A DNA stretch of 64,000 bases from Gilliamella sp. wkB171. Its GTDB lineage: Bacteria; Pseudomonadota; Gammaproteobacteria; Enterobacterales; Orbaceae. The position numbers and the translations under genes are program-made. The DNA is taken from positions 124,001 to 188,000 of the forward strand of contig NZ_LYST01000055.1 of NCBI RefSeq assembly GCF_001693755.1. The letters run 5' to 3'. The notes beneath the pieces were generated by a model, which saw nothing but the letters and a program-made list of their open reading frames with translations, made no database searches and was not told the origin of the DNA. Within the stretch, counting starts at the first letter, position 1, and the number at the start of each line of letters is the position of its first letter. This document shows, in pieces, positions 1 through 64,000 of this stretch.

Positions 1-1
1 A

Positions 2-589
2 GTATTTAAAAAAGCATTGCCATTATTACTATTAGCGATTGGTGCTAATGTGCTGTCATTTAGCGGTATTTTTTCTAATACATTGATGATTGGTTATACT
101 ACTTTGGTACTTGGTGTCGAGAAATCAGTGATAGTTGATGCACTGTTTTGGATTGCTATTGTCCATTTTGTTGCTCAACCGTTTATCTCTTATTGGTCAG
201 AAAAATTCTCGGCAACTCGCTTTTTGATTTGTACAGCAATGTTGGCAATGGCATCGGTATTCTTGTTATTCCCGATTATAAATTCAGGCACAAAAACCAG
301 TTTTATTATTGGGATTTCGTTAAATGTGATTTGTTACAGCGGCTTTTATGGTGTAATTGCAGGGTACTTAAGTCGCATTTTCCCTGCCAGAATGCGTTAT
401 ACTGGGCTGTCAATGAGTTACCAAGGATGTGCGGCTATTTTTGGTAGCTTAATTCCGATGATAGGTGGTTATGTTATTTATACCTACAAAAATTTTTGGT
501 TACCCTTAGCCTTGTTTTATTGTGGTTTAGCACTGATATCCATTATCTGTATCTACTTGTTAAGCAAATATCGTTATTATGATGAATAA
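2..589 (+). CDS. MFS transporter of the metabolite:H+ symporter type, C-terminal part
   Basis: The frame is open to the left edge, so only about the last 195 residues are present and the start lies outside the window. About five or six hydrophobic segments are visible. The loop reading FPARMRYTGLSMSYQ resembles the conserved FPxRxRYTGxSxxYQ stretch of the MHS subfamily (ShiA, ProP, KgtP relatives), which moves organic acids or osmolytes with protons across the inner membrane. The substrate cannot be told from this part. The stop is only 12 nt before pdxY, so the two may be co-transcribed. Family call is fairly firm, substrate unknown. Confidence 0.8.
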   Translation, partial: VFKKALPLLLLAIGANVLSFSGIFSNTLMIGYTTLVLGVEKSVIVDALFWIAIVHFVAQPFISYWSEKFSATRFLICTAMLAMASVFLLFPIINSGTKTSFIIGISLNVICYSGFYGVIAGYLSRIFPARMRYTGLSMSYQGCAAIFGSLIPMIGGYVIYTYKNFWLPLALFYCGLALISIICIYLLSKYRYYDE

Positions 590-601
590 TAAGGTCAATA
601 T

Positions 602-1468
602 ATGAAAACCGTTTTATCTATTCAATCTAACGTTGTTTATGGTTATGCCGGTAACAAAGTTGCCACATTGGCTATGCAATTACAAGGTGTCGAAGTGATG
701 CCGATTCATACTGTGCAACTATCAAGTAATACAGTTTATCCGCATTATGATGGGATTGTGCTAGGTGCTCAACAAATCACTCGAATCGTCAACAGTTTAG
801 AAAAAATTGGCGTATTGTCATCCATTGACGCCATTATTTCGGGCTATATTGGGCTTGCCGAACAAGGTGAAGAGATCCTTGAAGCTGTAAAAAAGATTAA
901 ATTTTATAATCCTAATGCTATTTATGTTTGCGATCCGGTGATGGGGGGCGATATCAATAAAGGTAGCTCACTGCCACAAAACATTATTGATTTTTTTACT
1001 AAGCAAGCGATTAAACAAGCTGACTTTATTACGCCGAATTTATTAGAGTTACAGATATTATCCAATATCGAAATAAAGACTTTTAGCGATGTACTTAACG
1101 CAATAAAGATACTGCAAAGCGAGCCTATTCAAGCCATATTGGTTAAAAATCTGCTACATGCCGGTAAAACGACGGAATTATTTGAAATGATTCTAGCCAC
1201 ACCGTCGCAAAGCTATCATCTGGCTCGACCATTATATGATTTTCCGCACCGCCCATTAGGTGTTGGGGATTTAATTTGTAGTCTCTTCACTGCGCATTTA
1301 GTCAATGGACAATCACAATTAAAAGCATTTGAATTGGCAGCGAATGCCGCTAACCATGTACTGGAAATTACCAAACAACAAAATGTTCGAGAACTGGCGA
1401 TTATTGATGCTCAGCAATGGATTAAACAGCCGGATTTGAAGTATTGTGGGACACCGCTAGCATTATAA
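602..1468 (+). CDS. pdxY: Pyridoxal kinase PdxY
   Basis: This 288-residue protein matches E. coli PdxY (287 aa) in length and layout. It phosphorylates pyridoxal to pyridoxal 5'-phosphate in the cytosolic B6 salvage pathway. The N-terminus SIQSNVVYGYAGN is the ribokinase-fold substrate-binding start, CDPVMGG (residues 110-116) is the family motif, and GVGD (220-223) supplies the catalytic aspartate and anion hole. PdxK also belongs to this family, but the length and N-terminus favour PdxY. It starts 12 nt after the transporter stop. No clear terminator is seen in the 163 bp that follow. Confidence 0.93.
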   Translation: MKTVLSIQSNVVYGYAGNKVATLAMQLQGVEVMPIHTVQLSSNTVYPHYDGIVLGAQQITRIVNSLEKIGVLSSIDAIISGYIGLAEQGEEILEAVKKIKFYNPNAIYVCDPVMGGDINKGSSLPQNIIDFFTKQAIKQADFITPNLLELQILSNIEIKTFSDVLNAIKILQSEPIQAILVKNLLHAGKTTELFEMILATPSQSYHLARPLYDFPHRPLGVGDLICSLFTAHLVNGQSQLKAFELAANAANHVLEITKQQNVRELAIIDAQQWIKQPDLKYCGTPLAL

Positions 1469-1631
1469 GGCAATTCAGATCGGTATTATTGTCATTGGTC
1501 ATAATCATTTTAGCTGCAAAATTTAAATAGTTTATTATTGTGCATGAATAAAAACGCTTTGATCTCGACAAGATATGTTGGAGATCACGTCTTATTGTGG
1601 ATTTTTTAAAAGGTATTACATTTTTTAGTAA

Positions 1632-2114
1632 TTATTGTAAATTTATTTGAGATTTTTTCAGACCCTCAGTATCAATTTCTGCATTTTTTGTATGAGAGCA
1701 CAACCATTCTTCAATTCTATCTATAAGTTGTTCATCTGTTAATTTAAATTTCCCTTTTAATGCACATTCCCAGATTATCAATATTTTCCAGCCTAACTTA
1801 GCTAATTTTTGTATATTTTTTGTATCGCGTTTGCAATTATCATTAATTTTATTAAGCCAAAATTCAGTATTTGAGTTAGGTAACTTAAATAAATTACAGT
1901 TATGTTTATGCCAAAAACAGCCATGAACAAAGATAATCGCTTTATATTGCTCAATAACGAAATCGGGTTTTCCCGGTAATTCTTTGATTTGAAAGTTAAA
2001 AGGAATATCTAAGTTTTTTAATAGATTATTAATACGAATTTCAATAAAGGTATTTTCTTTCTTTATTGCTTGCATATTTTTACGCCTAATCTCTTTAGAA
2101 TGGACATCAACCAT
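1632..2114 (-). CDS. vsr: Very short patch repair endonuclease Vsr
   Basis: A 160-aa Vsr homologue. These enzymes nick 5' of the T in T:G mismatches that arise when 5-methylcytosine deaminates. Diagnostic motifs are PGKPDFV (catalytic Asp), FVHGCFWHKHNC (Zn/His cluster), FWLNKI-N--RD and GWKILIIWEC. It is the last gene of a leftward group behind the McrC-like and McrB-like genes and close to a cytosine-5 methyltransferase, whose mutagenic side effect it would repair. The start ATG at 2114 lies 16 nt from the upstream stop. The family is clear; that it serves this methylase is inferred from location. Confidence 0.93.
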   Translation of the reverse strand: MVDVHSKEIRRKNMQAIKKENTFIEIRINNLLKNLDIPFNFQIKELPGKPDFVIEQYKAIIFVHGCFWHKHNCNLFKLPNSNTEFWLNKINDNCKRDTKNIQKLAKLGWKILIIWECALKGKFKLTDEQLIDRIEEWLCSHTKNAEIDTEGLKKSQINLQ

Positions 2115-2130
2115 AAAGATTTATCTCTGT

Positions 2131-3405
2131 TTACTTGTCTGACAATAAAGCAGTTCTTATGTTATCAAGATATTGATGATTAACATAAGCTTTAATAACA
2201 TCTACAGGATTTAAATAGAGGCATTTTATATGTGGAAATACCTTTAATATTTCTGATTGTTCAATTTGCTCGTGATTAAATTCTATGTGAGAAAAAGTAT
2301 TATGAGTTCCGGGAAAAATAAAGATATTATCTATTTTAATTAAATTTCGATGCACTAACTGTACTGCATTAAGGTAGCAAATCTGTTTAAGTATATCACC
2401 TAAAGCAGGAAGCGATTCGCTATTATTATCTTTAGCATCATAGTATTTTGCATCAATAACTGCGCCAGTTAGTAATTTATCATCTTTGATGAAAATATCT
2501 AATTTCATTCCAGGTCTTTTAATATCTGATAAATGATTAGTTGTATGCTTATAAACAGGAATTGGAAGCCTATTATTATTAGCTTGATTTGTTCCTCTTA
2601 ATACAGCGCGTAGCATATTTTCCCAAAGTTGTTCAAATTTCTTGACCCCTAAAACAAGTATAGTTGATGCTGTACCTGGCTCTTGACTTAAAAAAGTAAT
2701 AAGGTTTTTTAGTAATTTTATTTCTCGATCTGAATAAGCTTGATTTAATTCTTTATTTAAAATGTAAATTTTTTCTTCTATGGTTAAAGTGGACTTTTCA
2801 AATTTAGCTAAATTAGGGGCAATCAATAAACCAACTTTTCTGTTCAACCACCAGCTCAAACTGTGATCTAATTTATGTACTATTTCTGCGTGAATTTTAG
2901 ATATTTCATGGGTATGAAAGTTTGTAAATTTATAGCCATAATATTCAAGATAAAATGGAGTACTAGAATTTATAAAAATAGGAAGTTCTTTTTGGAATGT
3001 TCTTTTCCAGTTTATTTTACCTGAATTAATTAATTCTTTTTTAGATACTTTTTTGTATAAGCCATAAGTCTGATAATCGGATAGCAGCTCTTTGGCGAGA
3101 GTAAGATAACACAAACTAATTTCAATGTTTTCATCATCATCTGAAGTTATGTGGGATTTATTTCGTGTTGCATACCTTTCTAACATAGACATTAGTAAGC
3201 AAGCAAATTCCATTTTATTTATTTTCGAATAATCAGAACTTCTTGGAATAAACATATACACGGTATCATTGTTTATCATCATGCCACAGAAAGAGACATT
3301 ATTACTATTTTTTGCTGTAAATAAACCGCGCTGATTTATTTCTTTCCTTAAAACTGATGGTAAGTCAGAAATATTATCTCGATCAGTAATAAATTTAAAT
3401 TTCAT
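2131..3405 (-). CDS. McrC/LlaJI-like restriction endonuclease subunit
   Basis: About 424 residues. The C-terminal half carries a PD-(D/E)xK-type signature: LDIFI, then VIDAKYYDAKD near residues 310-330, as in McrC-like and LlaJI-type nucleases that work with a McrB-like motor. The gene lies directly downstream of that motor gene with a 15-nt gap. I place the start at the ATG at 3405 (MKFKFITDRDN) rather than the in-frame TTG at 3417; neither has a strong Shine-Dalgarno, so this is open. Together with the motor and methylase it looks like a LlaJI-type system that cuts unmethylated sites, though a McrBC-type modification-dependent activity cannot be excluded from sequence alone. Confidence 0.78.
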   Translation of the reverse strand: MKFKFITDRDNISDLPSVLRKEINQRGLFTAKNSNNVSFCGMMINNDTVYMFIPRSSDYSKINKMEFACLLMSMLERYATRNKSHITSDDDENIEISLCYLTLAKELLSDYQTYGLYKKVSKKELINSGKINWKRTFQKELPIFINSSTPFYLEYYGYKFTNFHTHEISKIHAEIVHKLDHSLSWWLNRKVGLLIAPNLAKFEKSTLTIEEKIYILNKELNQAYSDREIKLLKNLITFLSQEPGTASTILVLGVKKFEQLWENMLRAVLRGTNQANNNRLPIPVYKHTTNHLSDIKRPGMKLDIFIKDDKLLTGAVIDAKYYDAKDNNSESLPALGDILKQICYLNAVQLVHRNLIKIDNIFIFPGTHNTFSHIEFNHEQIEQSEILKVFPHIKCLYLNPVDVIKAYVNHQYLDNIRTALLSDK

Positions 3406-3432
3406 TGTAATTGTCAAAATATATTTTTATAA

Positions 3433-4983
3433 CTAAAATAATTTTTCTTGTAATTCAGGACAAAATATCTCTTTTTTTTCTTCAAAACACTTAATAAGTT
3501 GCCCAAATGTTCTTATGCTTGAATCAAAAATGATTGTTTTGGCTTGATGTCTCAATAAATCATCCCATAGGTAAATAAAAAGCTTATTGGTTAAGCCTTT
3601 TTCATTTATTTCATTGGTTGATAAAAAAAATGGCCCAAGATGACGATCTTCCGGAATATTAAATTCTGACAGACGCTCATTAATTTCTGTTGCTAATTTT
3701 CTCCAGGCAACACCAACTGTCTGATTATTGTTCGGAATATTGATAATTTTATCTGATGCTTTATCCATATTAATTTGAATATATTCAAATTCCCAACGTC
3801 TTTTAAATGCAGTATCTAAAGGCATAACAGCTTGGTCACTACTGTTCATGGTAGCCAGAATAGATAAATTACCCGGCATTTGTAATTTAACTTTGTTATC
3901 AGGATAACCACCAATTTTATTTATCAAATAATCTACTAAGCTTTGATCCGCCGGTTCAATTTCGTAACAACCAATTCCTTTTTCATCTCGGTCAAGAAGT
4001 TGAAATATTTCACCAAATACCATTGCTGCTTGAGCTCGGTTAATTTCTTCAATAACCAAATAATGGTGTATTTGAGGATTTTTTAAAGCATTAACATAGG
4101 ATTGAATAAAAGGACCTGGCATAAAATGATAGCTACATTCATTATTATCGTTCATCGCTGGTTTAAGCATGCCTAAAAAATCGCTATATTGAGTGTCAGC
4201 ATGAAAAACAGTATGTATACAATCTCCACCTTTAGTCAGTTGATCTATTTGGTAACTTTTTCCAGTTCCAGGAGCTCCATAAAAAATGATATTACGTCCA
4301 ATATCAATTTCATTTTTATCAATTAAATTCTTTAGTGCCTCTTTGAGCTCAGAATTTAGGCATATTTTTATAATTTCGTATAATTTATCTGAGCTGGCTA
4401 GTATAACATTCATAGCCAAATTTAAGGCGGATTGGATAACATCACTTCTGTTTAATTTTCGTCCTGAAGATGATGTTGTTGATTTTATCCACCAATCAGG
4501 ATCAGAAATGAAATAGCTTAAATATTTTCTATCATTGTCATTTAAGCTATTAAGCTCTTTTTTGATATCATCAACCCAATCTTTTGCTTCAGGTAGATTT
4601 TCCCAATCTCTACAAGGTAATTTTCCTAAAAAATTTTTCTTAGAATCAGAGGAGAATTTTTTCTTTTTAGAAATATTATTTATGATAGTATCAAACTTAT
4701 TTTTATATTTTTCTAATTCTTCAAGAAGAGGGGCGAAAGCATATGCATAATAGAGACAGGTTGTAGAGAAATTAGCTCGAAGGTTCTCATTGTTAGTATA
4801 GATAATGGAGTAATCATTAATACATAAATGTGTACCTGTTTTATTAGTTTGTTTGAAATATTCTGTAGCATGCTTTTTGAGCAGGACTTTAAATAAGTGA
4901 TCTAATCTAATTTCTTTGTAGTTTGGGAGTGTACTCCATTTTTTTCGGCATTCCAGAATAACTTTATCAAGATCTTTTAACAT
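3433..4983 (-). CDS. McrB-like AAA+ nucleotide-dependent restriction motor
   Basis: This 516-aa protein has an AAA+ core in its C-terminal half. Walker A GAPGTGKS is at 236-243, Walker B LVIEEINRA at about 309-317, a sensor loop MNSSDQ at 379-384 (McrB itself has MNTADR), and an FKRRW arginine-finger region at 393-397. The N-terminal 220 residues match no domain I recognise and probably read the target DNA. It would drive translocation for the nuclease encoded next. The ATG at 4983 is divergent from the methylase across a 117-bp spacer, so both directions are probably controlled there. Confidence 0.85.
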   Translation of the reverse strand: MLKDLDKVILECRKKWSTLPNYKEIRLDHLFKVLLKKHATEYFKQTNKTGTHLCINDYSIIYTNNENLRANFSTTCLYYAYAFAPLLEELEKYKNKFDTIINNISKKKKFSSDSKKNFLGKLPCRDWENLPEAKDWVDDIKKELNSLNDNDRKYLSYFISDPDWWIKSTTSSSGRKLNRSDVIQSALNLAMNVILASSDKLYEIIKICLNSELKEALKNLIDKNEIDIGRNIIFYGAPGTGKSYQIDQLTKGGDCIHTVFHADTQYSDFLGMLKPAMNDNNECSYHFMPGPFIQSYVNALKNPQIHHYLVIEEINRAQAAMVFGEIFQLLDRDEKGIGCYEIEPADQSLVDYLINKIGGYPDNKVKLQMPGNLSILATMNSSDQAVMPLDTAFKRRWEFEYIQINMDKASDKIINIPNNNQTVGVAWRKLATEINERLSEFNIPEDRHLGPFFLSTNEINEKGLTNKLFIYLWDDLLRHQAKTIIFDSSIRTFGQLIKCFEEKKEIFCPELQEKLF

Positions 4984-5014
4984 ATTTCATCAATCCCATT
5001 TTTACAGCAAAATA

Positions 5015-5043
5015 TTGACTGTTTAAATATCCAGTGCTATTAT
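5015..5043 (+). promoter_or_regulatory. Sigma70-type promoter of the methyltransferase gene
   Basis: TTGACT at 5015-5020, a 17-bp spacer, then TATTAT at 5038-5043, about 57 bp before the ATG. Both boxes are close to consensus. The -10 box runs into the palindrome at 5040-5062. Confidence 0.65.
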
Positions 5044-5062
5044 CCGGGAATAAAACGGATAA
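5040..5062. promoter_or_regulatory. Palindromic operator overlapping the methylase promoter
   Basis: A perfect inverted repeat, TTATCCG (5040-5046) and CGGATAA (5056-5062), with a 9-bp spacer. It covers the end of the -10 box and the likely start site of the methylase promoter. Because the methylase has its own N-terminal HTH, autorepression as known for M.EcoRII and M.SsoII is the simplest reading. The site also lies in the only spacer between the divergent methylase and nuclease genes, so it could set the balance of both. Confidence 0.55.
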
Positions 5063-5100
5063 CTCACTTTTTAATTAATATTTTACTAGGATACCTACAT

Positions 5101-6468
5101 ATGAATGAAATTTCATCATTTATTGAACAAAAGCGAATGAAAATAGGACTAACCCGAAAAGATTTTGCCAGATTATTAGGTATGAATGAAAATGGAGAGA
5201 GAACCGTACGAGGTTGGGAAAAAGGTGAGCACACGCCGTCTAAAGCAACTTTAGAATTGATTAGCCAATTACATGATGATTGCCCTTTTAAACAAAAAGG
5301 GTCGACTGTTCAAAAATTTACGTTTATTGACTTGTTTGCTGGGATAGGTGGTATACGGTTGCCATTTCAGGAACTAGGTGGAAAATGTTTGTTTACTTCA
5401 GAATGGGATAAGTTTGCTCAAAAAACTTACACTGCTAATTTTGGTGAGGTACCGAGTGGAGACATAACTAAAATAGCTGCAAAAGACATTCCTGATCATG
5501 ATATTTTATTAGCAGGTTTTCCTTGTCAGGCTTTTTCTCAAGCGGGATTAAGAAAAGGATTCAATGATACCAGAGGCACAATGTTTTTTGAGATTCAAAA
5601 GATTCTGGTTGAAAAAAGGCCGAAAGCATTTTTACTTGAGAATGTTAAACAACTAAAAGGCCATAATAAAGGTAATACATTAAAAACAATATTAAATATT
5701 TTAGAAGGTCATAATATTGGCCATATCCCCGATGATATTCCGTTATCTGGCGAAGCGAAAGAAGCTTTATCGAGTAAATTAAATTATCAGGTTTTTTATA
5801 AAGTATTGCGAGCCGCTGATTTTGGAGTACCACAAAATAGAGAAAGAATTTTTATTATTGGTTTTGACAGAGATTATTATGATCATATTGATTTCAATAT
5901 TTTATTTAAATGGCCGCAACCTCCGTGTATACCAACAAAGCTAGGAGACATCCTTCAAACTGAAAATGAAATTGATGATAAATATACTATTTCTGAAAAA
6001 CTATGGAATGGTCATCAACGAAGAAAAAAAGAACATACCCAAAAAGGTAATGGCTTTGGTTATAGTTTATTTAATTCAAACAGTGAATATACTAATACTC
6101 TAAGTGCTCGTTATTATAAAGATGGTAGTGAAATTTTAATTGACCAATCAGACTTAGGAAAAAGGCCTCGTAAATTAACACCGAGAGAATGTGCCAGATT
6201 ACAAGGTTTTCCTGATAATTATATTATTAACGCTGTATCTGACGGACAAATGTACAAACAATTTGGAAATTCTGTTACAGTGCCGGTTGTGAAAGCTGTA
6301 GCAAAGCAACTATTAGCGGCATTTACTTTAGCTAATCAGATGAAAGATTCTGAAAGTTTTACATCTGATCATTTAAAAGGTTTAGTTGATCGAGAGATCA
6401 GGGATAAAAACTGGACCGAGGCTGAATTAGTTTTTAATAAAATGAAATTGCAATATTCTAATAAATAA
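5101..6468 (+). CDS. DNA (cytosine-5) methyltransferase with N-terminal HTH
   Basis: A 455-aa C5 methylase that would protect host DNA from the adjacent nuclease. Residues 1-60 form an XRE-like helix-turn-helix (RKDFARLLGMNENGERTV, then GWEKG). Catalytic motifs are in order: I FIDLFAGIGG (75-84), IV GFPCQAFS with nucleophile C142, VI LLENVK (178-183), VIII REGRIF-like PQNRERIFIIGF, and X QFGNSVTVPVV near the C-terminus. The target recognition region lies between VIII and X. The ATG follows a TTTACTAGGATA ribosome site. The N-terminal HTH fusion is like M.EcoRII/M.SsoII, which repress their own genes. The recognition sequence cannot be read from the protein. Confidence 0.93.
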   Translation: MNEISSFIEQKRMKIGLTRKDFARLLGMNENGERTVRGWEKGEHTPSKATLELISQLHDDCPFKQKGSTVQKFTFIDLFAGIGGIRLPFQELGGKCLFTSEWDKFAQKTYTANFGEVPSGDITKIAAKDIPDHDILLAGFPCQAFSQAGLRKGFNDTRGTMFFEIQKILVEKRPKAFLLENVKQLKGHNKGNTLKTILNILEGHNIGHIPDDIPLSGEAKEALSSKLNYQVFYKVLRAADFGVPQNRERIFIIGFDRDYYDHIDFNILFKWPQPPCIPTKLGDILQTENEIDDKYTISEKLWNGHQRRKKEHTQKGNGFGYSLFNSNSEYTNTLSARYYKDGSEILIDQSDLGKRPRKLTPRECARLQGFPDNYIINAVSDGQMYKQFGNSVTVPVVKAVAKQLLAAFTLANQMKDSESFTSDHLKGLVDREIRDKNWTEAELVFNKMKLQYSNK

Positions 6469-6488
6469 AATCATTAGTATAATAACTG

Positions 6489-6518
6489 CAACCGCATCAA
6501 ACCAAGTCAATGCGGTTG
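6489..6518. terminator. Hairpin between convergent methylase and rtcB-family genes
   Basis: CAACCGCAT (6489-6497) pairs with ATGCGGTTG (6510-6518) across a 12-nt loop, followed by a TTGTTG tail on the plus strand. It sits between two convergent genes and could serve both. Confidence 0.5.
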
Positions 6519-6529
6519 TTGTATCAAAG

Positions 6530-7927
6530 TTACGCCTTAAACGTAATCCACGGCTTAAGTTTAACCACTGTTTGAATCAAACCGGCGTTTTGTTGTGCGT
6601 CAATCACCGGTGTGATCGGTTTGTAGGCTGTGGGCGCCTCTTCACGTAGCCGTTCTTCTTTTAAGGTAATACATTGCCATGGCAAATTAACCTTATCATA
6701 TTCGACTTTTTTGCTACGCATAGCTTGTCGTCTTTCTGCTCGACCTGCACCGTGTGAGCAAGACCATAACCAATCTGCATTACCTTTACCCACTGCCACA
6801 TAAGAGTGATCACCCATTGAGCCAGGGATTAAAGCTATCTGACCAGCATAAGCAGGCGTTGCCCCTTTACGATGAATATTCATCTCATGTTCAGGCAAAA
6901 TGATATTGTGCGAAATGTCGACCACGAGTTGACTATTATCTTGATGAAAAATAGTGGCAAGTGATTTACGTATCAATTCGGTAATCACAATTCGATTAAT
7001 CCAAGCATAACGCGCAGCAACGCCCATAGCGTGTAAATAGGCCTGTGCGTGATTATCTGTTAAACCAAACAATCCGGATTTAGGTTGCTTTTCATTAGTC
7101 GGCCATAGCGCTTTTGCTTTATCTTGCCAACGCTGACCAATGTAAAAACCAACATCACGCGATCCGGTATGAATCATGACGACGACACTATTTTTTTCAA
7201 GACCTAATTGATAAGCTAAATGCCGATCGATAATATCATCAACAATTTGTAACTCGACAAAATGGTTACCAGATCCGACAGTACCTAAACTCGCAGGGCG
7301 AATAATATCGCGCTTTTCAAAAAAGGCTTCAGGCGCATACTGACTATCTGCCTTAATTAAATGATGACCCGATATTTTATTAAGCTCTGCGTATAATCGT
7401 TCATAATTAACTGAATTCCACAAACCTTTCTGCGGTAACTCTGATAACCATGCTGCAAGACCTTGATCGAATAATGCTTGAAAAGATTGCGGAGTAACAG
7501 GTACATCGCGTTCATCTTGCAATAACACACGTTTTAATTGTGCAATAATTGTCGATTTTTGTTCACACACCTGATCAAAGCTTAAACCCGTGGTAAAAAG
7601 CCGCATACCGCAATTAATATCGGTACCAATTGCTGCCGGGATAATTAAATCCTGAGTAGTTGCAACAATACTACCAACAGGCGCAACCGCACCTGGATGA
7701 AAATCAGGTGTAGCACGAGCCATGCAAACTTTTCCTAAGCTATTAGGAACGGTCACTGATGCAAAGTTCAGAAGCTGTTCTACCGCTTTTTGCTCTAAGG
7801 GTAAAGAACTCGGTAACAAAATCTGAACAGATGTATTTTCTTTATTTAAAGTATAAATATCATTATTAAAATGACTTTCAATCCCAAGACGGGACAAACG
7901 TTTTTGTAAACGGGAAAATGTAGACAT
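6530..7927 (-). CDS. RtcB-family RNA ligase
   Basis: About 465 residues of the RtcB family, Mn2+/GTP-dependent ligases joining 2',3'-cyclic phosphate (3'-phosphate) to 5'-OH RNA ends. Visible motifs are MARATPDFHPG, IIPAAIGTDINCGMR (metal Asp and Cys), GSGNHFVEL, and SCSHGAGRAERR, which carries the His that is guanylylated. It is longer than E. coli RtcB (408 aa) and diverged from it, so it is probably one of the RtcB paralogue branches rather than the housekeeping form. The ATG at 7927 is preferred over a GTG at 7936 because AGGTGG sits 5 nt ahead of it. No rtcA, rtcR or prfH neighbour is present. Confidence 0.88.
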   Translation of the reverse strand: MSTFSRLQKRLSRLGIESHFNNDIYTLNKENTSVQILLPSSLPLEQKAVEQLLNFASVTVPNSLGKVCMARATPDFHPGAVAPVGSIVATTQDLIIPAAIGTDINCGMRLFTTGLSFDQVCEQKSTIIAQLKRVLLQDERDVPVTPQSFQALFDQGLAAWLSELPQKGLWNSVNYERLYAELNKISGHHLIKADSQYAPEAFFEKRDIIRPASLGTVGSGNHFVELQIVDDIIDRHLAYQLGLEKNSVVVMIHTGSRDVGFYIGQRWQDKAKALWPTNEKQPKSGLFGLTDNHAQAYLHAMGVAARYAWINRIVITELIRKSLATIFHQDNSQLVVDISHNIILPEHEMNIHRKGATPAYAGQIALIPGSMGDHSYVAVGKGNADWLWSCSHGAGRAERRQAMRSKKVEYDKVNLPWQCITLKEERLREEAPTAYKPITPVIDAQQNAGLIQTVVKLKPWITFKA

Positions 7928-8169
7928 AATAGCCACCTAGAAAACAATAAAAAAGCGTCTCCTCAAATTGAGAAGATAATTACTGTTTTCCTGCAGCAGC
8001 ACTATTCAGGAAAGCGGATGAATTCTATACGCTGATTATTTATTTGTAAAGGATAAAATTGATATAGTAAGTCTGATAAATTTATTTTTATGACTCGCTC
8101 ATTTGCTTTAAAATAGCAAACTCACCGATAAATTGATGAAGTTTATTTAAATCTGAAAGGTGTTATTGA

Positions 8170-8319
8170 TGGTCAACCCTGACAGATCGATATGCAAAAC
8201 AGCAGATCATATTTGGTGATGATTTGTATTTTTCAATCCAAATATTGGGAACGTTTTCCTATGCTTCTGAAACTTGGCTTTGGGCTTGGGCAAGTGTTAA
8301 CACACTATTTGCTTGCTAA
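8170..8319 (+). pseudogene. Remnant of a DUF6882-like protein
   Basis: A 49-codon stretch between two stops that starts WSTLTDRYAKQQ and contains FGDDL, QILGTFS and TWLWAWA. The Gln-Leu-Gly plus Trp-rich pattern resembles what I remember of DUF6882-type uncharacterised proteins. No start codon or further coding sequence continues in this frame, and the downstream part appears shifted to the frame open over 8192-8431. I read it as a decayed gene; the family name rests on memory of the motif. Confidence 0.4.
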
Positions 8320-8481
8320 AGATTATCACGTGACTTTTAATGATGGTTCGAAGCTAATTGCAGTAAAAGAAAAACATCAAATCACGGCTGAATCTGATCA
8401 TTTATCGCAATGGGTTAAACTCAATGACTAGAGGGCTCACTCGTGCTAATTCAAAGTAAAATAGACAAATACGGTGATTAA

Positions 8482-9303
8482 ATGGACAAAAAAGCAAAAA
8501 AGATTCTGTTTCAAACCTATTGGAAAAATGGCTGGAAGGACAGAAAGGAGATAAAAACAGAGCCTAGCGACTTTGCGTATGCGAAAGAAAAAGGATTAAT
8601 GTTTGATCCCATTACCATATCACACGATGATTGTGTCAATAAAATCATAAACATCGTCGCCACAATCACACTTGAACACGTTGCCAAGGCCTTTTTGAGC
8701 AGCTTATCAACGCGGCGACTTGATTGGCGCTCAGGTATTGCATCATACTTTATCGCCAAATTAATGACAGCGCATCAATATACGCCAGTCGTGTCTGGTC
8801 AATCTTATCAAGATGGCCAAATGAGTCATTCATCCCATACGTGTCAGGTCTGCCGTGATCTCAAATATGGCATGATAGGTAATGAAAACTACACCAAAGC
8901 AGATTTAAATATCTTAAACTTTGAACGAATAAAGTGGGGAGGAGTGCGTCATGGTGATTTACTTTATACCTACTTTGATCTCATGCAATTCACCAAACAG
9001 GCAATCTCTGAACCGACCAAAGATGATATAGCTATTTTAAAAGGGATATTAGCCATTATTGCATCCTGTCAGCAAGATGATTATCCGGGTTCACTGAGTG
9101 ATAAACTGACGGATGTACCTAACTTTAAATCCAATCAGGATGAACGTAACACCGTTATTGAGATTTTGGCTTGTGTGGGGATTTTACAACCCGCTTCTTA
9201 TGAGCGCCCAACAAGGGGAAAACACGATTGGGTATATGCCACTTATTGGCGTGGTCAGGATAAATACAATCAACACATGGTAAAGCAATTATTTGGTTTT
9301 TAA
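8482..9303 (+). CDS. Uncharacterised 273-aa protein
   Basis: I do not recognise a family. The protein is soluble-looking, with no signal peptide or membrane segment. It has a Cys pair in HTCQVCRDL (about residues 120-128), an acidic and aromatic central part, and a C-terminus rich in Trp/Tyr (DWVYATYWRG). A stop at 8429-8431 ends the open frame upstream, and the ATG is preceded by a modest ribosome site. It lies in a zone of gene remnants between an RNA ligase and an rtcB relic. Soluble proteins of this size in such places are often orphan immunity proteins, but nothing here proves that. Confidence 0.6.
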   Translation: MDKKAKKILFQTYWKNGWKDRKEIKTEPSDFAYAKEKGLMFDPITISHDDCVNKIINIVATITLEHVAKAFLSSLSTRRLDWRSGIASYFIAKLMTAHQYTPVVSGQSYQDGQMSHSSHTCQVCRDLKYGMIGNENYTKADLNILNFERIKWGGVRHGDLLYTYFDLMQFTKQAISEPTKDDIAILKGILAIIASCQQDDYPGSLSDKLTDVPNFKSNQDERNTVIEILACVGILQPASYERPTRGKHDWVYATYWRGQDKYNQHMVKQLFGF

Positions 9304-9494
9304 TGCATGGTCTCTAATTTGCTCTAGGGGCTGTTGAATCTCATCCCAACTCAGCCCAAACTTTGCCAAATACTTTTTGAGCCTGTCGGCATGATTACTC
9401 TTCTGTTTTTTGGTTCTCGAAACAACAAAAAGCTATATTTAACAATGACTTGTCAAGGCAGATAGTTTCTGCTCTTGTTCACATTGTGTAGTAA

Positions 9495-9674
9495 GTGATA
9501 AGCCCAACAGCGATGAAAAACAGATTTACCATTGAAGACCAAATCAAAGCAACGGCACATGTCGAATGTCGAAAAGATACTAATGTGATTAATGAAATCC
9601 CAATGGCATACAAAGATATTAATGCTGTTATTATTGCAATGGGTTCCGCCATGAAAGCAGTCGTGAAATATTGA
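9495..9674 (+). pseudogene. C-terminal relic of a canonical rtcB
   Basis: The frame reads FTIEDQIKATAHVECRKD, then NVINEIPMAYKDINAVI, which matches the C-terminal block of E. coli-type RtcB (VECRKD...DEIP.AYK.IDAVM). The last dozen residues diverge and a stop follows. A TAA at 9492-9494 closes the frame upstream, and no other part of the gene is nearby. It therefore represents the end of a second, canonical RNA ligase gene lost by deletion, distinct from the intact paralogue at 6530-7927. Confidence 0.75.
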
Positions 9675-9695
9675 TGTTCAGGTGTTCAGACGAGT

Positions 9696-9717
9696 GAGGG
9701 GTTCAAACCAACCCCTC
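9696..9717. repeat. GC-rich perfect palindrome
   Basis: GAGGGGTT and AACCCCTC flank a 6-nt loop, immediately followed by CCGGCTCC and a second GC-rich arm pair. It stands out in AT-rich DNA. The GGGTTCAA...CCGGCTCC order recalls the 3' end of a tmRNA or tRNA gene, a usual integrase target, but the loop is not a canonical T-loop and no rest of such a gene is present. Confidence 0.4.
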
Positions 9718-10020
9718 CGGCTCCCCGTTCCACTGTGCGTGGGGCGTAATGGAGGATATTTGACAGATTTGAGGTATGTCAGTTGATTTATATGCTAATA
9801 GGATCGATGTTTGTTAGGTTGTTTAATGGTCTTGAAGTTTAATTGTCGATCATAGTATGTACCGATAAAAGGATATTATTAGCCACTCCCATGTGTCTCA
9901 GCCTAAAGGCTTGTTGTTAATACAACATTCAAATTTATTCCAGATTAATCCATTTCATACTCTTGTAATTTGGCACTCAACGCAATTTCACATTAGAAAA
10001 ATAGTGATAGTTAAAATGAT

Positions 10021-11367
10021 TTATTTGTTTGCTTGCCATAAAAAATAAAAATCATTTTTATAAGCTTCAGTTTTATCATTAAAAGAATTTTTATAATTAA
10101 CTAAAATATCACTAATGGCCTTTCCTCCACCAAATAGAGCGAGGATATTCCCTATTTCAGGAGGTAATATACCTGAATATAACCCAATGGAAACAGAACC
10201 AGCTCCAATGTAGATAGAGTCTCTCACATTGCTTCTTAAATTAGATTTCCAGTTATTAACCTTTTTATTTATTATGTTTAATTCTGGTAGTATTTGATCT
10301 CTAAAAAGCTCAGATAATTCTTTATCATTCCATGATTGGCTTTTATTTTGCAAAATAGAATTTAATTTATCTCTATATACCTGAAAGGCTTCATTTTCTC
10401 GCTCTCTAAGATTTAATATATCTTGAGCATCTTTATAAAAAATAACTGGTAAATAATGGTTTAAGGCTTTTTCAAAGGAAGTTGCATTTGCAATTGATAC
10501 TTCGCTATTCAAGTTTTTAATAATATCTAAATTCCTTTTATTATCAGAAAGATAGGAAGTATTGTAAAAGTTAGAATGCCACTCTTGTATAGATACATCA
10601 TCAATAATTCTATTAATAATATATTGAAATAAATCATATTTTTTAATTTCATTAATGGAAATTACGTAAGGAGTTTTTTTATTTTTTAATTTTTGAATGA
10701 AGTTTGGATATGGTGGGTAAAAGTATAAATAGTATCGGGAATGTGGAATTAGTTCTTCTTTTTTTTCTTTAAATTCTAAAAAGTTTCCTTTACTATTTGA
10801 ATCAAACGTTATAGAGCAATGACTTAACAAATATTCTTCAAGAAGATTTGTTAATTTTTTTTCTTGGCTTTTTATTTTCTCTTCTAATGGAATCCCTAGT
10901 GAATCCCAGTGGTTTTTGCATAAAGTAATCCCTTCATTAACATACTTAATAATTCCTTTTTTGATAAAGGGTTCTAAATAATAAAAAAGAATAATACCAT
11001 TAATAAATTCTAATCTTGAATTATCAGAAAATTTATCAAATCCATGTAAATAAATTTTTTCAAATGGATGTCGTATATATATACAGTCAGCGTACAAGGA
11101 TGCAAAAGATACTAACTCATCTAATTTTGACATACGGCAGCCTAATGAAGAACAAAAATTGCCTCCGCCACTTAAAGATGAATTAGCTGTGAATGTGAAA
11201 TTTTTATTATTATGTTGTTCGGGTTTATGGTGATATATTATGCTTTTAGTAATGAGCTCACTTATTTCATAGAAAGTCTCATCAAATTTATTGTTATCAA
11301 TGTTTGTCAGATTTAAATCAGGAATATTTAATGAAATTATATGATTAATTTCTTCAACAAAATCCAT
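10021..11367 (-). CDS. Uncharacterised 448-aa protein with hydrophobic C-terminal segment
   Basis: I do not recognise a family. The N-terminal region has a distinctive SLSGGGNFCSSLGCR stretch followed by LVSFASLYADCIYIRHPFE. The middle is charged, with a Lys/Glu-rich coiled-coil-like part. Near residues 385-420 there is a Gly-rich hydrophobic stretch (IYIGAGSVSIGLYSGILPP, then ILALFGGGKAI) that could insert in a membrane. It is very AT-rich and lies 76 nt downstream of a RadC-like gene on the same strand. A good ribosome site (AGAGG) precedes the ATG. The context (island, RadC-like neighbour) suggests an accessory, perhaps anti-phage function, but this is a guess. Confidence 0.7.
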   Translation of the reverse strand: MDFVEEINHIISLNIPDLNLTNIDNNKFDETFYEISELITKSIIYHHKPEQHNNKNFTFTANSSLSGGGNFCSSLGCRMSKLDELVSFASLYADCIYIRHPFEKIYLHGFDKFSDNSRLEFINGIILFYYLEPFIKKGIIKYVNEGITLCKNHWDSLGIPLEEKIKSQEKKLTNLLEEYLLSHCSITFDSNSKGNFLEFKEKKEELIPHSRYYLYFYPPYPNFIQKLKNKKTPYVISINEIKKYDLFQYIINRIIDDVSIQEWHSNFYNTSYLSDNKRNLDIIKNLNSEVSIANATSFEKALNHYLPVIFYKDAQDILNLRERENEAFQVYRDKLNSILQNKSQSWNDKELSELFRDQILPELNIINKKVNNWKSNLRSNVRDSIYIGAGSVSIGLYSGILPPEIGNILALFGGGKAISDILVNYKNSFNDKTEAYKNDFYFLWQANK

Positions 11368-11443
11368 TTATAACCTCTCTTTAATTATCAGTTTTTAATC
11401 AATGTAAGCCTTAACATACCTAAACTTATATTTAGTAAAAATG

Positions 11444-12130
11444 TTACTTAAGGTAATTTTTGATATTCTTCACCGAAATCCCCAAAATCTTAGCAATATC
11501 TTCAATAGAAACTCCTTTTTCCAACAATGCATTAATTAATGCTTTTTTCTCAAAATCAGCTTTTTCTTTTATTTCTTTTGCTTTTTGTTGAGCTGTTTTT
11601 GTCTTATCCTTCTCAACCGCCAACTTCTCTTTAGCAATCAACTTTTCTTCCTTGCGGATACGTTCAACCACTTGATAAGTCGGTACGTATTTTAGGCTTT
11701 GTTCTAACTCGTCCATAAGTTTAGTACTGCGAAAGCTGATATAGGATTTTGGGGTGATGATTAGGTGGTCGATTAGGTCGATATTTAGAATACGGCCAAC
11801 TTGAATGAGGCGATCGGTGATATCTTTATCCGCCACGGACGGCGTCAGCGATCCTGATGGATGGTTGTGAACTAATATCACGCGTGAGGCGTTTTTCATC
11901 ACTGCAACACGAAATACATTCATCGGTTCAACATCGACCGATTTATAACTGCCAAGCGCAATCAGCTCGATATACAGGATATAACCAGCTTGATTCATGC
12001 CAATCATCCAAAGATGTTCTTTTTCTTGGTCGATTTGGTTATCACGCAATAACACACGTTGCATAATGCTGTAGACATCGTCCGTGCTTTCAATATAGCG
12101 TTTATCATGCTTGGTGAGTTTTATATCCAT
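11444..12130 (-). CDS. RadC-like JAB-domain protein with C-terminal HTH
   Basis: A 228-aa protein. Residues 1-130 form a RadC/JAB (MPN) metalloprotease-like domain with HNHPSGSLTPSVAD at 88-101, giving the JAMM ligands H88, H90 and D101. Unlike chromosomal RadC it lacks the usual N-terminal helix-hairpin-helix part. Instead it carries a C-terminal charged coiled coil (about 150-200) and a short helix-turn-helix (GVSIEDIAKILGISVKNIKNYL). Such short RadC-like proteins are common on phages and islands, and their biochemical role is not established. It may be co-transcribed with the 448-aa gene downstream. Confidence 0.85.
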   Translation of the reverse strand: MDIKLTKHDKRYIESTDDVYSIMQRVLLRDNQIDQEKEHLWMIGMNQAGYILYIELIALGSYKSVDVEPMNVFRVAVMKNASRVILVHNHPSGSLTPSVADKDITDRLIQVGRILNIDLIDHLIITPKSYISFRSTKLMDELEQSLKYVPTYQVVERIRKEEKLIAKEKLAVEKDKTKTAQQKAKEIKEKADFEKKALINALLEKGVSIEDIAKILGISVKNIKNYLK

Positions 12131-12419
12131 CTTATCGCCTTGTAAAATCAGTTAAAAAATAATATAGCATATTTTTCTTAGGCTTAGCAGAAGTTAATTA
12201 ATCTTTGTTATACCTGTGCTGGCATATTTTATGTTTGCCTGATAGGGTCATCGTAAACTGCAATAACATTCATTTAGCATTTAGATTGGATTATAATTCT
12301 CCTAATTTTTATTATAAAACGCCTAAAATAACAGCATATAATTCAATATCAATCATCCAATTTAATAAGTTTAACAGTATAAAATAGGTGGCGATTTTTT
12401 GGCTAGTTCTTGCAATTGA

Positions 12420-12866
12420 TTATTGCTTCAATACAATCTTACTCTTTAGTTTTTGCAACCCAATAATCGAATAATGACAGCATAATAAAATTGCCGGATA
12501 GATTATAAAATTGAGGGTGAAAAGTGATGTCACGCACAAAACACCCATGATAAACTCAATACTAAACAATAGTTTATCATAACCACCACTCATGATTAAT
12601 ATATAGAGAACCGCTAATATAAAGCTAATCAGTACTCCAATAAGTACGCCATAAATTACTAATCCTATAGGTCGTTTTATTTTATTTAGAAGATAAATTG
12701 AAATAATAAAAAAACAGAAATAACACAAACCATAAAATATTAAATAATATAATTCTGGTGGAAAACGATGATGTTTTTTTATAATTAAGGAATAACACCA
12801 TTGGTAACTTATAAATGCTCCAATAACATTAAATGTAAATATAATCATCATGTTAATTGTTTTCAC
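12420..12866 (-). CDS. Four-helix membrane protein, probable immunity to the PAAR effector
   Basis: A small inner-membrane protein (about 148 aa, four hydrophobic helices) directly behind the PAAR effector gene. I choose the GTG at 12866 because AAAAGGAC sits 6-7 nt upstream and because the paralogue at 13848-14288 aligns from exactly this residue. The frame can also start at ATG 12890. With the GTG, the gene overlaps the effector stop by 14 nt, implying translational coupling. Both ends (SYQWCY, YGLCYFCF, LNKIKRP, YPAILLCCHYSII) are shared with the paralogue while the middle loop differs, as expected if that loop sets specificity. Immunity function is inferred from context. Confidence 0.7.
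   Translation of the reverse strand: MKTINMMIIFTFNVIGAFISYQWCYSLIIKKHHRFPPELYYLIFYGLCYFCFFIISIYLLNKIKRPIGLVIYGVLIGVLISFILAVLYILIMSGGYDKLLFSIEFIMGVLCVTSLFTLNFIIYPAILLCCHYSIIGLQKLKSKIVLKQ
12461..12518. repeat. 58-bp direct repeat, copy 1 (immunity 3' ends)
   Basis: Identical over 58 bp to 13892-13949, 1431 bp apart in the same orientation, inside the 3' parts of the two paralogous membrane genes. Recombination between the copies would delete the effector. Confidence 0.85.
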
Positions 12867-13683
12867 TAGTTTGTCCTTTTTTATCTTCAATCTCTTTTAC
12901 TGCTTCTTCCAAAGAGCCAGGTGACCAATAGAGTTCTTGTAGACCATATTCATCTAAAACAGATGAAACGGCACGCGCACAATAAAAACCAATGTAAGTC
13001 GCATAATTACCATTAATAATTCTTTTTTCAATATTCAGCGCTTGATCTCGTGTTAAAGTAATTTCGCGTTGAGAAACGTAATCGCCATCTTCGGCATGGA
13101 ATTTTACAAACTCTGCTATTGAAAAAGGAATACTACCATCATCATAAAAAAGTTCCGCTTGCCCTCGATATCGTCGCATATAATCCCCATTTGGGTCGAA
13201 CATAAAAGGTGTCTTACCTTTAATATGAATGTATAGTGAAGAATGTGTTCCTAGGGACATTAAATTAATCCGCCTTGTAGTAAATAAATATGCTTCTACA
13301 TCTTGCTGACTATTTTTTTTCACTTCATCACTTAAATTATTATATAGGTCATTTTTTAAAGAGGTATGTGTCATATTGATAAAATTGCTGTTTTCTTTTT
13401 CCTCATCAACAAAAATAGTACTTTTAGTTGCTATAATTTTATTACAACCTACCGGAGAACATTGACATGCAACAATACAACCATCATATGCAGCTGGTTT
13501 ACCAGCAACAATATAATTATAAGTACCCTCTATAATTTTCCCAGTACTTTTACATTTAGGACAAGAGACATAATCGCCTATGCAAGCTATACCTTGATTG
13601 TTGCAAAAACCTTCATTCGATGCTGAAATGACCCTGCCACCAGTAGTGGTATAATCACCAAGAATAGCTACCTGTTTACTCAT
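12853..13683 (-). CDS. PAAR-domain type VI effector with papain-like C-terminal domain
   Basis: A 276-aa protein. Residues 1-90 form a PAAR domain (GDYTTTGGRV, GDYVSCPKC, GKPAAYDG), the spike tip of type VI secretion. The C-terminal 170 residues carry HSSLYIH (H147), FDPNGDY (163-168) and FYCARAVSSVL (C235). The order His then Cys fits a permuted papain/NlpC-P60-like amidase or lipid-acting fold, but I cannot name the toxin family. No secretion apparatus genes are nearby, so it is an orphan cargo gene. The immunity candidate follows with a 14-nt overlap. PAAR call is firm, the catalytic reading is inference. Confidence 0.8.
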   Translation of the reverse strand: MSKQVAILGDYTTTGGRVISASNEGFCNNQGIACIGDYVSCPKCKSTGKIIEGTYNYIVAGKPAAYDGCIVACQCSPVGCNKIIATKSTIFVDEEKENSNFINMTHTSLKNDLYNNLSDEVKKNSQQDVEAYLFTTRRINLMSLGTHSSLYIHIKGKTPFMFDPNGDYMRRYRGQAELFYDDGSIPFSIAEFVKFHAEDGDYVSQREITLTRDQALNIEKRIINGNYATYIGFYCARAVSSVLDEYGLQELYWSPGSLEEAVKEIEDKKGQTSENN

Positions 13684-13847
13684 AACATACTGTTTAATAT
13701 TTATTTAATTGCGTTTATGTTATGTTAAACCGATAAAAAAAAACAAGCTGATTTGATTAATTGCACTTATATAAAAAACGTTAGACGGTGTTTAATAGGT
13801 AAGGTTTGGGCAGTATTTTTGGTGAATCATTTTGTGAGTGTTATAAT

Positions 13848-14288
13848 TTATTCTTGCTTCAATGCAATCTTACTCTTTAGTTTTTGTATCGCAATAATCG
13901 AATAATGACAGCATAATAAAATTGCCGGATAGATTATAAAATTGAGGGTTACCGCTGATGTGATGCCCAACAATCCCATAATAAGATCTAGATTAAAAAT
14001 CACTTTTTTAGTATCTTCCATAACTAATATTGAGACAATAGGCGGCATTGCGGGAATTATAATACCAATTGGCACACCTAAAATGACTAATCCGAGTGGT
14101 CGTTTTATTTTATTTAAAAGAAAGATTGAAATCAGAATAAAACAGAAATAACACAAACCATAACATATCAAATAATAAAATTCTGGTGTGCGATGTTTTG
14201 CGATAATCATTCGATAACACCATTGGTAACTTAGATAGGCACCGATAAAATTAAATAAGATGATAATTAATAAATTAATTAATTTCAT
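13848..14288 (-). CDS. Paralogous four-helix membrane protein, probable orphan immunity
   Basis: A 146-aa membrane protein strongly similar to the product of 12420-12866 at both ends (SYQWCY near the N-terminus, YPAILLCCHYSII near the C-terminus) and diverged in the middle loop. The start ATG has AAAAGGAC six nt ahead, the same layout as its paralogue. It lies upstream of the PAAR gene on the same strand, 164 bp away, and has no intact effector of its own. It probably protects against a related toxin made by other strains. Function is inferred from the duplication and position. Confidence 0.68.
   Translation of the reverse strand: MKLINLLIIILFNFIGAYLSYQWCYRMIIAKHRTPEFYYLICYGLCYFCFILISIFLLNKIKRPLGLVILGVPIGIIIPAMPPIVSILVMEDTKKVIFNLDLIMGLLGITSAVTLNFIIYPAILLCCHYSIIAIQKLKSKIALKQE
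13892..13949. repeat. 58-bp direct repeat, copy 2 (immunity 3' ends)
   Basis: Identical to 12461-12518. It marks the recent duplication of the immunity gene's 3' part. Confidence 0.85.
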
Positions 14289-14400
14289 TAGGCCGTCCTT
14301 TTGTTGTTTTCAATTTTTCCATCACTTCAATTAAAAGCAAGTTAGCTACTTTATTCAAGACAAAATCATTTTTCTTTTGAATACTACTTATAAATTTTTT
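14275..14400 (-). pseudogene. Tail of a lost effector gene ahead of the orphan immunity gene
   Basis: A 41-codon open stretch after a TAA, ending EVMEKLKTTKGRPNEIN and a stop that overlaps the immunity start by 14 nt. This is exactly the overlap seen between the intact effector and its immunity gene, whose tail reads KEIEDKKGQTSENN. KG, E and N align at the same distances from the stop. No start or earlier domain is present. It is best read as the duplicated or leftover 3' end of an effector gene. Confidence 0.5.
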
Positions 14401-14435
14401 TTAATCAATCTCAAGGTAGTTCTACGGACAAAAGT

Positions 14436-15608
14436 ATGGATAAAGAGATAGATTCGCCACCTCCCCCAATTAAACGTAAAAAGAAGCTGATTATATTAAC
14501 GCTATTATTTCTTTTTTTTGCTTTGGCTTATGGCGTTTATTGGTTTATGTTTAGTCGATTTAATCAATCAACTGATAATGCCTATGTTATGGGTAATCAG
14601 GTCCCGGTTGATGCGCAAGTAAATGGTGGAATATTGACGATTAATGTCGATAATAACGATTTTATTCAACAAAATGATGTGATAGCAACGATTGATGCAG
14701 TTGATGCAGAAAATGAATTTGGTTATGCCCAAAATGCGTTAATCAAAGCGATTAGAGAGTTGCATCAAATTCAGATCACAAATGAAAAACTTTCAGCCAG
14801 CATTCAGTTAAAACAAGTCACCTTAGACAAACTTAAGCAAGATCTTGAACGCCGGGAGAATCTTTGGTCACGAAAGGTCATTTCAAAAGAAGAGATTATT
14901 CATGCAAGGCAAGATGTCGATTTTGCTATTAATGATTTAAATATATCTAAGCATGAATTAGCCATTAATAATGCACTACTAATGAAAACGCCATTATTAG
15001 AACAACCAAGTATTCAGCAAGCAATTTTTAAATTAAAACAAGCTTGGCTTAATTTAAAGCGAACCAAAATCACCGCACCGGTAACAGGGTATGTCGCGAG
15101 GCGAAGTGTCCAAGTTGGTACACAAGTGACTAAAGGTGAGCGTTTAATGGTTATTGTTCCGTTAGATCAAATATGGGTAGAAGCAAATTTTAAAGAGGTA
15201 CAGTTAAACGATATTCGTATCGGTCAGCCAGTTACCTTAGAAAGTGATTACTATGGTGAAAAAGTTGAGTATAAAGGAAAGATAAGTGGTATTGCGATGG
15301 GCACCGGTGGCGCTTTTTCTTTGCTACCTGCACAAAATGCGACAGGAAATTGGATCAAAGTGATTCAACGTTTACCGGTACGGATTGAATTAGACAAAGC
15401 GCAACTTAAACAATTTCCATTACGTATAGGCTTATCAATGAGTGTCAATGTGGATACGCATGATACAACAGGTAAACTTTTAACTGATGTCCCAGCGAAG
15501 ACGATAAAATATCAAACGGATTCACTTTCTTTTGATGAAACTGAATTTGAACAGCTCGTTGAGGATATTGTAAAAACCAATTTCTACGCTACGCAGATTA
15601 TTCAATGA
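14436..15608 (+). CDS. emrA: Membrane fusion protein EmrA of a multidrug efflux pump
   Basis: At 390 aa it has the length of E. coli EmrA. A short basic cytosolic N-terminus (KRKKK) is followed by one membrane helix (about 17-40). Then come a lipoyl half-motif (STDNAYVMGNQVPVDAQV), a coiled-coil hairpin (about 100-200) and the second half (ITAPVTGYVARRSVQVGTQV). It bridges EmrB in the inner membrane to an outer-membrane channel such as TolC for drug export. The stop overlaps the emrB start by 4 nt (ATGA). A close HlyD-family relative is possible, but the pairing with a 14-helix MFS pump supports EmrA. Confidence 0.9.
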   Translation: MDKEIDSPPPPIKRKKKLIILTLLFLFFALAYGVYWFMFSRFNQSTDNAYVMGNQVPVDAQVNGGILTINVDNNDFIQQNDVIATIDAVDAENEFGYAQNALIKAIRELHQIQITNEKLSASIQLKQVTLDKLKQDLERRENLWSRKVISKEEIIHARQDVDFAINDLNISKHELAINNALLMKTPLLEQPSIQQAIFKLKQAWLNLKRTKITAPVTGYVARRSVQVGTQVTKGERLMVIVPLDQIWVEANFKEVQLNDIRIGQPVTLESDYYGEKVEYKGKISGIAMGTGGAFSLLPAQNATGNWIKVIQRLPVRIELDKAQLKQFPLRIGLSMSVNVDTHDTTGKLLTDVPAKTIKYQTDSLSFDETEFEQLVEDIVKTNFYATQIIQ

Positions 15609-17134
15609 ATCAAAGTAAAGCGTCCTCATTGCCTTTAACAGGCATCAAATTTATCTTACTAATTATTTTATTAGCGGTAATCGCGTTTTTACAGATTTTG
15701 GATTTAACAATTACTAATGTGGCATTATCAACCATTACGGGTAATCTTGGTGCTTCAAATTCGCAAGGAACGTGGGTTATCACCTCTTTTGCCGTTGCTA
15801 ATGCTATTTCGATCCCCTTAACGGGATGGTTAGCTCAGCGTTTTGGTGAAGTAAAATTATTTACTTATTCTATCTTATTTTTCGTAGTCACTTCTTGGCT
15901 TTGCGGTATTTCAAATAGTTTAGCAATGCTGATTTTTTCAAGATTATTGCAAGGTATGGTTTCTGGACCAATCATCCCTCTATCGCAAAGCTTGCTATTA
16001 GCGTATTGCCCGCCGGCCAAAAAAAATATGTCATTAGCCATATGGTCAATGACAATTATTATTGCGCCAATTTGTGGTCCTATTTTAGGTGGTTGGATTA
16101 GTGATAATTATTTTTGGGGATGGATCTTTTTAATCAATATTCCTTTCGGGATCATCATTTGGTTTGGTGTTCACCTTTTATTAAAAGATCGTGAAACGGC
16201 TACCAGCAAATTACCCATTGATAGAATTGGATTAGTTTTATTTATAGCTGGCGTGGGGTGTTTACAACTGGTATTAGATAGAGGAAAAGAACTTGATTGG
16301 TTTAATTCTAATCAGATTATTATTCTTTCTGTATTAGCTGTTGTTTTTATTAGTTATTTTATTGTTTGGGAACAAACAACAGATTATCCAATTATTGATT
16401 TATCCGTTTTTAAATCTCGAAATTTTACCATTGGCACAATTTGTATCAGTTTGGCATTTTTACTCCATATTGGCACGCTGGTTATTCAACCACAATTATT
16501 ACAACGTGTGTTTGGTTATACTGCAACTTACGCTGGTTTAGTGTTGGCGCCAATTGGTTTGGTTCCTATTTTTCTTGCGCCAATAATTGGCCGATTTGCT
16601 TCGAATGTCGATATGCGTAAGGTGGTAACGTTTAGCTTTATTGTGTTTGCACTCTGTTTTTTTTGGCGAGCATATACATTTGAATCAAACATGACCTTTT
16701 CTGATGCAGCATGGCCGCAGTTTTATCAAGGCTTTGCGATAGCATGTTTTATTATGCCCTTAAATATTATTATTTTATCTGATATTCCTATTCATAAATT
16801 AGCAATTGCCGGCAGTATCTTTAACTTTTTTAGAACGTTGTCGACATCAGTTGGTACCTCGTTAACCGCTACTTTATGGGAGCGTCGTGAAGTGATTCAT
16901 CACAGTCAATTGACCGATATAATTTATCAAAATACCCAAGCATTAAATTACACTTATCAACAATTCAATCAACTAGATTTATCTGACATGCAAGTATCAG
17001 CTATGTTGGCTCAACAGATTACCAATCAAGGATTATTAATTGGTATTAATGAGATATTTTGGCTATATGGTATGATATTTTTAGGTTTAATTGGTATAGT
17101 ATGGTTAGCAAAATCTTCGGTGAAGGTTAATTGA
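15605..17134 (+). CDS. emrB: DHA2-family multidrug exporter EmrB
   Basis: A 509-aa, 14-helix MFS drug:H+ antiporter. Visible signatures include LDLTITNVALSTITGNLGAS in helix 1, WVITSFAVANAISIPLTGWLA, and motif C-like GPILGGWISDNYFWGWIFLI. It acts in the inner membrane with the EmrA protein encoded just upstream. Translational coupling through the ATGA overlap is likely. An AraC-type regulator follows 96 nt later on the same strand and may control the pair. Confidence 0.93.
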   Translation: MNQSKASSLPLTGIKFILLIILLAVIAFLQILDLTITNVALSTITGNLGASNSQGTWVITSFAVANAISIPLTGWLAQRFGEVKLFTYSILFFVVTSWLCGISNSLAMLIFSRLLQGMVSGPIIPLSQSLLLAYCPPAKKNMSLAIWSMTIIIAPICGPILGGWISDNYFWGWIFLINIPFGIIIWFGVHLLLKDRETATSKLPIDRIGLVLFIAGVGCLQLVLDRGKELDWFNSNQIIILSVLAVVFISYFIVWEQTTDYPIIDLSVFKSRNFTIGTICISLAFLLHIGTLVIQPQLLQRVFGYTATYAGLVLAPIGLVPIFLAPIIGRFASNVDMRKVVTFSFIVFALCFFWRAYTFESNMTFSDAAWPQFYQGFAIACFIMPLNIIILSDIPIHKLAIAGSIFNFFRTLSTSVGTSLTATLWERREVIHHSQLTDIIYQNTQALNYTYQQFNQLDLSDMQVSAMLAQQITNQGLLIGINEIFWLYGMIFLGLIGIVWLAKSSVKVN

Positions 17135-17230
17135 TACTTGGCTAATTAAATCAACGTGATTTTTATGACAGGAGTAAAGTATCAATCAGTGGTGTATTAT
17201 TCAGATATAAAATAAGCAGGAGAGCGCATT

Positions 17231-18040
17231 TTGCATATTGATTCGGTGATTAAATTAGATGAACAAGAGTCAGCAACTTTGTACTTTCTCCATAACGTTA
17301 ATACCGAATTTCATCGTCATCCTTGTTTACAATTAACGATATCACTGCACGATATTTTTTTAAGTTTAGAAACAGAAGATAAAAAGTATCGTGAATTTGG
17401 TTTTATTATTCGTTCAAATCTGCCACATAAATTAAATACAACTTGCGCTATCAATTTTTTACTCGAACCCGACGCGCCTTATTTTCATTTGTTGTCACAT
17501 TTTACCGAAAACGATCCTATTTATCGTTTATCGCGTGAAGAAGCCTCAATACTGGCACAATATTTTATAAATACTATTGAAAATAAACAGGTATTCGATA
17601 TCGAGCATATTGTTAATTTATTATATCGCCCTAATACAAGTTGTCTTTGTCGGCAAGATAGTCGAATAGTTAAAGCGACCTCAATAATTTCGTTATTGCC
17701 GGTAAAACAGATATCCTCAAAAGACATTGCTGATAAAATTTATTTATCCGAAAGTCGTTTTTTACATCTATTTCGAGAAAATCTAGGTATCAATTTCCGA
17801 GGCTACCTGTTATGGAAAAGATTGCGTGATGTTATTAACACGCTTGACGCATCGGCAACATTAACAACGTTAGCTAATGATATGGGCTTTGCCGATTCAG
17901 CTCACTTTAGCCGAACTTGTGTTGCAAGTTTCGGATTAAGGCCCTCAGAGCTGAAACGAGCGTTAATTTATAATCAAAAATTGCCAAACAATAAACATGG
18001 TAAACATATTTATTGTTTGCATAAGCCAGCAGAAAAATAA
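17231..18040 (+). CDS. AraC-family transcriptional regulator
   Basis: 269 aa. The C-terminal ~110 residues hold the two AraC helix-turn-helix units (SSKDIADKIYLSESRFLHLF, then LTTLANDMGFADSAHFSRTC and FGLRPSE). The N-terminal half has a His pair (EFHRHP) suggestive of a cupin-like sensor. The start is a TTG at 17231, seven nt after AGGAG; no ATG or GTG fits in the first 200 residues. It may regulate the upstream emrAB or respond to a sugar or antimicrobial; the ligand cannot be read from sequence. It is convergent with treC across 58 bp. Confidence 0.85.
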   Translation: MHIDSVIKLDEQESATLYFLHNVNTEFHRHPCLQLTISLHDIFLSLETEDKKYREFGFIIRSNLPHKLNTTCAINFLLEPDAPYFHLLSHFTENDPIYRLSREEASILAQYFINTIENKQVFDIEHIVNLLYRPNTSCLCRQDSRIVKATSIISLLPVKQISSKDIADKIYLSESRFLHLFRENLGINFRGYLLWKRLRDVINTLDASATLTTLANDMGFADSAHFSRTCVASFGLRPSELKRALIYNQKLPNNKHGKHIYCLHKPAEK

Positions 18041-18098
18041 CTCACCAGACCCAGCTGAACCATTCAATTCTGCGTTAATTTTAGTATGTTAAAAATTG

Positions 18099-19772
18099 CT
18101 AATTATTTTCGTGCAACAAATACGTTGCTTCATAAGGCTGTAATACCATTTCACCTTCGAGCACTGTTTGATTTGAGTAATTACTTAACAACTTTTGCCA
18201 AGAACTATTTTCCAATGCTTTAGGCAATTGCCATTTAACCCTATTTTCGGTCAGATTGGCTATCACAAGTAACGTTTGATTATTCCAATGTCTGACATAG
18301 CACCAACAATCAGCATTATCAGGCGTTAGATCTTGATAGTCACCGAAAATAAAGATCGGGTATGTTTTGCGTAATTTGATTAAAGTTTGATAGCAATAAA
18401 AAATGGAATTAGGATCGTCAAGTGCTGCCTTCACATTGATTTTTGGGTAATTGTTTGCCACCTCAATCCAAGGTTTACCTTGACTAAATCCGGCGTTGAC
18501 GGTGTTGTCCCATTGCATTGGCGTTCGGCTATTGTCCCGTGATTTACTGGCAAGAATCGCTAACATATCAGACTCTGACATACCTTCGGCAATTTTTTCT
18601 TGATAGATGTTAAGACTTTCTACATCTTTATATTGCGAAATATCGGTAAAATAGGGATTGGTCATCCCGATCTCTTCACCTTGATAAAGGTACGGCGTGC
18701 CTTGGAGTCCATAAAGAATCATCGCTAGCATTTTTGCTGATTCGTTGTGGTATTGGTCTTCGTTACCTAAACGTGACACAATGCGAGGTTGATCGTGATT
18801 ACACCAGAAAATCGCATTCCATGCCTTACCGTGCATACCCACTTGCCAATAGCCAAGTATTTTTTTGAGTTCTAGCAAATCAGGCTTAGCCAGCGTCCAT
18901 TTTTCCCCATTTGGATAATCAATCTTTAAATGATGAAAATTAAAGGTCATGGTCAACTCTTTGCCATCCAATGCGGCATATTTTTGACAGTTTTCAAGCG
19001 TAGTGGATGACATTTCGCCCACTGTTTTTAAACCATTAGATTGAAAAGCATCTCGGCTTAACTCTTGCAAAAATTCGTGTATTTTCGGGCCGTCCGTATA
19101 ATATCTTCGCCCGTCACCTTGCACGTCATCCGGAAAGTCTTGCTGTTTAGAGACCAAATTAATCACGTCAAGCCTTAATGCATCGACGCCTTTATCCGCC
19201 CAAAATTGACAGACGTTCTTAATCTCTTGGCGGACGGTTGGATTTTCCCAATTGAGATCGGCTTGCTGCTTTGCAAACAGGTGTAAATAGTATTGTCCTG
19301 ATTGCTCATGCCACTGCCAGGCTTTGCCGCCAAATTTTGATCGCCAATTGTTGGGTTCTGATCCGTCAGCTTTGGCATCTTTCCAAATATAAAACGATCG
19401 AAATGGGCTGGTTTTATCTAAGGCCGATTTAAACCATGGATGCTCTGTTGAAGTATGGTTAAATACCATATCCATCATAATCCGGATATCACGCTCATGC
19501 GCTTGCTTCACCAATAATTCAAAGTCGCCCATCGTGCCATAAGCCGGATCGATATCATAATAATCCGATACATCATAACCATTATCAATTTGCGGAGAGG
19601 GATAAATTGGCGTTAACCAAATCGCACTAATGCCCAGATTTTTCAGATAATCTAATCGACTGATAATGCCTAATAAATCCCCCGTTGAACCCGCACCACT
19701 GGCTTGAAAGCTTTTGGGATAGATTTGATAAATAGTACCGTTTTGCCACCAAGGGATTTCATTCGTATTCAT
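18099..19772 (-). CDS. treC: Trehalose-6-phosphate hydrolase
   Basis: 557 aa, a GH13 alpha-glucosidase close to E. coli TreC (551 aa). It splits cytosolic trehalose 6-phosphate into glucose and glucose 6-phosphate. Visible are WWQNGTIYQIYPKSF at the start, DMVFNHTS, LRLDVINL (nucleophile Asp), TVGEM (acid/base Glu) and FWCNHDQPR (transition-state Asp). It lies downstream of treB with a 74-nt spacer that contains a hairpin. Oligo-1,6-glucosidase is the nearest alternative, excluded by the operon. Confidence 0.95.
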   Translation of the reverse strand: MNTNEIPWWQNGTIYQIYPKSFQASGAGSTGDLLGIISRLDYLKNLGISAIWLTPIYPSPQIDNGYDVSDYYDIDPAYGTMGDFELLVKQAHERDIRIMMDMVFNHTSTEHPWFKSALDKTSPFRSFYIWKDAKADGSEPNNWRSKFGGKAWQWHEQSGQYYLHLFAKQQADLNWENPTVRQEIKNVCQFWADKGVDALRLDVINLVSKQQDFPDDVQGDGRRYYTDGPKIHEFLQELSRDAFQSNGLKTVGEMSSTTLENCQKYAALDGKELTMTFNFHHLKIDYPNGEKWTLAKPDLLELKKILGYWQVGMHGKAWNAIFWCNHDQPRIVSRLGNEDQYHNESAKMLAMILYGLQGTPYLYQGEEIGMTNPYFTDISQYKDVESLNIYQEKIAEGMSESDMLAILASKSRDNSRTPMQWDNTVNAGFSQGKPWIEVANNYPKINVKAALDDPNSIFYCYQTLIKLRKTYPIFIFGDYQDLTPDNADCWCYVRHWNNQTLLVIANLTENRVKWQLPKALENSSWQKLLSNYSNQTVLEGEMVLQPYEATYLLHENN

Positions 19773-19802
19773 TGTTTGCTCTTTTTTTTAATCTGACATG
19801 AA

Positions 19803-19829
19803 TTAACCATTCAATAATCGAATGGTTAA
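19803..19829. promoter_or_regulatory. Hairpin in the treB-treC spacer
   Basis: TTAACCATTC (19803-19812) and GAATGGTTAA (19820-19829) pair across 7 nt. No U-tract follows in the transcribed (minus) direction, so it is more likely an mRNA processing or stabilising hairpin that tunes treC relative to treB than a full terminator. Confidence 0.45.
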
Positions 19830-19846
19830 CGGTTATTAAATCGTGC

Positions 19847-21274
19847 TTAGCGAATATCTAAGGTGCCTTTTTTCAATTTTATTTTATAAACAACTGCTGT
19901 TAAAACAATTGGCACAACTATAGCCACCAACATAGCTAAGGCATAAATTCCCCAATAAATTGGTTTAATCGATAAGATGCCTGGTAATCCGCCGACACCA
20001 ATACCATTAGATAACACACCAAATAGACCACAAACTAAGCCAGCAAAAGCAGCACCGATCATGGCACATAACATCGGGAATTTATAACGTAAATTGATCC
20101 CGTACATAGCTGGTTCAGTCACGCCCAGATAAGCTGATATGGCAGCCGGAACCGACACTTCACGTTCGTTATGTTTTTTACTGACTAAAATAATACCAAC
20201 AACCGCCGAAGCTTGAGCAATATTGGATAAGGCAATAATAGGCCAAATTGGAGTACCCCCCATATTTTGGGTCATCTGCATATCAATGGCCAACGTAGTA
20301 TGGTGAATACCAGTAATTACTAATGGTGAGTATAAGAAGCCAAAAATAGCAGATCCGATAAAGGCATAGTCGCCAGTCATCAAATATCTAACTCCATAGG
20401 CAATACCATTGCCTAACATTCGCCCTAAAGGACCTAATAAAAAATGCGCTAAAAAAACAGCAAGTAGTAGTGATACAATCGGAACAATCACTAAAGTAAG
20501 ATAATCAGGGATAATTTTACGTAATCGCGTTTCGATCCATCCTAGTGCTAAACCGGCAAAAATCGATGGAATCACTTGTGCTTGATAGCCGACTTTTTGG
20601 ATAGTGAACCAGTCAAAATCCCACACTTCAGGTATTTTACTGCCAAGATCGTAAGCATTCATCAATTGTGGTGAAACCAATGTTATGCCTAGAACAATCC
20701 CTAACACAGGCGACCCACCCATTTTTTTCACCGTTGACCAGCAAATCGCCACCGGTAGAAAATGGAAAATTGCTTCACAAGGTAGCCAAAGTATATTGTA
20801 AATAGGTGCTAACCAATGATAAGTTTCAATTAATGGCTTATCATCTATGGTGGGCATATCACCAATAATGTTGCGTAATCCTAATAACAAACCACCTGCA
20901 ATCAAAGCAGGCAGTAAAGGTACAAAAATTTCAGCTAAGTTCGAAATTAATCTTTCAAAAAAAGACATATTTTGTTTAGATGCAGCTTTTGTTTGTTCTT
21001 TTGTTGCTTCAGTTAAATTTAACTGCTGCGTTAATACTTTGTAATAATCATCCACATTCGTGCCAATAATCACTTGAAATTGCCCAGCATTATTAAAGCA
21101 TCCTTTGACAAAGGGTAACGCTTCGATAGCTTGGATATTGGCGGTTTTAGGATCAACCAAAGCAAACCTTAATCGAGTCAAACAGTGGCTAACACTCGCA
21201 ATATTTTGTTTGCCGCCAACAAATTCAATTAATTGCATGATCGATTCTGTTGATATTTTCGAATCTTTAGCCAT
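19847..21274 (-). CDS. treB: PTS trehalose-specific EIIBC component
   Basis: 475 aa (E. coli TreB 473). The N-terminal EIIB domain has the phosphorylated Cys in SVSHCLTRLRF (C31). The EIIC domain with about ten membrane helices follows (LAEIFVPLLPALIAGGLLLG, GITEPAMYG-type VTEPAMYGINL). It imports trehalose with phosphorylation to trehalose 6-phosphate; EIIA must come from elsewhere (Crr in E. coli). AAAGGAG precedes the ATG. The promoter region carries a TreR-like palindrome and a CRP site. Confidence 0.95.
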   Translation of the reverse strand: MAKDSKISTESIMQLIEFVGGKQNIASVSHCLTRLRFALVDPKTANIQAIEALPFVKGCFNNAGQFQVIIGTNVDDYYKVLTQQLNLTEATKEQTKAASKQNMSFFERLISNLAEIFVPLLPALIAGGLLLGLRNIIGDMPTIDDKPLIETYHWLAPIYNILWLPCEAIFHFLPVAICWSTVKKMGGSPVLGIVLGITLVSPQLMNAYDLGSKIPEVWDFDWFTIQKVGYQAQVIPSIFAGLALGWIETRLRKIIPDYLTLVIVPIVSLLLAVFLAHFLLGPLGRMLGNGIAYGVRYLMTGDYAFIGSAIFGFLYSPLVITGIHHTTLAIDMQMTQNMGGTPIWPIIALSNIAQASAVVGIILVSKKHNEREVSVPAAISAYLGVTEPAMYGINLRYKFPMLCAMIGAAFAGLVCGLFGVLSNGIGVGGLPGILSIKPIYWGIYALAMLVAIVVPIVLTAVVYKIKLKKGTLDIR

Positions 21275-21332
21275 CGCAAGTCTCCTTTCAATTAGTACTT
21301 TCGCTGTTTTATCACATCAATAATTTGGCTAT

Positions 21333-21340
21333 TTTATATA
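21333..21340 (-). promoter_or_regulatory. Candidate -10 box of the treBC promoter
   Basis: On the minus strand TATATAAA at 21340-21333, with a TTGAAT about 19 nt upstream as a weak -35. The likely start site lies near 21327, putting the CRP site about 74 bp upstream, a class I activation distance. Confidence 0.45.
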
Positions 21341-21376
21341 GGGAAGTAGCATAAATTGAATTCAATAAATAATAAA

Positions 21377-21390
21377 TGGGAACGTTCCCA
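21377..21390. promoter_or_regulatory. LacI-type operator, probably TreR
   Basis: Perfect palindrome TGGGAACGTTCCCA, the CG-centred type bound by LacI-family repressors and like the known tre operators. It lies between treR and treB, upstream of the treB promoter. Confidence 0.75.
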
Positions 21391-21393
21391 AAT

Positions 21394-21409
21394 TGTGATT
21401 CAATTCACA
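21394..21409. promoter_or_regulatory. CRP-cAMP binding site
   Basis: TGTGA, six bases, TCACA: a perfect match to the CRP core, with the palindrome extending to AATTGTGA / TCACAATT (21391-21398 and 21405-21412). It supports catabolite control of trehalose uptake. Confidence 0.78.
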
Positions 21410-21439
21410 ATTTTTAGTGTATAATTCGAATTTGATTAA

Positions 21440-22405
21440 TTATTGATTCGTTAATTGGCAAGGAACCGTAATAGTTCTACCGGTAATTTTACCTTGTAAC
21501 ATATTAAGTAACTCTCGAGCAGCATAAATACCTGCCTTATCAAAGCCTAGTTCTATAACGACAGTTTGTGGAAACAGAAAAGTAAGCAGTTCGCTATGAC
21601 CAACGCTAGCCACAACGATATGATTGAGTTTTTTTTCACTTAAATATTTATTCAGTCCTAATGCGATAGCATCGGTGGCACAAATGATAGCCGAAGGTGA
21701 ATGCTTTAAAACTGATTCAGCAAGGTTATAGCCAGAACGGTAACTTAATTTGCCTAAGTAGGCATTAGGTATGGTGTGATGTGCTAAGCAACAATCTTGA
21801 TAGGCTTGATATCGCAGTGCGCCAGTTGTTTGATCTTGCTGATCTACGCCAATATAAGCAATATTTTGATGTTTTTTATTTTGGTGTAGATAGTTAAATA
21901 AATTTGTTACCGCCCCAACATCATCATAACAAACGCAAGTATATTCGGAAAATGATCTTGCCAATATCACACACCTATTTTTCCAGTCAGATAATAAAGA
22001 TTTATCAAGTCCGGTAAAAGCAAATATCACCACCGCATCCGCTTGCTTCTCTTTTAACATTGCTAGGTGTTCTTGCACCTTATCAACCTTAAATTGGCTT
22101 TCCATGATGATAGGATCGTAACCACGTTGGTAAAAAATAGGTAACATTGAGCGCACCGCTTGATTTTCAGACATCGAATCAAGGCGAGTTACAATAATGC
22201 CGATCACTTTATTACCATAACCACGCATTGCCCTGGCTGATTTAGATGGGGTAAATTGATACTGCTCAATTATCGCCATGACTTTATTACGCGTCACTTC
22301 TTTCACCATAGGATCGTGATTAATCACTCTAGAAACAGTGGATTTACTTACCCCACAAAGTTTGGCAATATCTTTAATGGTTAAGTTATTGGAAGACTCG
22401 CGCAT
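21440..22405 (-). CDS. treR: LacI-family trehalose operon repressor
   Basis: 321 aa (E. coli TreR 315). The N-terminal LacI HTH reads LTIKDIAKLCGVSKSTVSRVIN. The hinge and a periplasmic-binding-like effector domain follow (GNKVIGIIVTRLDSMSENQA, ALRYQAYQDCC, ICATDAIALGLNKYL). E. coli TreR binds trehalose 6-phosphate as inducer. The gene lies directly upstream of treB on the same strand, and the LacI-type palindrome sits between them. The last residues of the gene are 31 bp from the CRP site. Confidence 0.93.
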   Translation of the reverse strand: MRESSNNLTIKDIAKLCGVSKSTVSRVINHDPMVKEVTRNKVMAIIEQYQFTPSKSARAMRGYGNKVIGIIVTRLDSMSENQAVRSMLPIFYQRGYDPIIMESQFKVDKVQEHLAMLKEKQADAVVIFAFTGLDKSLLSDWKNRCVILARSFSEYTCVCYDDVGAVTNLFNYLHQNKKHQNIAYIGVDQQDQTTGALRYQAYQDCCLAHHTIPNAYLGKLSYRSGYNLAESVLKHSPSAIICATDAIALGLNKYLSEKKLNHIVVASVGHSELLTFLFPQTVVIELGFDKAGIYAARELLNMLQGKITGRTITVPCQLTNQ

Positions 22406-22666
22406 AGTTAGTTCAGTGAATAAAAATCAGTTAAATCATAGTAATATAGTTTAAGGGAAATTGCGATATTCATATTGCATGACTCACTTTTCTTTTGAGC
22501 AAAAAATAGTATCTTTTGATGCAAAAAAAGCCATAATACTGTTGATGAAAAACGTTAATGTTTTTACAAAAAATACTTTTATCAAAAGCCAGCAATATGT
22601 TATTTAGTTGTTAAATAAATTTAATTGGATATTAAAGAATTTTAATCGTTATTTTATAAGGAACAT

Positions 22667-23200
22667 ATGAAAACACGCTATAAGATTTTCGGTGGTATAG
22701 TGCTTATGTTGGGCTTACAAGGTTTGGCATTGGCTAACCCAAAAGCAGCCACCGTTGAAGATGAATTTAAAGCTGCTTTATTCTGCCAAACTGAAGCTTT
22801 TGATGCGCGCGATGCCAAAACGGTAGCGCGACTTGGTGAACACAGTATTAAAGTTAAAAATTTGGAAGAAGACGGGCTGATTAATCAGGAATTTCATTTT
22901 GCCACACCGCTTAACATTGATAATGTTACAGTATCTGTTGTGCGTTATCTTGGTGATAGTGGGTCTTATTTTTTTGCTGTCGCTAGAGGGGATATGAATA
23001 ATTTTGCTCAATCGATTGGGGCAAAGCCAATTCCTGATGAATTGAAACAAACGCTTTCTTGGGGCAATATCAATCAATATTATAAATATACAGCCCCTGT
23101 GACTACTGATAATCCTTATCCAAAAACTATTCTTATTGGTCGTGATCAAGACGCTAAAACCGGTGAATTTTATTTTGGTTGTCTGGAAGTGGATAACTAA
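22667..23200 (+). CDS. Small secreted protein of unknown function
   Basis: 177 aa with a clear Sec signal peptide (basic MKTRYK, hydrophobic core, LALANP cleavage region near residue 23). The mature part has two Cys (FCQTEAF, YFGCLEV) that could form a disulfide in the periplasm. I do not recognise a family. AAGGAAC precedes the ATG. A strong hairpin follows the stop, so it is a single-gene transcript. It is divergent from treR across 261 bp in which I see nothing specific. Confidence 0.75.
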   Translation: MKTRYKIFGGIVLMLGLQGLALANPKAATVEDEFKAALFCQTEAFDARDAKTVARLGEHSIKVKNLEEDGLINQEFHFATPLNIDNVTVSVVRYLGDSGSYFFAVARGDMNNFAQSIGAKPIPDELKQTLSWGNINQYYKYTAPVTTDNPYPKTILIGRDQDAKTGEFYFGCLEVDN

Positions 23201-23213
23201 CTGTATTTGATTG

Positions 23214-23241
23214 AAGAATGGTAAGTGGTTTACCATTCTTT
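23214..23241. terminator. Intrinsic terminator after the secreted protein gene
   Basis: An 11-bp perfect stem (arms 23214-23224 and 23230-23240, AAGAATGGTAA against TTACCATTCTT) with a 5-nt loop and a T-rich tail. It begins 14 nt after the stop. Confidence 0.75.
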
Positions 23242-23293
23242 CTGGTTTTAATTGTGCGTTTTTAGTTATGTCTACATGGTTGATTTGTAATTA

Positions 23294-23626
23294 TTATTGC
23301 TGACTATTTTTTGATTTATACGCTTGTCCCCAATCTAACATCGCATCATGTACTTGTTTTAAACTTTGCCCGACTTCGGTAAGAGTATATTCAACTTTAG
23401 GGGGAACCTCTGCATAGACTTTACGATGAATAAGACCACTTTTTTCCATTGCTCTTAAATGTTGAGTTAACACTTTTTGTGATATGCCATTTAGTGATTT
23501 TTTCAATTCGCCAAAACGTTTAGTGCCGGTCAGTAAGTCGCGGATAATCAGAACTTTCCATTTATCACCCATTAACATTAATGTGGTTTCAACAGGGCAA
23601 GGTGGTAAGTTGTCAATGGTTAACAT
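23294..23626 (-). CDS. HxlR-family transcriptional regulator
   Basis: 110 aa, a single winged-helix domain with the HxlR pattern: CPVETTLMLMGDKWKVLIIR, RFGELKKSLNGISQKVLTQH, LRAMEKSGLIHRKVY and the wing VPPKVEYTLTEVG. These dimeric regulators sense redox or reactive compounds, often through the N-terminal Cys seen here (PPCPVE). It is divergent from an NAD(P)-binding reductase gene, the usual target of such regulators. Confidence 0.93.
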   Translation of the reverse strand: MLTIDNLPPCPVETTLMLMGDKWKVLIIRDLLTGTKRFGELKKSLNGISQKVLTQHLRAMEKSGLIHRKVYAEVPPKVEYTLTEVGQSLKQVHDAMLDWGQAYKSKNSQQ

Positions 23627-23675
23627 GTCAATAATTCCTTTAAATTCAACAATAGTTACAAATTGGATACTATAT

Positions 23676-23687
23676 TACTACTTAGTA
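23676..23687. promoter_or_regulatory. Possible HxlR operator
   Basis: TACTA, two bases, TAGTA in the divergent spacer between the HxlR gene and the reductase gene. The TACT/AGTA arms are like those in known HxlR-type sites. Short and AT-rich, so it could be chance. Confidence 0.35.
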
Positions 23688-23811
23688 CCTACTTTACAAT
23701 AGAAACTTTGAATATTAATCTAAAGACAATGTTTTGGCCATAGATGCTCAGTAAATTAAGCATTAACCAAAATTTAAAATATTTTATTTAGATAAGAAAA
23801 AGGAGTGGATA

Positions 23812-24447
23812 ATGAAAATTGCAGTTATTGGTGCTAATGGTAAATCAGGTAGTTTAATTGTTAAAGAGGCGCTATCGCGTGGACATGATGTTACCGCCAT
23901 TGTACGTAAAGCTGATGCGAAAGTTGATCCTAAAGCAAACGTGCTAGTTAAAGATCTTTTTCAACTTACATATGACGATTTGAAACCTTTTGATGTCATT
24001 ATTGATGCGTTCGCGGCGTGGACGCCCGAAACCCTTCCACAACATCAAACTAGCTTAAAACATTTAACTGATATTTTAAGTGGTAAACCTAATCGCTTGT
24101 TAGTTGTTGGTGGAGCGGGAAGCTTGTACGTAAATCCAGAACAAACAGTTCGTTTAGTTGATACACCTCAATTCCCTGACGAGTTTAAACCACTAGCCAA
24201 TAATATGGCTAAAGGCCTTGATCAATTGAAAAAATGCAATGACGTACAATGGACCTATTTAAGTCCAGCCATTGAGTTTATCGCTGATGGACCAAGAACC
24301 GGTCATTATACCTCTGGCGGTGAGCAAGTTTTATTCAATAGTAACGGTAAAAGCCACGTTAGCTATGCCGATTATGCAATTGCTATGATCGACGAAGCTG
24401 AACATGCTAAACATATTAAACAACGTTTTACTATTGTTACTGAGTAA
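23812..24447 (+). CDS. NAD(P)-binding atypical short-chain reductase
   Basis: 211 aa with an N-terminal Rossmann motif IGANGKSGSLIVKEAL, the TGxxGxxG-type variant of NAD(P)H-binding atypical SDRs (NmrA/YwnB-like). The Tyr of the classic YxxxK is not evident. LLVVGGAGSLYV and YLSPAIEF are typical internal motifs. It probably reduces a small electrophile or acts as a redox sensor; the substrate is unknown. AAGGAG precedes the ATG, and the divergent HxlR regulator suggests induction by stress. Confidence 0.85.
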   Translation: MKIAVIGANGKSGSLIVKEALSRGHDVTAIVRKADAKVDPKANVLVKDLFQLTYDDLKPFDVIIDAFAAWTPETLPQHQTSLKHLTDILSGKPNRLLVVGGAGSLYVNPEQTVRLVDTPQFPDEFKPLANNMAKGLDQLKKCNDVQWTYLSPAIEFIADGPRTGHYTSGGEQVLFNSNGKSHVSYADYAIAMIDEAEHAKHIKQRFTIVTE

Positions 24448-24907
24448 TCTTTAGACATCACCTTACATTAAGCTGTTTTAATTAATGTAAGGTAGTTAAA
24501 ACTGATCACCTTTCCCCCCAATAAACCACTCTATTTATCAACTAATAATAACCATTTTTATCGTATTTGATTGATTAGCTGTTTATTAATCATTTACAGA
24601 TAAATTTAGGAAAATAGGATAAGTGAATACTCGAATTCGTTTAGTACTTATATGGTTTATTGGATAAATGTATGTGTTAGATGTTAGTTGCTTAACCTAA
24701 TGCACCATAATGTTTAAAAACAGTCTGCAATAATTATAAAGTGGATCATTTTGGTGCGTAAAGATCAAATAAGTAGCAATGATACGTGGTTTTTGGCTTG
24801 GTATGTTTTTTGCACAAAAATGTAGTAATGAACGGTAATAATGAATAAGATGAAGAATAAGCGTTATTACAAGTATATTTTTTACTAATCATTTTTGGAA
24901 AATTATT
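24448..24907. other. 460-bp spacer before allB
   Basis: AT-rich. It contains a 12-bp stem hairpin (24460-24493) just after the reductase gene. The remaining 400 bp must hold the allB promoter and regulator sites, but I find no convincing box or palindrome, and no open frame of note. Confidence 0.6.
24460..24493. terminator. Long hairpin after the reductase gene
   Basis: ACCTTACATTAA (24460-24471) pairs perfectly with TTAATGTAAGGT (24482-24493) over a 10-nt loop. No T-run follows, so it may be a weak or Rho-assisted terminator or an mRNA-protecting stem. Confidence 0.5.
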
Positions 24908-26275
24908 ATGCAGTATGATCGAATTATAAAAAATGGTATTGTCATTTTAGAATCTGGTGAAGTCCGTACTGATATTGCCATTAAAAATGGCAAAATTGCA
25001 GCCATTGCTCCAGATCTAAATGGTGCACATGAAGTTATTGATGCTCAAGGTTTAATTGTTAGCCCAGGTATGGTTGATGTACATGTACATATAAGCGAAC
25101 CTGGCGGTATTCGTTGTGAGTGGGAAGGTTATGTCACTGGCACCAAAGCTTGTGCTAAAGGAGGCGTGACAACCTTTGTTGAAATGCCACTTAACCAACT
25201 GCCAGCAACCACTTGTGGTGATACACTTCGACAAAAATACGCTGCCGGCGAAGGCAAACTCTATGTTGATGTCGCCTCATTTGGGGGATTAGTTCCTTAT
25301 AACCTCACTAATGGTGGCATTGAACAACAAGTTAAAGAGGGGGTAACCGCATTTAAATGCTTTATGGCAACGTGTGGCGATCCTACTTTAGAGGGCGATT
25401 TTGCAAACGTTAATGACTATGCACTTTGGGAGGGCATGCGTCAAATTGCTAAAACCGGTAAATTACTGGCTATACATGCTGAAAACGCCGCCATTACCGA
25501 CATGTTAGGTAAGCAAGCTAAAGAACGAGGTGAAACGCGCGTTTCACAGTATGTGGCAACCCGCCCTATTTTTACAGAAGTAGAAGCAATTCGCCGAGCA
25601 ATCTTTTTTGCTAAACAAACGGGTTGCCGTATTCATATTTGTCATGTGGCGTGCCCCGAAGGTGTTGAAGAGGTGATAAAAGCGCGCCAAGAAGGGGTTG
25701 ATGTCACTTGTGAAACCTGTATCCATTATCTCTATTTTACCACTGATGAACTTGATGCAATTGGACCTTTAGCAAAATGTTCACCCCCTATTCGTGATAA
25801 ACAGGCCCAAGATGGATTATGGAAATATCTATTTTCTGGTCACATTATTACCGCCGTATCTGACCATTCTCCTTGTACTTATGAAATGAAAAATAAAACT
25901 AATGCATTTGATGCATGGGGTGGAATTTCGGGTGTACAAAATAATGTCGATATTTTCTTCGATGAAGCGGTGCAAAAACGTGGTATGTCATTAAAACAGT
26001 TTGCCGATATCATCGCTAAAAATCCTGCTGAGCGTTATAACTTACCCACTAAAGGTTCAATTCAGATTGGCAAAGATGCGGATATTATCTTCATCAAACC
26101 GCAATCAAGTTATGTGGTGAGAGCAGAAGATCTTGAATATCGTAACAAATTTAGTCCTTATGTTGGACGACAAATTAACGCACAAGTGGTACGTACGTTA
26201 TTACGCGGTGAAACAGTTTACAATTTGACTACGGGTATTGAATCGACACCAAAAGGATCATTTATTCGTCGTTAG
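24908..26275 (+). CDS. allB: Allantoinase
   Basis: 455 aa, close in length and sequence to E. coli AllB (453). It opens the hydantoin ring of allantoin to allantoate in the cytosol. Metal ligands are visible: HVH (H59, H61), the carbamylated Lys in AFKCFMATCGD, AIHAEN, HICHVAC and SDHSPC. EMPLNQLPATT, TRPIFTEVEAIRR-like ATRPIFTEVEAIRRAI and CSPPIRD are allantoinase-specific. It is followed 46 nt later by an allantoin permease gene. A general dihydropyrimidinase is less likely given these motifs. Confidence 0.93.
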   Translation: MQYDRIIKNGIVILESGEVRTDIAIKNGKIAAIAPDLNGAHEVIDAQGLIVSPGMVDVHVHISEPGGIRCEWEGYVTGTKACAKGGVTTFVEMPLNQLPATTCGDTLRQKYAAGEGKLYVDVASFGGLVPYNLTNGGIEQQVKEGVTAFKCFMATCGDPTLEGDFANVNDYALWEGMRQIAKTGKLLAIHAENAAITDMLGKQAKERGETRVSQYVATRPIFTEVEAIRRAIFFAKQTGCRIHICHVACPEGVEEVIKARQEGVDVTCETCIHYLYFTTDELDAIGPLAKCSPPIRDKQAQDGLWKYLFSGHIITAVSDHSPCTYEMKNKTNAFDAWGGISGVQNNVDIFFDEAVQKRGMSLKQFADIIAKNPAERYNLPTKGSIQIGKDADIIFIKPQSSYVVRAEDLEYRNKFSPYVGRQINAQVVRTLLRGETVYNLTTGIESTPKGSFIRR

Positions 26276-26321
26276 TTTGAATATAGCGGCGTTAAAAAGT
26301 TAAGTACGAAAGGAATAGGTA

Positions 26322-27704
26322 ATGAATAATAATAGCCCTCAATTATCTAATAACCAATTAAATATTGATAAATCACTATTACCGAAAACACCACAACAGC
26401 GTACGGTCAATCCATTGGCATATGCTTTTATGTGGATTGGTGATGGTGTGAATCTTGGCAATATGACCTTAGGCGCCAGTTTAGTTGTTGCCGGTATTGC
26501 TACTATGAATATTGTGCAAACTTTTATGGCGGCTTTGATAGCTATTTTAATTATTACCAGTATTTTTGTACTTAATGATCGCTTAGGTTACCGGACCGGT
26601 ATTCCTTATGTGGTGCAACTTAGGATGTCATTTGGTATAAAAGGTTCGATAATCTCTTCGCTGCTCCGTGGTATTCCTGGTATTGTTTGGTATGGTTTTC
26701 AAAGTTGGATTGGTGGCACGGCACTCAATGAAATTATCAAAATTCTATCCAATGAGAGTTTTGATAATGTCTTTATCTGTTTTGTAGTTTTACAATTTAT
26801 ACAAATTGCGTTATCACTGTATGGCTTTCATGCAATTAAATGGGTTGAGATATTAATATCATTAGTTATTCTATCCGCACTTGTCTATGCCTTTATTTTG
26901 TTACTTCGCAATCATCAAACTGTCATTATTGAAAAATGGATTAATACTGAAGGAACTTGGGGATTACCATTTTTTGGTTTTATTATGATGTTTTTAGGTA
27001 ATTATGCTGCAATATTTTTGAGTGCAGCGGATTATTCACGCGAACTCAAATCAGGTATTAGTAACGGTAAACGCGGACTGTTATATTTTGTACCTATCAC
27101 CATTGCCTATGGATTTGTTATCACAATTGGTGCAATGTTAGCTTCGGTTACAGGGAATAGTAATCCTGTTAAAGCATTTGCTATTGTTGTGGATAATTCG
27201 TATATCACTGTTGCGGTATCGTCATTTATTGTACTTGGGGCGATTGCGGTTAACATGGTGGCAAATATTATTCCACCGGCATATGTGATTAGTTTATTAA
27301 CTAAAGTCAAATATAAATCAGCGGTAACGATTACGGGGTTACTCGCCATTGCTTCTTTTCCTTGGATTTTAGTTCAAGACTCATCAGCCAAAGGCTTAGG
27401 TCTGTTTATTTTGATCTATTCTGCGTTTTTAGGACCAATTGTGGCAATTTTACTTGTAGAGTATTATCTATTAAGGCGCCAACAAGTCGATATTAATGAA
27501 CTCTATAATAAAAATGGTCAATTTGCAGGTTTTAATAAAGCTGCTATTTTAGCAATGCTTATTGGCTCGGCTGCGGCGTTTTGTGAAGTAAGTTTATCGT
27601 GGCTAATTGGCTTTTTTGTTGGTGGATTAAGTTATATTCTATTAACAAAATATGCCTTTAAACAATCACCGTTTAGAAAAGGTACTATTTTTGAAAAAAA
27701 GTAA
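26322..27704 (+). CDS. ybbW: NCS1-family allantoin permease
   Basis: 460 aa with about 12 membrane helices, like E. coli YbbW/AllW. Family signatures are NPLAYAFMWIGDGVNLGNM near the N-terminus, the substrate-site helix SSLLRGIPGIVWYGFQSWIG, and a middle helix with NYAAIFLSAADYSRE. It would import allantoin across the inner membrane for AllB. Uracil or hydantoin permeases of the same family are alternatives, but the allB neighbour decides. An AAAGGAATAGG ribosome site precedes the ATG, and a strong terminator follows. Confidence 0.9.
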   Translation: MNNNSPQLSNNQLNIDKSLLPKTPQQRTVNPLAYAFMWIGDGVNLGNMTLGASLVVAGIATMNIVQTFMAALIAILIITSIFVLNDRLGYRTGIPYVVQLRMSFGIKGSIISSLLRGIPGIVWYGFQSWIGGTALNEIIKILSNESFDNVFICFVVLQFIQIALSLYGFHAIKWVEILISLVILSALVYAFILLLRNHQTVIIEKWINTEGTWGLPFFGFIMMFLGNYAAIFLSAADYSRELKSGISNGKRGLLYFVPITIAYGFVITIGAMLASVTGNSNPVKAFAIVVDNSYITVAVSSFIVLGAIAVNMVANIIPPAYVISLLTKVKYKSAVTITGLLAIASFPWILVQDSSAKGLGLFILIYSAFLGPIVAILLVEYYLLRRQQVDINELYNKNGQFAGFNKAAILAMLIGSAAAFCEVSLSWLIGFFVGGLSYILLTKYAFKQSPFRKGTIFEKK

Positions 27705-27721
27705 ATTAAGTGAAATTGAAT

Positions 27722-27753
27722 GATGATCATTACTGATAATGATCATCTTTATT
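27722..27753. terminator. Intrinsic terminator of the allB-ybbW operon
   Basis: GATGATCATTA (27722-27732) and TAATGATCATC (27737-27747) form an 11-bp stem with a CTGA loop, followed by TTTATT. It separates the allantoin genes from the convergent flhA. Confidence 0.8.
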
Positions 27754-27821
27754 AACTCAGTTATTCGTTAGCGACTTGAGCGAGTCATACTAATTTTAAT
27801 GCTTATTTGTGTTATGTTCCA

Positions 27822-29909
27822 TTAGCTATTGCCAATTTGGCATGTCACCTTAATTTCTCGATTATCAGTAATTTCAAGATTAGATAATACCGCCAATTGT
27901 GGAAAATTAGGTCGCAAAAACTGTGATAGCATCAGCCTTAGTGAATGGTTAACTAATAATACTGGTGGTGCACCGATTGCTTCTTGTTGGTGAAGTGCTT
28001 GTTTAAGTTGTTCAATGATCTGCTCAGCAAGCCCTGGTTCAACATGGCTAGTATTTTGCATGGCTTGCAGTAATAAACGTTCTAAGTTGATATCTAAGCC
28101 AATCACCTCGATTGGATTGTTACCTGCAAACCATTGTTGTGTGATGACTCTACCTAAAGCAATCCTGACTATACTCAATAATTGATAAACATCATTTTGA
28201 TTTGGCGCGTTTTCACAAATAGTTTCAATAATAGTGCGCATATCACGAATCGAAACTTTTTCCGCTATTAAATTTTGTAGTATTTTATGAAAGGTTGTTA
28301 ACGTTACAACCTCAGGAATAAAATCTTCAACTAACTTAGGTACCTCTTGTTTCAGACGGTCAAGTAGTTCTTGTGTCTCTAATCTACCTAATAATTCGCT
28401 CGCAAATTGTTGTAGTAAGTGGTTAAAATGTGTGGCAATCATGGTACTGGTATCGACAACGGTATAACCTAATATTTGTGCATTTTCTTTATTGCTTTCA
28501 TCTATCCATATTGCTGGTAAACCAAAAGCCGGCTCGGTTGTTGCAATACCATCAATGGTTTCTACCACTTTACCTGGATTGATTGCCAACCATTTATTAT
28601 TCATAATTTCACCTTGCCCAATTTCGCCACCTTTTATAAATAATTTGTATTGGTAAGGGGCTAAGGACAAATTGTCACGAATATGTACTTGAGGCGGTAA
28701 AAATCCAAAAGTTTGTGCAAATTTTTTACGTAAACTGCGTATTCGACCAAGTAATTCGCCATTTTGTGCTTGATCAACCATTGGAATCAGTCCATATCCG
28801 ACTTCCATCGCTAAAGTATCTTCAATATTGACATCCGACCAAGACGCTTCAATATTACTTGGTGTAGTGGCATCGACATTGACTTTTTTGGTTTGTTGTT
28901 TAACCTCATTTTTTTTATATTTAGCTAACCACCAAGCAATAGCCAATAATAGACCGGTAAACAATAAAAACACTAAATTTGGCATACCAGGAATCAAACC
29001 AAGTAGCCCTATCACAGCCGCTGTTAAAATTAATACTTGTGGATTTTTAAATAACTGGTTGAGCATCTGCTCACTAATATTTTCTTGCGAGCTAACTCTA
29101 GTTACAATCACGCCTGCGGCGGTTGAAATAATCAGTGAGGGAATTTGAGCGACTAAACCATCACCAATGGTTAGTAAGACATAAGTTTTACTGGCATCAG
29201 CAAGTGTCATGTCATGTTGCATAATACCTACCATTAAACCACCAATAATGGTAATGGCCATGATTAATAAGCCGGCAATGGCATCACCACGGACAAATTT
29301 ACTGGCACCATCCATCGAACCATAAAAATCGGCTTCTTGCGTGACTTCGGCTCGGCGCGCTTTGGCTTCGTCTTCACCAATTAATCCAGCATTAAGATCA
29401 GCATCAATTGCCATTTGTTTACCGGGCATACCGTCTAGTGCAAAACGTGCACCCACTTCGGCTATACGCCCAGCCCCTTTAGTGATAACCATAAAGTTAA
29501 TAATCACCAAAATAATAAACACCACAATACCGATAGCAAAATTGCCACCAACCAAGAAATGGCCAAAGGCCTCAATAACTCGCCCTGCGGCGGCACTGCC
29601 TGTATGACCTTTTAATAATACAACGCGAGTTGACGCAACATTCAACGATAATCGCAATAAGGTGGCAAAAAGTAAAACAGTTGGAAAGGCGGCAAAATCA
29701 AGTACTCGTTTAGTAAATAACGCAACAATTAAAATAATAATCGACAAAGCAATGTTAAAGGTAAAAAACAGATCTAATACAAATGCCGGTAAGGGTAATA
29801 CCATCATCGATAGTATTAATAAAATCAGTAATGGACCGGCTAATATTTGATAATGACCAGTTTTTAATGCATTTATTGATAATATATTGAGTAATTTAGA
29901 TTTAATCAT
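27822..29909 (-). CDS. flhA: Flagellar export gate protein FlhA
   Basis: 695 aa (E. coli 692). The N-terminal half has eight membrane helices; the FHIPEP-family block around AEVGARFALDGMPGKQMAID is complete. The large cytosolic C-domain begins after about residue 330 and holds the chaperone/ATPase-docking region. FlhA uses the proton motive force to drive export of flagellar substrates. It follows flhB by 17 nt; flhE is absent downstream. It ends this side of the flagellar locus next to the allantoin operon. Confidence 0.97.
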   Translation of the reverse strand: MIKSKLLNILSINALKTGHYQILAGPLLILLILSMMVLPLPAFVLDLFFTFNIALSIIILIVALFTKRVLDFAAFPTVLLFATLLRLSLNVASTRVVLLKGHTGSAAAGRVIEAFGHFLVGGNFAIGIVVFIILVIINFMVITKGAGRIAEVGARFALDGMPGKQMAIDADLNAGLIGEDEAKARRAEVTQEADFYGSMDGASKFVRGDAIAGLLIMAITIIGGLMVGIMQHDMTLADASKTYVLLTIGDGLVAQIPSLIISTAAGVIVTRVSSQENISEQMLNQLFKNPQVLILTAAVIGLLGLIPGMPNLVFLLFTGLLLAIAWWLAKYKKNEVKQQTKKVNVDATTPSNIEASWSDVNIEDTLAMEVGYGLIPMVDQAQNGELLGRIRSLRKKFAQTFGFLPPQVHIRDNLSLAPYQYKLFIKGGEIGQGEIMNNKWLAINPGKVVETIDGIATTEPAFGLPAIWIDESNKENAQILGYTVVDTSTMIATHFNHLLQQFASELLGRLETQELLDRLKQEVPKLVEDFIPEVVTLTTFHKILQNLIAEKVSIRDMRTIIETICENAPNQNDVYQLLSIVRIALGRVITQQWFAGNNPIEVIGLDINLERLLLQAMQNTSHVEPGLAEQIIEQLKQALHQQEAIGAPPVLLVNHSLRLMLSQFLRPNFPQLAVLSNLEITDNREIKVTCQIGNS

Positions 29910-29926
29910 AAAAATAGTGATTGCCT

Positions 29927-31057
29927 TTATTTATTTTCAGATAAAAAATCGGGTATAGGTAAGTTATTGGGTTTTGCTGGCTTGTTGCCGCCATGTTTAC
30001 GCCAATGTTTTAATTGATACACCCAAGCTAAAATTTGCGCTACAGCGGTATAAAGTTCAGTCGGAATAGTTTGACCAATTTCACCGTGACGATATAACGC
30101 GCGAGCAAGTGGTGGTGCTTCTAATTGTGGAATATCATGTTCACTGGCGATTTCTTTAATCCGTAAAGCCGTGTTATCGGTGCCTTTGGCGAGTAATTTA
30201 GGGGCTGCCATGGTTTTTTCATCATATTGTAAAGCCACAGCATAATGGGTTGGATTGGTGATAATAACATTTGCTTTACTCACATCGTTCATCATTCGGC
30301 GCCTTGCCATCGCTTGTTGCACTTGACGAATGCGCCCTTTGATTTGCGGATTGCCCTCTTGCTCTTTAAACTCATCTTTAATTTCTTGTTTCGACATGCG
30401 CAATTTTTTTAAATTGCTCCATATTTGATAAAAAATATCAAACCCCACCATTGGAATTAAAGATATAACGGCAAATAACCCACAAATCATAATTAATTGT
30501 GCGGCTTTTGCTAACGCATTGCTCAAATACATGTTGGGCAATGCGAGTATAGTAGAAAATTGGTGTAATAAAAAAAGTGCGCATGCAGCAGAAATTAACA
30601 CTACTTTAAGGATAGATTTGAGTAATTCAGAAAAAATTTTCGTACTAAATAATCGACCGAATCCGGCAATTGGATTGAGTTTTTTAAAATTAGGTTTAAT
30701 TGATTGCAAACTAAATAGTAAACCACCAATACAAAGCGGCGCTAGGATAGCTACAATCACTAAACCTAAAAAAATCGGCAAAATAGACCAAAAACCGGCT
30801 GTGAATAAATTAACCAAATTAAAAATGATTAGTTTATCATCCAAAACATGATTAGACACTTTCATTGCTGTTTTGATAATAACGATTAAATTGCCAACTA
30901 AATTGGCACCGATCATCGCAAATAGCGTAATACCTACCAGTAATATGATTAACGAAGTTAGTTCACGCGATCGCGGAATCTGACCCTTTTCTTTAGCTTT
31001 TTTGATTTTACTATCTGTGGGTTGTTCGCTTTTATCTAAATCACTGTCGTCAGCCAT
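29927..31057 (-). CDS. flhB: Flagellar export switch protein FlhB
   Basis: 376 aa (E. coli 382). Four membrane helices lie between about 33 and 210. The self-cleaving NPTH motif is at residues 268-271 (IITNPTHYAVAL). Cleavage there lets the cytosolic domain switch the export apparatus from rod/hook to filament substrates together with FliK. It is the first gene of a flhBA unit, and the ATG is followed by the usual charged N-terminus. Confidence 0.97.
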   Translation of the reverse strand: MADDSDLDKSEQPTDSKIKKAKEKGQIPRSRELTSLIILLVGITLFAMIGANLVGNLIVIIKTAMKVSNHVLDDKLIIFNLVNLFTAGFWSILPIFLGLVIVAILAPLCIGGLLFSLQSIKPNFKKLNPIAGFGRLFSTKIFSELLKSILKVVLISAACALFLLHQFSTILALPNMYLSNALAKAAQLIMICGLFAVISLIPMVGFDIFYQIWSNLKKLRMSKQEIKDEFKEQEGNPQIKGRIRQVQQAMARRRMMNDVSKANVIITNPTHYAVALQYDEKTMAAPKLLAKGTDNTALRIKEIASEHDIPQLEAPPLARALYRHGEIGQTIPTELYTAVAQILAWVYQLKHWRKHGGNKPAKPNNLPIPDFLSENK

Positions 31058-31189
31058 ATTGAGCTTAAATAAAATTTAGGGGATAAGAATAGTGACAGTA
31101 TGAACTCAACTCGAAAAAGTTATTGGCTAGAAAAGACCCTAAATTACGGGGTATTTATCGCGTTTACTAACACATAATACCTTTTATCA

Positions 31190-31624
31190 CTAAACTTTGG
31201 CGCGTTTTGATGAAATAATTTCGGTCTGTTGATAACCGTGATTAGTATAAACAACCGGATTATTAATGCTTTTTAGATAATCAATTGACTGTTGTGTTAA
31301 GTTCATACGTTTTTGAATAATCATGCCATTTTCGCGATTAATCAGCGCTAATTGTTGTGTAGTATTAACAATAAATTGCCATTTATCAGCAAGTTTCGCT
31401 TTTTCACTATAAGGTGATTGGATATTATGCTGTTTGCTAAATTTTATGCGCTTTTCATCGAGTAATTTTAACTCAATGAGTAGTTGATTTTTTTGGTTAA
31501 TAACTTCATTGAGTTGATTGATAGCACTATTTTCAATCAATATTTGCTGTTCATTGTTAAGAACGTCGGATAATGTTTGCAACATAATGATGACGTTATC
31601 TAAAATGTTGTCTAATTCTAACAT
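31190..31624 (-). CDS. flgN: FlgK/FlgL export chaperone FlgN
   Basis: 144 aa, mostly helical. The central DKWQFIVNTTQQLALINRENG matches the FlgN pattern, and the C-terminal LKSINNPVVYTNHGYQ resembles the E. coli end. FlgN keeps the hook-filament junction proteins FlgK and FlgL unfolded for export. It lies 23 nt downstream of flgM, the conserved flgMN pair, under the sigma28 promoter at 31996-32022. Confidence 0.9.
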   Translation of the reverse strand: MLELDNILDNVIIMLQTLSDVLNNEQQILIENSAINQLNEVINQKNQLLIELKLLDEKRIKFSKQHNIQSPYSEKAKLADKWQFIVNTTQQLALINRENGMIIQKRMNLTQQSIDYLKSINNPVVYTNHGYQQTEIISSKRAKV

Positions 31625-31647
31625 TTTTATTTCCCTTCAGTTTTGAA

Positions 31648-31947
31648 TTAGCTTTTAATATCTTCAATAGTTTGTTGAATCAACGCATCTGCAATTTTAC
31701 TTGGATTAATCACTAAACTACCGTTGCTAATTGCCTGCTTTATTGTCTTTATTTTTTCGATATCAATATCGTTCTCACTGCACTGCAATTGCGCCATAAC
31801 ATGTTGACTTAATCTTAAGTCAGCACAGGTAGTTGAATGATGTTTTTCTGGTACAGATGCCTTTGGATTTTTTTGTTGTTCATTGATTACCTCACGGCTG
31901 AGTAGTCCCGATATTGTTGTCACCAATTTAGTTGCATCTATACTCAT
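31648..31947 (-). CDS. flgM: Anti-sigma28 factor FlgM
   Basis: 99 aa. The C-terminal half, IDIEKIKTIKQAISNGSLVI followed by NPSKIADALIQ, is the sigma28-binding segment of FlgM. The N-terminus is flexible as needed for export through the finished hook-basal body. It holds FliA inactive until the hook is done. The gene is preceded by a sigma28 promoter in the flgA-flgM spacer, so FliA raises its own inhibitor. Confidence 0.95.
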   Translation of the reverse strand: MSIDATKLVTTISGLLSREVINEQQKNPKASVPEKHHSTTCADLRLSQHVMAQLQCSENDIDIEKIKTIKQAISNGSLVINPSKIADALIQQTIEDIKS

Positions 31948-31995
31948 GTCATACCTTTAATTGAAGTTCAAATTTAAATGATTTGTTTAATGTTA

Positions 31996-32022
31996 TTATC
32001 GGCAAAAATTTGAAAATCATTA
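31996..32022 (-). promoter_or_regulatory. Sigma28 promoter of flgMN
   Basis: On the minus strand TAATGATT (-35, 32022-32015), exactly 11 bp, then GCCGATAA (-10, 32003-31996), a perfect -10 and 6 of 8 in the -35. It lies 49 bp upstream of the flgM ATG. Confidence 0.8.
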
Positions 32023-32029
32023 ATTTTAT

Positions 32030-32689
32030 TTATTGATTAATTGTTATACCTTGCTCACTGACAATACCTTCAACAATCGTGCCAGTATTGAGTTTAACGT
32101 GAATATAATCACCTTGAGCGCCATTAGCCAACGTTTTACCTTTAGTTGCCACTAAGTAACCATCTCCATTGATGATCACTTTAACCTGTTGTCCGGCCTT
32201 AACCTGCCAGTGTCTTTTAAGCATTGAAGTTTTTATGGGTTCTTGTGGATCGATATGCCGTATTGCAATATGGTTAATAATTTGGCTTTTATCTAAAATG
32301 ATTGTGGCTGGGAGTTTGTCTAATTGACCAGATTGCTCTGTTATGTGCTGTTCTGTAATTTTTGTATCGGCATTTATTGCTTGATTGGCAACAATATAAC
32401 TGCCAACCACATCCACATATAGTTGGATATATTTGGTTTGATTTTTACATTTTGCACTCAGGGTAAGGTTGCCCCATAGTTTGTTTTTACTCAGTAATTT
32501 TAATGTTGGTTTACGACAGTTTAAATCAGGTTGAGCGGCTAGATAGCGAATCCCAATATGATCGATTTTTTTATCTTGCAATTGTTCCGAAATAAAATGA
32601 TGGATCTGATTATCAAGTACATCAGCAAACGATGTTTTCCAGCCTAATAGTATAAAAATGCAAAATATCAATCTAATAAAAAATGTCAT
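32030..32689 (-). CDS. flgA: P-ring assembly chaperone FlgA
   Basis: 219 aa, the same length as E. coli FlgA. A Sec signal peptide (FIRLIFCIFILLGWKTSFA) sends it to the periplasm, where it helps FlgI form the P ring. The SAF-like domain appears as YIVANQAINADTKITEQHI, and the C-terminal VKAGQQVKVIINGDGYLVAT is conserved. It is divergent from flgB across 155 bp and is followed by flgMN. Confidence 0.95.
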   Translation of the reverse strand: MTFFIRLIFCIFILLGWKTSFADVLDNQIHHFISEQLQDKKIDHIGIRYLAAQPDLNCRKPTLKLLSKNKLWGNLTLSAKCKNQTKYIQLYVDVVGSYIVANQAINADTKITEQHITEQSGQLDKLPATIILDKSQIINHIAIRHIDPQEPIKTSMLKRHWQVKAGQQVKVIINGDGYLVATKGKTLANGAQGDYIHVKLNTGTIVEGIVSEQGITINQ

Positions 32690-32844
32690 AGTTACTTGTT
32701 TTTAAAATTATTTATGGCCAAATTTTACTGTATGTGTAAATGGTTTGAATGTTGAAATAAGGACAATTTTTGGTGTTATTTGTACGATGATTTTTTTTTG
32801 ATTCACTTAAAATTCAAAACATCAATAAAGGTGAGATGATTTTT

Positions 32845-33255
32845 ATGCTGAATAAATTAGATACATTTGTGAATTTTCATCAACAAGCATTAAATATACG
32901 TGAAACACGTCAACAGATTTTAGCTGCAAATATTGCTAACAGTGATACGCCGCATTATCAGGCTAGAGATATTGATTTTAATGCTGAATTAAACAAAGCA
33001 CTGAATAATCAAAATAATATTAATGGCGTAAAACTGCAAGTGACTAACAAAAATCATATTGCAATTCAATCACCTATAACAACGAATACCAATCTTCTTT
33101 ATCGTATTGCTTATCAAGCTTCGGCTGATGGGAATACTGTTGAAATGGATCAAGAGCGCACGGAATTTATCGACAACACGATTCATTATCAAAGCAATTT
33201 AACCTTTTTGGGTGAACAATTTAAGAATGTAATGTCAGTATTACAGCAAGGATAA
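32845..33255 (+). CDS. flgB: Proximal rod protein FlgB
   Basis: 136 aa. [20 protein letters not shown] and YQARDIDF are the rod-protein N-terminal signature. I start at the ATG at 32845 (MLNKLDTF), which aligns with E. coli MLDKLD and has AAGGTGAG about 10 nt ahead. The in-frame ATG at 32836 is too close to that site. It is the first gene of flgBCDEFGHIJ. Confidence 0.96.
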
Positions 33256-33263
33256 CAACAGAT

Positions 33264-33668
33264 ATGAGTTTCTCTATTTTTTCAATTTCAGCTTCAGCCT
33301 TAATGGCGCAAACGCAGCGGATGAATGTCAGTGCCAGTAACCTTGCTAATGCTGACAGTGTGACAAGTACTTCAGGTCAAGCTTATCGTGCTAAACAGGT
33401 GGTGTTTAGTGTTGATCATCAGGGCTATCAAAATCACATTGCTGGTGTAAAAGTTACCCAAGTTATTGATGATCCTACTCCGATGAATTTAGTTTACGAA
33501 CCTCATCATCCACTGGCTGATGAGCAAGGTTACATTCAAAAACCTAATGTCGATATTGTCGGTGAAATGGTTAATACGATTTCGGCTTCACGCAGTTATC
33601 AAGCAAATGTAGAAGTCATAAATACGGTAAAAAGTTTAATGTTAAAAACACTGACCTTAGGACAATAG
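33264..33668 (+). CDS. flgC: Proximal rod protein FlgC
   Basis: 134 aa, same as E. coli. N-terminal [16 protein letters not shown] and C-terminal [20 protein letters not shown] are the paired helices that build the rod. It starts 8 nt after flgB. Confidence 0.97.
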
Positions 33669-33681
33669 TAAGGAGTCATTT

Positions 33682-34401
33682 ATGGGGGTGTCTAACGTAC
33701 CTGTTTCGGAATCATCAACAATAAAAAGCCCACAATCCATGCAAAAAAGTGCAGCGGAAGCAAATTCAAGTAAAGAGTTGCAAGATAACTTCTTAACGCT
33801 GCTTATTGCTCAAATGAAGAATCAAGATCCAACTAATCCAATGGATAACAGCCAATTAACTTCGCAGCTAGCTCAAATTAATACTTTAGCTGGCATTGAA
33901 AGGTTAAACACAACATTAGGGGTAGTATCTGGTCAAATTGACGACAGTCTTTCTGTAAATGCCAGTAACCTGATTGGTAAAGGTGTAATGGTGCCAGGTA
34001 ATAAAATTTTGGTTGCTACCTCAGAACAAGATGAAAGCGGTGGTGAGCGCGAAACCATTACCACACCATTTGGTTTTGAATTAGCACGTGATGCAGATTC
34101 TGTTGTTATCACCATTAAAGATGAAAATGGTAATGTGGTGCGTGAAGTTGATTTAGGTTCGATTTCAGCTGGGGTGAGCTCTTTTACTTGGGATGGTGAA
34201 CTTAATGATGGAACAACTGCACCGGATGGCAGTTATACATTTACAGTTAAGGCGACAAGCGATGGGCAAAGTGTATCGTCAACATCACTATCTTATTCTG
34301 TCGTTTATGGTGTTATAAATAGTCAAGTGAATAATAAAGTCTTACTTGATTTAGGCATACTTGGTTCAATTAGTATTGACGAAGTTCGTCAAATTCTTTA
34401 G
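33682..34401 (+). CDS. flgD: Hook cap protein FlgD
   Basis: 239 aa. The N-terminal FLTLLIAQMKNQDPTNPMDN is the FlgD export/cap signature. An Ig/FlgD-like domain follows (VREVDLGSISAGVSSFTWDG). It caps the growing hook and is displaced by FlgK. Its sequence NSQLTSQLAQINTLAGIERL is typical. It starts 13 nt after flgC, with AAGGAG ahead of the ATG. Confidence 0.96.
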   Translation: MGVSNVPVSESSTIKSPQSMQKSAAEANSSKELQDNFLTLLIAQMKNQDPTNPMDNSQLTSQLAQINTLAGIERLNTTLGVVSGQIDDSLSVNASNLIGKGVMVPGNKILVATSEQDESGGERETITTPFGFELARDADSVVITIKDENGNVVREVDLGSISAGVSSFTWDGELNDGTTAPDGSYTFTVKATSDGQSVSSTSLSYSVVYGVINSQVNNKVLLDLGILGSISIDEVRQIL

Positions 34402-34416
34402 GGAGATAAAGTTTAT

Positions 34417-35628
34417 ATGGGATTTTCTCAAGCAATTAGCGGAATGAATGCCGCATCAAAACAGTTAGATGTTATTGGTAATAATATTGCTAACTCTGCA
34501 ACGGTAGGCTTTAAAAGTGCAAGTATTTCATTTGCCGATATTTATGCTGGCTCAAAAGTTGGTATGGGCGTAAAAGTGGCGGCTGTCATGCAAAACTTTA
34601 ATGATGGCACCGCCACTTCAACCAATAATAGTTTAGATGTTGCTATTTCGGGCAATGGTTTTTTTCGCTTAGTGGATAGTAGTGGTCAAGTTTACTATAC
34701 CCGTAATGGTCAATTTCAATTAGATGCTGAGCGTAATATTATTTCTGCTGATGGTTTGCAATTAACAGGTTATCTGGCTACAGGTACACCGCCTAAAGTA
34801 CAACAGGGTAGTGCACCAGGCCCACTTAAAATTTCACAAGAAATGTTAAATGCTTCGGCTACAACCAAAGCATCGTTACAAACCAATTTGAATTCAAACA
34901 GCAAAATACCTGAAAAACAACCTGTCAATGCGCTTGATGCTGATACGTTCAATTATTCCACAACTATTACTACTTATGATTCATTGGGTAATCAACGTAA
35001 TGTTCAGCTTTTTTATGTCAAAACTGCCGACAATCAATGGGACGTGCATTATATTGATGGTAGTGATCCGAGCAGTAATTTACAAAAAATTGGGCAGATG
35101 GAGTTTGATTCATCCGGAAAACTCATTAGCAATCCTGAAATGACGATTAATATTAAAGGGCTTAACGGATCTGCTGATAATACCTTTACTTTATCATTAG
35201 CTAATAGCTCACAACAAAATATGGGTAAAGAATTGGGCAGCATTAAAACGCCTGTGGTTGATGGTTATGCACCGGGTGATTTAGTCGGTTACAGTATTAG
35301 TGATGATGGTTCGATTTATGGTATCTATTCTAATCAACAAACGATGTTGCTTGGCCAAATTGCGATGGCTGATTTTGCCAATGTCAATGGATTGGAATCA
35401 GCCGGTAACAATAACTGGCGCTCAACCATTAATTCTGGTGCTGAAGTGCTGGGTATTGCAAATTCGGGGACTTTAGGTGCATTAACCAGTGGCGCAGTTG
35501 AGTCATCAAATGTTGATATGAGCCAAGAATTGGTCAATATGATTGTTGCTCAACGTAACTACCAATCTAATTCACAAACAATTAAGACTCAAGATCAGAT
35601 CTTAAATACACTAGTGAATCTTCGTTAA
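34417..35628 (+). CDS. flgE: Hook protein FlgE
   Basis: 403 aa (E. coli 402). N-terminal ASKQLDVIGNNIANSATVGF and C-terminal SSNVDMSQELVNMIVAQRNY are the D0 helices. The central part forms D1 and D2. It polymerises into the universal joint under the FlgD cap to a length set by FliK. GGGAGAT precedes the ATG. Confidence 0.97.
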   Translation: MGFSQAISGMNAASKQLDVIGNNIANSATVGFKSASISFADIYAGSKVGMGVKVAAVMQNFNDGTATSTNNSLDVAISGNGFFRLVDSSGQVYYTRNGQFQLDAERNIISADGLQLTGYLATGTPPKVQQGSAPGPLKISQEMLNASATTKASLQTNLNSNSKIPEKQPVNALDADTFNYSTTITTYDSLGNQRNVQLFYVKTADNQWDVHYIDGSDPSSNLQKIGQMEFDSSGKLISNPEMTINIKGLNGSADNTFTLSLANSSQQNMGKELGSIKTPVVDGYAPGDLVGYSISDDGSIYGIYSNQQTMLLGQIAMADFANVNGLESAGNNNWRSTINSGAEVLGIANSGTLGALTSGAVESSNVDMSQELVNMIVAQRNYQSNSQTIKTQDQILNTLVNLR

Positions 35629-35642
35629 TATAAAGGTTATTT

Positions 35643-36398
35643 ATGGATCGCGTTATTTATACTGCTATGTCAGCAGCGAGTCAGACACTGCATCAGCAGT
35701 CTATTACCGCCAATAATCTTGCTAATGTATCGACAGTAGGATTTCGAGCACAGCTAACAGCCATGAAAGCTGTGCCTATCATTGGCAATGATAGGCCAAC
35801 AAGGACTATGGTTACCGCGACAACACCAACCTTTGATTCGCAAATGGGGACATTTAATTATACCGGACGTGATTTAGATGTTGCATTGGCAAAAGATCAT
35901 TGGTTGGCCGTGCAACTACCCGATGGTAGTGAAGCGTACACGCGTAATGGCGCTATCGAGATTGATGAAAATGGCACGCTTAAAGTACAAGGTTATCCAT
36001 TACTTGGTGATAATGATGTATTAACTGTGCCCCAAGGTTCACAAGTTACTATTAGTTCTGATGGAACCTTATCAGCTTTGGGGGCTGGTGATAAGCCAAC
36101 GACAATTGCACAAGTGGGTAAAATAAAAAAAGTACAACTTGAACGTAATGAAATTGTACGGGGTGATAATGGCTTGTTCCAATTAACACAAGCAACACGC
36201 GATACCCGAGGCGCAGTTATGCAAGATAACCCTAATACCAAATTAATGTCAGGTGTTTTAGAGGGCAGTAATGTTAATCCAGTTACTGCTATGGTTAATT
36301 TAATTAGCCACTCGCGTCAGTTTGAAATGCAGATGAAAGAGATTATGACGGCTGACGAAAATGCACAAAAAGCCAATCAAATTTTATCATTAACTTAA
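35643..36398 (+). CDS. flgF: Proximal rod protein FlgF
   Basis: 251 aa, same as E. coli. [20 protein letters not shown] at the N-terminus and [20 protein letters not shown] near the C-terminus are the rod helices. It lies 14 nt after flgE and 20 nt before flgG, all in one operon. Confidence 0.97.
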
Positions 36399-36418
36399 AT
36401 GGAATAGGAAAAACAACC

Positions 36419-37201
36419 ATGATTAAATCATTATGGATAGCCAAAACAGGATTAACTGCCCAGCAAATGAATATGGATATTATTTCTAATAATTTGGCTA
36501 ACGTTAGTACCGGTGGATTCAAACGGCAACGGGCTGTTTTTGAAGATTTGCTTTATCAAACCATTCGCCAGCCAGGTGCACAATCTTCAGAGCAAACCAC
36601 CTTACCTTCTGGATTACAAATTGGTACAGGAGTAAGACCAGTTGCAACTGAACGTATTCATAGTCAAGGTAATTTAGAATTAACTGACAATAGCAGTGAT
36701 ATTGCTATTAATGGGCAGGGTTTCTTTCAAGTTTTAATGCCCGATGGCACGCAAGCTTATACGCGCAGTGGTGCTTTTCAAGTCAATCAAAATGGACAGC
36801 TAGTGACCGCGGCCGGTTATGAAATTCAGCCAACAATCAATATTCCATCAAACGCAATTAAAATGACCGTAGGCCGTGATGGCGTTGTCAATGTCACGTT
36901 AGCTAATCAATCAACACAAGTGCAAGTCGGGCAGTTAACATTACACACTTTTATTAATGATACCGGGCTTGAAAGTGTTGGTGAAAACCTTTACCTCGAA
37001 ACCGAAAGTTCTGGTGCACCAACTGAAAACACACCAGGATTAAATGGCGCAGGTTTGTTATATCAAGGTTATATAGAAACATCGAATGTCAACGTTGCTG
37101 AAGAATTAGTTAACATGATTCAAGTGCAACGTGCTTATGAAATTAATAGTAAAGCTATTTCGGCCTCAGACCAAATGCTACAACGATTAAATCAACTCTA
37201 A
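36419..37201 (+). CDS. flgG: Distal rod protein FlgG
   Basis: 260 aa, same as E. coli. [40 protein letters not shown] (the distal-rod insertion) and C-terminal [20 protein letters not shown] identify it. It forms the drive shaft passing through the L and P rings. Confidence 0.98.
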
Positions 37202-37215
37202 ACAGTAATCATGCG

Positions 37216-37902
37216 ATGAACATAATGCGATATCTTGGTATTTTAACCGTATTTCTTTTGTTGGGTTGTGCCCAGTTACCTAAAAAACCTTTAGTTGAGG
37301 GCGAAACAAGCATTGAACCAATGCTGCCTGTAATAGGTAATTCAACCGGTTCGATTTATCAGTCTTCACAACCCACTAGTTTTGGTTATCAACCGATGTT
37401 TGAAGATCGTCGTCCTCGTAACATTGGTGATGTGTTAACTATTGTGTTACAAGAAAATGTAAGCGCCAGTAAAAGTTCATCAATCAATGCGGGGCGAAAC
37501 GGTTCAACCGATTTAAGTGTCAAAGCCGTGCCGCAATTTCTTGATGGCCTAATTGGACGAGGCAAAGTTGATACTGATATTTCTGGCGCAAATGATTTTA
37601 AAGGGTCTGGCGGTGCGAATGCAAAAAACACCTTTAGCGGCACTATTACAGTGACGGTTCAAGATGTCATGGTCAATGGTAATTTAAAAGTCATTGGTGA
37701 AAAACAAATAGCTATCAATCAAGGCACCGAGTTTATTCGATTTTCAGGTGTGGTTAATCCAAGAACTATTAGTGGCAATAATACGGTTATTTCAACGCAA
37801 GTTGCTGATGCGCGTATTGAGTATGTCGGTAATGGTTACATTGACGAAGCTCAAACCATGGGTTGGTTGCAGCGTCTATTTTTTAATTTTTCTCCATTTT
37901 AA
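37216..37902 (+). CDS. flgH: L-ring lipoprotein FlgH
   Basis: 228 aa (E. coli 232). A lipoprotein signal peptide ends in the lipobox LLLGC, so Cys-18 is acylated and the protein sits in the outer membrane as the L ring. [20 protein letters not shown] and C-terminal [20 protein letters not shown] are family signatures. Its stop shares one base with the flgI start. Confidence 0.97.
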
Positions 37903-39023
37903 TGAGTATTGTTATGCTAAAAAATTTGCGTTTTATTCTCTGTTTTAGTTTGACAATGATCGTAGGTATGCCACTGAGTCATGCTGAGCGTATACGTGAT
38001 TTAGTCTCTATTCAAGGTGTCAGAGAAAATGCTCTAGTGGGTTATGGTTTGGTTGTGGGGCTTGATGGTACTGGCGATCAAACATCGCAAACCCCATTTA
38101 CTATTCAAAGTATCACAAATATGCTTTCTCAACTCGGTATTACAGTGCCATCGGGCAGCAACATGCAACTAAAAAATGTGGCTGCGGTGATGGTAACAGC
38201 AAAATTACCTTCTTACGCCCGAGTAGGACAGCAAATTGATGTGGTGGTGTCCTCACTGGGTAATGCTAAAAGCTTACGAGGCGGAACATTAATTATGACC
38301 CCTTTAAAAGGGGCAGATAATCAAGTCTATGCCATTGCACAGGGAAATCTATTTGTTGGCGGCATGGGCGCAAACAGTAAAAATAGCAGTGTGAGTATTA
38401 ATCAAATGTCAGGCGCAACCATTCCTAATGGTGCGACAATTGAACGCGAATTGGCAACGCGATTAGATGAACAAAATACAATGTATTTGCATCTAAACCA
38501 TTTTGATTTTACCCAAGCGTTGAAAATTGCTGATGCGATTAATAAGTTACAAAAAAATACAGCGGTCGCTTTAGATGGGACTACTGTTAGCCTATCTATG
38601 CCCAAAGACAGTCAAGCAAGGGTAAAATTTTTATCACAAATTCAAAATTTGGAAATTGGTGTGACGCCAATTTCAGCTAAAGTGGTGATAAATACGCGAA
38701 CCGGTGTTGTGGTGATGAATCAAAAAGTAAAATTAGATAATTGTGCAGTAGCACATGGTAACTTGTCTGTCGTGGTCAACAATAAACTAAAAGTTAGTCA
38801 ACCCAACACACCTTTAGCAGGCGGTGCAACTGCAGTTATCCCTGATGATCAAGTCAGTATAACGCAAGATGGTGGGGCACTACATAATCTCGCTTCAGGT
38901 ACAGATTTGAAACATGTGATTAATTCGCTAAATGTATTAGGCGCGACCCCGACCGAATTGATGTCAATACTGGAAGCATTAAAAACCGCAGGCTGTTTGC
39001 ATGCAGCATTAGAAACAATTTAA
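37902..39023 (+). CDS. flgI: P-ring protein FlgI
   Basis: 373 aa with a Sec signal peptide ending PLSHA before [20 protein letters not shown]. FlgI forms the peptidoglycan-level bushing around the rod. An alternative ATG at 37914 would shorten only the signal peptide. [15 protein letters not shown] and the PDDQVSIT region are conserved. The start codon overlaps the flgH stop (TAATG). Confidence 0.97.
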
Positions 39024-39038
39024 GTTTGAAAATTGAAG

Positions 39039-40064
39039 ATGAATAATAAAATAGGTCAGTCTTTTAATCGTTTTGCTTATGATTTATCGAGTTTGCATCA
39101 TTTAAAACGAAATGTGACAACGGGGGCAAATGGTAGTATCAAGCAAGTTGCTGAACAATTTGAAACACTTTTTATTAATATGATGATGCAATCAATGCGT
39201 AAAGCAGTACCGGAGGGTGGCTTATTTACCAGTGCAGCCACTCAACTGTTTACTTCGATGTTTGATCAGCAAATAGCACAACAATCCGCAGGTAAAGGAT
39301 TGGGATTAGCCAATATGCTAACTCAACAATTAGCCAAGTCTTCGTCTGATTCAGCCAAGATTAACATGCAGTCTAATAGCAATAATAAACAACCTAATTT
39401 AAAATTGGCTCAATCTTTATTTTCTGAAAATACTTCGCATCTTTCACCTCAAGCATTGGGGCAAATGCTCTATCATCAACATAAGACAGACAATGCATCA
39501 CAACTTAAGTCAAATGAGTTAGCTTTTAACACTTCGCGTCAAGATCTTGATGCTGATCATGTTACGACCTTCGTGCAACAGTGGCTTAAACCCGCTAAGC
39601 AAGCATCGGGGGTTTCTGGTATTCCTTATGAAGTTATAATTGCACAAGCAGCATTAGAAACAGGCTGGGGACAAAAGGAAATTAAAACAGAAGATAATGC
39701 CACTAGCCACAATTATTTTGGGATTAAAGCAACGCCTGCTTGGAAAGGTAGTTCAACGCGCTTAACCACTCAAGAATTTGTGAATAATCGGATGATAAAA
39801 ATTCAGGATGAATTCAAAGTTTATAACAGTAAACAACATGCATTGACTGATTATCTCAATTTATTAACTAAAAGCCCTCGTTATCGTGCTGTGGTTAATG
39901 CGCCTGATGCTCGCTCCGCTGCTAAAGCATTACAAGCGGCAAATTATGCCACCGATCCAAACTATAGTGATAAACTAATTCAAATTATTGGTCGTATTGA
40001 GCAAATTGCCGCAACAATACCATCAATATCGACAAGTGGTTTTAAACAAATCGCTTTTAACTAA
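39039..40064 (+). CDS. flgJ: Rod cap and peptidoglycan hydrolase FlgJ
   Basis: About 341 aa (E. coli 313). The N-terminal third is the rod cap (EQFETLFINMMMQSMRKAVP, KGLGLANMLTQQ). The C-terminal half is a glucosaminidase/muramidase domain with the catalytic Glu in AQAALETGWGQ. A TTG at 39033 is an alternative start. A low-complexity Ser/Asn/Gln linker explains the extra length. The last 30 codons and the terminator are repeated twice more downstream (39971-40569). Confidence 0.96.
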   Translation: MNNKIGQSFNRFAYDLSSLHHLKRNVTTGANGSIKQVAEQFETLFINMMMQSMRKAVPEGGLFTSAATQLFTSMFDQQIAQQSAGKGLGLANMLTQQLAKSSSDSAKINMQSNSNNKQPNLKLAQSLFSENTSHLSPQALGQMLYHQHKTDNASQLKSNELAFNTSRQDLDADHVTTFVQQWLKPAKQASGVSGIPYEVIIAQAALETGWGQKEIKTEDNATSHNYFGIKATPAWKGSSTRLTTQEFVNNRMIKIQDEFKVYNSKQHALTDYLNLLTKSPRYRAVVNAPDARSAAKALQAANYATDPNYSDKLIQIIGRIEQIAATIPSISTSGFKQIAFN

Positions 40065-40173
40065 GCGCACCTTGGTTGTTGACGCGCGTTGCTATTATCA
40101 AAAAGGCGGGTAAACCCGCCTTTAATTTTTAGAGATGTCTTACTGATGATAGTTGCAACAAGTATCATCGCAA
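39971..40173. repeat. Tandem repeat unit 1 (flgJ 3' end plus terminator)
   Basis: 203 bp covering the last 30 codons of flgJ, its stop, the terminator and 40 bp of flank. It is highly similar to the next two units. Confidence 0.92.
40101..40130. terminator. flgJ terminator, copy 1
   Basis: AAAGGCGGGT and ACCCGCCTTT form a 10-bp stem with an AA loop and an AATTTTT tail. The A-run on the other side makes it bidirectional, fitting the convergent flgJ and flgL. Confidence 0.92.
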
Positions 40174-40377
40174 TAAACTAATTCAAATTATTGGTCGTAT
40201 TGAGCAAATTGCCGCAACAATACCATCGATATCCACAAGTGGTTTTAAACAAATTGCTTTTAACTAAGCGCACTTTGGTTATTGACGCGAGTTGCTATAA
40301 TCAAAAAGGCGGGTAAACCCGCCTTTAATTTTTCAAATATGTCTTACTGATGATGGTTGCGACAAGTATCATCGCGA
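40174..40377. repeat. Tandem repeat unit 2
   Basis: 204 bp. It encodes the same 30 C-terminal FlgJ residues (KLIQIIGRIEQ... GFKQIAFN) with only silent changes, then the same terminator. There is no start codon in the frame. Confidence 0.92.
40303..40333. terminator. flgJ terminator, copy 2
   Basis: Same 10-bp stem, AA loop and T tail as copy 1. Confidence 0.9.
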
Positions 40378-40569
40378 TAAACTAATTCAAATTATTGGTC
40401 GTATTGAGCAAATTGCCGCAACAATACCATCAATATCGACAAGTGGTTTTAAACCAATCGCTTTTAACTAAGCACACTTTGGTTGTTGACGCGCGTTGCT
40501 ATAATCAAAAAGGCGGGTAAACCCGCCTTTAATTTTTCAGATATATCTTACTGATGATGGTTGCAACAA
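40378..40569. repeat. Tandem repeat unit 3
   Basis: About 192 bp, ending where similarity stops after GCAACAA near flgL. One amino-acid change (GFKPIAFN) is present relative to units 1 and 2. Confidence 0.9.
40507..40537. terminator. flgJ terminator, copy 3
   Basis: Same stem and loop. It is the nearest terminator to the end of flgL (stop at 40595) and so probably ends the flgKL transcript. Confidence 0.9.
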
Positions 40570-40594
40570 AAGTACAACTATTAAAAATAGTTAA

Positions 40595-41542
40595 TTACTT
40601 CATTTGAAATAAAGACATACTTTGCATATTCATAAAAGTATATTGTGCAGCTTGTAAATTTGCCTGTAACATTACATAATCTGAAATTGCTTCATACCAG
40701 TCGACATCTTCAATTTGACTGATCTGGGTTTCAAATTCAATATCTAAGCTGTCACCTAAAGCGGATAATCTTTCTACTTCTGCTAATACTGTTCCGCCAG
40801 CCGCTCTTAATGTTGATATGTTATCAAAAGCATTATCAATCCCTAAACTCGCTTGAGTTAATCCTGCTCGAAATTGCTCAATGGCATCTTCATCGTTATC
40901 ATCTAACTTCATATTTAATGCATCAAGCGCATAATCCAGGCTGGCAAAGATATCGCTTGGCGCATCAGGTTGGTTTGGATTGGTGCCACTCATAAAGGTT
41001 TGTGCACCAGTAAAACTGAGTGAAACTTCGCGCGTTTCATCAATCAAAACGTTAATTTGTGATGTTCCACCCACATAATTGACTTTACCTGATTCGTCGA
41101 CAACAAATGGTGGCGTGTCGTTTTTATTACCGGCAAATAAATAGTTACCATTGGTATCTTTAGCATTGGCTAATGAAATAAGTTGATCTTTTAATCCTTG
41201 TAATTTATTGGCAAGATCTTGGCGGTTTTCGTCATTTAACGTTTCGTTTCCGGCATAAACTAACGTTTCTTGAATGGTTTGAATGACGGTATTAACTTCT
41301 TTTAAGATGGTATCTTGTCGGCTTAATGATTTATCAACACTTTCGCGTGCTGCTTGGAATTGATCGTTCTTCGATTGTGCTTGTTTAAGTATCAGTGCTT
41401 GTGATGCCCCCATCGGATCATCAGACGGTGATAAAATTTTCTTACCTGTGGCTAAATGTAATCCAGATTTTTGCCATTTATTGTTAGTATTTAAAATACT
41501 ATTTAAATTTTTTTGATACATTGAATTAGTACTAATTCGCAT
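40595..41542 (-). CDS. flgL: Hook-filament junction protein FlgL
   Basis: 315 aa (E. coli 317). N-terminal MRISTNSMYQKNLNSILNTN and the flagellin-like C-terminus (YVMLQANLQAAQYTFMNMQ) are conserved. It links FlgK to the filament. It is downstream of flgK with a 15-nt gap, and the pair is inverted relative to flgB-J, unlike in E. coli. Confidence 0.96.
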   Translation of the reverse strand: MRISTNSMYQKNLNSILNTNNKWQKSGLHLATGKKILSPSDDPMGASQALILKQAQSKNDQFQAARESVDKSLSRQDTILKEVNTVIQTIQETLVYAGNETLNDENRQDLANKLQGLKDQLISLANAKDTNGNYLFAGNKNDTPPFVVDESGKVNYVGGTSQINVLIDETREVSLSFTGAQTFMSGTNPNQPDAPSDIFASLDYALDALNMKLDDNDEDAIEQFRAGLTQASLGIDNAFDNISTLRAAGGTVLAEVERLSALGDSLDIEFETQISQIEDVDWYEAISDYVMLQANLQAAQYTFMNMQSMSLFQMK

Positions 41543-41557
41543 TATTAAACCCTTTTA

Positions 41558-43201
41558 TCAATTAGCCAAACCTAAGATAGTATCGAATAGTGTTGTTGCA
41601 GCATCAATTACTTTTGCGTTCGCTTGATAATACTGCATATAAACCTGCATCGAAATATACTCTTCTTCAATATTAACCCCTGATATAGATTGATTTTGTT
41701 CATAAATCTGATCTGTAATATTTTGGTTGGATTGCAGAGAAATTTTGGCAGTATGCGTTTCACTGCCAATATAACTTACTAAGGTGTTGTAAGCGCTGTT
41801 TAATGTTTTGGTGCCATTAATTAATTTTTCATTTTGTATCTCTAAAAATTTTGCCACATTACGATTGTCACCAGCACCGTTTTCATCATCGGCAAGCCCA
41901 GTAGCAAGTTGATTAACATCTTTTACCAACAATTGTAATGATGAAGCAATATTAGCAACTGGTTTAAGCATAAACGAATCGCCATTAACTGGTGTACCTG
42001 TGATTTTTATTGATAAACCATCAAAGTTTAATGCACCATTCTCAACTTGAGGCGTGATTTGCTGATTGTCAGATAATCGCGTTACTATCCAATCACTACC
42101 ATTAAATTCGATTTTATAATCAGACGCTTTAACATCCTTAACTGATTGATAATCAATGGTTACCGCGGCATTTCCCTGATTTTTAATATTGGCGATACTG
42201 CTAGGTGCGTTGTAATCAAATAACTTTTCGCCAGCATTACCATTGATATCAACACCTGACATATGGACTTGATTAAATCTTTCAGCCAAATTCAATGCAA
42301 TTAAACCTAATTGATTACGTGCTTCTAGGAGTGGTCCATCACGAGAAGTTAATAATCCATTTAATCGGCCTGATGTGATATGTTGACTTGTGAGTTCTTG
42401 AGTCGCACCAGAAGGATGAGTGTAAATAATTGTATTTAAAGAAGGGTCATCTGTTGAAGGTTGTACTGATAGTTGATTAACTGATGCACCTTGTACTAAA
42501 TTTAAACCATTACTAAGCGAAATATTATATTGACCATTTTGTTCGGTGACAGTGATGCCGATAATTTCACTTAATTCATTGACTAGCTGATCGCGCTCAT
42601 CAAGCAGCGCATTAGGTTGGTTTGCTTCACCCACAGTCTGTAGTTTTGAAATTTTTTGATTTAGTTCTGCAATTTGTTTGGTATAAGCGTTGATTTGATT
42701 AACGTTATTGCTTAGTTCAGTATTAATATTGGCAATTTGATTTTTTAAATTTAATTCGGTTTTATTAAATTGATTTACTAGTGAAGTGAGATCGCTAATC
42801 ACCGTTTGCTTAGTTGCAGCGTCAGCGGCATTTGATGAAAGTTTATTTAAGCTAGAAAATAAATTATTGAGCTGTGATGCAATACTATTTTCATTTTCAG
42901 CTAATAAATTATCCACTTTAGATAATTCATTGTAATACGCTTTTATTGAACCATTTTGTGACTGTGCTTGGCGTAATTGTCCAACAACAAATCCATTAAA
43001 GGCTCGATTAACAGCACTGACGCACACACCATTACCAACAAAACCAAAACCATATTTAGTACTATTTGCTTGGCTTAAAATTTGTTGTTGACGATTATAA
43101 CCCGTAGTATGCGCATTACTGATATTATTGCTTATAACATTAAGCATATTTTGTGCTGCATTTAATCCACTAATACCAGTATTCATCAATGAATTTGACA
43201 T
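41558..43201 (-). CDS. flgK: Hook-filament junction protein FlgK
   Basis: 547 aa, exactly the E. coli length. I use the ATG at 43201 (MSNSLMNTGISGLNAAQ) with GGGAG five nt ahead, not the TTG at 43213. SNNISNAHTTGYNRQ and C-terminal SGVNIEEEYISMQVYMQYYQ are the hook-associated signatures. It is preceded by a sigma28 promoter. Confidence 0.97.
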   Translation of the reverse strand: MSNSLMNTGISGLNAAQNMLNVISNNISNAHTTGYNRQQQILSQANSTKYGFGFVGNGVCVSAVNRAFNGFVVGQLRQAQSQNGSIKAYYNELSKVDNLLAENENSIASQLNNLFSSLNKLSSNAADAATKQTVISDLTSLVNQFNKTELNLKNQIANINTELSNNVNQINAYTKQIAELNQKISKLQTVGEANQPNALLDERDQLVNELSEIIGITVTEQNGQYNISLSNGLNLVQGASVNQLSVQPSTDDPSLNTIIYTHPSGATQELTSQHITSGRLNGLLTSRDGPLLEARNQLGLIALNLAERFNQVHMSGVDINGNAGEKLFDYNAPSSIANIKNQGNAAVTIDYQSVKDVKASDYKIEFNGSDWIVTRLSDNQQITPQVENGALNFDGLSIKITGTPVNGDSFMLKPVANIASSLQLLVKDVNQLATGLADDENGAGDNRNVAKFLEIQNEKLINGTKTLNSAYNTLVSYIGSETHTAKISLQSNQNITDQIYEQNQSISGVNIEEEYISMQVYMQYYQANAKVIDAATTLFDTILGLAN

Positions 43202-43261
43202 AAAAACTCCCAAATATAGTGTTAGTTAGTCACGCAATAATTAACTAAACGAATATTGTCT

Positions 43262-43288
43262 ATATCGGATTAATTGCTAAAAACTTTA
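43262..43288 (-). promoter_or_regulatory. Sigma28 promoter of flgKL
   Basis: On the minus strand TAAAGTTT (perfect -35, 43288-43281), 11 bp, then TCCGATAT (43269-43262). It lies 61 bp upstream of flgK. Confidence 0.82.
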
Positions 43289-43344
43289 ATTATTTTTTGC
43301 AAAATTAAACACCGCTGATTTTTGGTAAAACTTTTTATGTTGCA

Positions 43345-44241
43345 TCACTCGGATTGAATTTTTTGTGATTGTTTTAAAAAATCAATACCAGTCATATTAT
43401 TTTCATCTTCAATATATTGTTGTGCTGATTTATTTAAGATTAAAATACTAATACGACGATTGGCATCATTACTGTAATTTGGTTTATTTAAGCTTACGGT
43501 ATCAGCCAATCCAATAATACGAATAATTTTGTTTGAATCTAAGCCACCGGCAATCAGTTCTCTTCTTGATGAATTTGCTCTGTCAGCGGATAACTCCCAG
43601 TTACTGTAACCTCGATCACCTGTAATATACTGGCGTTCATCGGTGTGGCCTGATAACGTAATTTTGTTAGGTAGTGAATTAATGATTGGTGCTAATGCAT
43701 TTAAAATTTCTTGCATGTTAGGGTGAATGACAGCACTGCCGACATCAAACATGGGCTTATCATCGCTGGCCAAAATTTGGATTCGTAATCCCATTTCAGT
43801 CAATTCTATAATTAAATTTGCCGCTAATTTTTTAAGTCGTGGATCGAGTTCAAATACTTCATTAATTTTGCGTGCGGTTTCTATTAACTGTAATTTTTCG
43901 ACCTGTTTTTTCTCAGAATCAGTAAGGTCTTGTTGCAAGGTGGTATTGTTTTCTTCCCCTATTTTTTTATGAAAATCATCACCACCGCCAGGTATTGGAC
44001 TTTCACTATCACTGAGGTTTTTTCCGCCATTTTGTCCCAGTATTAAAGGGGTTCTAAAATATTCAGCAATGCCTTGTAATTCTTGAGGGCTAGCTTTAGC
44101 AATTAACCACATGACCAAAAATAGCGCCATCATAGCGGTCATAAAGTCGGCATAGGCGATTTTCCAAGAACCACCATGATGCCCACCACTATGCCCCGAT
44201 TTTTTTTTAGAGATAATTATTTTTACTGAGTTGTTTTTCAT
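43345..44241 (-). CDS. motB: Stator protein MotB
   Basis: 298 aa (E. coli 308). The proton-carrying Asp is present in WKIAYADFMTAMMALFLVMW (D32). The C-terminal OmpA-like peptidoglycan-binding domain has LSGHTDERQYI and NWELSADRANSSRREL. It anchors the stator and conducts protons. The start overlaps the motA stop by 4 nt. The short His/Gly run before the helix is typical. Confidence 0.97.
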   Translation of the reverse strand: MKNNSVKIIISKKKSGHSGGHHGGSWKIAYADFMTAMMALFLVMWLIAKASPQELQGIAEYFRTPLILGQNGGKNLSDSESPIPGGGDDFHKKIGEENNTTLQQDLTDSEKKQVEKLQLIETARKINEVFELDPRLKKLAANLIIELTEMGLRIQILASDDKPMFDVGSAVIHPNMQEILNALAPIINSLPNKITLSGHTDERQYITGDRGYSNWELSADRANSSRRELIAGGLDSNKIIRIIGLADTVSLNKPNYSNDANRRISILILNKSAQQYIEDENNMTGIDFLKQSQKIQSE

Positions 44242-45128
44242 TGTTCACTGTTTTCTGTTTGCTGAGTATTTTTTTCTTTGATTTCTTGTAGGTATTTTTC
44301 TAATTCAAAGAAAGAAGGTCTTTCATGAGAAAATATGGTTTTACGTCCAAATTCAATACAAATTTGGGGGGCATAGTCATGCATACTTGCAATTAATATC
44401 ACTTTGATACATTCCAAGATTTTTACACTGTCGGCGTTCTTTTGTCTTAAAAGTGCAGCTAAAGGCGAAACAAAACCATAGGCGAGCAATATACCTAAAA
44501 ACGTTCCTACCATCGCGTGAGCAATTAATTCTCCTAACTCGCTCGCCGGCCTGTCAGCTTGTGCTAACGTATTAATAACCCCCATAACGGCTGCAACGAT
44601 ACCAAATGCGGGTAAGCCATCGCCTACACTTGAAATGGCATCGACAGGTTTTTCTAATTCATGTAACTTGGTTTCAATTTCTTCATTCATTAATGCTTCA
44701 ATTTCGTACACTTCCATGTTGCCACTAATCATTAATCGTAAATAGTCCGTTATAAAATCACAGATTTGAGGATTAGCTAAAATAAGTGGATAAGCTTTAA
44801 ATAGTTCACTTTCTTTGGGGTTATCAATATCAGCCTCGATAGATAATCCCCCATTTTGGCGAACTTTAGTTAAAATGGTGTACATTAAATTAATCAGGGT
44901 TAAGTACAATGTTTTGTTATATTTTGATGTCTTAAATAATTGACCTAACGATTTAAGGGTAGCGAGAATGATTTTTTTTTCATTACTGACAATAAACGCG
45001 CCGATAGCCGTTCCGCCGATAATTAGAAATTCTAACGGTTGAAAAAGTACGGCTAAATACCCTCCACTAAGTACATACCCAACTAGGGCAGAAGCGATAA
45101 CAACGATATATCCTACAATGATGAGCAT
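44238..45128 (-). CDS. motA: Stator protein MotA
   Basis: 296 aa (E. coli 295). Four membrane helices with a large cytosolic loop. The FliG-contacting charges R90 and E98 are at their E. coli positions (TKVRQNGGLSIEAD). The proline-bearing VGDGLPAFGIVAAVMGVINT is conserved. It lies 63 bp after flhC, so the flhDC-motAB order of E. coli is kept but the cheAW genes that follow there are missing. Confidence 0.97.
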   Translation of the reverse strand: MLIIVGYIVVIASALVGYVLSGGYLAVLFQPLEFLIIGGTAIGAFIVSNEKKIILATLKSLGQLFKTSKYNKTLYLTLINLMYTILTKVRQNGGLSIEADIDNPKESELFKAYPLILANPQICDFITDYLRLMISGNMEVYEIEALMNEEIETKLHELEKPVDAISSVGDGLPAFGIVAAVMGVINTLAQADRPASELGELIAHAMVGTFLGILLAYGFVSPLAALLRQKNADSVKILECIKVILIASMHDYAPQICIEFGRKTIFSHERPSFFELEKYLQEIKEKNTQQTENSEQ

Positions 45129-45191
45129 TGGCTTTCCTTTTTCTCCATAAACTGATCGTGATTAAATATGCTTATTTTTTATAATGTTGAT

Positions 45192-45797
45192 TTAAGCAGT
45201 CATTTGTTTTGCAATAATCGAATTAAAACCATTAGGTATTGATAATACTTGTAAGCATTTTGCATGGTTTTCTTTCTGTGTTTTGTTATTTTTTTCTGCC
45301 CTTGATGGTGGCTGGCATAAACTACAAATAAAACTATTATGCGGTTGATAAGCATGGGTAATAAATCGCCCTTTACACGCTTTGCAGCATGATTGTTGCA
45401 TTACATTGCTTTCAACAAATTTGACCAAGATCCAAGCTCTGGTAAGTCCTAAAACCGGCTCTTCATTATAAGACGAGGGACATTGCTCTAAGTACAGTTG
45501 GTAGGCTTTTAGAATCGATTGAATGCCAGGTTTAGTACCATGTTTAACCAAAAAGTGATAAGCATTATAAAAAATACTAGAGTGAATATTGGGTTCCCAT
45601 GTCATAAACCAGGTGGTTGAAAAGGGTAATAATCCTTTAGGCGGTGGACAACCTTGGATCTCTTTATATAATTTGATTAATTTACCACGACTTAAATTGG
45701 TTTCGCTTTCCAGCATCTGAATCCTAGCGCCTAGCGAAATTAGTCGGATAGCTAGTTGAACTTCCTTATATTTTTGAATAATACTTGTGCATCTCAT
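45192..45797 (-). CDS. flhC: Flagellar master regulator FlhC
   Basis: 201 aa (E. coli 192). The four zinc Cys are present (C138, C141, C158, C161, in CCKACKG and ICSLCQ). [20 protein letters not shown] is the conserved N-terminal region. With FlhD it forms the D4C2 activator of class 2 operons. It is co-transcribed with flhD, 12 nt apart. The C-terminal tail is a little longer than usual. Confidence 0.96.
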
Positions 45798-45809
45798 CCT
45801 AATTTCCTA

Positions 45810-46151
45810 TTACTTATTGATTGAATCTAATAGTAAACTAGATAAAAGAATTCCCGTGTGCATCTGTTTAATGTCACTCACGCGAGATTCTTCCGTTAGT
45901 TTTTTCATCATTTCTGAATTTTCAAAACGTAATTTAAATGTTAATTGGTTGGTTTCAGACAACACTAACATTTGAGAAGCACTTAGATTACTAAGCATGT
46001 CAGCTGTTTCTTCATCAATGCCTAGTCGATACATCGCCATTACTTTATCTTTTTCAAGCATGCGTTGACTTAGTAGTAATGTTGAAAGATTCAAATGATG
46101 TATGCATTTAAGAATATCGTCATCTAATATATTACCCAATTTAATCACCAA
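45810..46151 (-). CDS. flhD: Flagellar master regulator FlhD
   Basis: 113 aa (E. coli 116). LNLSTLLLSQRMLEKDKVMA, MYRLGIDEE and VLSETNQLTFKLRF with C-terminal QMHTGILLSSLLL match FlhD throughout. The E. coli Cys-65 disulfide position is a Ser/Val region here, so dimerisation may differ. Upstream is a 157-bp AT-rich region before fliA in which I see no CRP-like site, unlike the E. coli flhDC promoter. Confidence 0.96.
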   Translation of the reverse strand: MVIKLGNILDDDILKCIHHLNLSTLLLSQRMLEKDKVMAMYRLGIDEETADMLSNLSASQMLVLSETNQLTFKLRFENSEMMKKLTEESRVSDIKQMHTGILLSSLLLDSINK

Positions 46152-46308
46152 TCCCTATCCAGTAAAGTTCGCATTAAAAAGTGCGAAATAAATAAATTTT
46201 TATTAGAAATATTTTTTTATGCTTAAAATTACATTTTTAAACGAAAAAAATCAATAAAAAAATAATTTCAATTTATTTTCGATTAATTAAATTTTATTTA
46301 ACTCTTTT

Positions 46309-47025
46309 TTATAAGCTAATTTTACTTTGTATTCTTTTTATTGCTTGGCTGTGTAATTGGCTGACTCGTGATTCACTAATATCCATAATTTTGCCAATCT
46401 CTTTTAAATTGAGCTCTTCTTGATAGTAAAGCGCCAATACCATTTTTTCTTTTTCTGGCAGTTTTTCTATTTGCTCAATAATGATATTACGAATTTCATC
46501 GTTAATGATGTTGGAAAATGGTGTGTTATCATCTTGATAATCAATCATCACATCTAGACTATCACCGAGCTTTTTTTGTATTTCGTCGTAAGAATATAGT
46601 TGGCTATAATTGGAATCTAACAATATTTTGCGATATTCGCTTAGAGACAGTTGTAAGTAATTGGCAATTTGCTGATCAGTAGGTGCAACACCTAATTGCT
46701 GTTCAAGTTGGTGAATTGCCTGAGTGACATCTTTAATTTTTTTGCGTGTTTGTCTAGGTAGCCAATCTCGACTACGTAACTCATCTAACATGGCGCCTTT
46801 GATTCGCGGAATGGCAAAGGTTGTAAAAGTATTACCTTGTGATGCATCATAACGTTTTATTGTGTCTAATAAACCGATATAACCAACTTGTAATAAATCA
46901 TCAAGCTCTACTGTTGTGGGTAAGCGAACTGCTAATTTTAGTGCTTCATTACGAACCAAATGAATATATTTTTGCCAATCAATTTCATTCATTACACCTT
47001 GTGAGTTATAAAGGTTATCATTCAT
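46309..47025 (-). CDS. fliA: Flagellar sigma factor sigma28 (FliA)
   Basis: 238 aa (E. coli 239). Regions 2 (VELDDLLQVGYIGLLDTIKR), 3 and 4 (YYQEELNLKEIGKIMDISES RVSQLHSQ) are complete. The ATG at 47025 (MNDNLYNSQGVM) aligns with E. coli MNSLYTAEGVM; a TTG at 47037 is possible, and neither has a good ribosome site. It reads the TAAAGTTT-N11-GCCGATAA promoters found here and is inhibited by FlgM. No fliZ follows. Confidence 0.96.
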   Translation of the reverse strand: MNDNLYNSQGVMNEIDWQKYIHLVRNEALKLAVRLPTTVELDDLLQVGYIGLLDTIKRYDASQGNTFTTFAIPRIKGAMLDELRSRDWLPRQTRKKIKDVTQAIHQLEQQLGVAPTDQQIANYLQLSLSEYRKILLDSNYSQLYSYDEIQKKLGDSLDVMIDYQDDNTPFSNIINDEIRNIIIEQIEKLPEKEKMVLALYYQEELNLKEIGKIMDISESRVSQLHSQAIKRIQSKISL

Positions 47026-47123
47026 TTTATGAACCAATGTAAAAAATGCCTAATGGTATTATGGTGATAATCGGTTAATTTGATGGCGAGAATAGCGTAG
47101 TAAATAATAGGTATTTGGCATTA

Positions 47124-47157
47124 TTAGCAATAACGGAAATTAAACCGTTATTGCTAA
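47124..47157. terminator. Hairpin after fliC
   Basis: A 13-bp perfect stem (TTAGCAATAACGG, 47124-47136, with CCGTTATTGCTAA, 47145-47157) and an 8-nt loop, 41 bp beyond the fliC stop. The following bases are AT-rich but not a pure T-run. Confidence 0.65.
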
Positions 47158-47197
47158 GTTCAAAATTAGAGTAACCAGAAAATTTTAGATAAAAAAC

Positions 47198-48010
47198 TTA
47201 TTGTAATAAAGATAGTACTGATTGTGGTACTTGGTTAGCTTGTGCTAATACAGATGTACCTGCTTGTTGTAAAATTTGACCACGCGTCATATTTGATACT
47301 TCGGTTGCATAATCAGCATCTTCAATTCGGCTACGTGCAGAACTTAAGTTATTTACTGTGTTATTGATGTTGTTAACAGTTGATTCAAAACGGTTTTGTA
47401 CCGCACCTAGCTCACCACGTAATGCATCAATTTTTGATAATGCTGCATCAAGCGTTTTTAATGGATCTGCTGTTGGTGTGTCTGATACATTGAAAGCAGC
47501 TAGACCTAATTCTGTGCTATCAATTTTTTTCAAATTGATTTCAATGGTTTCGCCGTCATTTGCGCCAACTTGGATTTTTAGTGATTTATCTGCTGACAAT
47601 ACTTTAGAACCATTGAAATCAGTTTGTTTAGATACACGGTCGATCTCTTCTAAACGTTGATCGATTTCGTTTTGGATTGACTCTAAATCGCTTTGTGAGT
47701 TAGTGCCGTTTGCTGCTTGAACTGTTAATTCACGAATACGTTGTACGTTGTTATTAATTTCGTTTAATGCACCTTCAGTTGTTTGCGCAAGTGAGATACC
47801 ATCATTTGCATTACGCGCTGCTTGAGTTAAACCTTTAATGTTTGAAGAAAAACGGTTAGCGATAGCTTGACCTGCTGCGTCATCTTTAGCGCTATTAATA
47901 CGCATACCAGATGAAAGACGTTCAATAGCTGTGCCAAGCACACTTTGTGAATTGTTAAGGTTATTTTTTGCCATTAAAGACATCGTATTAGTATTAATTA
48001 CTTGTGCCAT
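47198..48010 (-). CDS. fliC: Flagellin FliC, short form
   Basis: 270 aa from the ATG at 48010 (MAQVINTNTMSLMAKNNLNN), which has AGGAG ahead; an upstream TTG-type extension to 48043 is not needed. N-terminal D0/D1 (IERLSSGMRINSAKDDAAGQ, RIRELTVQAANGTNSQSDLE) and C-terminal D1/D0 are intact. The D2/D3 surface domains of E. coli FliC (498 aa) are missing, leaving only about 30 linking residues. A sigma28 promoter and a terminator frame the gene. Confidence 0.97.
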   Translation of the reverse strand: MAQVINTNTMSLMAKNNLNNSQSVLGTAIERLSSGMRINSAKDDAAGQAIANRFSSNIKGLTQAARNANDGISLAQTTEGALNEINNNVQRIRELTVQAANGTNSQSDLESIQNEIDQRLEEIDRVSKQTDFNGSKVLSADKSLKIQVGANDGETIEINLKKIDSTELGLAAFNVSDTPTADPLKTLDAALSKIDALRGELGAVQNRFESTVNNINNTVNNLSSARSRIEDADYATEVSNMTRGQILQQAGTSVLAQANQVPQSVLSLLQ

Positions 48011-48086
48011 TTTTATCTCCTTTAATATTATTAGTAAAATCAACGTTATACTGATTATTAATTCAATATTCTTGCTGACAGATAAT

Positions 48087-48113
48087 GTATCGGTAGTAAA
48101 AAAAGAAACTTTA
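48087..48113 (-). promoter_or_regulatory. Sigma28 promoter of fliC
   Basis: On the minus strand TAAAGTTT (perfect -35, 48113-48106), 11 bp, then ACCGATAC (48094-48087). It lies 77 bp upstream of the fliC start. Confidence 0.82.
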
Positions 48114-48261
48114 ATTTTTTTCTACATTATGGTTGATTTTACTCAGTTTTAATGGCGATTTTTGTTAGGTAAATTGATATAAATCATTTAATTAAATTAT
48201 TTTTTATGTTTTATAAAATCGCACCGTTTTTATTATGTCTCGATAAAATTTCAAACCTGAT

Positions 48262-48288
48262 TAAACTTTTTAGTAAGTTAGCCGATAT
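48262..48288 (+). promoter_or_regulatory. Sigma28 promoter of fliDST
   Basis: TAAACTTT (48262-48269), 11 bp, GCCGATAT (48281-48288): one mismatch in each box. It lies 37 bp before fliD. The 315-bp fliC-fliD spacer thus holds two divergent sigma28 promoters. Confidence 0.85.
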
Positions 48289-48325
48289 AAAACTTATCGA
48301 ATAATTGTTATAGGTTGATCAGATA

Positions 48326-49759
48326 ATGGCAATGAGTGTGTTAGGTATCGGTTCAGGAATCGATCTTAATGAAGTTTTAAATCAATTAGAGTCTGTTGAA
48401 AAAACACGTTTGACTCCAATTAAATCACAACAAAAAGCGGTTAATGCCAAAATTAGTGGATTTGGTAAGTTAAAAAGTGCGTTGACGGCATTTAATTCAG
48501 CCACCGAAAAATTGCAGAAAAAAGATTTATTTCAAAGCAAAATAGCAACTAGCAATGATAGTTATTTTACAGCTAAAGTAAATAGTCAGGCACAATCAGG
48601 TAATTATGCTGTAAGCGTTGAGCAATTAGCGACTTCGCATAGCGTTGCAACAACGTCAATTAATGATAAAAATATGGGCTTAGGGAGTGATAGTGAAAGC
48701 CGCACAGTGACCATTAAGCAAGCTAATGGTAGTGAACTTAATATTGAGTTATCTAAAGACGAAACTTCGCTTGAGTCAATTGCTAATGCAATTAATCACG
48801 CCAAAGTAACTAATGCTGATGGTAGCACGAGTGAATCGACGATGAATGCAGCCGTTGTTCGTTCAGGTACGGGGAGTTATCAGTTAGTGATCACCGCTAA
48901 AGAGACTGGGGAACAACAGACTATTACGTCCATTTCGTCAGATGATGAGCAGTTAAATAACATAATTGGCTTTGACTATAATCAAAAAGATAATGCTAAT
49001 ATGACTGAAGTTTGCCAAGCGCAAGATGCTAAGTTTACTTTTAATGGTATTGCCATTACCAGCGCTTCAAATACTGTTAAAGATGTGGTTGCTGGCATTG
49101 ATATCACCTTAAAGGCAACGACTACAACTAGCGAAAATTTAACTATAACGGCTGATAACGAAAAAGCCGAAGAAGCCATTAAACAGTGGGTTGAGGCATT
49201 TAATCAATTACAATCAACCATATCGAGCTTGACTAAATTTACCGCAAAAGAGGCCAATTCCGAAGAGTTAGATAGTAATAATGGACCGCTCATTGGTGAT
49301 TCTACTTTACGTAATATCGATCAAAGTATTCGTTCAATTTTTGCAAAAGGGCAAGCTGGGGAATTTTCGGTTTTAGCACAAATTGGTGTCAATATGGATA
49401 ATAATGGTTCATTAACTATCAACCAAACTCAATTACAAAAAGTGCTGAGTGAAAATAGTGAAGCTGTTGCTGAGTTGTTTATTGGTGATGGTCAAAATAG
49501 CGGTATCGCTAATGAGGTTTTCGCTAAGATTAGTGGATTTATTGATAATGACGGTATGATTGATTCTGCAACGAATGGCTTAAATTCGACATTAAAATCA
49601 TTAGATAAGCGTTATGAACAAGTGAATAACTCAATTGAACAAACTGTTGAACGCTATCGAGTACAATTTACTAAGTTGGATGTTTTAATCAGCTCGTTAG
49701 ATAGCATGAGTAACTATTTATCTACTCAATTTGACATGATGGCCAATTTAAAAAAATAG
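48326..49759 (+). CDS. fliD: Filament cap protein FliD
   Basis: 477 aa (E. coli 468). N-terminal VLGIGSGIDLNEVLNQLESV and C-terminal RYRVQFTKLDVLISSLDSMS NYL are the coiled-coil ends of the cap pentamer. The middle is variable. A second in-frame ATG at 48332 is possible. It folds exported flagellin onto the filament tip. First gene of fliDST. Confidence 0.96.
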   Translation: MAMSVLGIGSGIDLNEVLNQLESVEKTRLTPIKSQQKAVNAKISGFGKLKSALTAFNSATEKLQKKDLFQSKIATSNDSYFTAKVNSQAQSGNYAVSVEQLATSHSVATTSINDKNMGLGSDSESRTVTIKQANGSELNIELSKDETSLESIANAINHAKVTNADGSTSESTMNAAVVRSGTGSYQLVITAKETGEQQTITSISSDDEQLNNIIGFDYNQKDNANMTEVCQAQDAKFTFNGIAITSASNTVKDVVAGIDITLKATTTTSENLTITADNEKAEEAIKQWVEAFNQLQSTISSLTKFTAKEANSEELDSNNGPLIGDSTLRNIDQSIRSIFAKGQAGEFSVLAQIGVNMDNNGSLTINQTQLQKVLSENSEAVAELFIGDGQNSGIANEVFAKISGFIDNDGMIDSATNGLNSTLKSLDKRYEQVNNSIEQTVERYRVQFTKLDVLISSLDSMSNYLSTQFDMMANLKK

Positions 49760-49768
49760 GAATACCCG

Positions 49769-50149
49769 ATGTATAAAGTTGGTTCTGATGCTTATCAGCA
49801 AGTGAATTTAGAAACTCAAGTTAGTCAGGCGTCCCCTCATCAATTGATTGTATTACTGTTTGATGGTGCACTTAACGCTATTCGCTTGGCCAGTCTACAC
49901 ATTGAACGAGGCAATATTGCCGGTAAAGGCGCAGCAATTTCAAAAGCCATTAATATCATTGATAATGGCTTGAAAAGTTGTTTAGATCTAGAACAAGGTG
50001 GCGAAATTGCTGAAAATCTAGATCGCTTATATCACTATATGACCCAACAATTGGTGCTAGCAAATTTGCATAATGATAGGCAAAAATTACAAACTTGCTT
50101 TGATTTACTTGATAATATTGCAGAGTCTTGGCGCGAGATTGCCAGATAA
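49769..50149 (+). CDS. fliS: Flagellin export chaperone FliS
   Basis: 126 aa. YQQVNLETQVSQASPHQLIV LLFDGALNAI is the conserved FliS N-terminus. It binds the C-terminal D0 of flagellin to stop premature polymerisation. It starts 9 nt after fliD, with AGGAAT as ribosome site. Confidence 0.96.
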   Translation: MYKVGSDAYQQVNLETQVSQASPHQLIVLLFDGALNAIRLASLHIERGNIAGKGAAISKAINIIDNGLKSCLDLEQGGEIAENLDRLYHYMTQQLVLANLHNDRQKLQTCFDLLDNIAESWREIAR

Positions 50150-50162
50150 AAAGGAATAGAAT

Positions 50163-50507
50163 GTGAAAACATCTTTATTAGAACAATATGAACAACTTAA
50201 TTATGTCACAGAACAAATGCTTATCAATGCGCGTGATGAAAATTGGGATCTATTGTTAACTTGGCAAGCTAAATATCATCAATTAACGAAAGCAATTATG
50301 CAGGCCGATGATCTCACTGCTGTTGATAAAATACCTTTAAAACAAAAAGATATATTTAGTATGTATATAAAAAATATTCATAGCTATCAACAGCAAATTA
50401 GTCAATTAATTATTTATCGTCATGCTCAATTAAAAGAGTTAATTGGCGAACAAGTCGATTATCAAACAAAGCTTGATAGCTATCAAAAAATCGCAAGTTT
50501 AATTTAG
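50163..50507 (+). CDS. fliT: FliD export chaperone FliT
   Basis: 114 aa, helical. LLEQYEQLNYVTEQMLINAR DENWDLLLTWQAKY fits the FliT start, and the position as third gene of fliDST is diagnostic since the family is poorly conserved. The start is a GTG with AAGGAAT ahead. In Salmonella FliT also inhibits FlhDC. Confidence 0.88.
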   Translation: MKTSLLEQYEQLNYVTEQMLINARDENWDLLLTWQAKYHQLTKAIMQADDLTAVDKIPLKQKDIFSMYIKNIHSYQQQISQLIIYRHAQLKELIGEQVDYQTKLDSYQKIASLI

Positions 50508-50602
50508 ATTGCCTTATTAGCTTTAGTTTTATTAATAAAATACGGTTAAATATAACTATGTTGAGCAAAATAGTGATATTGTTGGCCAGTGATTTTTAGT
50601 TA

Positions 50603-50630
50603 TGATAAGTGATATTGCAATCACTTATCA
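50603..50630. terminator. Bidirectional hairpin between fliT and fliE
   Basis: TGATAAGTGAT (50603-50613) pairs with ATCACTTATCA (50620-50630) over a 6-nt loop. It lies between the convergent fliDST and fliE; tails are AT-rich rather than pure T. Confidence 0.5.
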
Positions 50631-50738
50631 GATGTTTGAATCTTATTTAGCGTTACTTACAACCGCTTATAGTAATATGACGAGCTGTGAGTCATGCTAA
50701 ACCTGTTAAATTGAAGATAGCATAGACAATTACATCAT

Positions 50739-51065
50739 TTAAACATTCATGTTCATGACTTCTTGATAGGCAGCAACGAGTTTATTACGCACTTGAATAC
50801 CAAATTGAAGTGAAACCGAAGATTTTTGCATATTAACCATCACTTCATTTAACGTTATGTTGGGCTTTCCTTGTTCAAAAGCTTGTGCTTGATTATGGGC
50901 CTGAATTTGTGTTTGGCTAATGTGATCGAGTGCCATTTTTAATGCCGCAGTAAAATCAGATTGTGCGCTCTTTGATTGGTTGTTTATTGTGGAGTTGGTT
51001 TGATTAAAATCAACTAGAAACGTATTGTTAATTGTATTTAGCGTGTTCATGGCGTTAAAAGTCAT
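50739..51065 (-). CDS. fliE: MS-ring/rod junction protein FliE
   Basis: 108 aa (E. coli 104). C-terminal [30 protein letters not shown] is the FliE signature. It links FliF to FlgB. It is a single gene divergent from fliF, as in E. coli; the start may be the first ATG or that five codons later. Confidence 0.95.
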
Positions 51066-51228
51066 CTCTTCTTAACTTGCTCAATATGTGATTGAATTTA
51101 ACATACAACCTTAAATCTAAATGCCACAAGTAAGGGGTAAAGCATTTGCTTTTTTAGCTATTGATTTTTTTAAATGGATTGATAATAAACTCTAGAACAA
51201 ATCTAATTAGTTTAGCATTAGGGTTTTT

Positions 51229-52938
51229 ATGGATAGCCAAACTGTCGGTAACAAAGGCGAATCAATATTGAGTAAGTTACCATTTATCAATCAATTTAAA
51301 CAAAATCGTAAAATGCTGCTGCTTGTTGCTGGCGTGGTTGTGCTTGCCATTAGTAGTATCGCCTATTTATGGTTAAAAGATGATAATTATGGGGTTTTGT
51401 TTAGCCAGTTGAGCGATAAAGATGGCGGCGAAATTATTAGCCAACTTGATAAGATGAATATTCCTTATCAGTTTTCATCTTCAGGATCGACTATCTTAAT
51501 TCCTGCTGATAAAGTTTATGACACGCGCTTACGTATTGCCCAGCAAGGCCTACCTAAAGGTGGTGCTGTTGGTTTTGAATTACTCGACAAAGACAGCTTT
51601 GGTATGAGTCAATTTAATGAACAGATTAATTATCAACGCGCATTAGAAGGCGAACTATCAAGAACCATTTCAATTATTAGTAGTGTGGATGATGCGAGAG
51701 TGCATTTAGCGATGCCTAAGCCATCTTTATTTGTACGTGAACGAAAATTTCCTTCAGCGTCTGTAGCATTAACATTGTTGCCAGGACGATCATTATCGCA
51801 AGGGCAAATAGATGCTATTGTTCATTTAATTTCAAGCAGTGTACCGGAATTACAAGCAGAAAAAGTCACAATTATTGACCAACAAGGTCATTTATTAACG
51901 GGTGAAAAATTTCGCGACGGTAACGTCAACGTAGCGCAGTTAGAATACAGTCAAAAAGTAGAAGATACTATTCGAGAGCGGGTCGAAAAAATCATTACAC
52001 CAGTGTTAGGTAAACAAAATATTATGGTGCAAGTTAATGCTGATATTGATTATAGCCGGCAAGAAGCAACATCTGAAACCTTTGATCCCAATGGCGATAC
52101 TGCTCAGCAAACCTTACGTAGTAAGCATCAAGTGGAGAATCGTCAGTTAGCAGCAAACGATAACACAGGTGGTGTGCCGGGCGCTTTGTCAAACCAACCT
52201 ATGCCAACACCGAGTGCCCCAATAGATGATAATCCAGACTCAAAATCAAAAGACGATAAGAAAAAAATTTATAATTTACAATCAAATAACACGTTAAATT
52301 TTGAAGTAAATAGACAAATCGTGCACAGTAAAATCCCAGAAGGGCGTATTAAACGATTGTCAGTTGCAGTGCTGGTTAATTATAAGTTTATGGCACAACA
52401 GTTGGATCAATCTCAATTACAAGAGCAATCTGACAATGCCAAGGAACCAGCACCACAATGGGTGAAATTAGATAAAGACGAATTGGAAAATATTGAAGCA
52501 TTAGCGCGTCAAGCAATGGGATTTTCTGATTCACGCGGTGATACGTTGACAGTTGCAAATTTAAAATTTACCGATCAAGCGCTCGAAACGGATGATAGCT
52601 TGCCATTTTGGCGAACACATGAGTTTTATGATGTGCTAAAAACAGTAATTAAATATCTTGTTTATGTTTTAGTGTTATGGTTTGTTTGGCGCAAAATGTT
52701 ACGTGCTTTATGGATTAAATTACAACGCCAGCTCTTTAATGTGAACCATGCTTCAACGGATACTAAATTATCGGGTGAGGATAAGTTAGATTATAAGGCG
52801 CATAGTAAACAGCAGCAGAAGATATTTGAAGATAATATGCAGCAGCAACAATATATTCGCAAAATTGTCGAGAAAGATCCTCGGGTCATGGCGTTAATTA
52901 TACGTGGTTGGATAAGTAAGGCGGACACAAATCCATGA
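51229..52938 (+). CDS. fliF: MS-ring protein FliF
   Basis: 569 aa (E. coli 552). Two membrane helices (about 29-49 and 470-490) flank the periplasmic ring-building motifs (GVLFSQLSDKDGGEIISQLD, VGFELLDKDSFGMSQFNEQI). The C-terminal cytosolic tail binds FliG. The Asp/Lys-rich linker near 340 explains the extra length. Its stop overlaps the fliG start by 4 nt. Confidence 0.97.
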   Translation: MDSQTVGNKGESILSKLPFINQFKQNRKMLLLVAGVVVLAISSIAYLWLKDDNYGVLFSQLSDKDGGEIISQLDKMNIPYQFSSSGSTILIPADKVYDTRLRIAQQGLPKGGAVGFELLDKDSFGMSQFNEQINYQRALEGELSRTISIISSVDDARVHLAMPKPSLFVRERKFPSASVALTLLPGRSLSQGQIDAIVHLISSSVPELQAEKVTIIDQQGHLLTGEKFRDGNVNVAQLEYSQKVEDTIRERVEKIITPVLGKQNIMVQVNADIDYSRQEATSETFDPNGDTAQQTLRSKHQVENRQLAANDNTGGVPGALSNQPMPTPSAPIDDNPDSKSKDDKKKIYNLQSNNTLNFEVNRQIVHSKIPEGRIKRLSVAVLVNYKFMAQQLDQSQLQEQSDNAKEPAPQWVKLDKDELENIEALARQAMGFSDSRGDTLTVANLKFTDQALETDDSLPFWRTHEFYDVLKTVIKYLVYVLVLWFVWRKMLRALWIKLQRQLFNVNHASTDTKLSGEDKLDYKAHSKQQQKIFEDNMQQQQYIRKIVEKDPRVMALIIRGWISKADTNP

Positions 52939-53939
52939 ATTTAAGTTTAAGTGAATCTCAAAAAGCAGCAACCGTGCTAATGGTATTAGGTGAAGAGCTT
53001 GCCGCTAACGTTATGCAATACCTTAATCCCAAAGAGGTACAGCAAATTAGTAGTGCAATGATGTCGCTACCACAACTTTCTCAAGAACAGTTGAAAGACA
53101 TCTTAAATGAATGTCAAAAAACACTTGAAGAGTGTGCAGTACTTAATACCGATACCAATGGTTATTTACGTTCAATTCTCGAAAAATCAATCGGTACTGA
53201 AAAAGCCGATCGGTTACTTGATGAGTTGTTAGAGGTCGATTTAGATGAAGCGAAAGATGGACTTGAGATGCTTAATTTTGTCGATGCAGCTAGAGCGGTT
53301 GATTTAGTTAAAAAAGAACATCCACAAATTATTGCTACAATTTTAGTTCATTTAAATCGAGATTTAGCTGCGGAAATTTTAAATCTATTTGATGATGAAT
53401 TACGTAATGATGTCATGCTTAGAATCGCAACATTTGGCGGGGTTGAGCCGTCGGCACTTCAGGTTTTATCTGCCTCATTATCGACGTTACTACATGGTCA
53501 AAATATTAAACTTAATAACCTTGGTGGTATTCGTACTGCGGCTGAAATTATTAACTTGATGAAATCACAACAAGAAGAATTGGTGATCAATTCCTTACGT
53601 GATTATGACAGTGAACTTGCACAGAAAATTATTGATGAAATGTTCTTGTTCGAAAATCTGGTTGAAGTTGATGATAGAAGCATCCAACGTCTACTTAAAG
53701 AGGTGGATAATGAAACATTGATTATTGCCTTAAAAGGGGCATCTGTGGCATTACGTGACAAGCTATTAAGTAATATGTCACAGCGTGCCGCTTCGATTTT
53801 ACGTGAAGATTTAGAAAATAGACCACCAGTGCGCTTATCTCAAGTCGAAACAGAACAGAAGAAAATTTTGGTTATTGCGCGCAAATTAGCTGAAAGTGGT
53901 GAAATGATTTTAAGTAGCGGTGATGACGAATATGTATAA
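52935..53939 (+). CDS. fliG: Motor switch protein FliG
   Basis: 334 aa (E. coli 331). The EHPQ motif is at 128-131, and the torque helix region FLFENLVEVDDRSIQRLLKE VD is almost identical to E. coli. The GGVEPSAL loop is kept. FliG contacts MotA and transmits rotation to FliF, so motor function looks intact. fliH overlaps its end. Confidence 0.98.
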   Translation: MNLSLSESQKAATVLMVLGEELAANVMQYLNPKEVQQISSAMMSLPQLSQEQLKDILNECQKTLEECAVLNTDTNGYLRSILEKSIGTEKADRLLDELLEVDLDEAKDGLEMLNFVDAARAVDLVKKEHPQIIATILVHLNRDLAAEILNLFDDELRNDVMLRIATFGGVEPSALQVLSASLSTLLHGQNIKLNNLGGIRTAAEIINLMKSQQEELVINSLRDYDSELAQKIIDEMFLFENLVEVDDRSIQRLLKEVDNETLIIALKGASVALRDKLLSNMSQRAASILREDLENRPPVRLSQVETEQKKILVIARKLAESGEMILSSGDDEYV

Positions 53940-54684
53940 TCGAACCAATACCATGAGTTGGGAACCATTAAGTTTTCAGGATTTAACGTTAGCTAAGTCG
54001 CAAAAGTTAACCAAAAAGAAAATAACTAAAAATGCTGATAAGGTTGAGCCTAAGCCAGAACCTAAAGTTATTGAAGTCGACAACAGTGTTATTGAACAAC
54101 AATTAGCCATTATCAAGCAACAAGCAAAAGAGCAAGCTTATCAAGATGGATTTAATTTAGGGAAAGAAGAAGGGTTTAATATAGGCCAACAAGCAGGTTA
54201 TGAGCAAGGGTATGCCATTGGTCAACAAGAAGGCAAAGCGGTAATTGAACAACAGCTTGATGCAGAAAAATTAAAAGCAGTAGAGACAATAGCTAATTTA
54301 GTTAGCCATTTTCATACCGCTATCAATCAAATAGATGATTTAATTGTCCCACAATTGTTTGATTTAGCCTTAGTTGCGGCACAAAAAACGGTAGGGACAA
54401 TATCAAAAGTTAAACAAAAACAGTTAATGCATACCATTAAGACCTTAATTGACGAAGGTTCGATGATAATTAAGTCAGCTTCTTTGCACCTGCATCCCGA
54501 TGATCTGTTATGGATTGAACCTTTATTACAAGATGAAATTAAACAATATCATTGGCAATTAGTTGCAGATACGAATGTTGAATTAGGTGACTGTAAAATA
54601 TGGACCGATACTAATCAAGTCGATGCTAGCAATGCTTGTCATTGGCAAATGATGGCCGATTGTATACAGGGAGAGAATCAGTAG
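53932..54684 (+). CDS. fliH: Export ATPase regulator FliH
   Basis: About 250 aa. The central GxxxG-type repeats ([29 protein letters not shown]) and the C-terminal FliI-binding part ([11 protein letters not shown]) are typical. Starts at GTG 53920, ATG 53923 or ATG 53932 all overlap fliG; I favour 53932 because GGTGA lies 8 nt ahead. It holds FliI at the C ring. Confidence 0.92.
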
Positions 54685-54685
54685 C

Positions 54686-56059
54686 GTGAGCTTGGCAAAG
54701 CAATGGGCAGCTAAAATTGATTATGCCACACAGCAGCTGCAATCGTTATCGTTGATTCGGCATTATGGACGATTAGTTAAAGCTTCGGGCTTAGTACTTG
54801 AAGCTATCGGATTAAAATTACCGTTAGGATCAAATTGTTTTGTTGAACGGCAATCACATGGAAAAATCGATGCGGTGGAGTGTGAAGTCATTGGCTTTAA
54901 CGATAAAACTCTATATTTAATGCCTTTTGATACCACTGAAGGTATTTTGTTAGGTGCTAGAGTGTATACCGCACAATATGATTTAGCTCACTTTAATCAT
55001 AAAGTGTTACCTATTGGTATGGCATTGTTGGGTCGGGTTGTTGATGCAGCTGGAAGACCGTTAGATGGTATGCCATTACCAGAAAATATTGAATATCAAG
55101 GATTAGCAAATTCATCGCTCAATCCACTACAACGTACACCTATTGATCAGATCTTAGATGTGGGTATTCGAGCTATTAATGCGCTGTTAACCGTTGGTCG
55201 AGGGCAAAGAATGGGGTTGTTTGCCGGTTCAGGTGTTGGTAAAAGTGTTTTATTAGGGATGATGGCGCGTTATACCAAGGCCGATATTATCGTCGTTGGC
55301 TTAATTGGTGAGCGTGGTCGGGAAGTTAAAGATTTTATCGAAAATATTTTAGGAAAAGAAGGATTAGCGCGATCGGTTGTGGTAGCTGCTCCTGCTGATG
55401 TTTCACCGCTGCTACGTTTACAAGGCGCGGCATATGCAACAAAAATTGCAGAAAACTTTCGCGACCAAGGGTTTAACGTGCTACTCATTATGGACTCTTT
55501 GACCCGTTATGCTATGGCACAACGAGAAATTGCTTTAGCTATTGGCGAACCACCAGCTACCAAAGGTTATCCACCTTCGGTATTTGCTAAATTACCGGCA
55601 TTAGTTGAAAGGGCAGGTAATGATGATAAAGGTCAAGGATCGATTACTGCATTTTATACCGTATTAACTGAAGGCGATGATCAGCAAGATCCGATTGCAG
55701 ACTCAGCACGTGCTATTTTAGATGGGCATATTGTATTATCACGTTCACTCGCAGAATCCGGGCATTACCCAGCGATTGATATTGAAGCGTCAATTAGCCG
55801 TGTCATGACTGATTTAACACCTGTTGCCGATGAAAAAAAATCTCGGTTATTTAAACAGCTATTTTCGAGTTTTCAACGAAATCGTGATTTGATTAATGTC
55901 GGTGCTTATGTTTCGGGCACCGATCCTCTATTAGACAGTGCTATCACTTTGTACCCAGCAATGAAAGATTTTTTACAACAGGGTATTGATGAACATTGTA
56001 GTTATCAAGATGCTTATCAACAATTAGCCAGTATGTTGCAACCCATTTTAACTAATTAA
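54686..56059 (+). CDS. fliI: Flagellum-specific export ATPase FliI
   Basis: 457 aa, as in E. coli. Walker A AGSGVGKS is at 180-187, Walker [12 protein letters not shown] near 270, and [18 protein letters not shown] is the family signature. It powers early substrate unfolding and delivery. It starts with GTG one base after the fliH stop. Confidence 0.98.
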
Positions 56060-56069
56060 AAAGGGGGGA

Positions 56070-56534
56070 ATGATGAATAAAAATTCAGGGTATTTGGCGT
56101 TTTTAACATTAAAAAAGTTAGCGAAAAAATCGCTAGATGATACGTTAATTAAGTTAAAAAAAGCTGATGATAATCAGCGCCATGCTCAGTCTCAGCTCAA
56201 TTTATTAAATGAGTATTATCTTGAGTATCAAGGACGATTGAATAAAGCTTTATTCAATGGCATTAAAGGGCATGAATTATCAAATTTTCAGGCTTTTATT
56301 GCAACACTAGAGCAAGGTATTGCTAAACAAAGAAAGTTATTATTGACGTTAGATATCAAAAAAAAACAGATAACGCATGAACTTAATCAATCTCAAAAAA
56401 ATCTTAATACTTATAAAACATTGTTAGATAAGCAGCAGCAAAAATATGTAGAGCAACAAAACCGGTTACAACAAAAACTGACAGATGAATTTGCTCAGCA
56501 ACAATTAGCCAGGAGAGCGTTAAATGAATATTAA
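56070..56534 (+). CDS. fliJ: Export chaperone/ATPase stalk FliJ
   Basis: 154 aa, an almost entirely coiled-coil protein with basic N-terminus (FLTLKKLAKKSLDDTLIKLK). Its place between fliI and fliK is diagnostic, as the family is weakly conserved. It sits in the FliI hexamer and contacts FlhA. GGGGGGA precedes the twin ATGs (56070 or 56073). It overlaps fliK by 11 nt. Confidence 0.9.
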   Translation: MMNKNSGYLAFLTLKKLAKKSLDDTLIKLKKADDNQRHAQSQLNLLNEYYLEYQGRLNKALFNGIKGHELSNFQAFIATLEQGIAKQRKLLLTLDIKKKQITHELNQSQKNLNTYKTLLDKQQQKYVEQQNRLQQKLTDEFAQQQLARRALNEY

Positions 56535-57720
56535 CCTAATCACTGATGTAGCATTAGCACCTTCAAAGCAGTTACCCTCAACTGATGAAGATTTGTCGTT
56601 GGTGGATAGCGATTTATTTCAGCAATTATTACACGCTAATCAAAATCATGGGTTAGGTTTGCAACACAGCCTTAACTCAACACAAAAAATAGGTGATGAT
56701 AGTGACGCGGATCAGCAACAAGATGATAGTTGTTTAGCTATGGTGTGGATAACGCCATCTCCGCTAGAAATCGTTAATTCACGAACAGATGTCACATTGA
56801 ATGATATGATTGCCAATCATTTAATTGAAAAATCGCATTGCGCCTTAAACGCTAATCAACCGGCTAAAGTTGATAGCTTGCCATTGAATACTTTGCAAAA
56901 TGCTGATTCTCCGACAATTGCTAATAATCAAGTTACCGAGTTGTTGATATCGATCAATGATAGTGAACTATTGATCAACAACATCTCTCAGCCAGATGAA
57001 TTCTTTAATCAACGTAATGGTGCTAGTAACCGTTTAATGGAAGAACATTTGGTGGATAAAACAATTGCGGCTCATTATTTGCAAACGGATGCACCAAGTC
57101 AGATGCTGGATTCTGATAGTATAAACAAACCAATTGCTTTATTTAATCAGTTTGTAACTAACCCTGTGGATAATGATACTGCCATTCATGCCCAAGCCGA
57201 TAATCATGTTGTGACCAGTATTAATACGTTCACTCAACCTTTTTCACAACAAACTGCGCCTGTTACAACTTCGACTTTTATGATGAATTTGCCTATGCCA
57301 GTTGATGTGACACAGTGGCAAGCAGCGTTGACAGAGCAAATTAGCTTAATAACTCGTCAAGGTATTCAAAGTGCGGAAATCAAGTTAAACCCCGAACAAT
57401 TAGGATCGTTACATATTAAGCTTGATCTGCTCGATGATAAAATCAATATGCATATGGTAGTTGCCCATTCGGCGGTTAAAAGTGTTTTGGAATCTACATT
57501 ACCTTATCTTAGAGCTTCCCTTGAAGAACAAGGCATGAGTTTAGCGCAAACCAATATTAGTGATTTTTCAACGATGCATCATTCAGAGCAATCCTCTGGA
57601 TATAAATCAAGTAAAAATCCTCAATTCACTGCTGCTAATTCAGATACCATTGATGAATCTGTTGAGCAAGTGGAGGGTGACAAGCCCTTATCGCACTTAG
57701 GATTAAGTATATTTGCTTAA
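56524..57720 (+). CDS. fliK: Hook-length control protein FliK
   Basis: 398 aa (E. coli 375). The long Gln/Asn-rich N-terminal part is the exported ruler. The C-terminal domain carries AEIKLNPEQLGSLHIKLDLL DDKINMHM, the FliK/FlhB-contact signature. It ends the fliFGHIJK run and is followed by a 176-bp spacer that should hold the fliL promoter. Confidence 0.93.
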   Translation: MNINLITDVALAPSKQLPSTDEDLSLVDSDLFQQLLHANQNHGLGLQHSLNSTQKIGDDSDADQQQDDSCLAMVWITPSPLEIVNSRTDVTLNDMIANHLIEKSHCALNANQPAKVDSLPLNTLQNADSPTIANNQVTELLISINDSELLINNISQPDEFFNQRNGASNRLMEEHLVDKTIAAHYLQTDAPSQMLDSDSINKPIALFNQFVTNPVDNDTAIHAQADNHVVTSINTFTQPFSQQTAPVTTSTFMMNLPMPVDVTQWQAALTEQISLITRQGIQSAEIKLNPEQLGSLHIKLDLLDDKINMHMVVAHSAVKSVLESTLPYLRASLEEQGMSLAQTNISDFSTMHHSEQSSGYKSSKNPQFTAANSDTIDESVEQVEGDKPLSHLGLSIFA

Positions 57721-57896
57721 GTGAAGGAGTTAGCTTGTGTTTAGCGGTTGTTTCAATGTTAAAAACGTCGAATAGGTGATATTTTTATTGTCTATTCTTC
57801 AAATCAAATTTTTAAGCATGATTTATTATTTTTGTAATTTTTACCATTTAGCTGGTCAAAAAATAATTTTTAATTTTTACTGAGATAATAATCAAT

Positions 57897-58364
57897 ATGC
57901 AAACTACCAAGAAAAAAGTAAGTATTTTAAACATAATACTTATTATCATTACGTTATTAGCATCAGGCACTGCAGTTTATTTGTGGTTACAAAATCATTC
58001 AAGTAACAAGCCTCAAGTTGAGCAAGAAACACCAATTGTATCTCCGGTATTTTTAACTTTAAAACCTTTCACTCTTTCGTTACCGGTTGCCGAAGATAAC
58101 AGTGATGCGACTAAAATTTTGTATGTTGGTATGGTGTTACGCGTTGCTGATGAGCAACAAAAAACAGTTTTATTAGAGTATTTACCAGAAGTGAGAAGTG
58201 ATGTTTTACTTTTGGCATCAAAGCAGTATGTTAATAATCTTAAAAAAGAGAACGGTAAAACTGATTTACAAGAGAAGATTAAGTCAACGTTAACTCGTCA
58301 ATATGACGCAAAACATTCTGTAAAAATTGATGAAGTGCTATTTACTGATTTTATACTTCGGTAA
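57897..58364 (+). CDS. fliL: Stator-associated protein FliL
   Basis: 155 aa (E. coli 154). One membrane helix near the N-terminus (IILIIITLLASGTAVYLWLQ) and a periplasmic C-domain ending EVLFTDFILR, the conserved FliL end. It supports the stators under load. First gene of fliLMNOPQR. Confidence 0.94.
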   Translation: MQTTKKKVSILNIILIIITLLASGTAVYLWLQNHSSNKPQVEQETPIVSPVFLTLKPFTLSLPVAEDNSDATKILYVGMVLRVADEQQKTVLLEYLPEVRSDVLLLASKQYVNNLKKENGKTDLQEKIKSTLTRQYDAKHSVKIDEVLFTDFILR

Positions 58365-58369
58365 GTATT

Positions 58370-59407
58370 ATGTCTGATAAGCAAGAATCAACAGTTGACA
58401 TTAATCCCTCTACAGATGCTGAGTTTACTCATAACCCAGCAGAGGCTCAATCTGATATTTTGATTGATTCTCAGCAATCGATTGGTAAAAAGATTGAAGT
58501 CAAACCCTATGATTTATCGGTAAAACACAGCTTTATTCCAGAGCGATTAACCGCTTTAGAAATTATTAATGAGCGTTTTTCGCGCCAGTTTCGCATTGGC
58601 TTATTTAATTTACTTCGTCGTAATACCGATGTTATTGCTTGCCCGATTGAGCCGAAAACATTTAAAGAGTTTTCGGCAATTTCGGCAACAAATCATCTAA
58701 ATTTAGTCCATCTTAATCCACTAAGGGGGACGAGTTTATTTTCGTTTTCACCTGAACTGGTGTTTATTGTTGTCGATACTTTATTTGGCGGTGATGGTCA
58801 CTTATCTAAAGTTGAAACAGAAGGGCGAGAGTTTACTCATACTGAACAACAAATTATAAAACGAGTATTAGAGCTAGCTTTAACTATCTATCAAAATGCA
58901 TGGACAGATATATATTCAATTGAAACTGAATATATTCGTTCTGAAATCCAAAGTAAATTTACCAATATTACCAGCTCGCCGGATGATGTTGTATTAACCA
59001 CTACATTCAAAGTCGAAATTGGTAATTGTAAAGCTACATTTTGTATCTGTATTCCCTATGCAATGGTTGAACCCATCAAAGAATTACTAATAAAACCGCC
59101 AGTAGAACAACAAACGTATCAGGATGATAACGTTTGGATGAGTTCGTTAACCAGTGGTATTAAACAATCGACCGTTGAATTAGTGGCTAACTTTACTCAT
59201 ATCCATACCACAGTCAATAAACTTTTAGCCTTAAAAGTGAATGATATTTTAGTGATTGAAAAGCCTACACATCTTGATGTCACTGTTGGTGGGGTGCCAG
59301 TGCTAAAAGGTCACTATGGTAAAGTGAATAAACAATATGCAATTCAAGTCGAACAGGTAATTAATCCTGTTTTAGAACAACTGAATGAAGGAGCACTTAA
59401 TGACTGA
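58370..59407 (+). CDS. fliM: Motor switch protein FliM lacking the CheY-binding N-peptide
   Basis: 345 aa (E. coli 334). From residue 47 on it follows E. coli FliM (LTALEIINERFSRQFRIGLF, GGDG at 140-143, EFTHTEQQIIKRVLELAL, and the C-terminal FliN-like domain). Residues 1-46 are an unrelated acidic Ser/Asp-rich stretch. The LSQxEIDxLL peptide, which in FliM binds CheY-P, is absent, and no alternative start restores it, because the ATG lies 5 nt after the fliL stop. FliM should still build the C ring, but CheY-P control looks lost. Confidence 0.95.
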   Translation: MSDKQESTVDINPSTDAEFTHNPAEAQSDILIDSQQSIGKKIEVKPYDLSVKHSFIPERLTALEIINERFSRQFRIGLFNLLRRNTDVIACPIEPKTFKEFSAISATNHLNLVHLNPLRGTSLFSFSPELVFIVVDTLFGGDGHLSKVETEGREFTHTEQQIIKRVLELALTIYQNAWTDIYSIETEYIRSEIQSKFTNITSSPDDVVLTTTFKVEIGNCKATFCICIPYAMVEPIKELLIKPPVEQQTYQDDNVWMSSLTSGIKQSTVELVANFTHIHTTVNKLLALKVNDILVIEKPTHLDVTVGGVPVLKGHYGKVNKQYAIQVEQVINPVLEQLNEGALND

Positions 59408-59777
59408 TAGCAAATCAACGAATGATGATGATCAAACGTCCGCTGTGGCTGATGAATCAGTGAATAAACAAACTATTTTTGAAACACTATCACCACAACA
59501 AACCGAAATCAAAAAGCAAGATATCAATTTGATTTTAGATATTCCTGTGAATTTAAGTGTTGAATTGGGTCGAACCAAAATGGCAATTAAAGATCTCTTA
59601 AATTTAACGCAAGGCTCAGTTATTGCATTAGATGGTTTAGCCGGTGAACCTTTAGATATATTAATTAATGGTTATTTAATTGCACAAGGTGAAATTGTGG
59701 TGGTGGGTGATAATTATGGTGTGCGAATTACTGATATTATTACACCTTCTGAACGTGTACGTAGATTGAGTCGTTAA
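59400..59777 (+). CDS. fliN: Motor switch protein FliN
   Basis: 125 aa (E. coli 137). I use the ATG at 59400 (MTDSKSTNDD), with AAGGAG ahead, overlapping the fliM stop by 8 nt. LILDIPVNLSVELGRTKMAI, IALDGLAGEPLDILINGYLI and VGDNYGVRITDII are the SpoA-domain signatures. It completes the C ring and docks FliH. Confidence 0.97.
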   Translation: MTDSKSTNDDDQTSAVADESVNKQTIFETLSPQQTEIKKQDINLILDIPVNLSVELGRTKMAIKDLLNLTQGSVIALDGLAGEPLDILINGYLIAQGEIVVVGDNYGVRITDIITPSERVRRLSR

Positions 59778-60214
59778 TGTCTAGTAACAATCAACATACA
59801 TCTCCAGCAATATCCACAAGTGAGCATACCGTGTCTTCTTCGCCAGAAATGAACCTATATACACAAGTTGCAACATCGATGGGGCTATCCTTTGTTTTAG
59901 TTATTAGCGTTATTTTGTTATTAGGTTGGATGGTCAAGCGGCTGAGTTGGAAAAAAAAGACAAAGCAGTTAATCGAGGTTAAATCTATCTATAATTTAAG
60001 TCCAAAAGAACGCATTATTTTAGTACATGTTGATCACCAATTATTGGTTGTCGGGGTGAGTGCACAACAAATGACGTTATTACATACGATAGATGAGCAA
60101 CGTACTGAAATGTTATTATCCCAACCTACCGCAAGCAAAGAATCGAGTAAAAATAATTTATTTCATCAACTATTACTGTCTACGTTAAGTTCAAAAAGGA
60201 GTAATAACGAGTGA
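59777..60214 (+). CDS. fliO: Export gate assembly protein FliO
   Basis: 145 aa. One membrane helix (about 38-58) follows a Ser/Thr-rich periplasmic N-terminus. The cytosolic part [28 protein letters not shown] is the FliO signature. It helps fold FliP. It starts on the fliN stop (TAATG) and overlaps fliP by 4 nt. Confidence 0.93.
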
Positions 60215-60951
60215 AGTTAAAAATCTTTTTTTTACTTAGCTTATTATTATTCAGTCACTTATGTCAGGCTGACATTTCACCGTTTTCTTTGATTGCTGAA
60301 CCCACGGCGCAAGGTGGGCAAAGCTGGTCATTGCCAGTTGAAACGTTAGTTTTTATTACACTACTGACCTTTATTCCGGCTATTTTGCTGTTAATGACCA
60401 GTTTTACGCGGATTATTATTGTATTAGGTTTGTTACGTAATGCACTCGGCACTCAGTCAGCACCACCTAATCAAGTGATATTAGGTATTGCGTTGTTTAT
60501 GACATTTTTTATCATGTCACCGGTATTTGATAAAATTTATCAAGATGCTTATTTACCCTACTCTCAAAACCAAATTACCTTGCATCAGGGCTTATCTACA
60601 GCCAGTCAACCATTACGAGAGTTTATGTTAACTCAAACTCGTGAAGATGATTTAGCGTTATTTGTAAACATGTCTCATTCAGGTGATATTGCAACGCGTG
60701 ATGAAATTCCTTTAAAAATATTGGTGCCCGCGTTTGTGGTGAGTGAACTTAAAACCGCTTTTCAAATCGGTTTTACTCTTTTTATTCCCTTTTTAGTGAT
60801 TGATTTGGTGGTAGCAAGCACACTCATGGCACTCGGTATGATGATGGTTCCACCAGCAACGGTATCTTTACCATTTAAAATCATGCTGTTTGTGTTAGCC
60901 GATGGGTGGCACTTATTATTAGGATCGTTGGCTCAAAGTTTTTTTAGTTGA
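60211..60951 (+). CDS. fliP: Export gate protein FliP
   Basis: 246 aa (E. coli 245), with a cleavable signal peptide and four membrane helices. [20 protein letters not shown] and the [15 protein letters not shown] region are invariant. With FliQ and FliR it forms the export channel. Start GTG, coupled to fliO. Confidence 0.97.
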
Positions 60952-60959
60952 GGAGTGTT

Positions 60960-61229
60960 ATGTCATCTGAATATATCAGTACATTAGCGATGCAAGCGAT
61001 AAAAGTGGCAGGCTTACTTGCTGGTCCTTTACTCCTTGCTGCACTGATTACTGGGTTGATTATTAGTTTGTTACAAGCGGCAACTCAAATTAATGAAATG
61101 ACATTGTCATTTATTCCAAAGATTCTGGCGGTAGTTGTAGTACTCATTATTTTAGGCCCATCAATGTTATCAACAATGATTGATTATATTCGAATTGTTA
61201 TTACCGATATTCCAAACTTAACGCGTTAA
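60960..61229 (+). CDS. fliQ: Export gate protein FliQ
   Basis: 89 aa, the E. coli length, from the ATG at 60960 (MSSEYISTLAMQAIKVAG), with GAGG ahead. Two helices; LISLLQAATQINEMTLSFIP K is the family signature. A TTG at 60948 is less likely. Confidence 0.97.
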   Translation: MSSEYISTLAMQAIKVAGLLAGPLLLAALITGLIISLLQAATQINEMTLSFIPKILAVVVVLIILGPSMLSTMIDYIRIVITDIPNLTR

Positions 61230-61234
61230 GCTTA

Positions 61235-62035
61235 ATGGATTTTAATATTCAGCAACTACTTAATATTGATTTGTTTACTTGGATAAAACAATGTTTTTTT
61301 CCATTTGTACGCATTTTAGCATTGATTATGGTTGCTCCTATTACCGGCGAAAAAGAGGTCCCTAAGCGACTTAAGATTGGTTTAGCTTTATTTATTACTA
61401 TACTTTTACCCTTACCTGAGTTTGATAATACCTTAGGGATCTACTCTTTTATCGGGGTTGCTGTTATTTTGCAACAAATTGTCATCGGTGTCATGATGGG
61501 TTTTACTATGCAGTTAGCATTTATGGCAGTCAGGTTTTCTGGTGAATTAATTGGTATGCAAATGGGACTTGGTATGGCGACTTTTTTTGATCCAATTGGT
61601 GGTCCTGCAACCTCGGTATTATCGCGCTTAATTAATATCGTCGCACTGTTAATTTTTTTAAGTTTAAATGGTCATTTGTGGTTGTTATATGGCTTGGCTA
61701 ATAGCTTTGATATCATTCCAATTAGCTTTACCTCTTTAAAACAAAATGGCTATTTAGTTTTAATTGAGGTCAGCGCATCATTATTTGTAAATGGTCTTAT
61801 GTTAGCACTCCCGTTAATGACATTGTTGTTGATAATAAACATTGCACTTGGTTTATTAAACAGAATGACACCACAATTATCCATTTTTGTGGTCGGCTAT
61901 CCGGTGACCTTATTATTGGGACTGACCATGTTAACTTACATAATTTCAACATTACCTGTTTTTGCCGAATCTATTTTTGAACAAATGTTTGAACATATTT
62001 CAACCATGCTTTTGGATTTAAGTGATAGTAATTAA
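61235..62035 (+). CDS. fliR: Export gate protein FliR
   Basis: 266 aa (E. coli 261). About six membrane helices; ELIGMQMGLGMATFFDPIGG and LNRMTPQLSIFVVGYPVTL are conserved. It ends the flagellar locus. No clear terminator follows. Confidence 0.97.
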   Translation: MDFNIQQLLNIDLFTWIKQCFFPFVRILALIMVAPITGEKEVPKRLKIGLALFITILLPLPEFDNTLGIYSFIGVAVILQQIVIGVMMGFTMQLAFMAVRFSGELIGMQMGLGMATFFDPIGGPATSVLSRLINIVALLIFLSLNGHLWLLYGLANSFDIIPISFTSLKQNGYLVLIEVSASLFVNGLMLALPLMTLLLIINIALGLLNRMTPQLSIFVVGYPVTLLLGLTMLTYIISTLPVFAESIFEQMFEHISTMLLDLSDSN

Positions 62036-62606
62036 CTCTAAAATTGATAGGGTTATATGCTAGCCTTTATAAATTGTACAGTAATAAGACAATGTTATAT
62101 TTATAATTCAATTTTGAGTTCTTTTTTATTGCAAATTTATGACTATTTTGATGAAAAGAAAAGTAATCAAAAAGCCAAGTTATAGTACAAATGTGTAAAC
62201 GATTAATGGTCTAACTGATTAAATAAGTGTTAATAATTCCGTCATATACTTGACATTTTTTTATAATAATAAGGGTATACAACAAGATCGTTTTCATTTA
62301 GCATACAAGCATATTTAATGCAAATTACGTTGTATTGCATAGTTATTAAACAGATTCATTCTTTCAATTTTAGAAAAATTTATATTTATATTTATGAAAA
62401 ATAAGGAATAATTGTCAAAAGAGGTAAAGTATGTTAAAATATGGTCCTAATCAAGCATCACAATAATTGATCATTTTCTGTTCTATAACGGTTTTCTTTT
62501 TTATATCTCTTCTTATTTCAACTATTTTCTACTTTATGCAATTACCACTAAAAATTATCGAACTGTATGTCGTATAAAAGTAATCGATATCCTTGTTATT
62601 TTAATT
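62036..62606. other. 571-bp AT-rich spacer after fliR
   Basis: No gene and no clear terminator, tRNA or sigma28 promoter. From 62451 the frame of the next gene is open upward, but without an ATG or GTG. Confidence 0.6.
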
Positions 62607-63917
62607 TTGCTCGCTACTTTTTTATTGCCAATTAATTCTGCTAATGCGCTATCTGCGGTAACATCTCAAAAAATTATTGGTAATTCACCTAGATTTGTTG
62701 ATGTTCAAAATGCTACCAATAAGCTTGGGTTCAAAGTGAATGGTATCTTGTATCGTGAATTTGACAATAATATCAAATCAACAGAAATAAAAGTGTTTGA
62801 TGGAGAATTTACCTTTGATAATTTTCAAGTTCAAAATTATGACACCAGCAATCTGGTAGTGTTAAACAATTATAAAGATAGTGATGGTGATGGTGCCCAT
62901 TTAAATACCCCTTTTGTTATTACTGAAACTGAATATAAGTGGTTTGATAATAGCGGTAAGCAAATAGATTCAAGTGAATATCAGCATAGTATTGGCTGTG
63001 GTAGTGGTTATTATATGCCTCTAAAACTGGTTATTGCTACACAAGTTAAGGTTAAATCACAATATGGGATACCCGATGAGAGTGAATATATAACATTAAA
63101 AAAAGAGTATAAAATTGCCACTAAACCTGCCATATGTTTTGCAAAACCTAACGCAACCATTACTGTTGAAAATGCCCAGTGGCATAGTTTTGATGACAAT
63201 GGTAATTCACAACCTTGGAATCTCAATAATGCGCAAATTAGTTCGATATATGGTGGTGGGCGCACCACTGATTATGTACTGAATTTTGGTTTTAAAGCAT
63301 CACCGACACAATCAAATGGAAAAAAATTTCCAACCACTGGTTTTCCTGGGGCTAAATTTCAGTTAGTAATGGCGGGTTCGCAATATGATTATCGTTTTTC
63401 TTTAATAACACCAACAAGCGATGTGGTTACGGTTAGTGCAGATGGGTTTGTTACTTTAAACAAGAAACCTGTGGGTAATGTAACTATACGTGCCACGCTG
63501 AAAAGAGAGCCAGCGATCACGTTTGATTATACTTTTAATCCAACATCGGTTTGGGCGGTGCCTACAGGGGATTATTCTGCTATTTGGGCCGTTGCTGTTC
63601 AAGATAAGTGTGGTAGTGAATCAAATGTATTAAGTCGGCAAGAACTGACTAATTCACCACAAAATCAAGCTCCTCAATTTTGGACTTATTTCGATAATAA
63701 CTATACTCGCAAGATAGGCGGTGGACTTAGTGCTGAGTGGGGACAAATGAATCAAACAAGTTATCCAGATTCTAATTGGCGCAATGAGCATTATTGGACC
63801 AGAGATTACTATTCACCAGACAGGCACTTTGTTGTACATAGTGTTAATGGTGGAGTCGGTTATGATGGCTATGAAAACAAAATAGGGAAAATTAATTATA
63901 TTGCTTGTAAGCAATAG
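62607..63917 (+). CDS. Secreted adhesin-like protein with C-type-lectin-like end
   Basis: At least 436 aa. The TTG at 62607 gives a short signal peptide lacking basic residues. The same frame upstream (to 62451) encodes RIKVIDILVILILLATFLLP with SANA as cleavage site, a better signal, but has no ATG or GTG. The start is therefore uncertain or lost by a frameshift. An Ig-like block (FKASPTQSNG, VSADGFVTL NKKPVGNVTIRA) precedes a C-terminal domain with two Cys (DKCGSES, YIACKQ) and YTRKIGGGLSAEWG, like the tips of invasin-type adhesins. Host or surface binding is inference. Confidence 0.65.
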   Translation: MLATFLLPINSANALSAVTSQKIIGNSPRFVDVQNATNKLGFKVNGILYREFDNNIKSTEIKVFDGEFTFDNFQVQNYDTSNLVVLNNYKDSDGDGAHLNTPFVITETEYKWFDNSGKQIDSSEYQHSIGCGSGYYMPLKLVIATQVKVKSQYGIPDESEYITLKKEYKIATKPAICFAKPNATITVENAQWHSFDDNGNSQPWNLNNAQISSIYGGGRTTDYVLNFGFKASPTQSNGKKFPTTGFPGAKFQLVMAGSQYDYRFSLITPTSDVVTVSADGFVTLNKKPVGNVTIRATLKREPAITFDYTFNPTSVWAVPTGDYSAIWAVAVQDKCGSESNVLSRQELTNSPQNQAPQFWTYFDNNYTRKIGGGLSAEWGQMNQTSYPDSNWRNEHYWTRDYYSPDRHFVVHSVNGGVGYDGYENKIGKINYIACKQ

Positions 63918-64000
63918 CTATATTTACATATAAATCACTCCAGCTATAATTTTTTAGATAAAAAGAGTTATCAAGGATAAATAATTAAGGGATGATGTGA

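Follow-up and report, generated by a model that had tools for sequence, protein, structure and literature searches.

The 64,000-nucleotide stretch of Gilliamella sp. wkB171 DNA analysed here, henceforth referred to as the window, encodes a flagellar motor of the E. coli type whose switch protein FliM lacks the peptide that captures CheY-P. Gilliamella and Frischella, culturable symbionts of the bee gut, have lost the core chemotaxis genes that were searched for, a natural deletion by which the E. coli-type motor is deprived of its chemotaxis input. Very probably, chemotaxis was lost in an ancestor, the docking sites for CheY-P then decayed, and the motor still turns, unsteered and probably in its default direction.

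The CheY-P-binding peptide is missing from FliM

The fliM gene (58370–59407, forward strand) is present as a single copy and encodes a protein of 345 aa. The protein matches PF02154 at 183 bits and PF01052 at 59 bits, corresponding to its middle and C-terminal domains, and matches the FliM profile TIGR01397 at 265 bits (cut-off 219.6), the latter match beginning only at residue 33. The nearest solved structure is FliM of the Salmonella C ring (8umd_C), which has the same fold. The sequence LFGGDG, containing the GGxG motif of the middle domain that we take to be FliG-binding, is kept.

The initial annotation, made from the sequence alone, stated that this FliM has no CheY-P-binding peptide, which was borne out by a scan of the whole protein. 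The best 10-residue match to LSQAEIDALL scored 15, where a perfect match scores 44, and shuffled versions of the protein gave a median best match of 13 and a 95th percentile of 19; the best local match is no better than shuffled sequence would give. The fliL gene (57897–58364, forward strand, PF03748) ends 5 nt before fliM, and the open frame exceeds the fliM gene by only 7 codons upstream. An alternative start codon was therefore ruled out as a means of restoring the peptide, in agreement with the annotation's statement that no hidden start exists. A FliM profile search of the whole genome (2.67 Mb in 59 contigs, 99.99% complete) identified one FliM and no second fliM carrying the peptide, and nothing comparable to the peptide was found when FliM, FliN, FliG and FliL were scanned for a similar motif. 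Neither finding that the annotation had said would count against it, a second fliM or a CheY motif elsewhere in FliM or FliN, was thus made. Residues 189–198 of FliF score 32 of 44 against the peptide and were rejected as a relocated copy; E. coli FliF carries the near-identical stretch LDEGQISAIV, so this segment is ordinary FliF sequence.

FliM was present in 34 of 44 Orbaceae genomes, namely 32 Gilliamella genomes and two of the Frischella genus (g27; G060 and G061). The FliM-bearing Gilliamella genomes, out of 35 including the window's own, contributed 33 loci, two of which belong to one genome (G014) that is 74% complete and 5% contaminated. The three Gilliamella genomes without FliM were G004, G005 and G011, the second of which is 81% complete. 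Comparison of related FliM N-termini, as proposed in the initial annotation, showed that the peptide is missing from all 35 Orbaceae loci (33 from Gilliamella, two from genus g27), the whole protein having been read in each case. In the named set, the peptide was found in none of 25 Orbaceae loci compared to 55 of 55 outgroup loci, 52 of which read LSQAEIDALL and three LSQAEIDRLL. All 17 order-level comparators with FliM also carried it. According to PMC11434166, complete flagella were not detected in the Orbus and Utexia strains of that study.

Chemotaxis genes and c-di-GMP signalling are not detected

The annotation had further proposed a genome-wide search for chemotaxis genes, and the outcome agreed with its expectation of their loss. 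The CheW domain (PF01584), which also detects CheA, was found in none of the 44 Orbaceae genomes, comprising 35 Gilliamella, the window's own among them, and nine other Orbaceae including G035; of the 14 control genomes, 7 gave matches in the same search, E. coli being one of them. No chemoreceptor domain (PF00015) scored over the cut-off in any of the 36 Orbaceae genomes searched (35 Gilliamella and G035), with one match below the cut-off (E 6e-4) in a Gilliamella genome (G003). The window's own genome encodes 11 receivers and no stand-alone, CheY-like response regulator; the shortest open frame containing a receiver is 227 aa, compared to 129 aa for E. coli CheY.

Within the window, tblastn with E. 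coli CheY, CheZ, CheB, CheR, CheW, CheA and Tar returned no match at E 0.1. Gene order in E. coli K-12 is flhDC-motAB-cheAW-tar-tap-cheRBYZ-flhBA. The window has a gap of 131 bp (43214–43344) between motB and the next open frames, which read as flgK and flgL, flgK having been named by eye; the corresponding place in E. coli holds cheA-cheW-tar-tap-cheR-cheB-cheY-cheZ.

That the chemotaxis genes are present and were merely missed, either because they fall into assembly gaps or because they have diverged too far to be found, is exceedingly improbable. The fragmentation of the window's own assembly is consistent with such an artefact, as is the restriction of the profile searches to families other than CheB, CheR and CheZ. 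It is opposed by the absence of CheW from all 44 genomes, several of which are single contigs with 99–100% completeness, by the matches obtained in the controls, and by the loss of the FliM peptide in the same genera that lack CheW.

A second rapid input to the motor was considered in the form of c-di-GMP. PilZ and GGDEF domains were each found in 0 of 44 Orbaceae genomes, with E. coli among the positive controls. A YcgR-type brake on the Orbaceae motor is therefore unlikely, and c-di-GMP acting through PilZ is unsupported as a substitute for chemotactic control. Across the 44 genomes searched, the family as a whole seems to be without c-di-GMP signalling.

CheW and FliM in the wider order

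Among 394 genomes of the order, FliM was found in 304 and CheW in 300. By-eye comparison of the two lists showed that 25 of the 300 CheW genomes are without FliM, that 28 of the 304 FliM genomes are Orbaceae, and that, outside Orbaceae, CheW accompanies FliM in 275 of 276 genomes. The sole exception, G403 (2.7 Mb, locus L145), was confirmed to have FliM and to be without CheW. Its FliM retains a variant peptide, LSQHDIDELL, and its FliN retains DPWADVLEEEQ; the FliM loop discussed below reads DFSDKLPTPINLN, with D at the position of R94. This genome keeps its docks without CheW and so counts against the loss explanation, since loss of the chemotaxis genes and loss of the docks are evidently not locked together. 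It may represent a younger loss. A rule by which loss of chemotaxis always erases the peptide is unsupported for the same reason.

The peptide was examined in 22 of these 276 genomes (L042–L058 and L143–L147, the latter group chosen for weak FliM or CheW results), and the motif or a variant was found in 21 of the 22. The FliM open frame of L146 (G274, CheW-positive) is 303 aa long, begins past the peptide region and may be truncated at its start. In G045, a weak match to FliM (E 2e-15) was observed in addition to the first.

The FliM tail has diverged while the core is retained

In place of the peptide, the window's FliM has an N-terminal tail (residues 1–44; 58370–58501, forward strand) containing nine D/E, three K/R and six S residues. 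The tail is predicted to be disordered, with AlphaFold2 pLDDT values below 50 at residues 1–41 in a model whose mean pLDDT is 65 and which is reliable in the middle domain alone. The initial annotation gave the unrelated stretch as the first ~46 residues; its length is not fixed and ranges from 43 to 57 residues ahead of the conserved PYD across the 35 Orbaceae proteins.

Divergence of the tail was compared with that of the core in 13 sequences chosen from 26 Orbaceae FliM (the window and L061–L085). Over 78 pairs, median amino acid identity was 31% in the tail versus 82% in the core, and median dN was 0.74 versus 0.12. Median core dN/dS was 0.07 over the 61 pairs with dS between 0 and 2, a rough value because dS is near saturation and mostly above 1. 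These values indicate that the core is under strong purifying selection.

It is conceivable, though very unlikely, that the new tail binds another regulator and that the motor is controlled by an unknown protein other than CheY. A tail of this length range persists before PYD in 35 of 35 sequences, 30 of which start with MSDK or MPDK, and other proteins, including SpeE, fumarate reductase and YcgR, are described as acting on the switch in PMC11087270. The nearly free sequence of the tail and its predicted disorder argue otherwise, as do the absence of PilZ and of a stand-alone receiver in the window's own genome.

The R94 loop and the FliN W motif are also lost

The claim that everything after the tail is strongly conserved was only partly upheld, as the core is generally kept and one loop within it is heavily altered. 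In 53 distinct outgroup rows, 198 FliM columns are at least 95% conserved, and 54 of these are lost in 26 distinct Orbaceae rows. The losses are densest at E. coli residues 81–100, a 20-residue block altered more than any other in the core, where 10 of 14 conserved columns are gone. A Fisher test of this block gave p 0.0004–0.0005, which is post hoc because the block was spotted in the alignment before testing; a permutation over all 20-residue segments of the core is fairer, and in 74 of 5000 label shuffles the densest segment reached the observed value. The block contains a middle-domain loop (residues 102–109; 58673–58696, forward strand) that replaces the E. coli ARNLPVPTN loop with R94. 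The loop is shortened and rewritten in Orbaceae and varies between species. The R94 column is a gap in 26 of 26 distinct Orbaceae rows; a pairwise alignment places A at this position. R94 itself is not universal, being H in most non-enteric comparators, in which the loop retains its length and its VPT motif. In PMC11087270, R94 is cited as a suggested key CheY contact of the FliM middle domain.

A third site was observed in FliN (59400–59777, forward strand, 125 aa). The N-terminal tail of the protein (window region 59400–59519) is without the W motif that lies around W19 in outgroups (for example DLWADAFNEQ). The motif was absent from all 25 Orbaceae sequences and present in all 55 of the outgroups; the pattern was widened after the sequences had been viewed and the count repeated, so that the outgroup value is a description and not a blind test. 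No function for the W motif was found in the literature consulted. We hypothesize that the motif is tied to chemotaxis, and its loss would then belong to the same loss as that of the FliM peptide and loop. The C-terminal hydrophobic patch of FliN, a proposed CheY site, is largely kept (V112, V113 and V114 retained, V111 replaced by I and A115 by G), which may count against the loss explanation, although the patch also docks FliH.

The main alternative, although a rather unlikely one, is that the C ring has been re-tuned to reverse spontaneously, providing random reorientation without a sensor. The rewriting of the R94 loop, within the proposed CheY-contact domain, in all 26 distinct Orbaceae rows is consistent with re-tuning, and the FliN tail has changed too. 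The variation of the loop between species, however, resembles that of a decaying site, and E. coli motors without chemotaxis genes are by default locked in counterclockwise rotation.

The remainder of the flagellar set is kept

The whole flagellar set, flhA to fliR, is readable from the open frames of the window, 12 of which were checked against Pfam and the rest named by eye. The set includes the master regulator genes flhC and flhD (45192–46151, reverse strand; PF05280, PF05247) and the flagellin gene fliC (47198–48007, reverse strand; PF00669, PF00700). The flagellin is very short at 269 aa and consists of the terminal helical regions only.

Torque residues were inspected in MotA, MotB and FliG, with MotA R90/E98, MotB D32 and the charged FliG residues being assumed to have torque roles. 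MotA (44238–45128, reverse strand) keeps R90, E98, P173 and P222; MotB (43345–44241, reverse strand) keeps D32; and FliG (52935–53939, forward strand) keeps K264, R281, D289, R297 and EHPQ. The only torque residue to differ is FliG D288, which is E.

These residues bear on the possibility that the flagellum has ceased to serve swimming and is retained for a role in attachment, secretion or host signalling, which would make steering useless. Such a role appears quite unlikely. In its favor, the hosts' guts are the habitat, Gilliamella GA5 strains are less motile than GA1 strains even though their flagellar genes are intact (PMC11822680), and flagella are linked to biofilm formation in PMC10470603. 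It is difficult to reconcile with the kept torque residues and with the swimming of GA1 strains, which have long flagella according to PMC11822680; this evidence of swimming comes from Gilliamella strains other than that of the window. Buchnera, by contrast, is without fliC, motA and motB as described in PMC8109811, and Gilliamella keeps all three. The two are alike in being insect symbionts, and FliG, FliM and FliN are among the flagellar proteins of the Buchnera basal bodies in that paper.

Proposed course of the loss

The following course is proposed. The chemotaxis pathway would have been lost in an ancestor common to the flagellate Orbaceae (Gilliamella and Frischella), perhaps of the whole family. 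With no CheY-P left to bind, selection on the C-ring docks would have ceased; a disordered tail, free to drift, would have replaced the FliM N-terminal peptide, and the middle-domain loop with R94 would have been shortened and rewritten, while torque-making and assembly parts would have remained under strong purifying selection. The order of these events is part of the proposal. The outcome would be a rotating motor without CheY input and without detectable c-di-GMP/PilZ input, controlled mainly through whether flagella are made (flhDC, fliA, flgM).

The default direction in relatives of E. coli is counterclockwise, and E. coli motors without CheY rotate counterclockwise only. The Gilliamella motor would probably turn in its default direction as well, and the cells most likely swim without steering and for the most part smoothly, under regulation through the expression of flagellar genes. 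The interpretation given in the initial annotation is supported, although the fixed or differently controlled rotation that it names is an inference. Because the chemotaxis genes searched for, the FliM dock and any detectable c-di-GMP system are all lost, swimming of Gilliamella and Frischella is probably not steered by known routes.

A broader reading, possible but on balance doubtful, is that the motor has lost its main second-by-second inputs, CheY-P and c-di-GMP, and that re-tuning of the C ring has made its direction fixed or self-timed. Under this reading, the FliM peptide, R94 loop and FliN W motif, having been lost together, would mark, as in a natural experiment, the parts of the C ring that serve signal reception and not torque, the W motif being a chemotaxis input.

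Relation to known systems

The window's C ring resembles the CheY-controlled C ring of E. coli and Salmonella in its fliF-fliR gene order (by eye), in its fold, and in its identity to E. coli (FliM 48%, FliN 63%; 60%, 57% and 51% for FliG, MotA and MotB). It differs in being without the CheY peptide, the R94 loop, the FliN W motif and the chemotaxis genes after motB. The natural deletion of the chemotaxis input hints at which C-ring residues are conserved for signalling alone, and it makes the N-terminal W motif of FliN a candidate. Brucella, of a different lineage, presumably offers a similar case of flagellar genes without chemotaxis genes. The flagellum of Aquifex aeolicus gives mostly smooth swimming, like that of the motor proposed here, and this organism is reported to be without FliM altogether (PMC7355467), whereas Gilliamella keeps FliM and has lost its dock.

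The KEGG chemotaxis map also includes motA, motB, fliG, fliM and fliN. Since the map shares these motor genes, published chemotaxis enrichment in bee Gilliamella probably reflects them. In Table 1 of PMC12282196, 'Bacterial chemotaxis' is given as an enriched pathway in a fraction of 1.00 of Apis and Bombus Gilliamella, and Gilliamella motility is explained by nutrient chemotaxis in PMC11822680. The lack of a detectable CheW/CheA domain in the Gilliamella genomes searched bears on the reasoning in both. In literature searches on flagella and chemotaxis in Gilliamella, Orbaceae and Frischella, which covered few subscription journals and are hence no proof of novelty, no statement of chemotaxis loss in Gilliamella was found. 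If selection maintains unsteered swimming, what it does for the cells in the gut, such as spreading, escaping flow or surface contact, becomes a direct question.

Other features of the window

An open frame of 436 aa (62607–63917) directly past the flagellar cluster has no Pfam match, nor do two others of 273 aa (8482–9303) and 448 aa (10021–11367). The protein encoded at 12853–13683 has a PAAR motif and a C-terminal extension of unknown function and is possibly, as a guess, a type VI secretion tip. An island at 1632–6468 encodes a Vsr endonuclease, an LlaJI-type restriction enzyme, an AAA protein and a C5 methylase.
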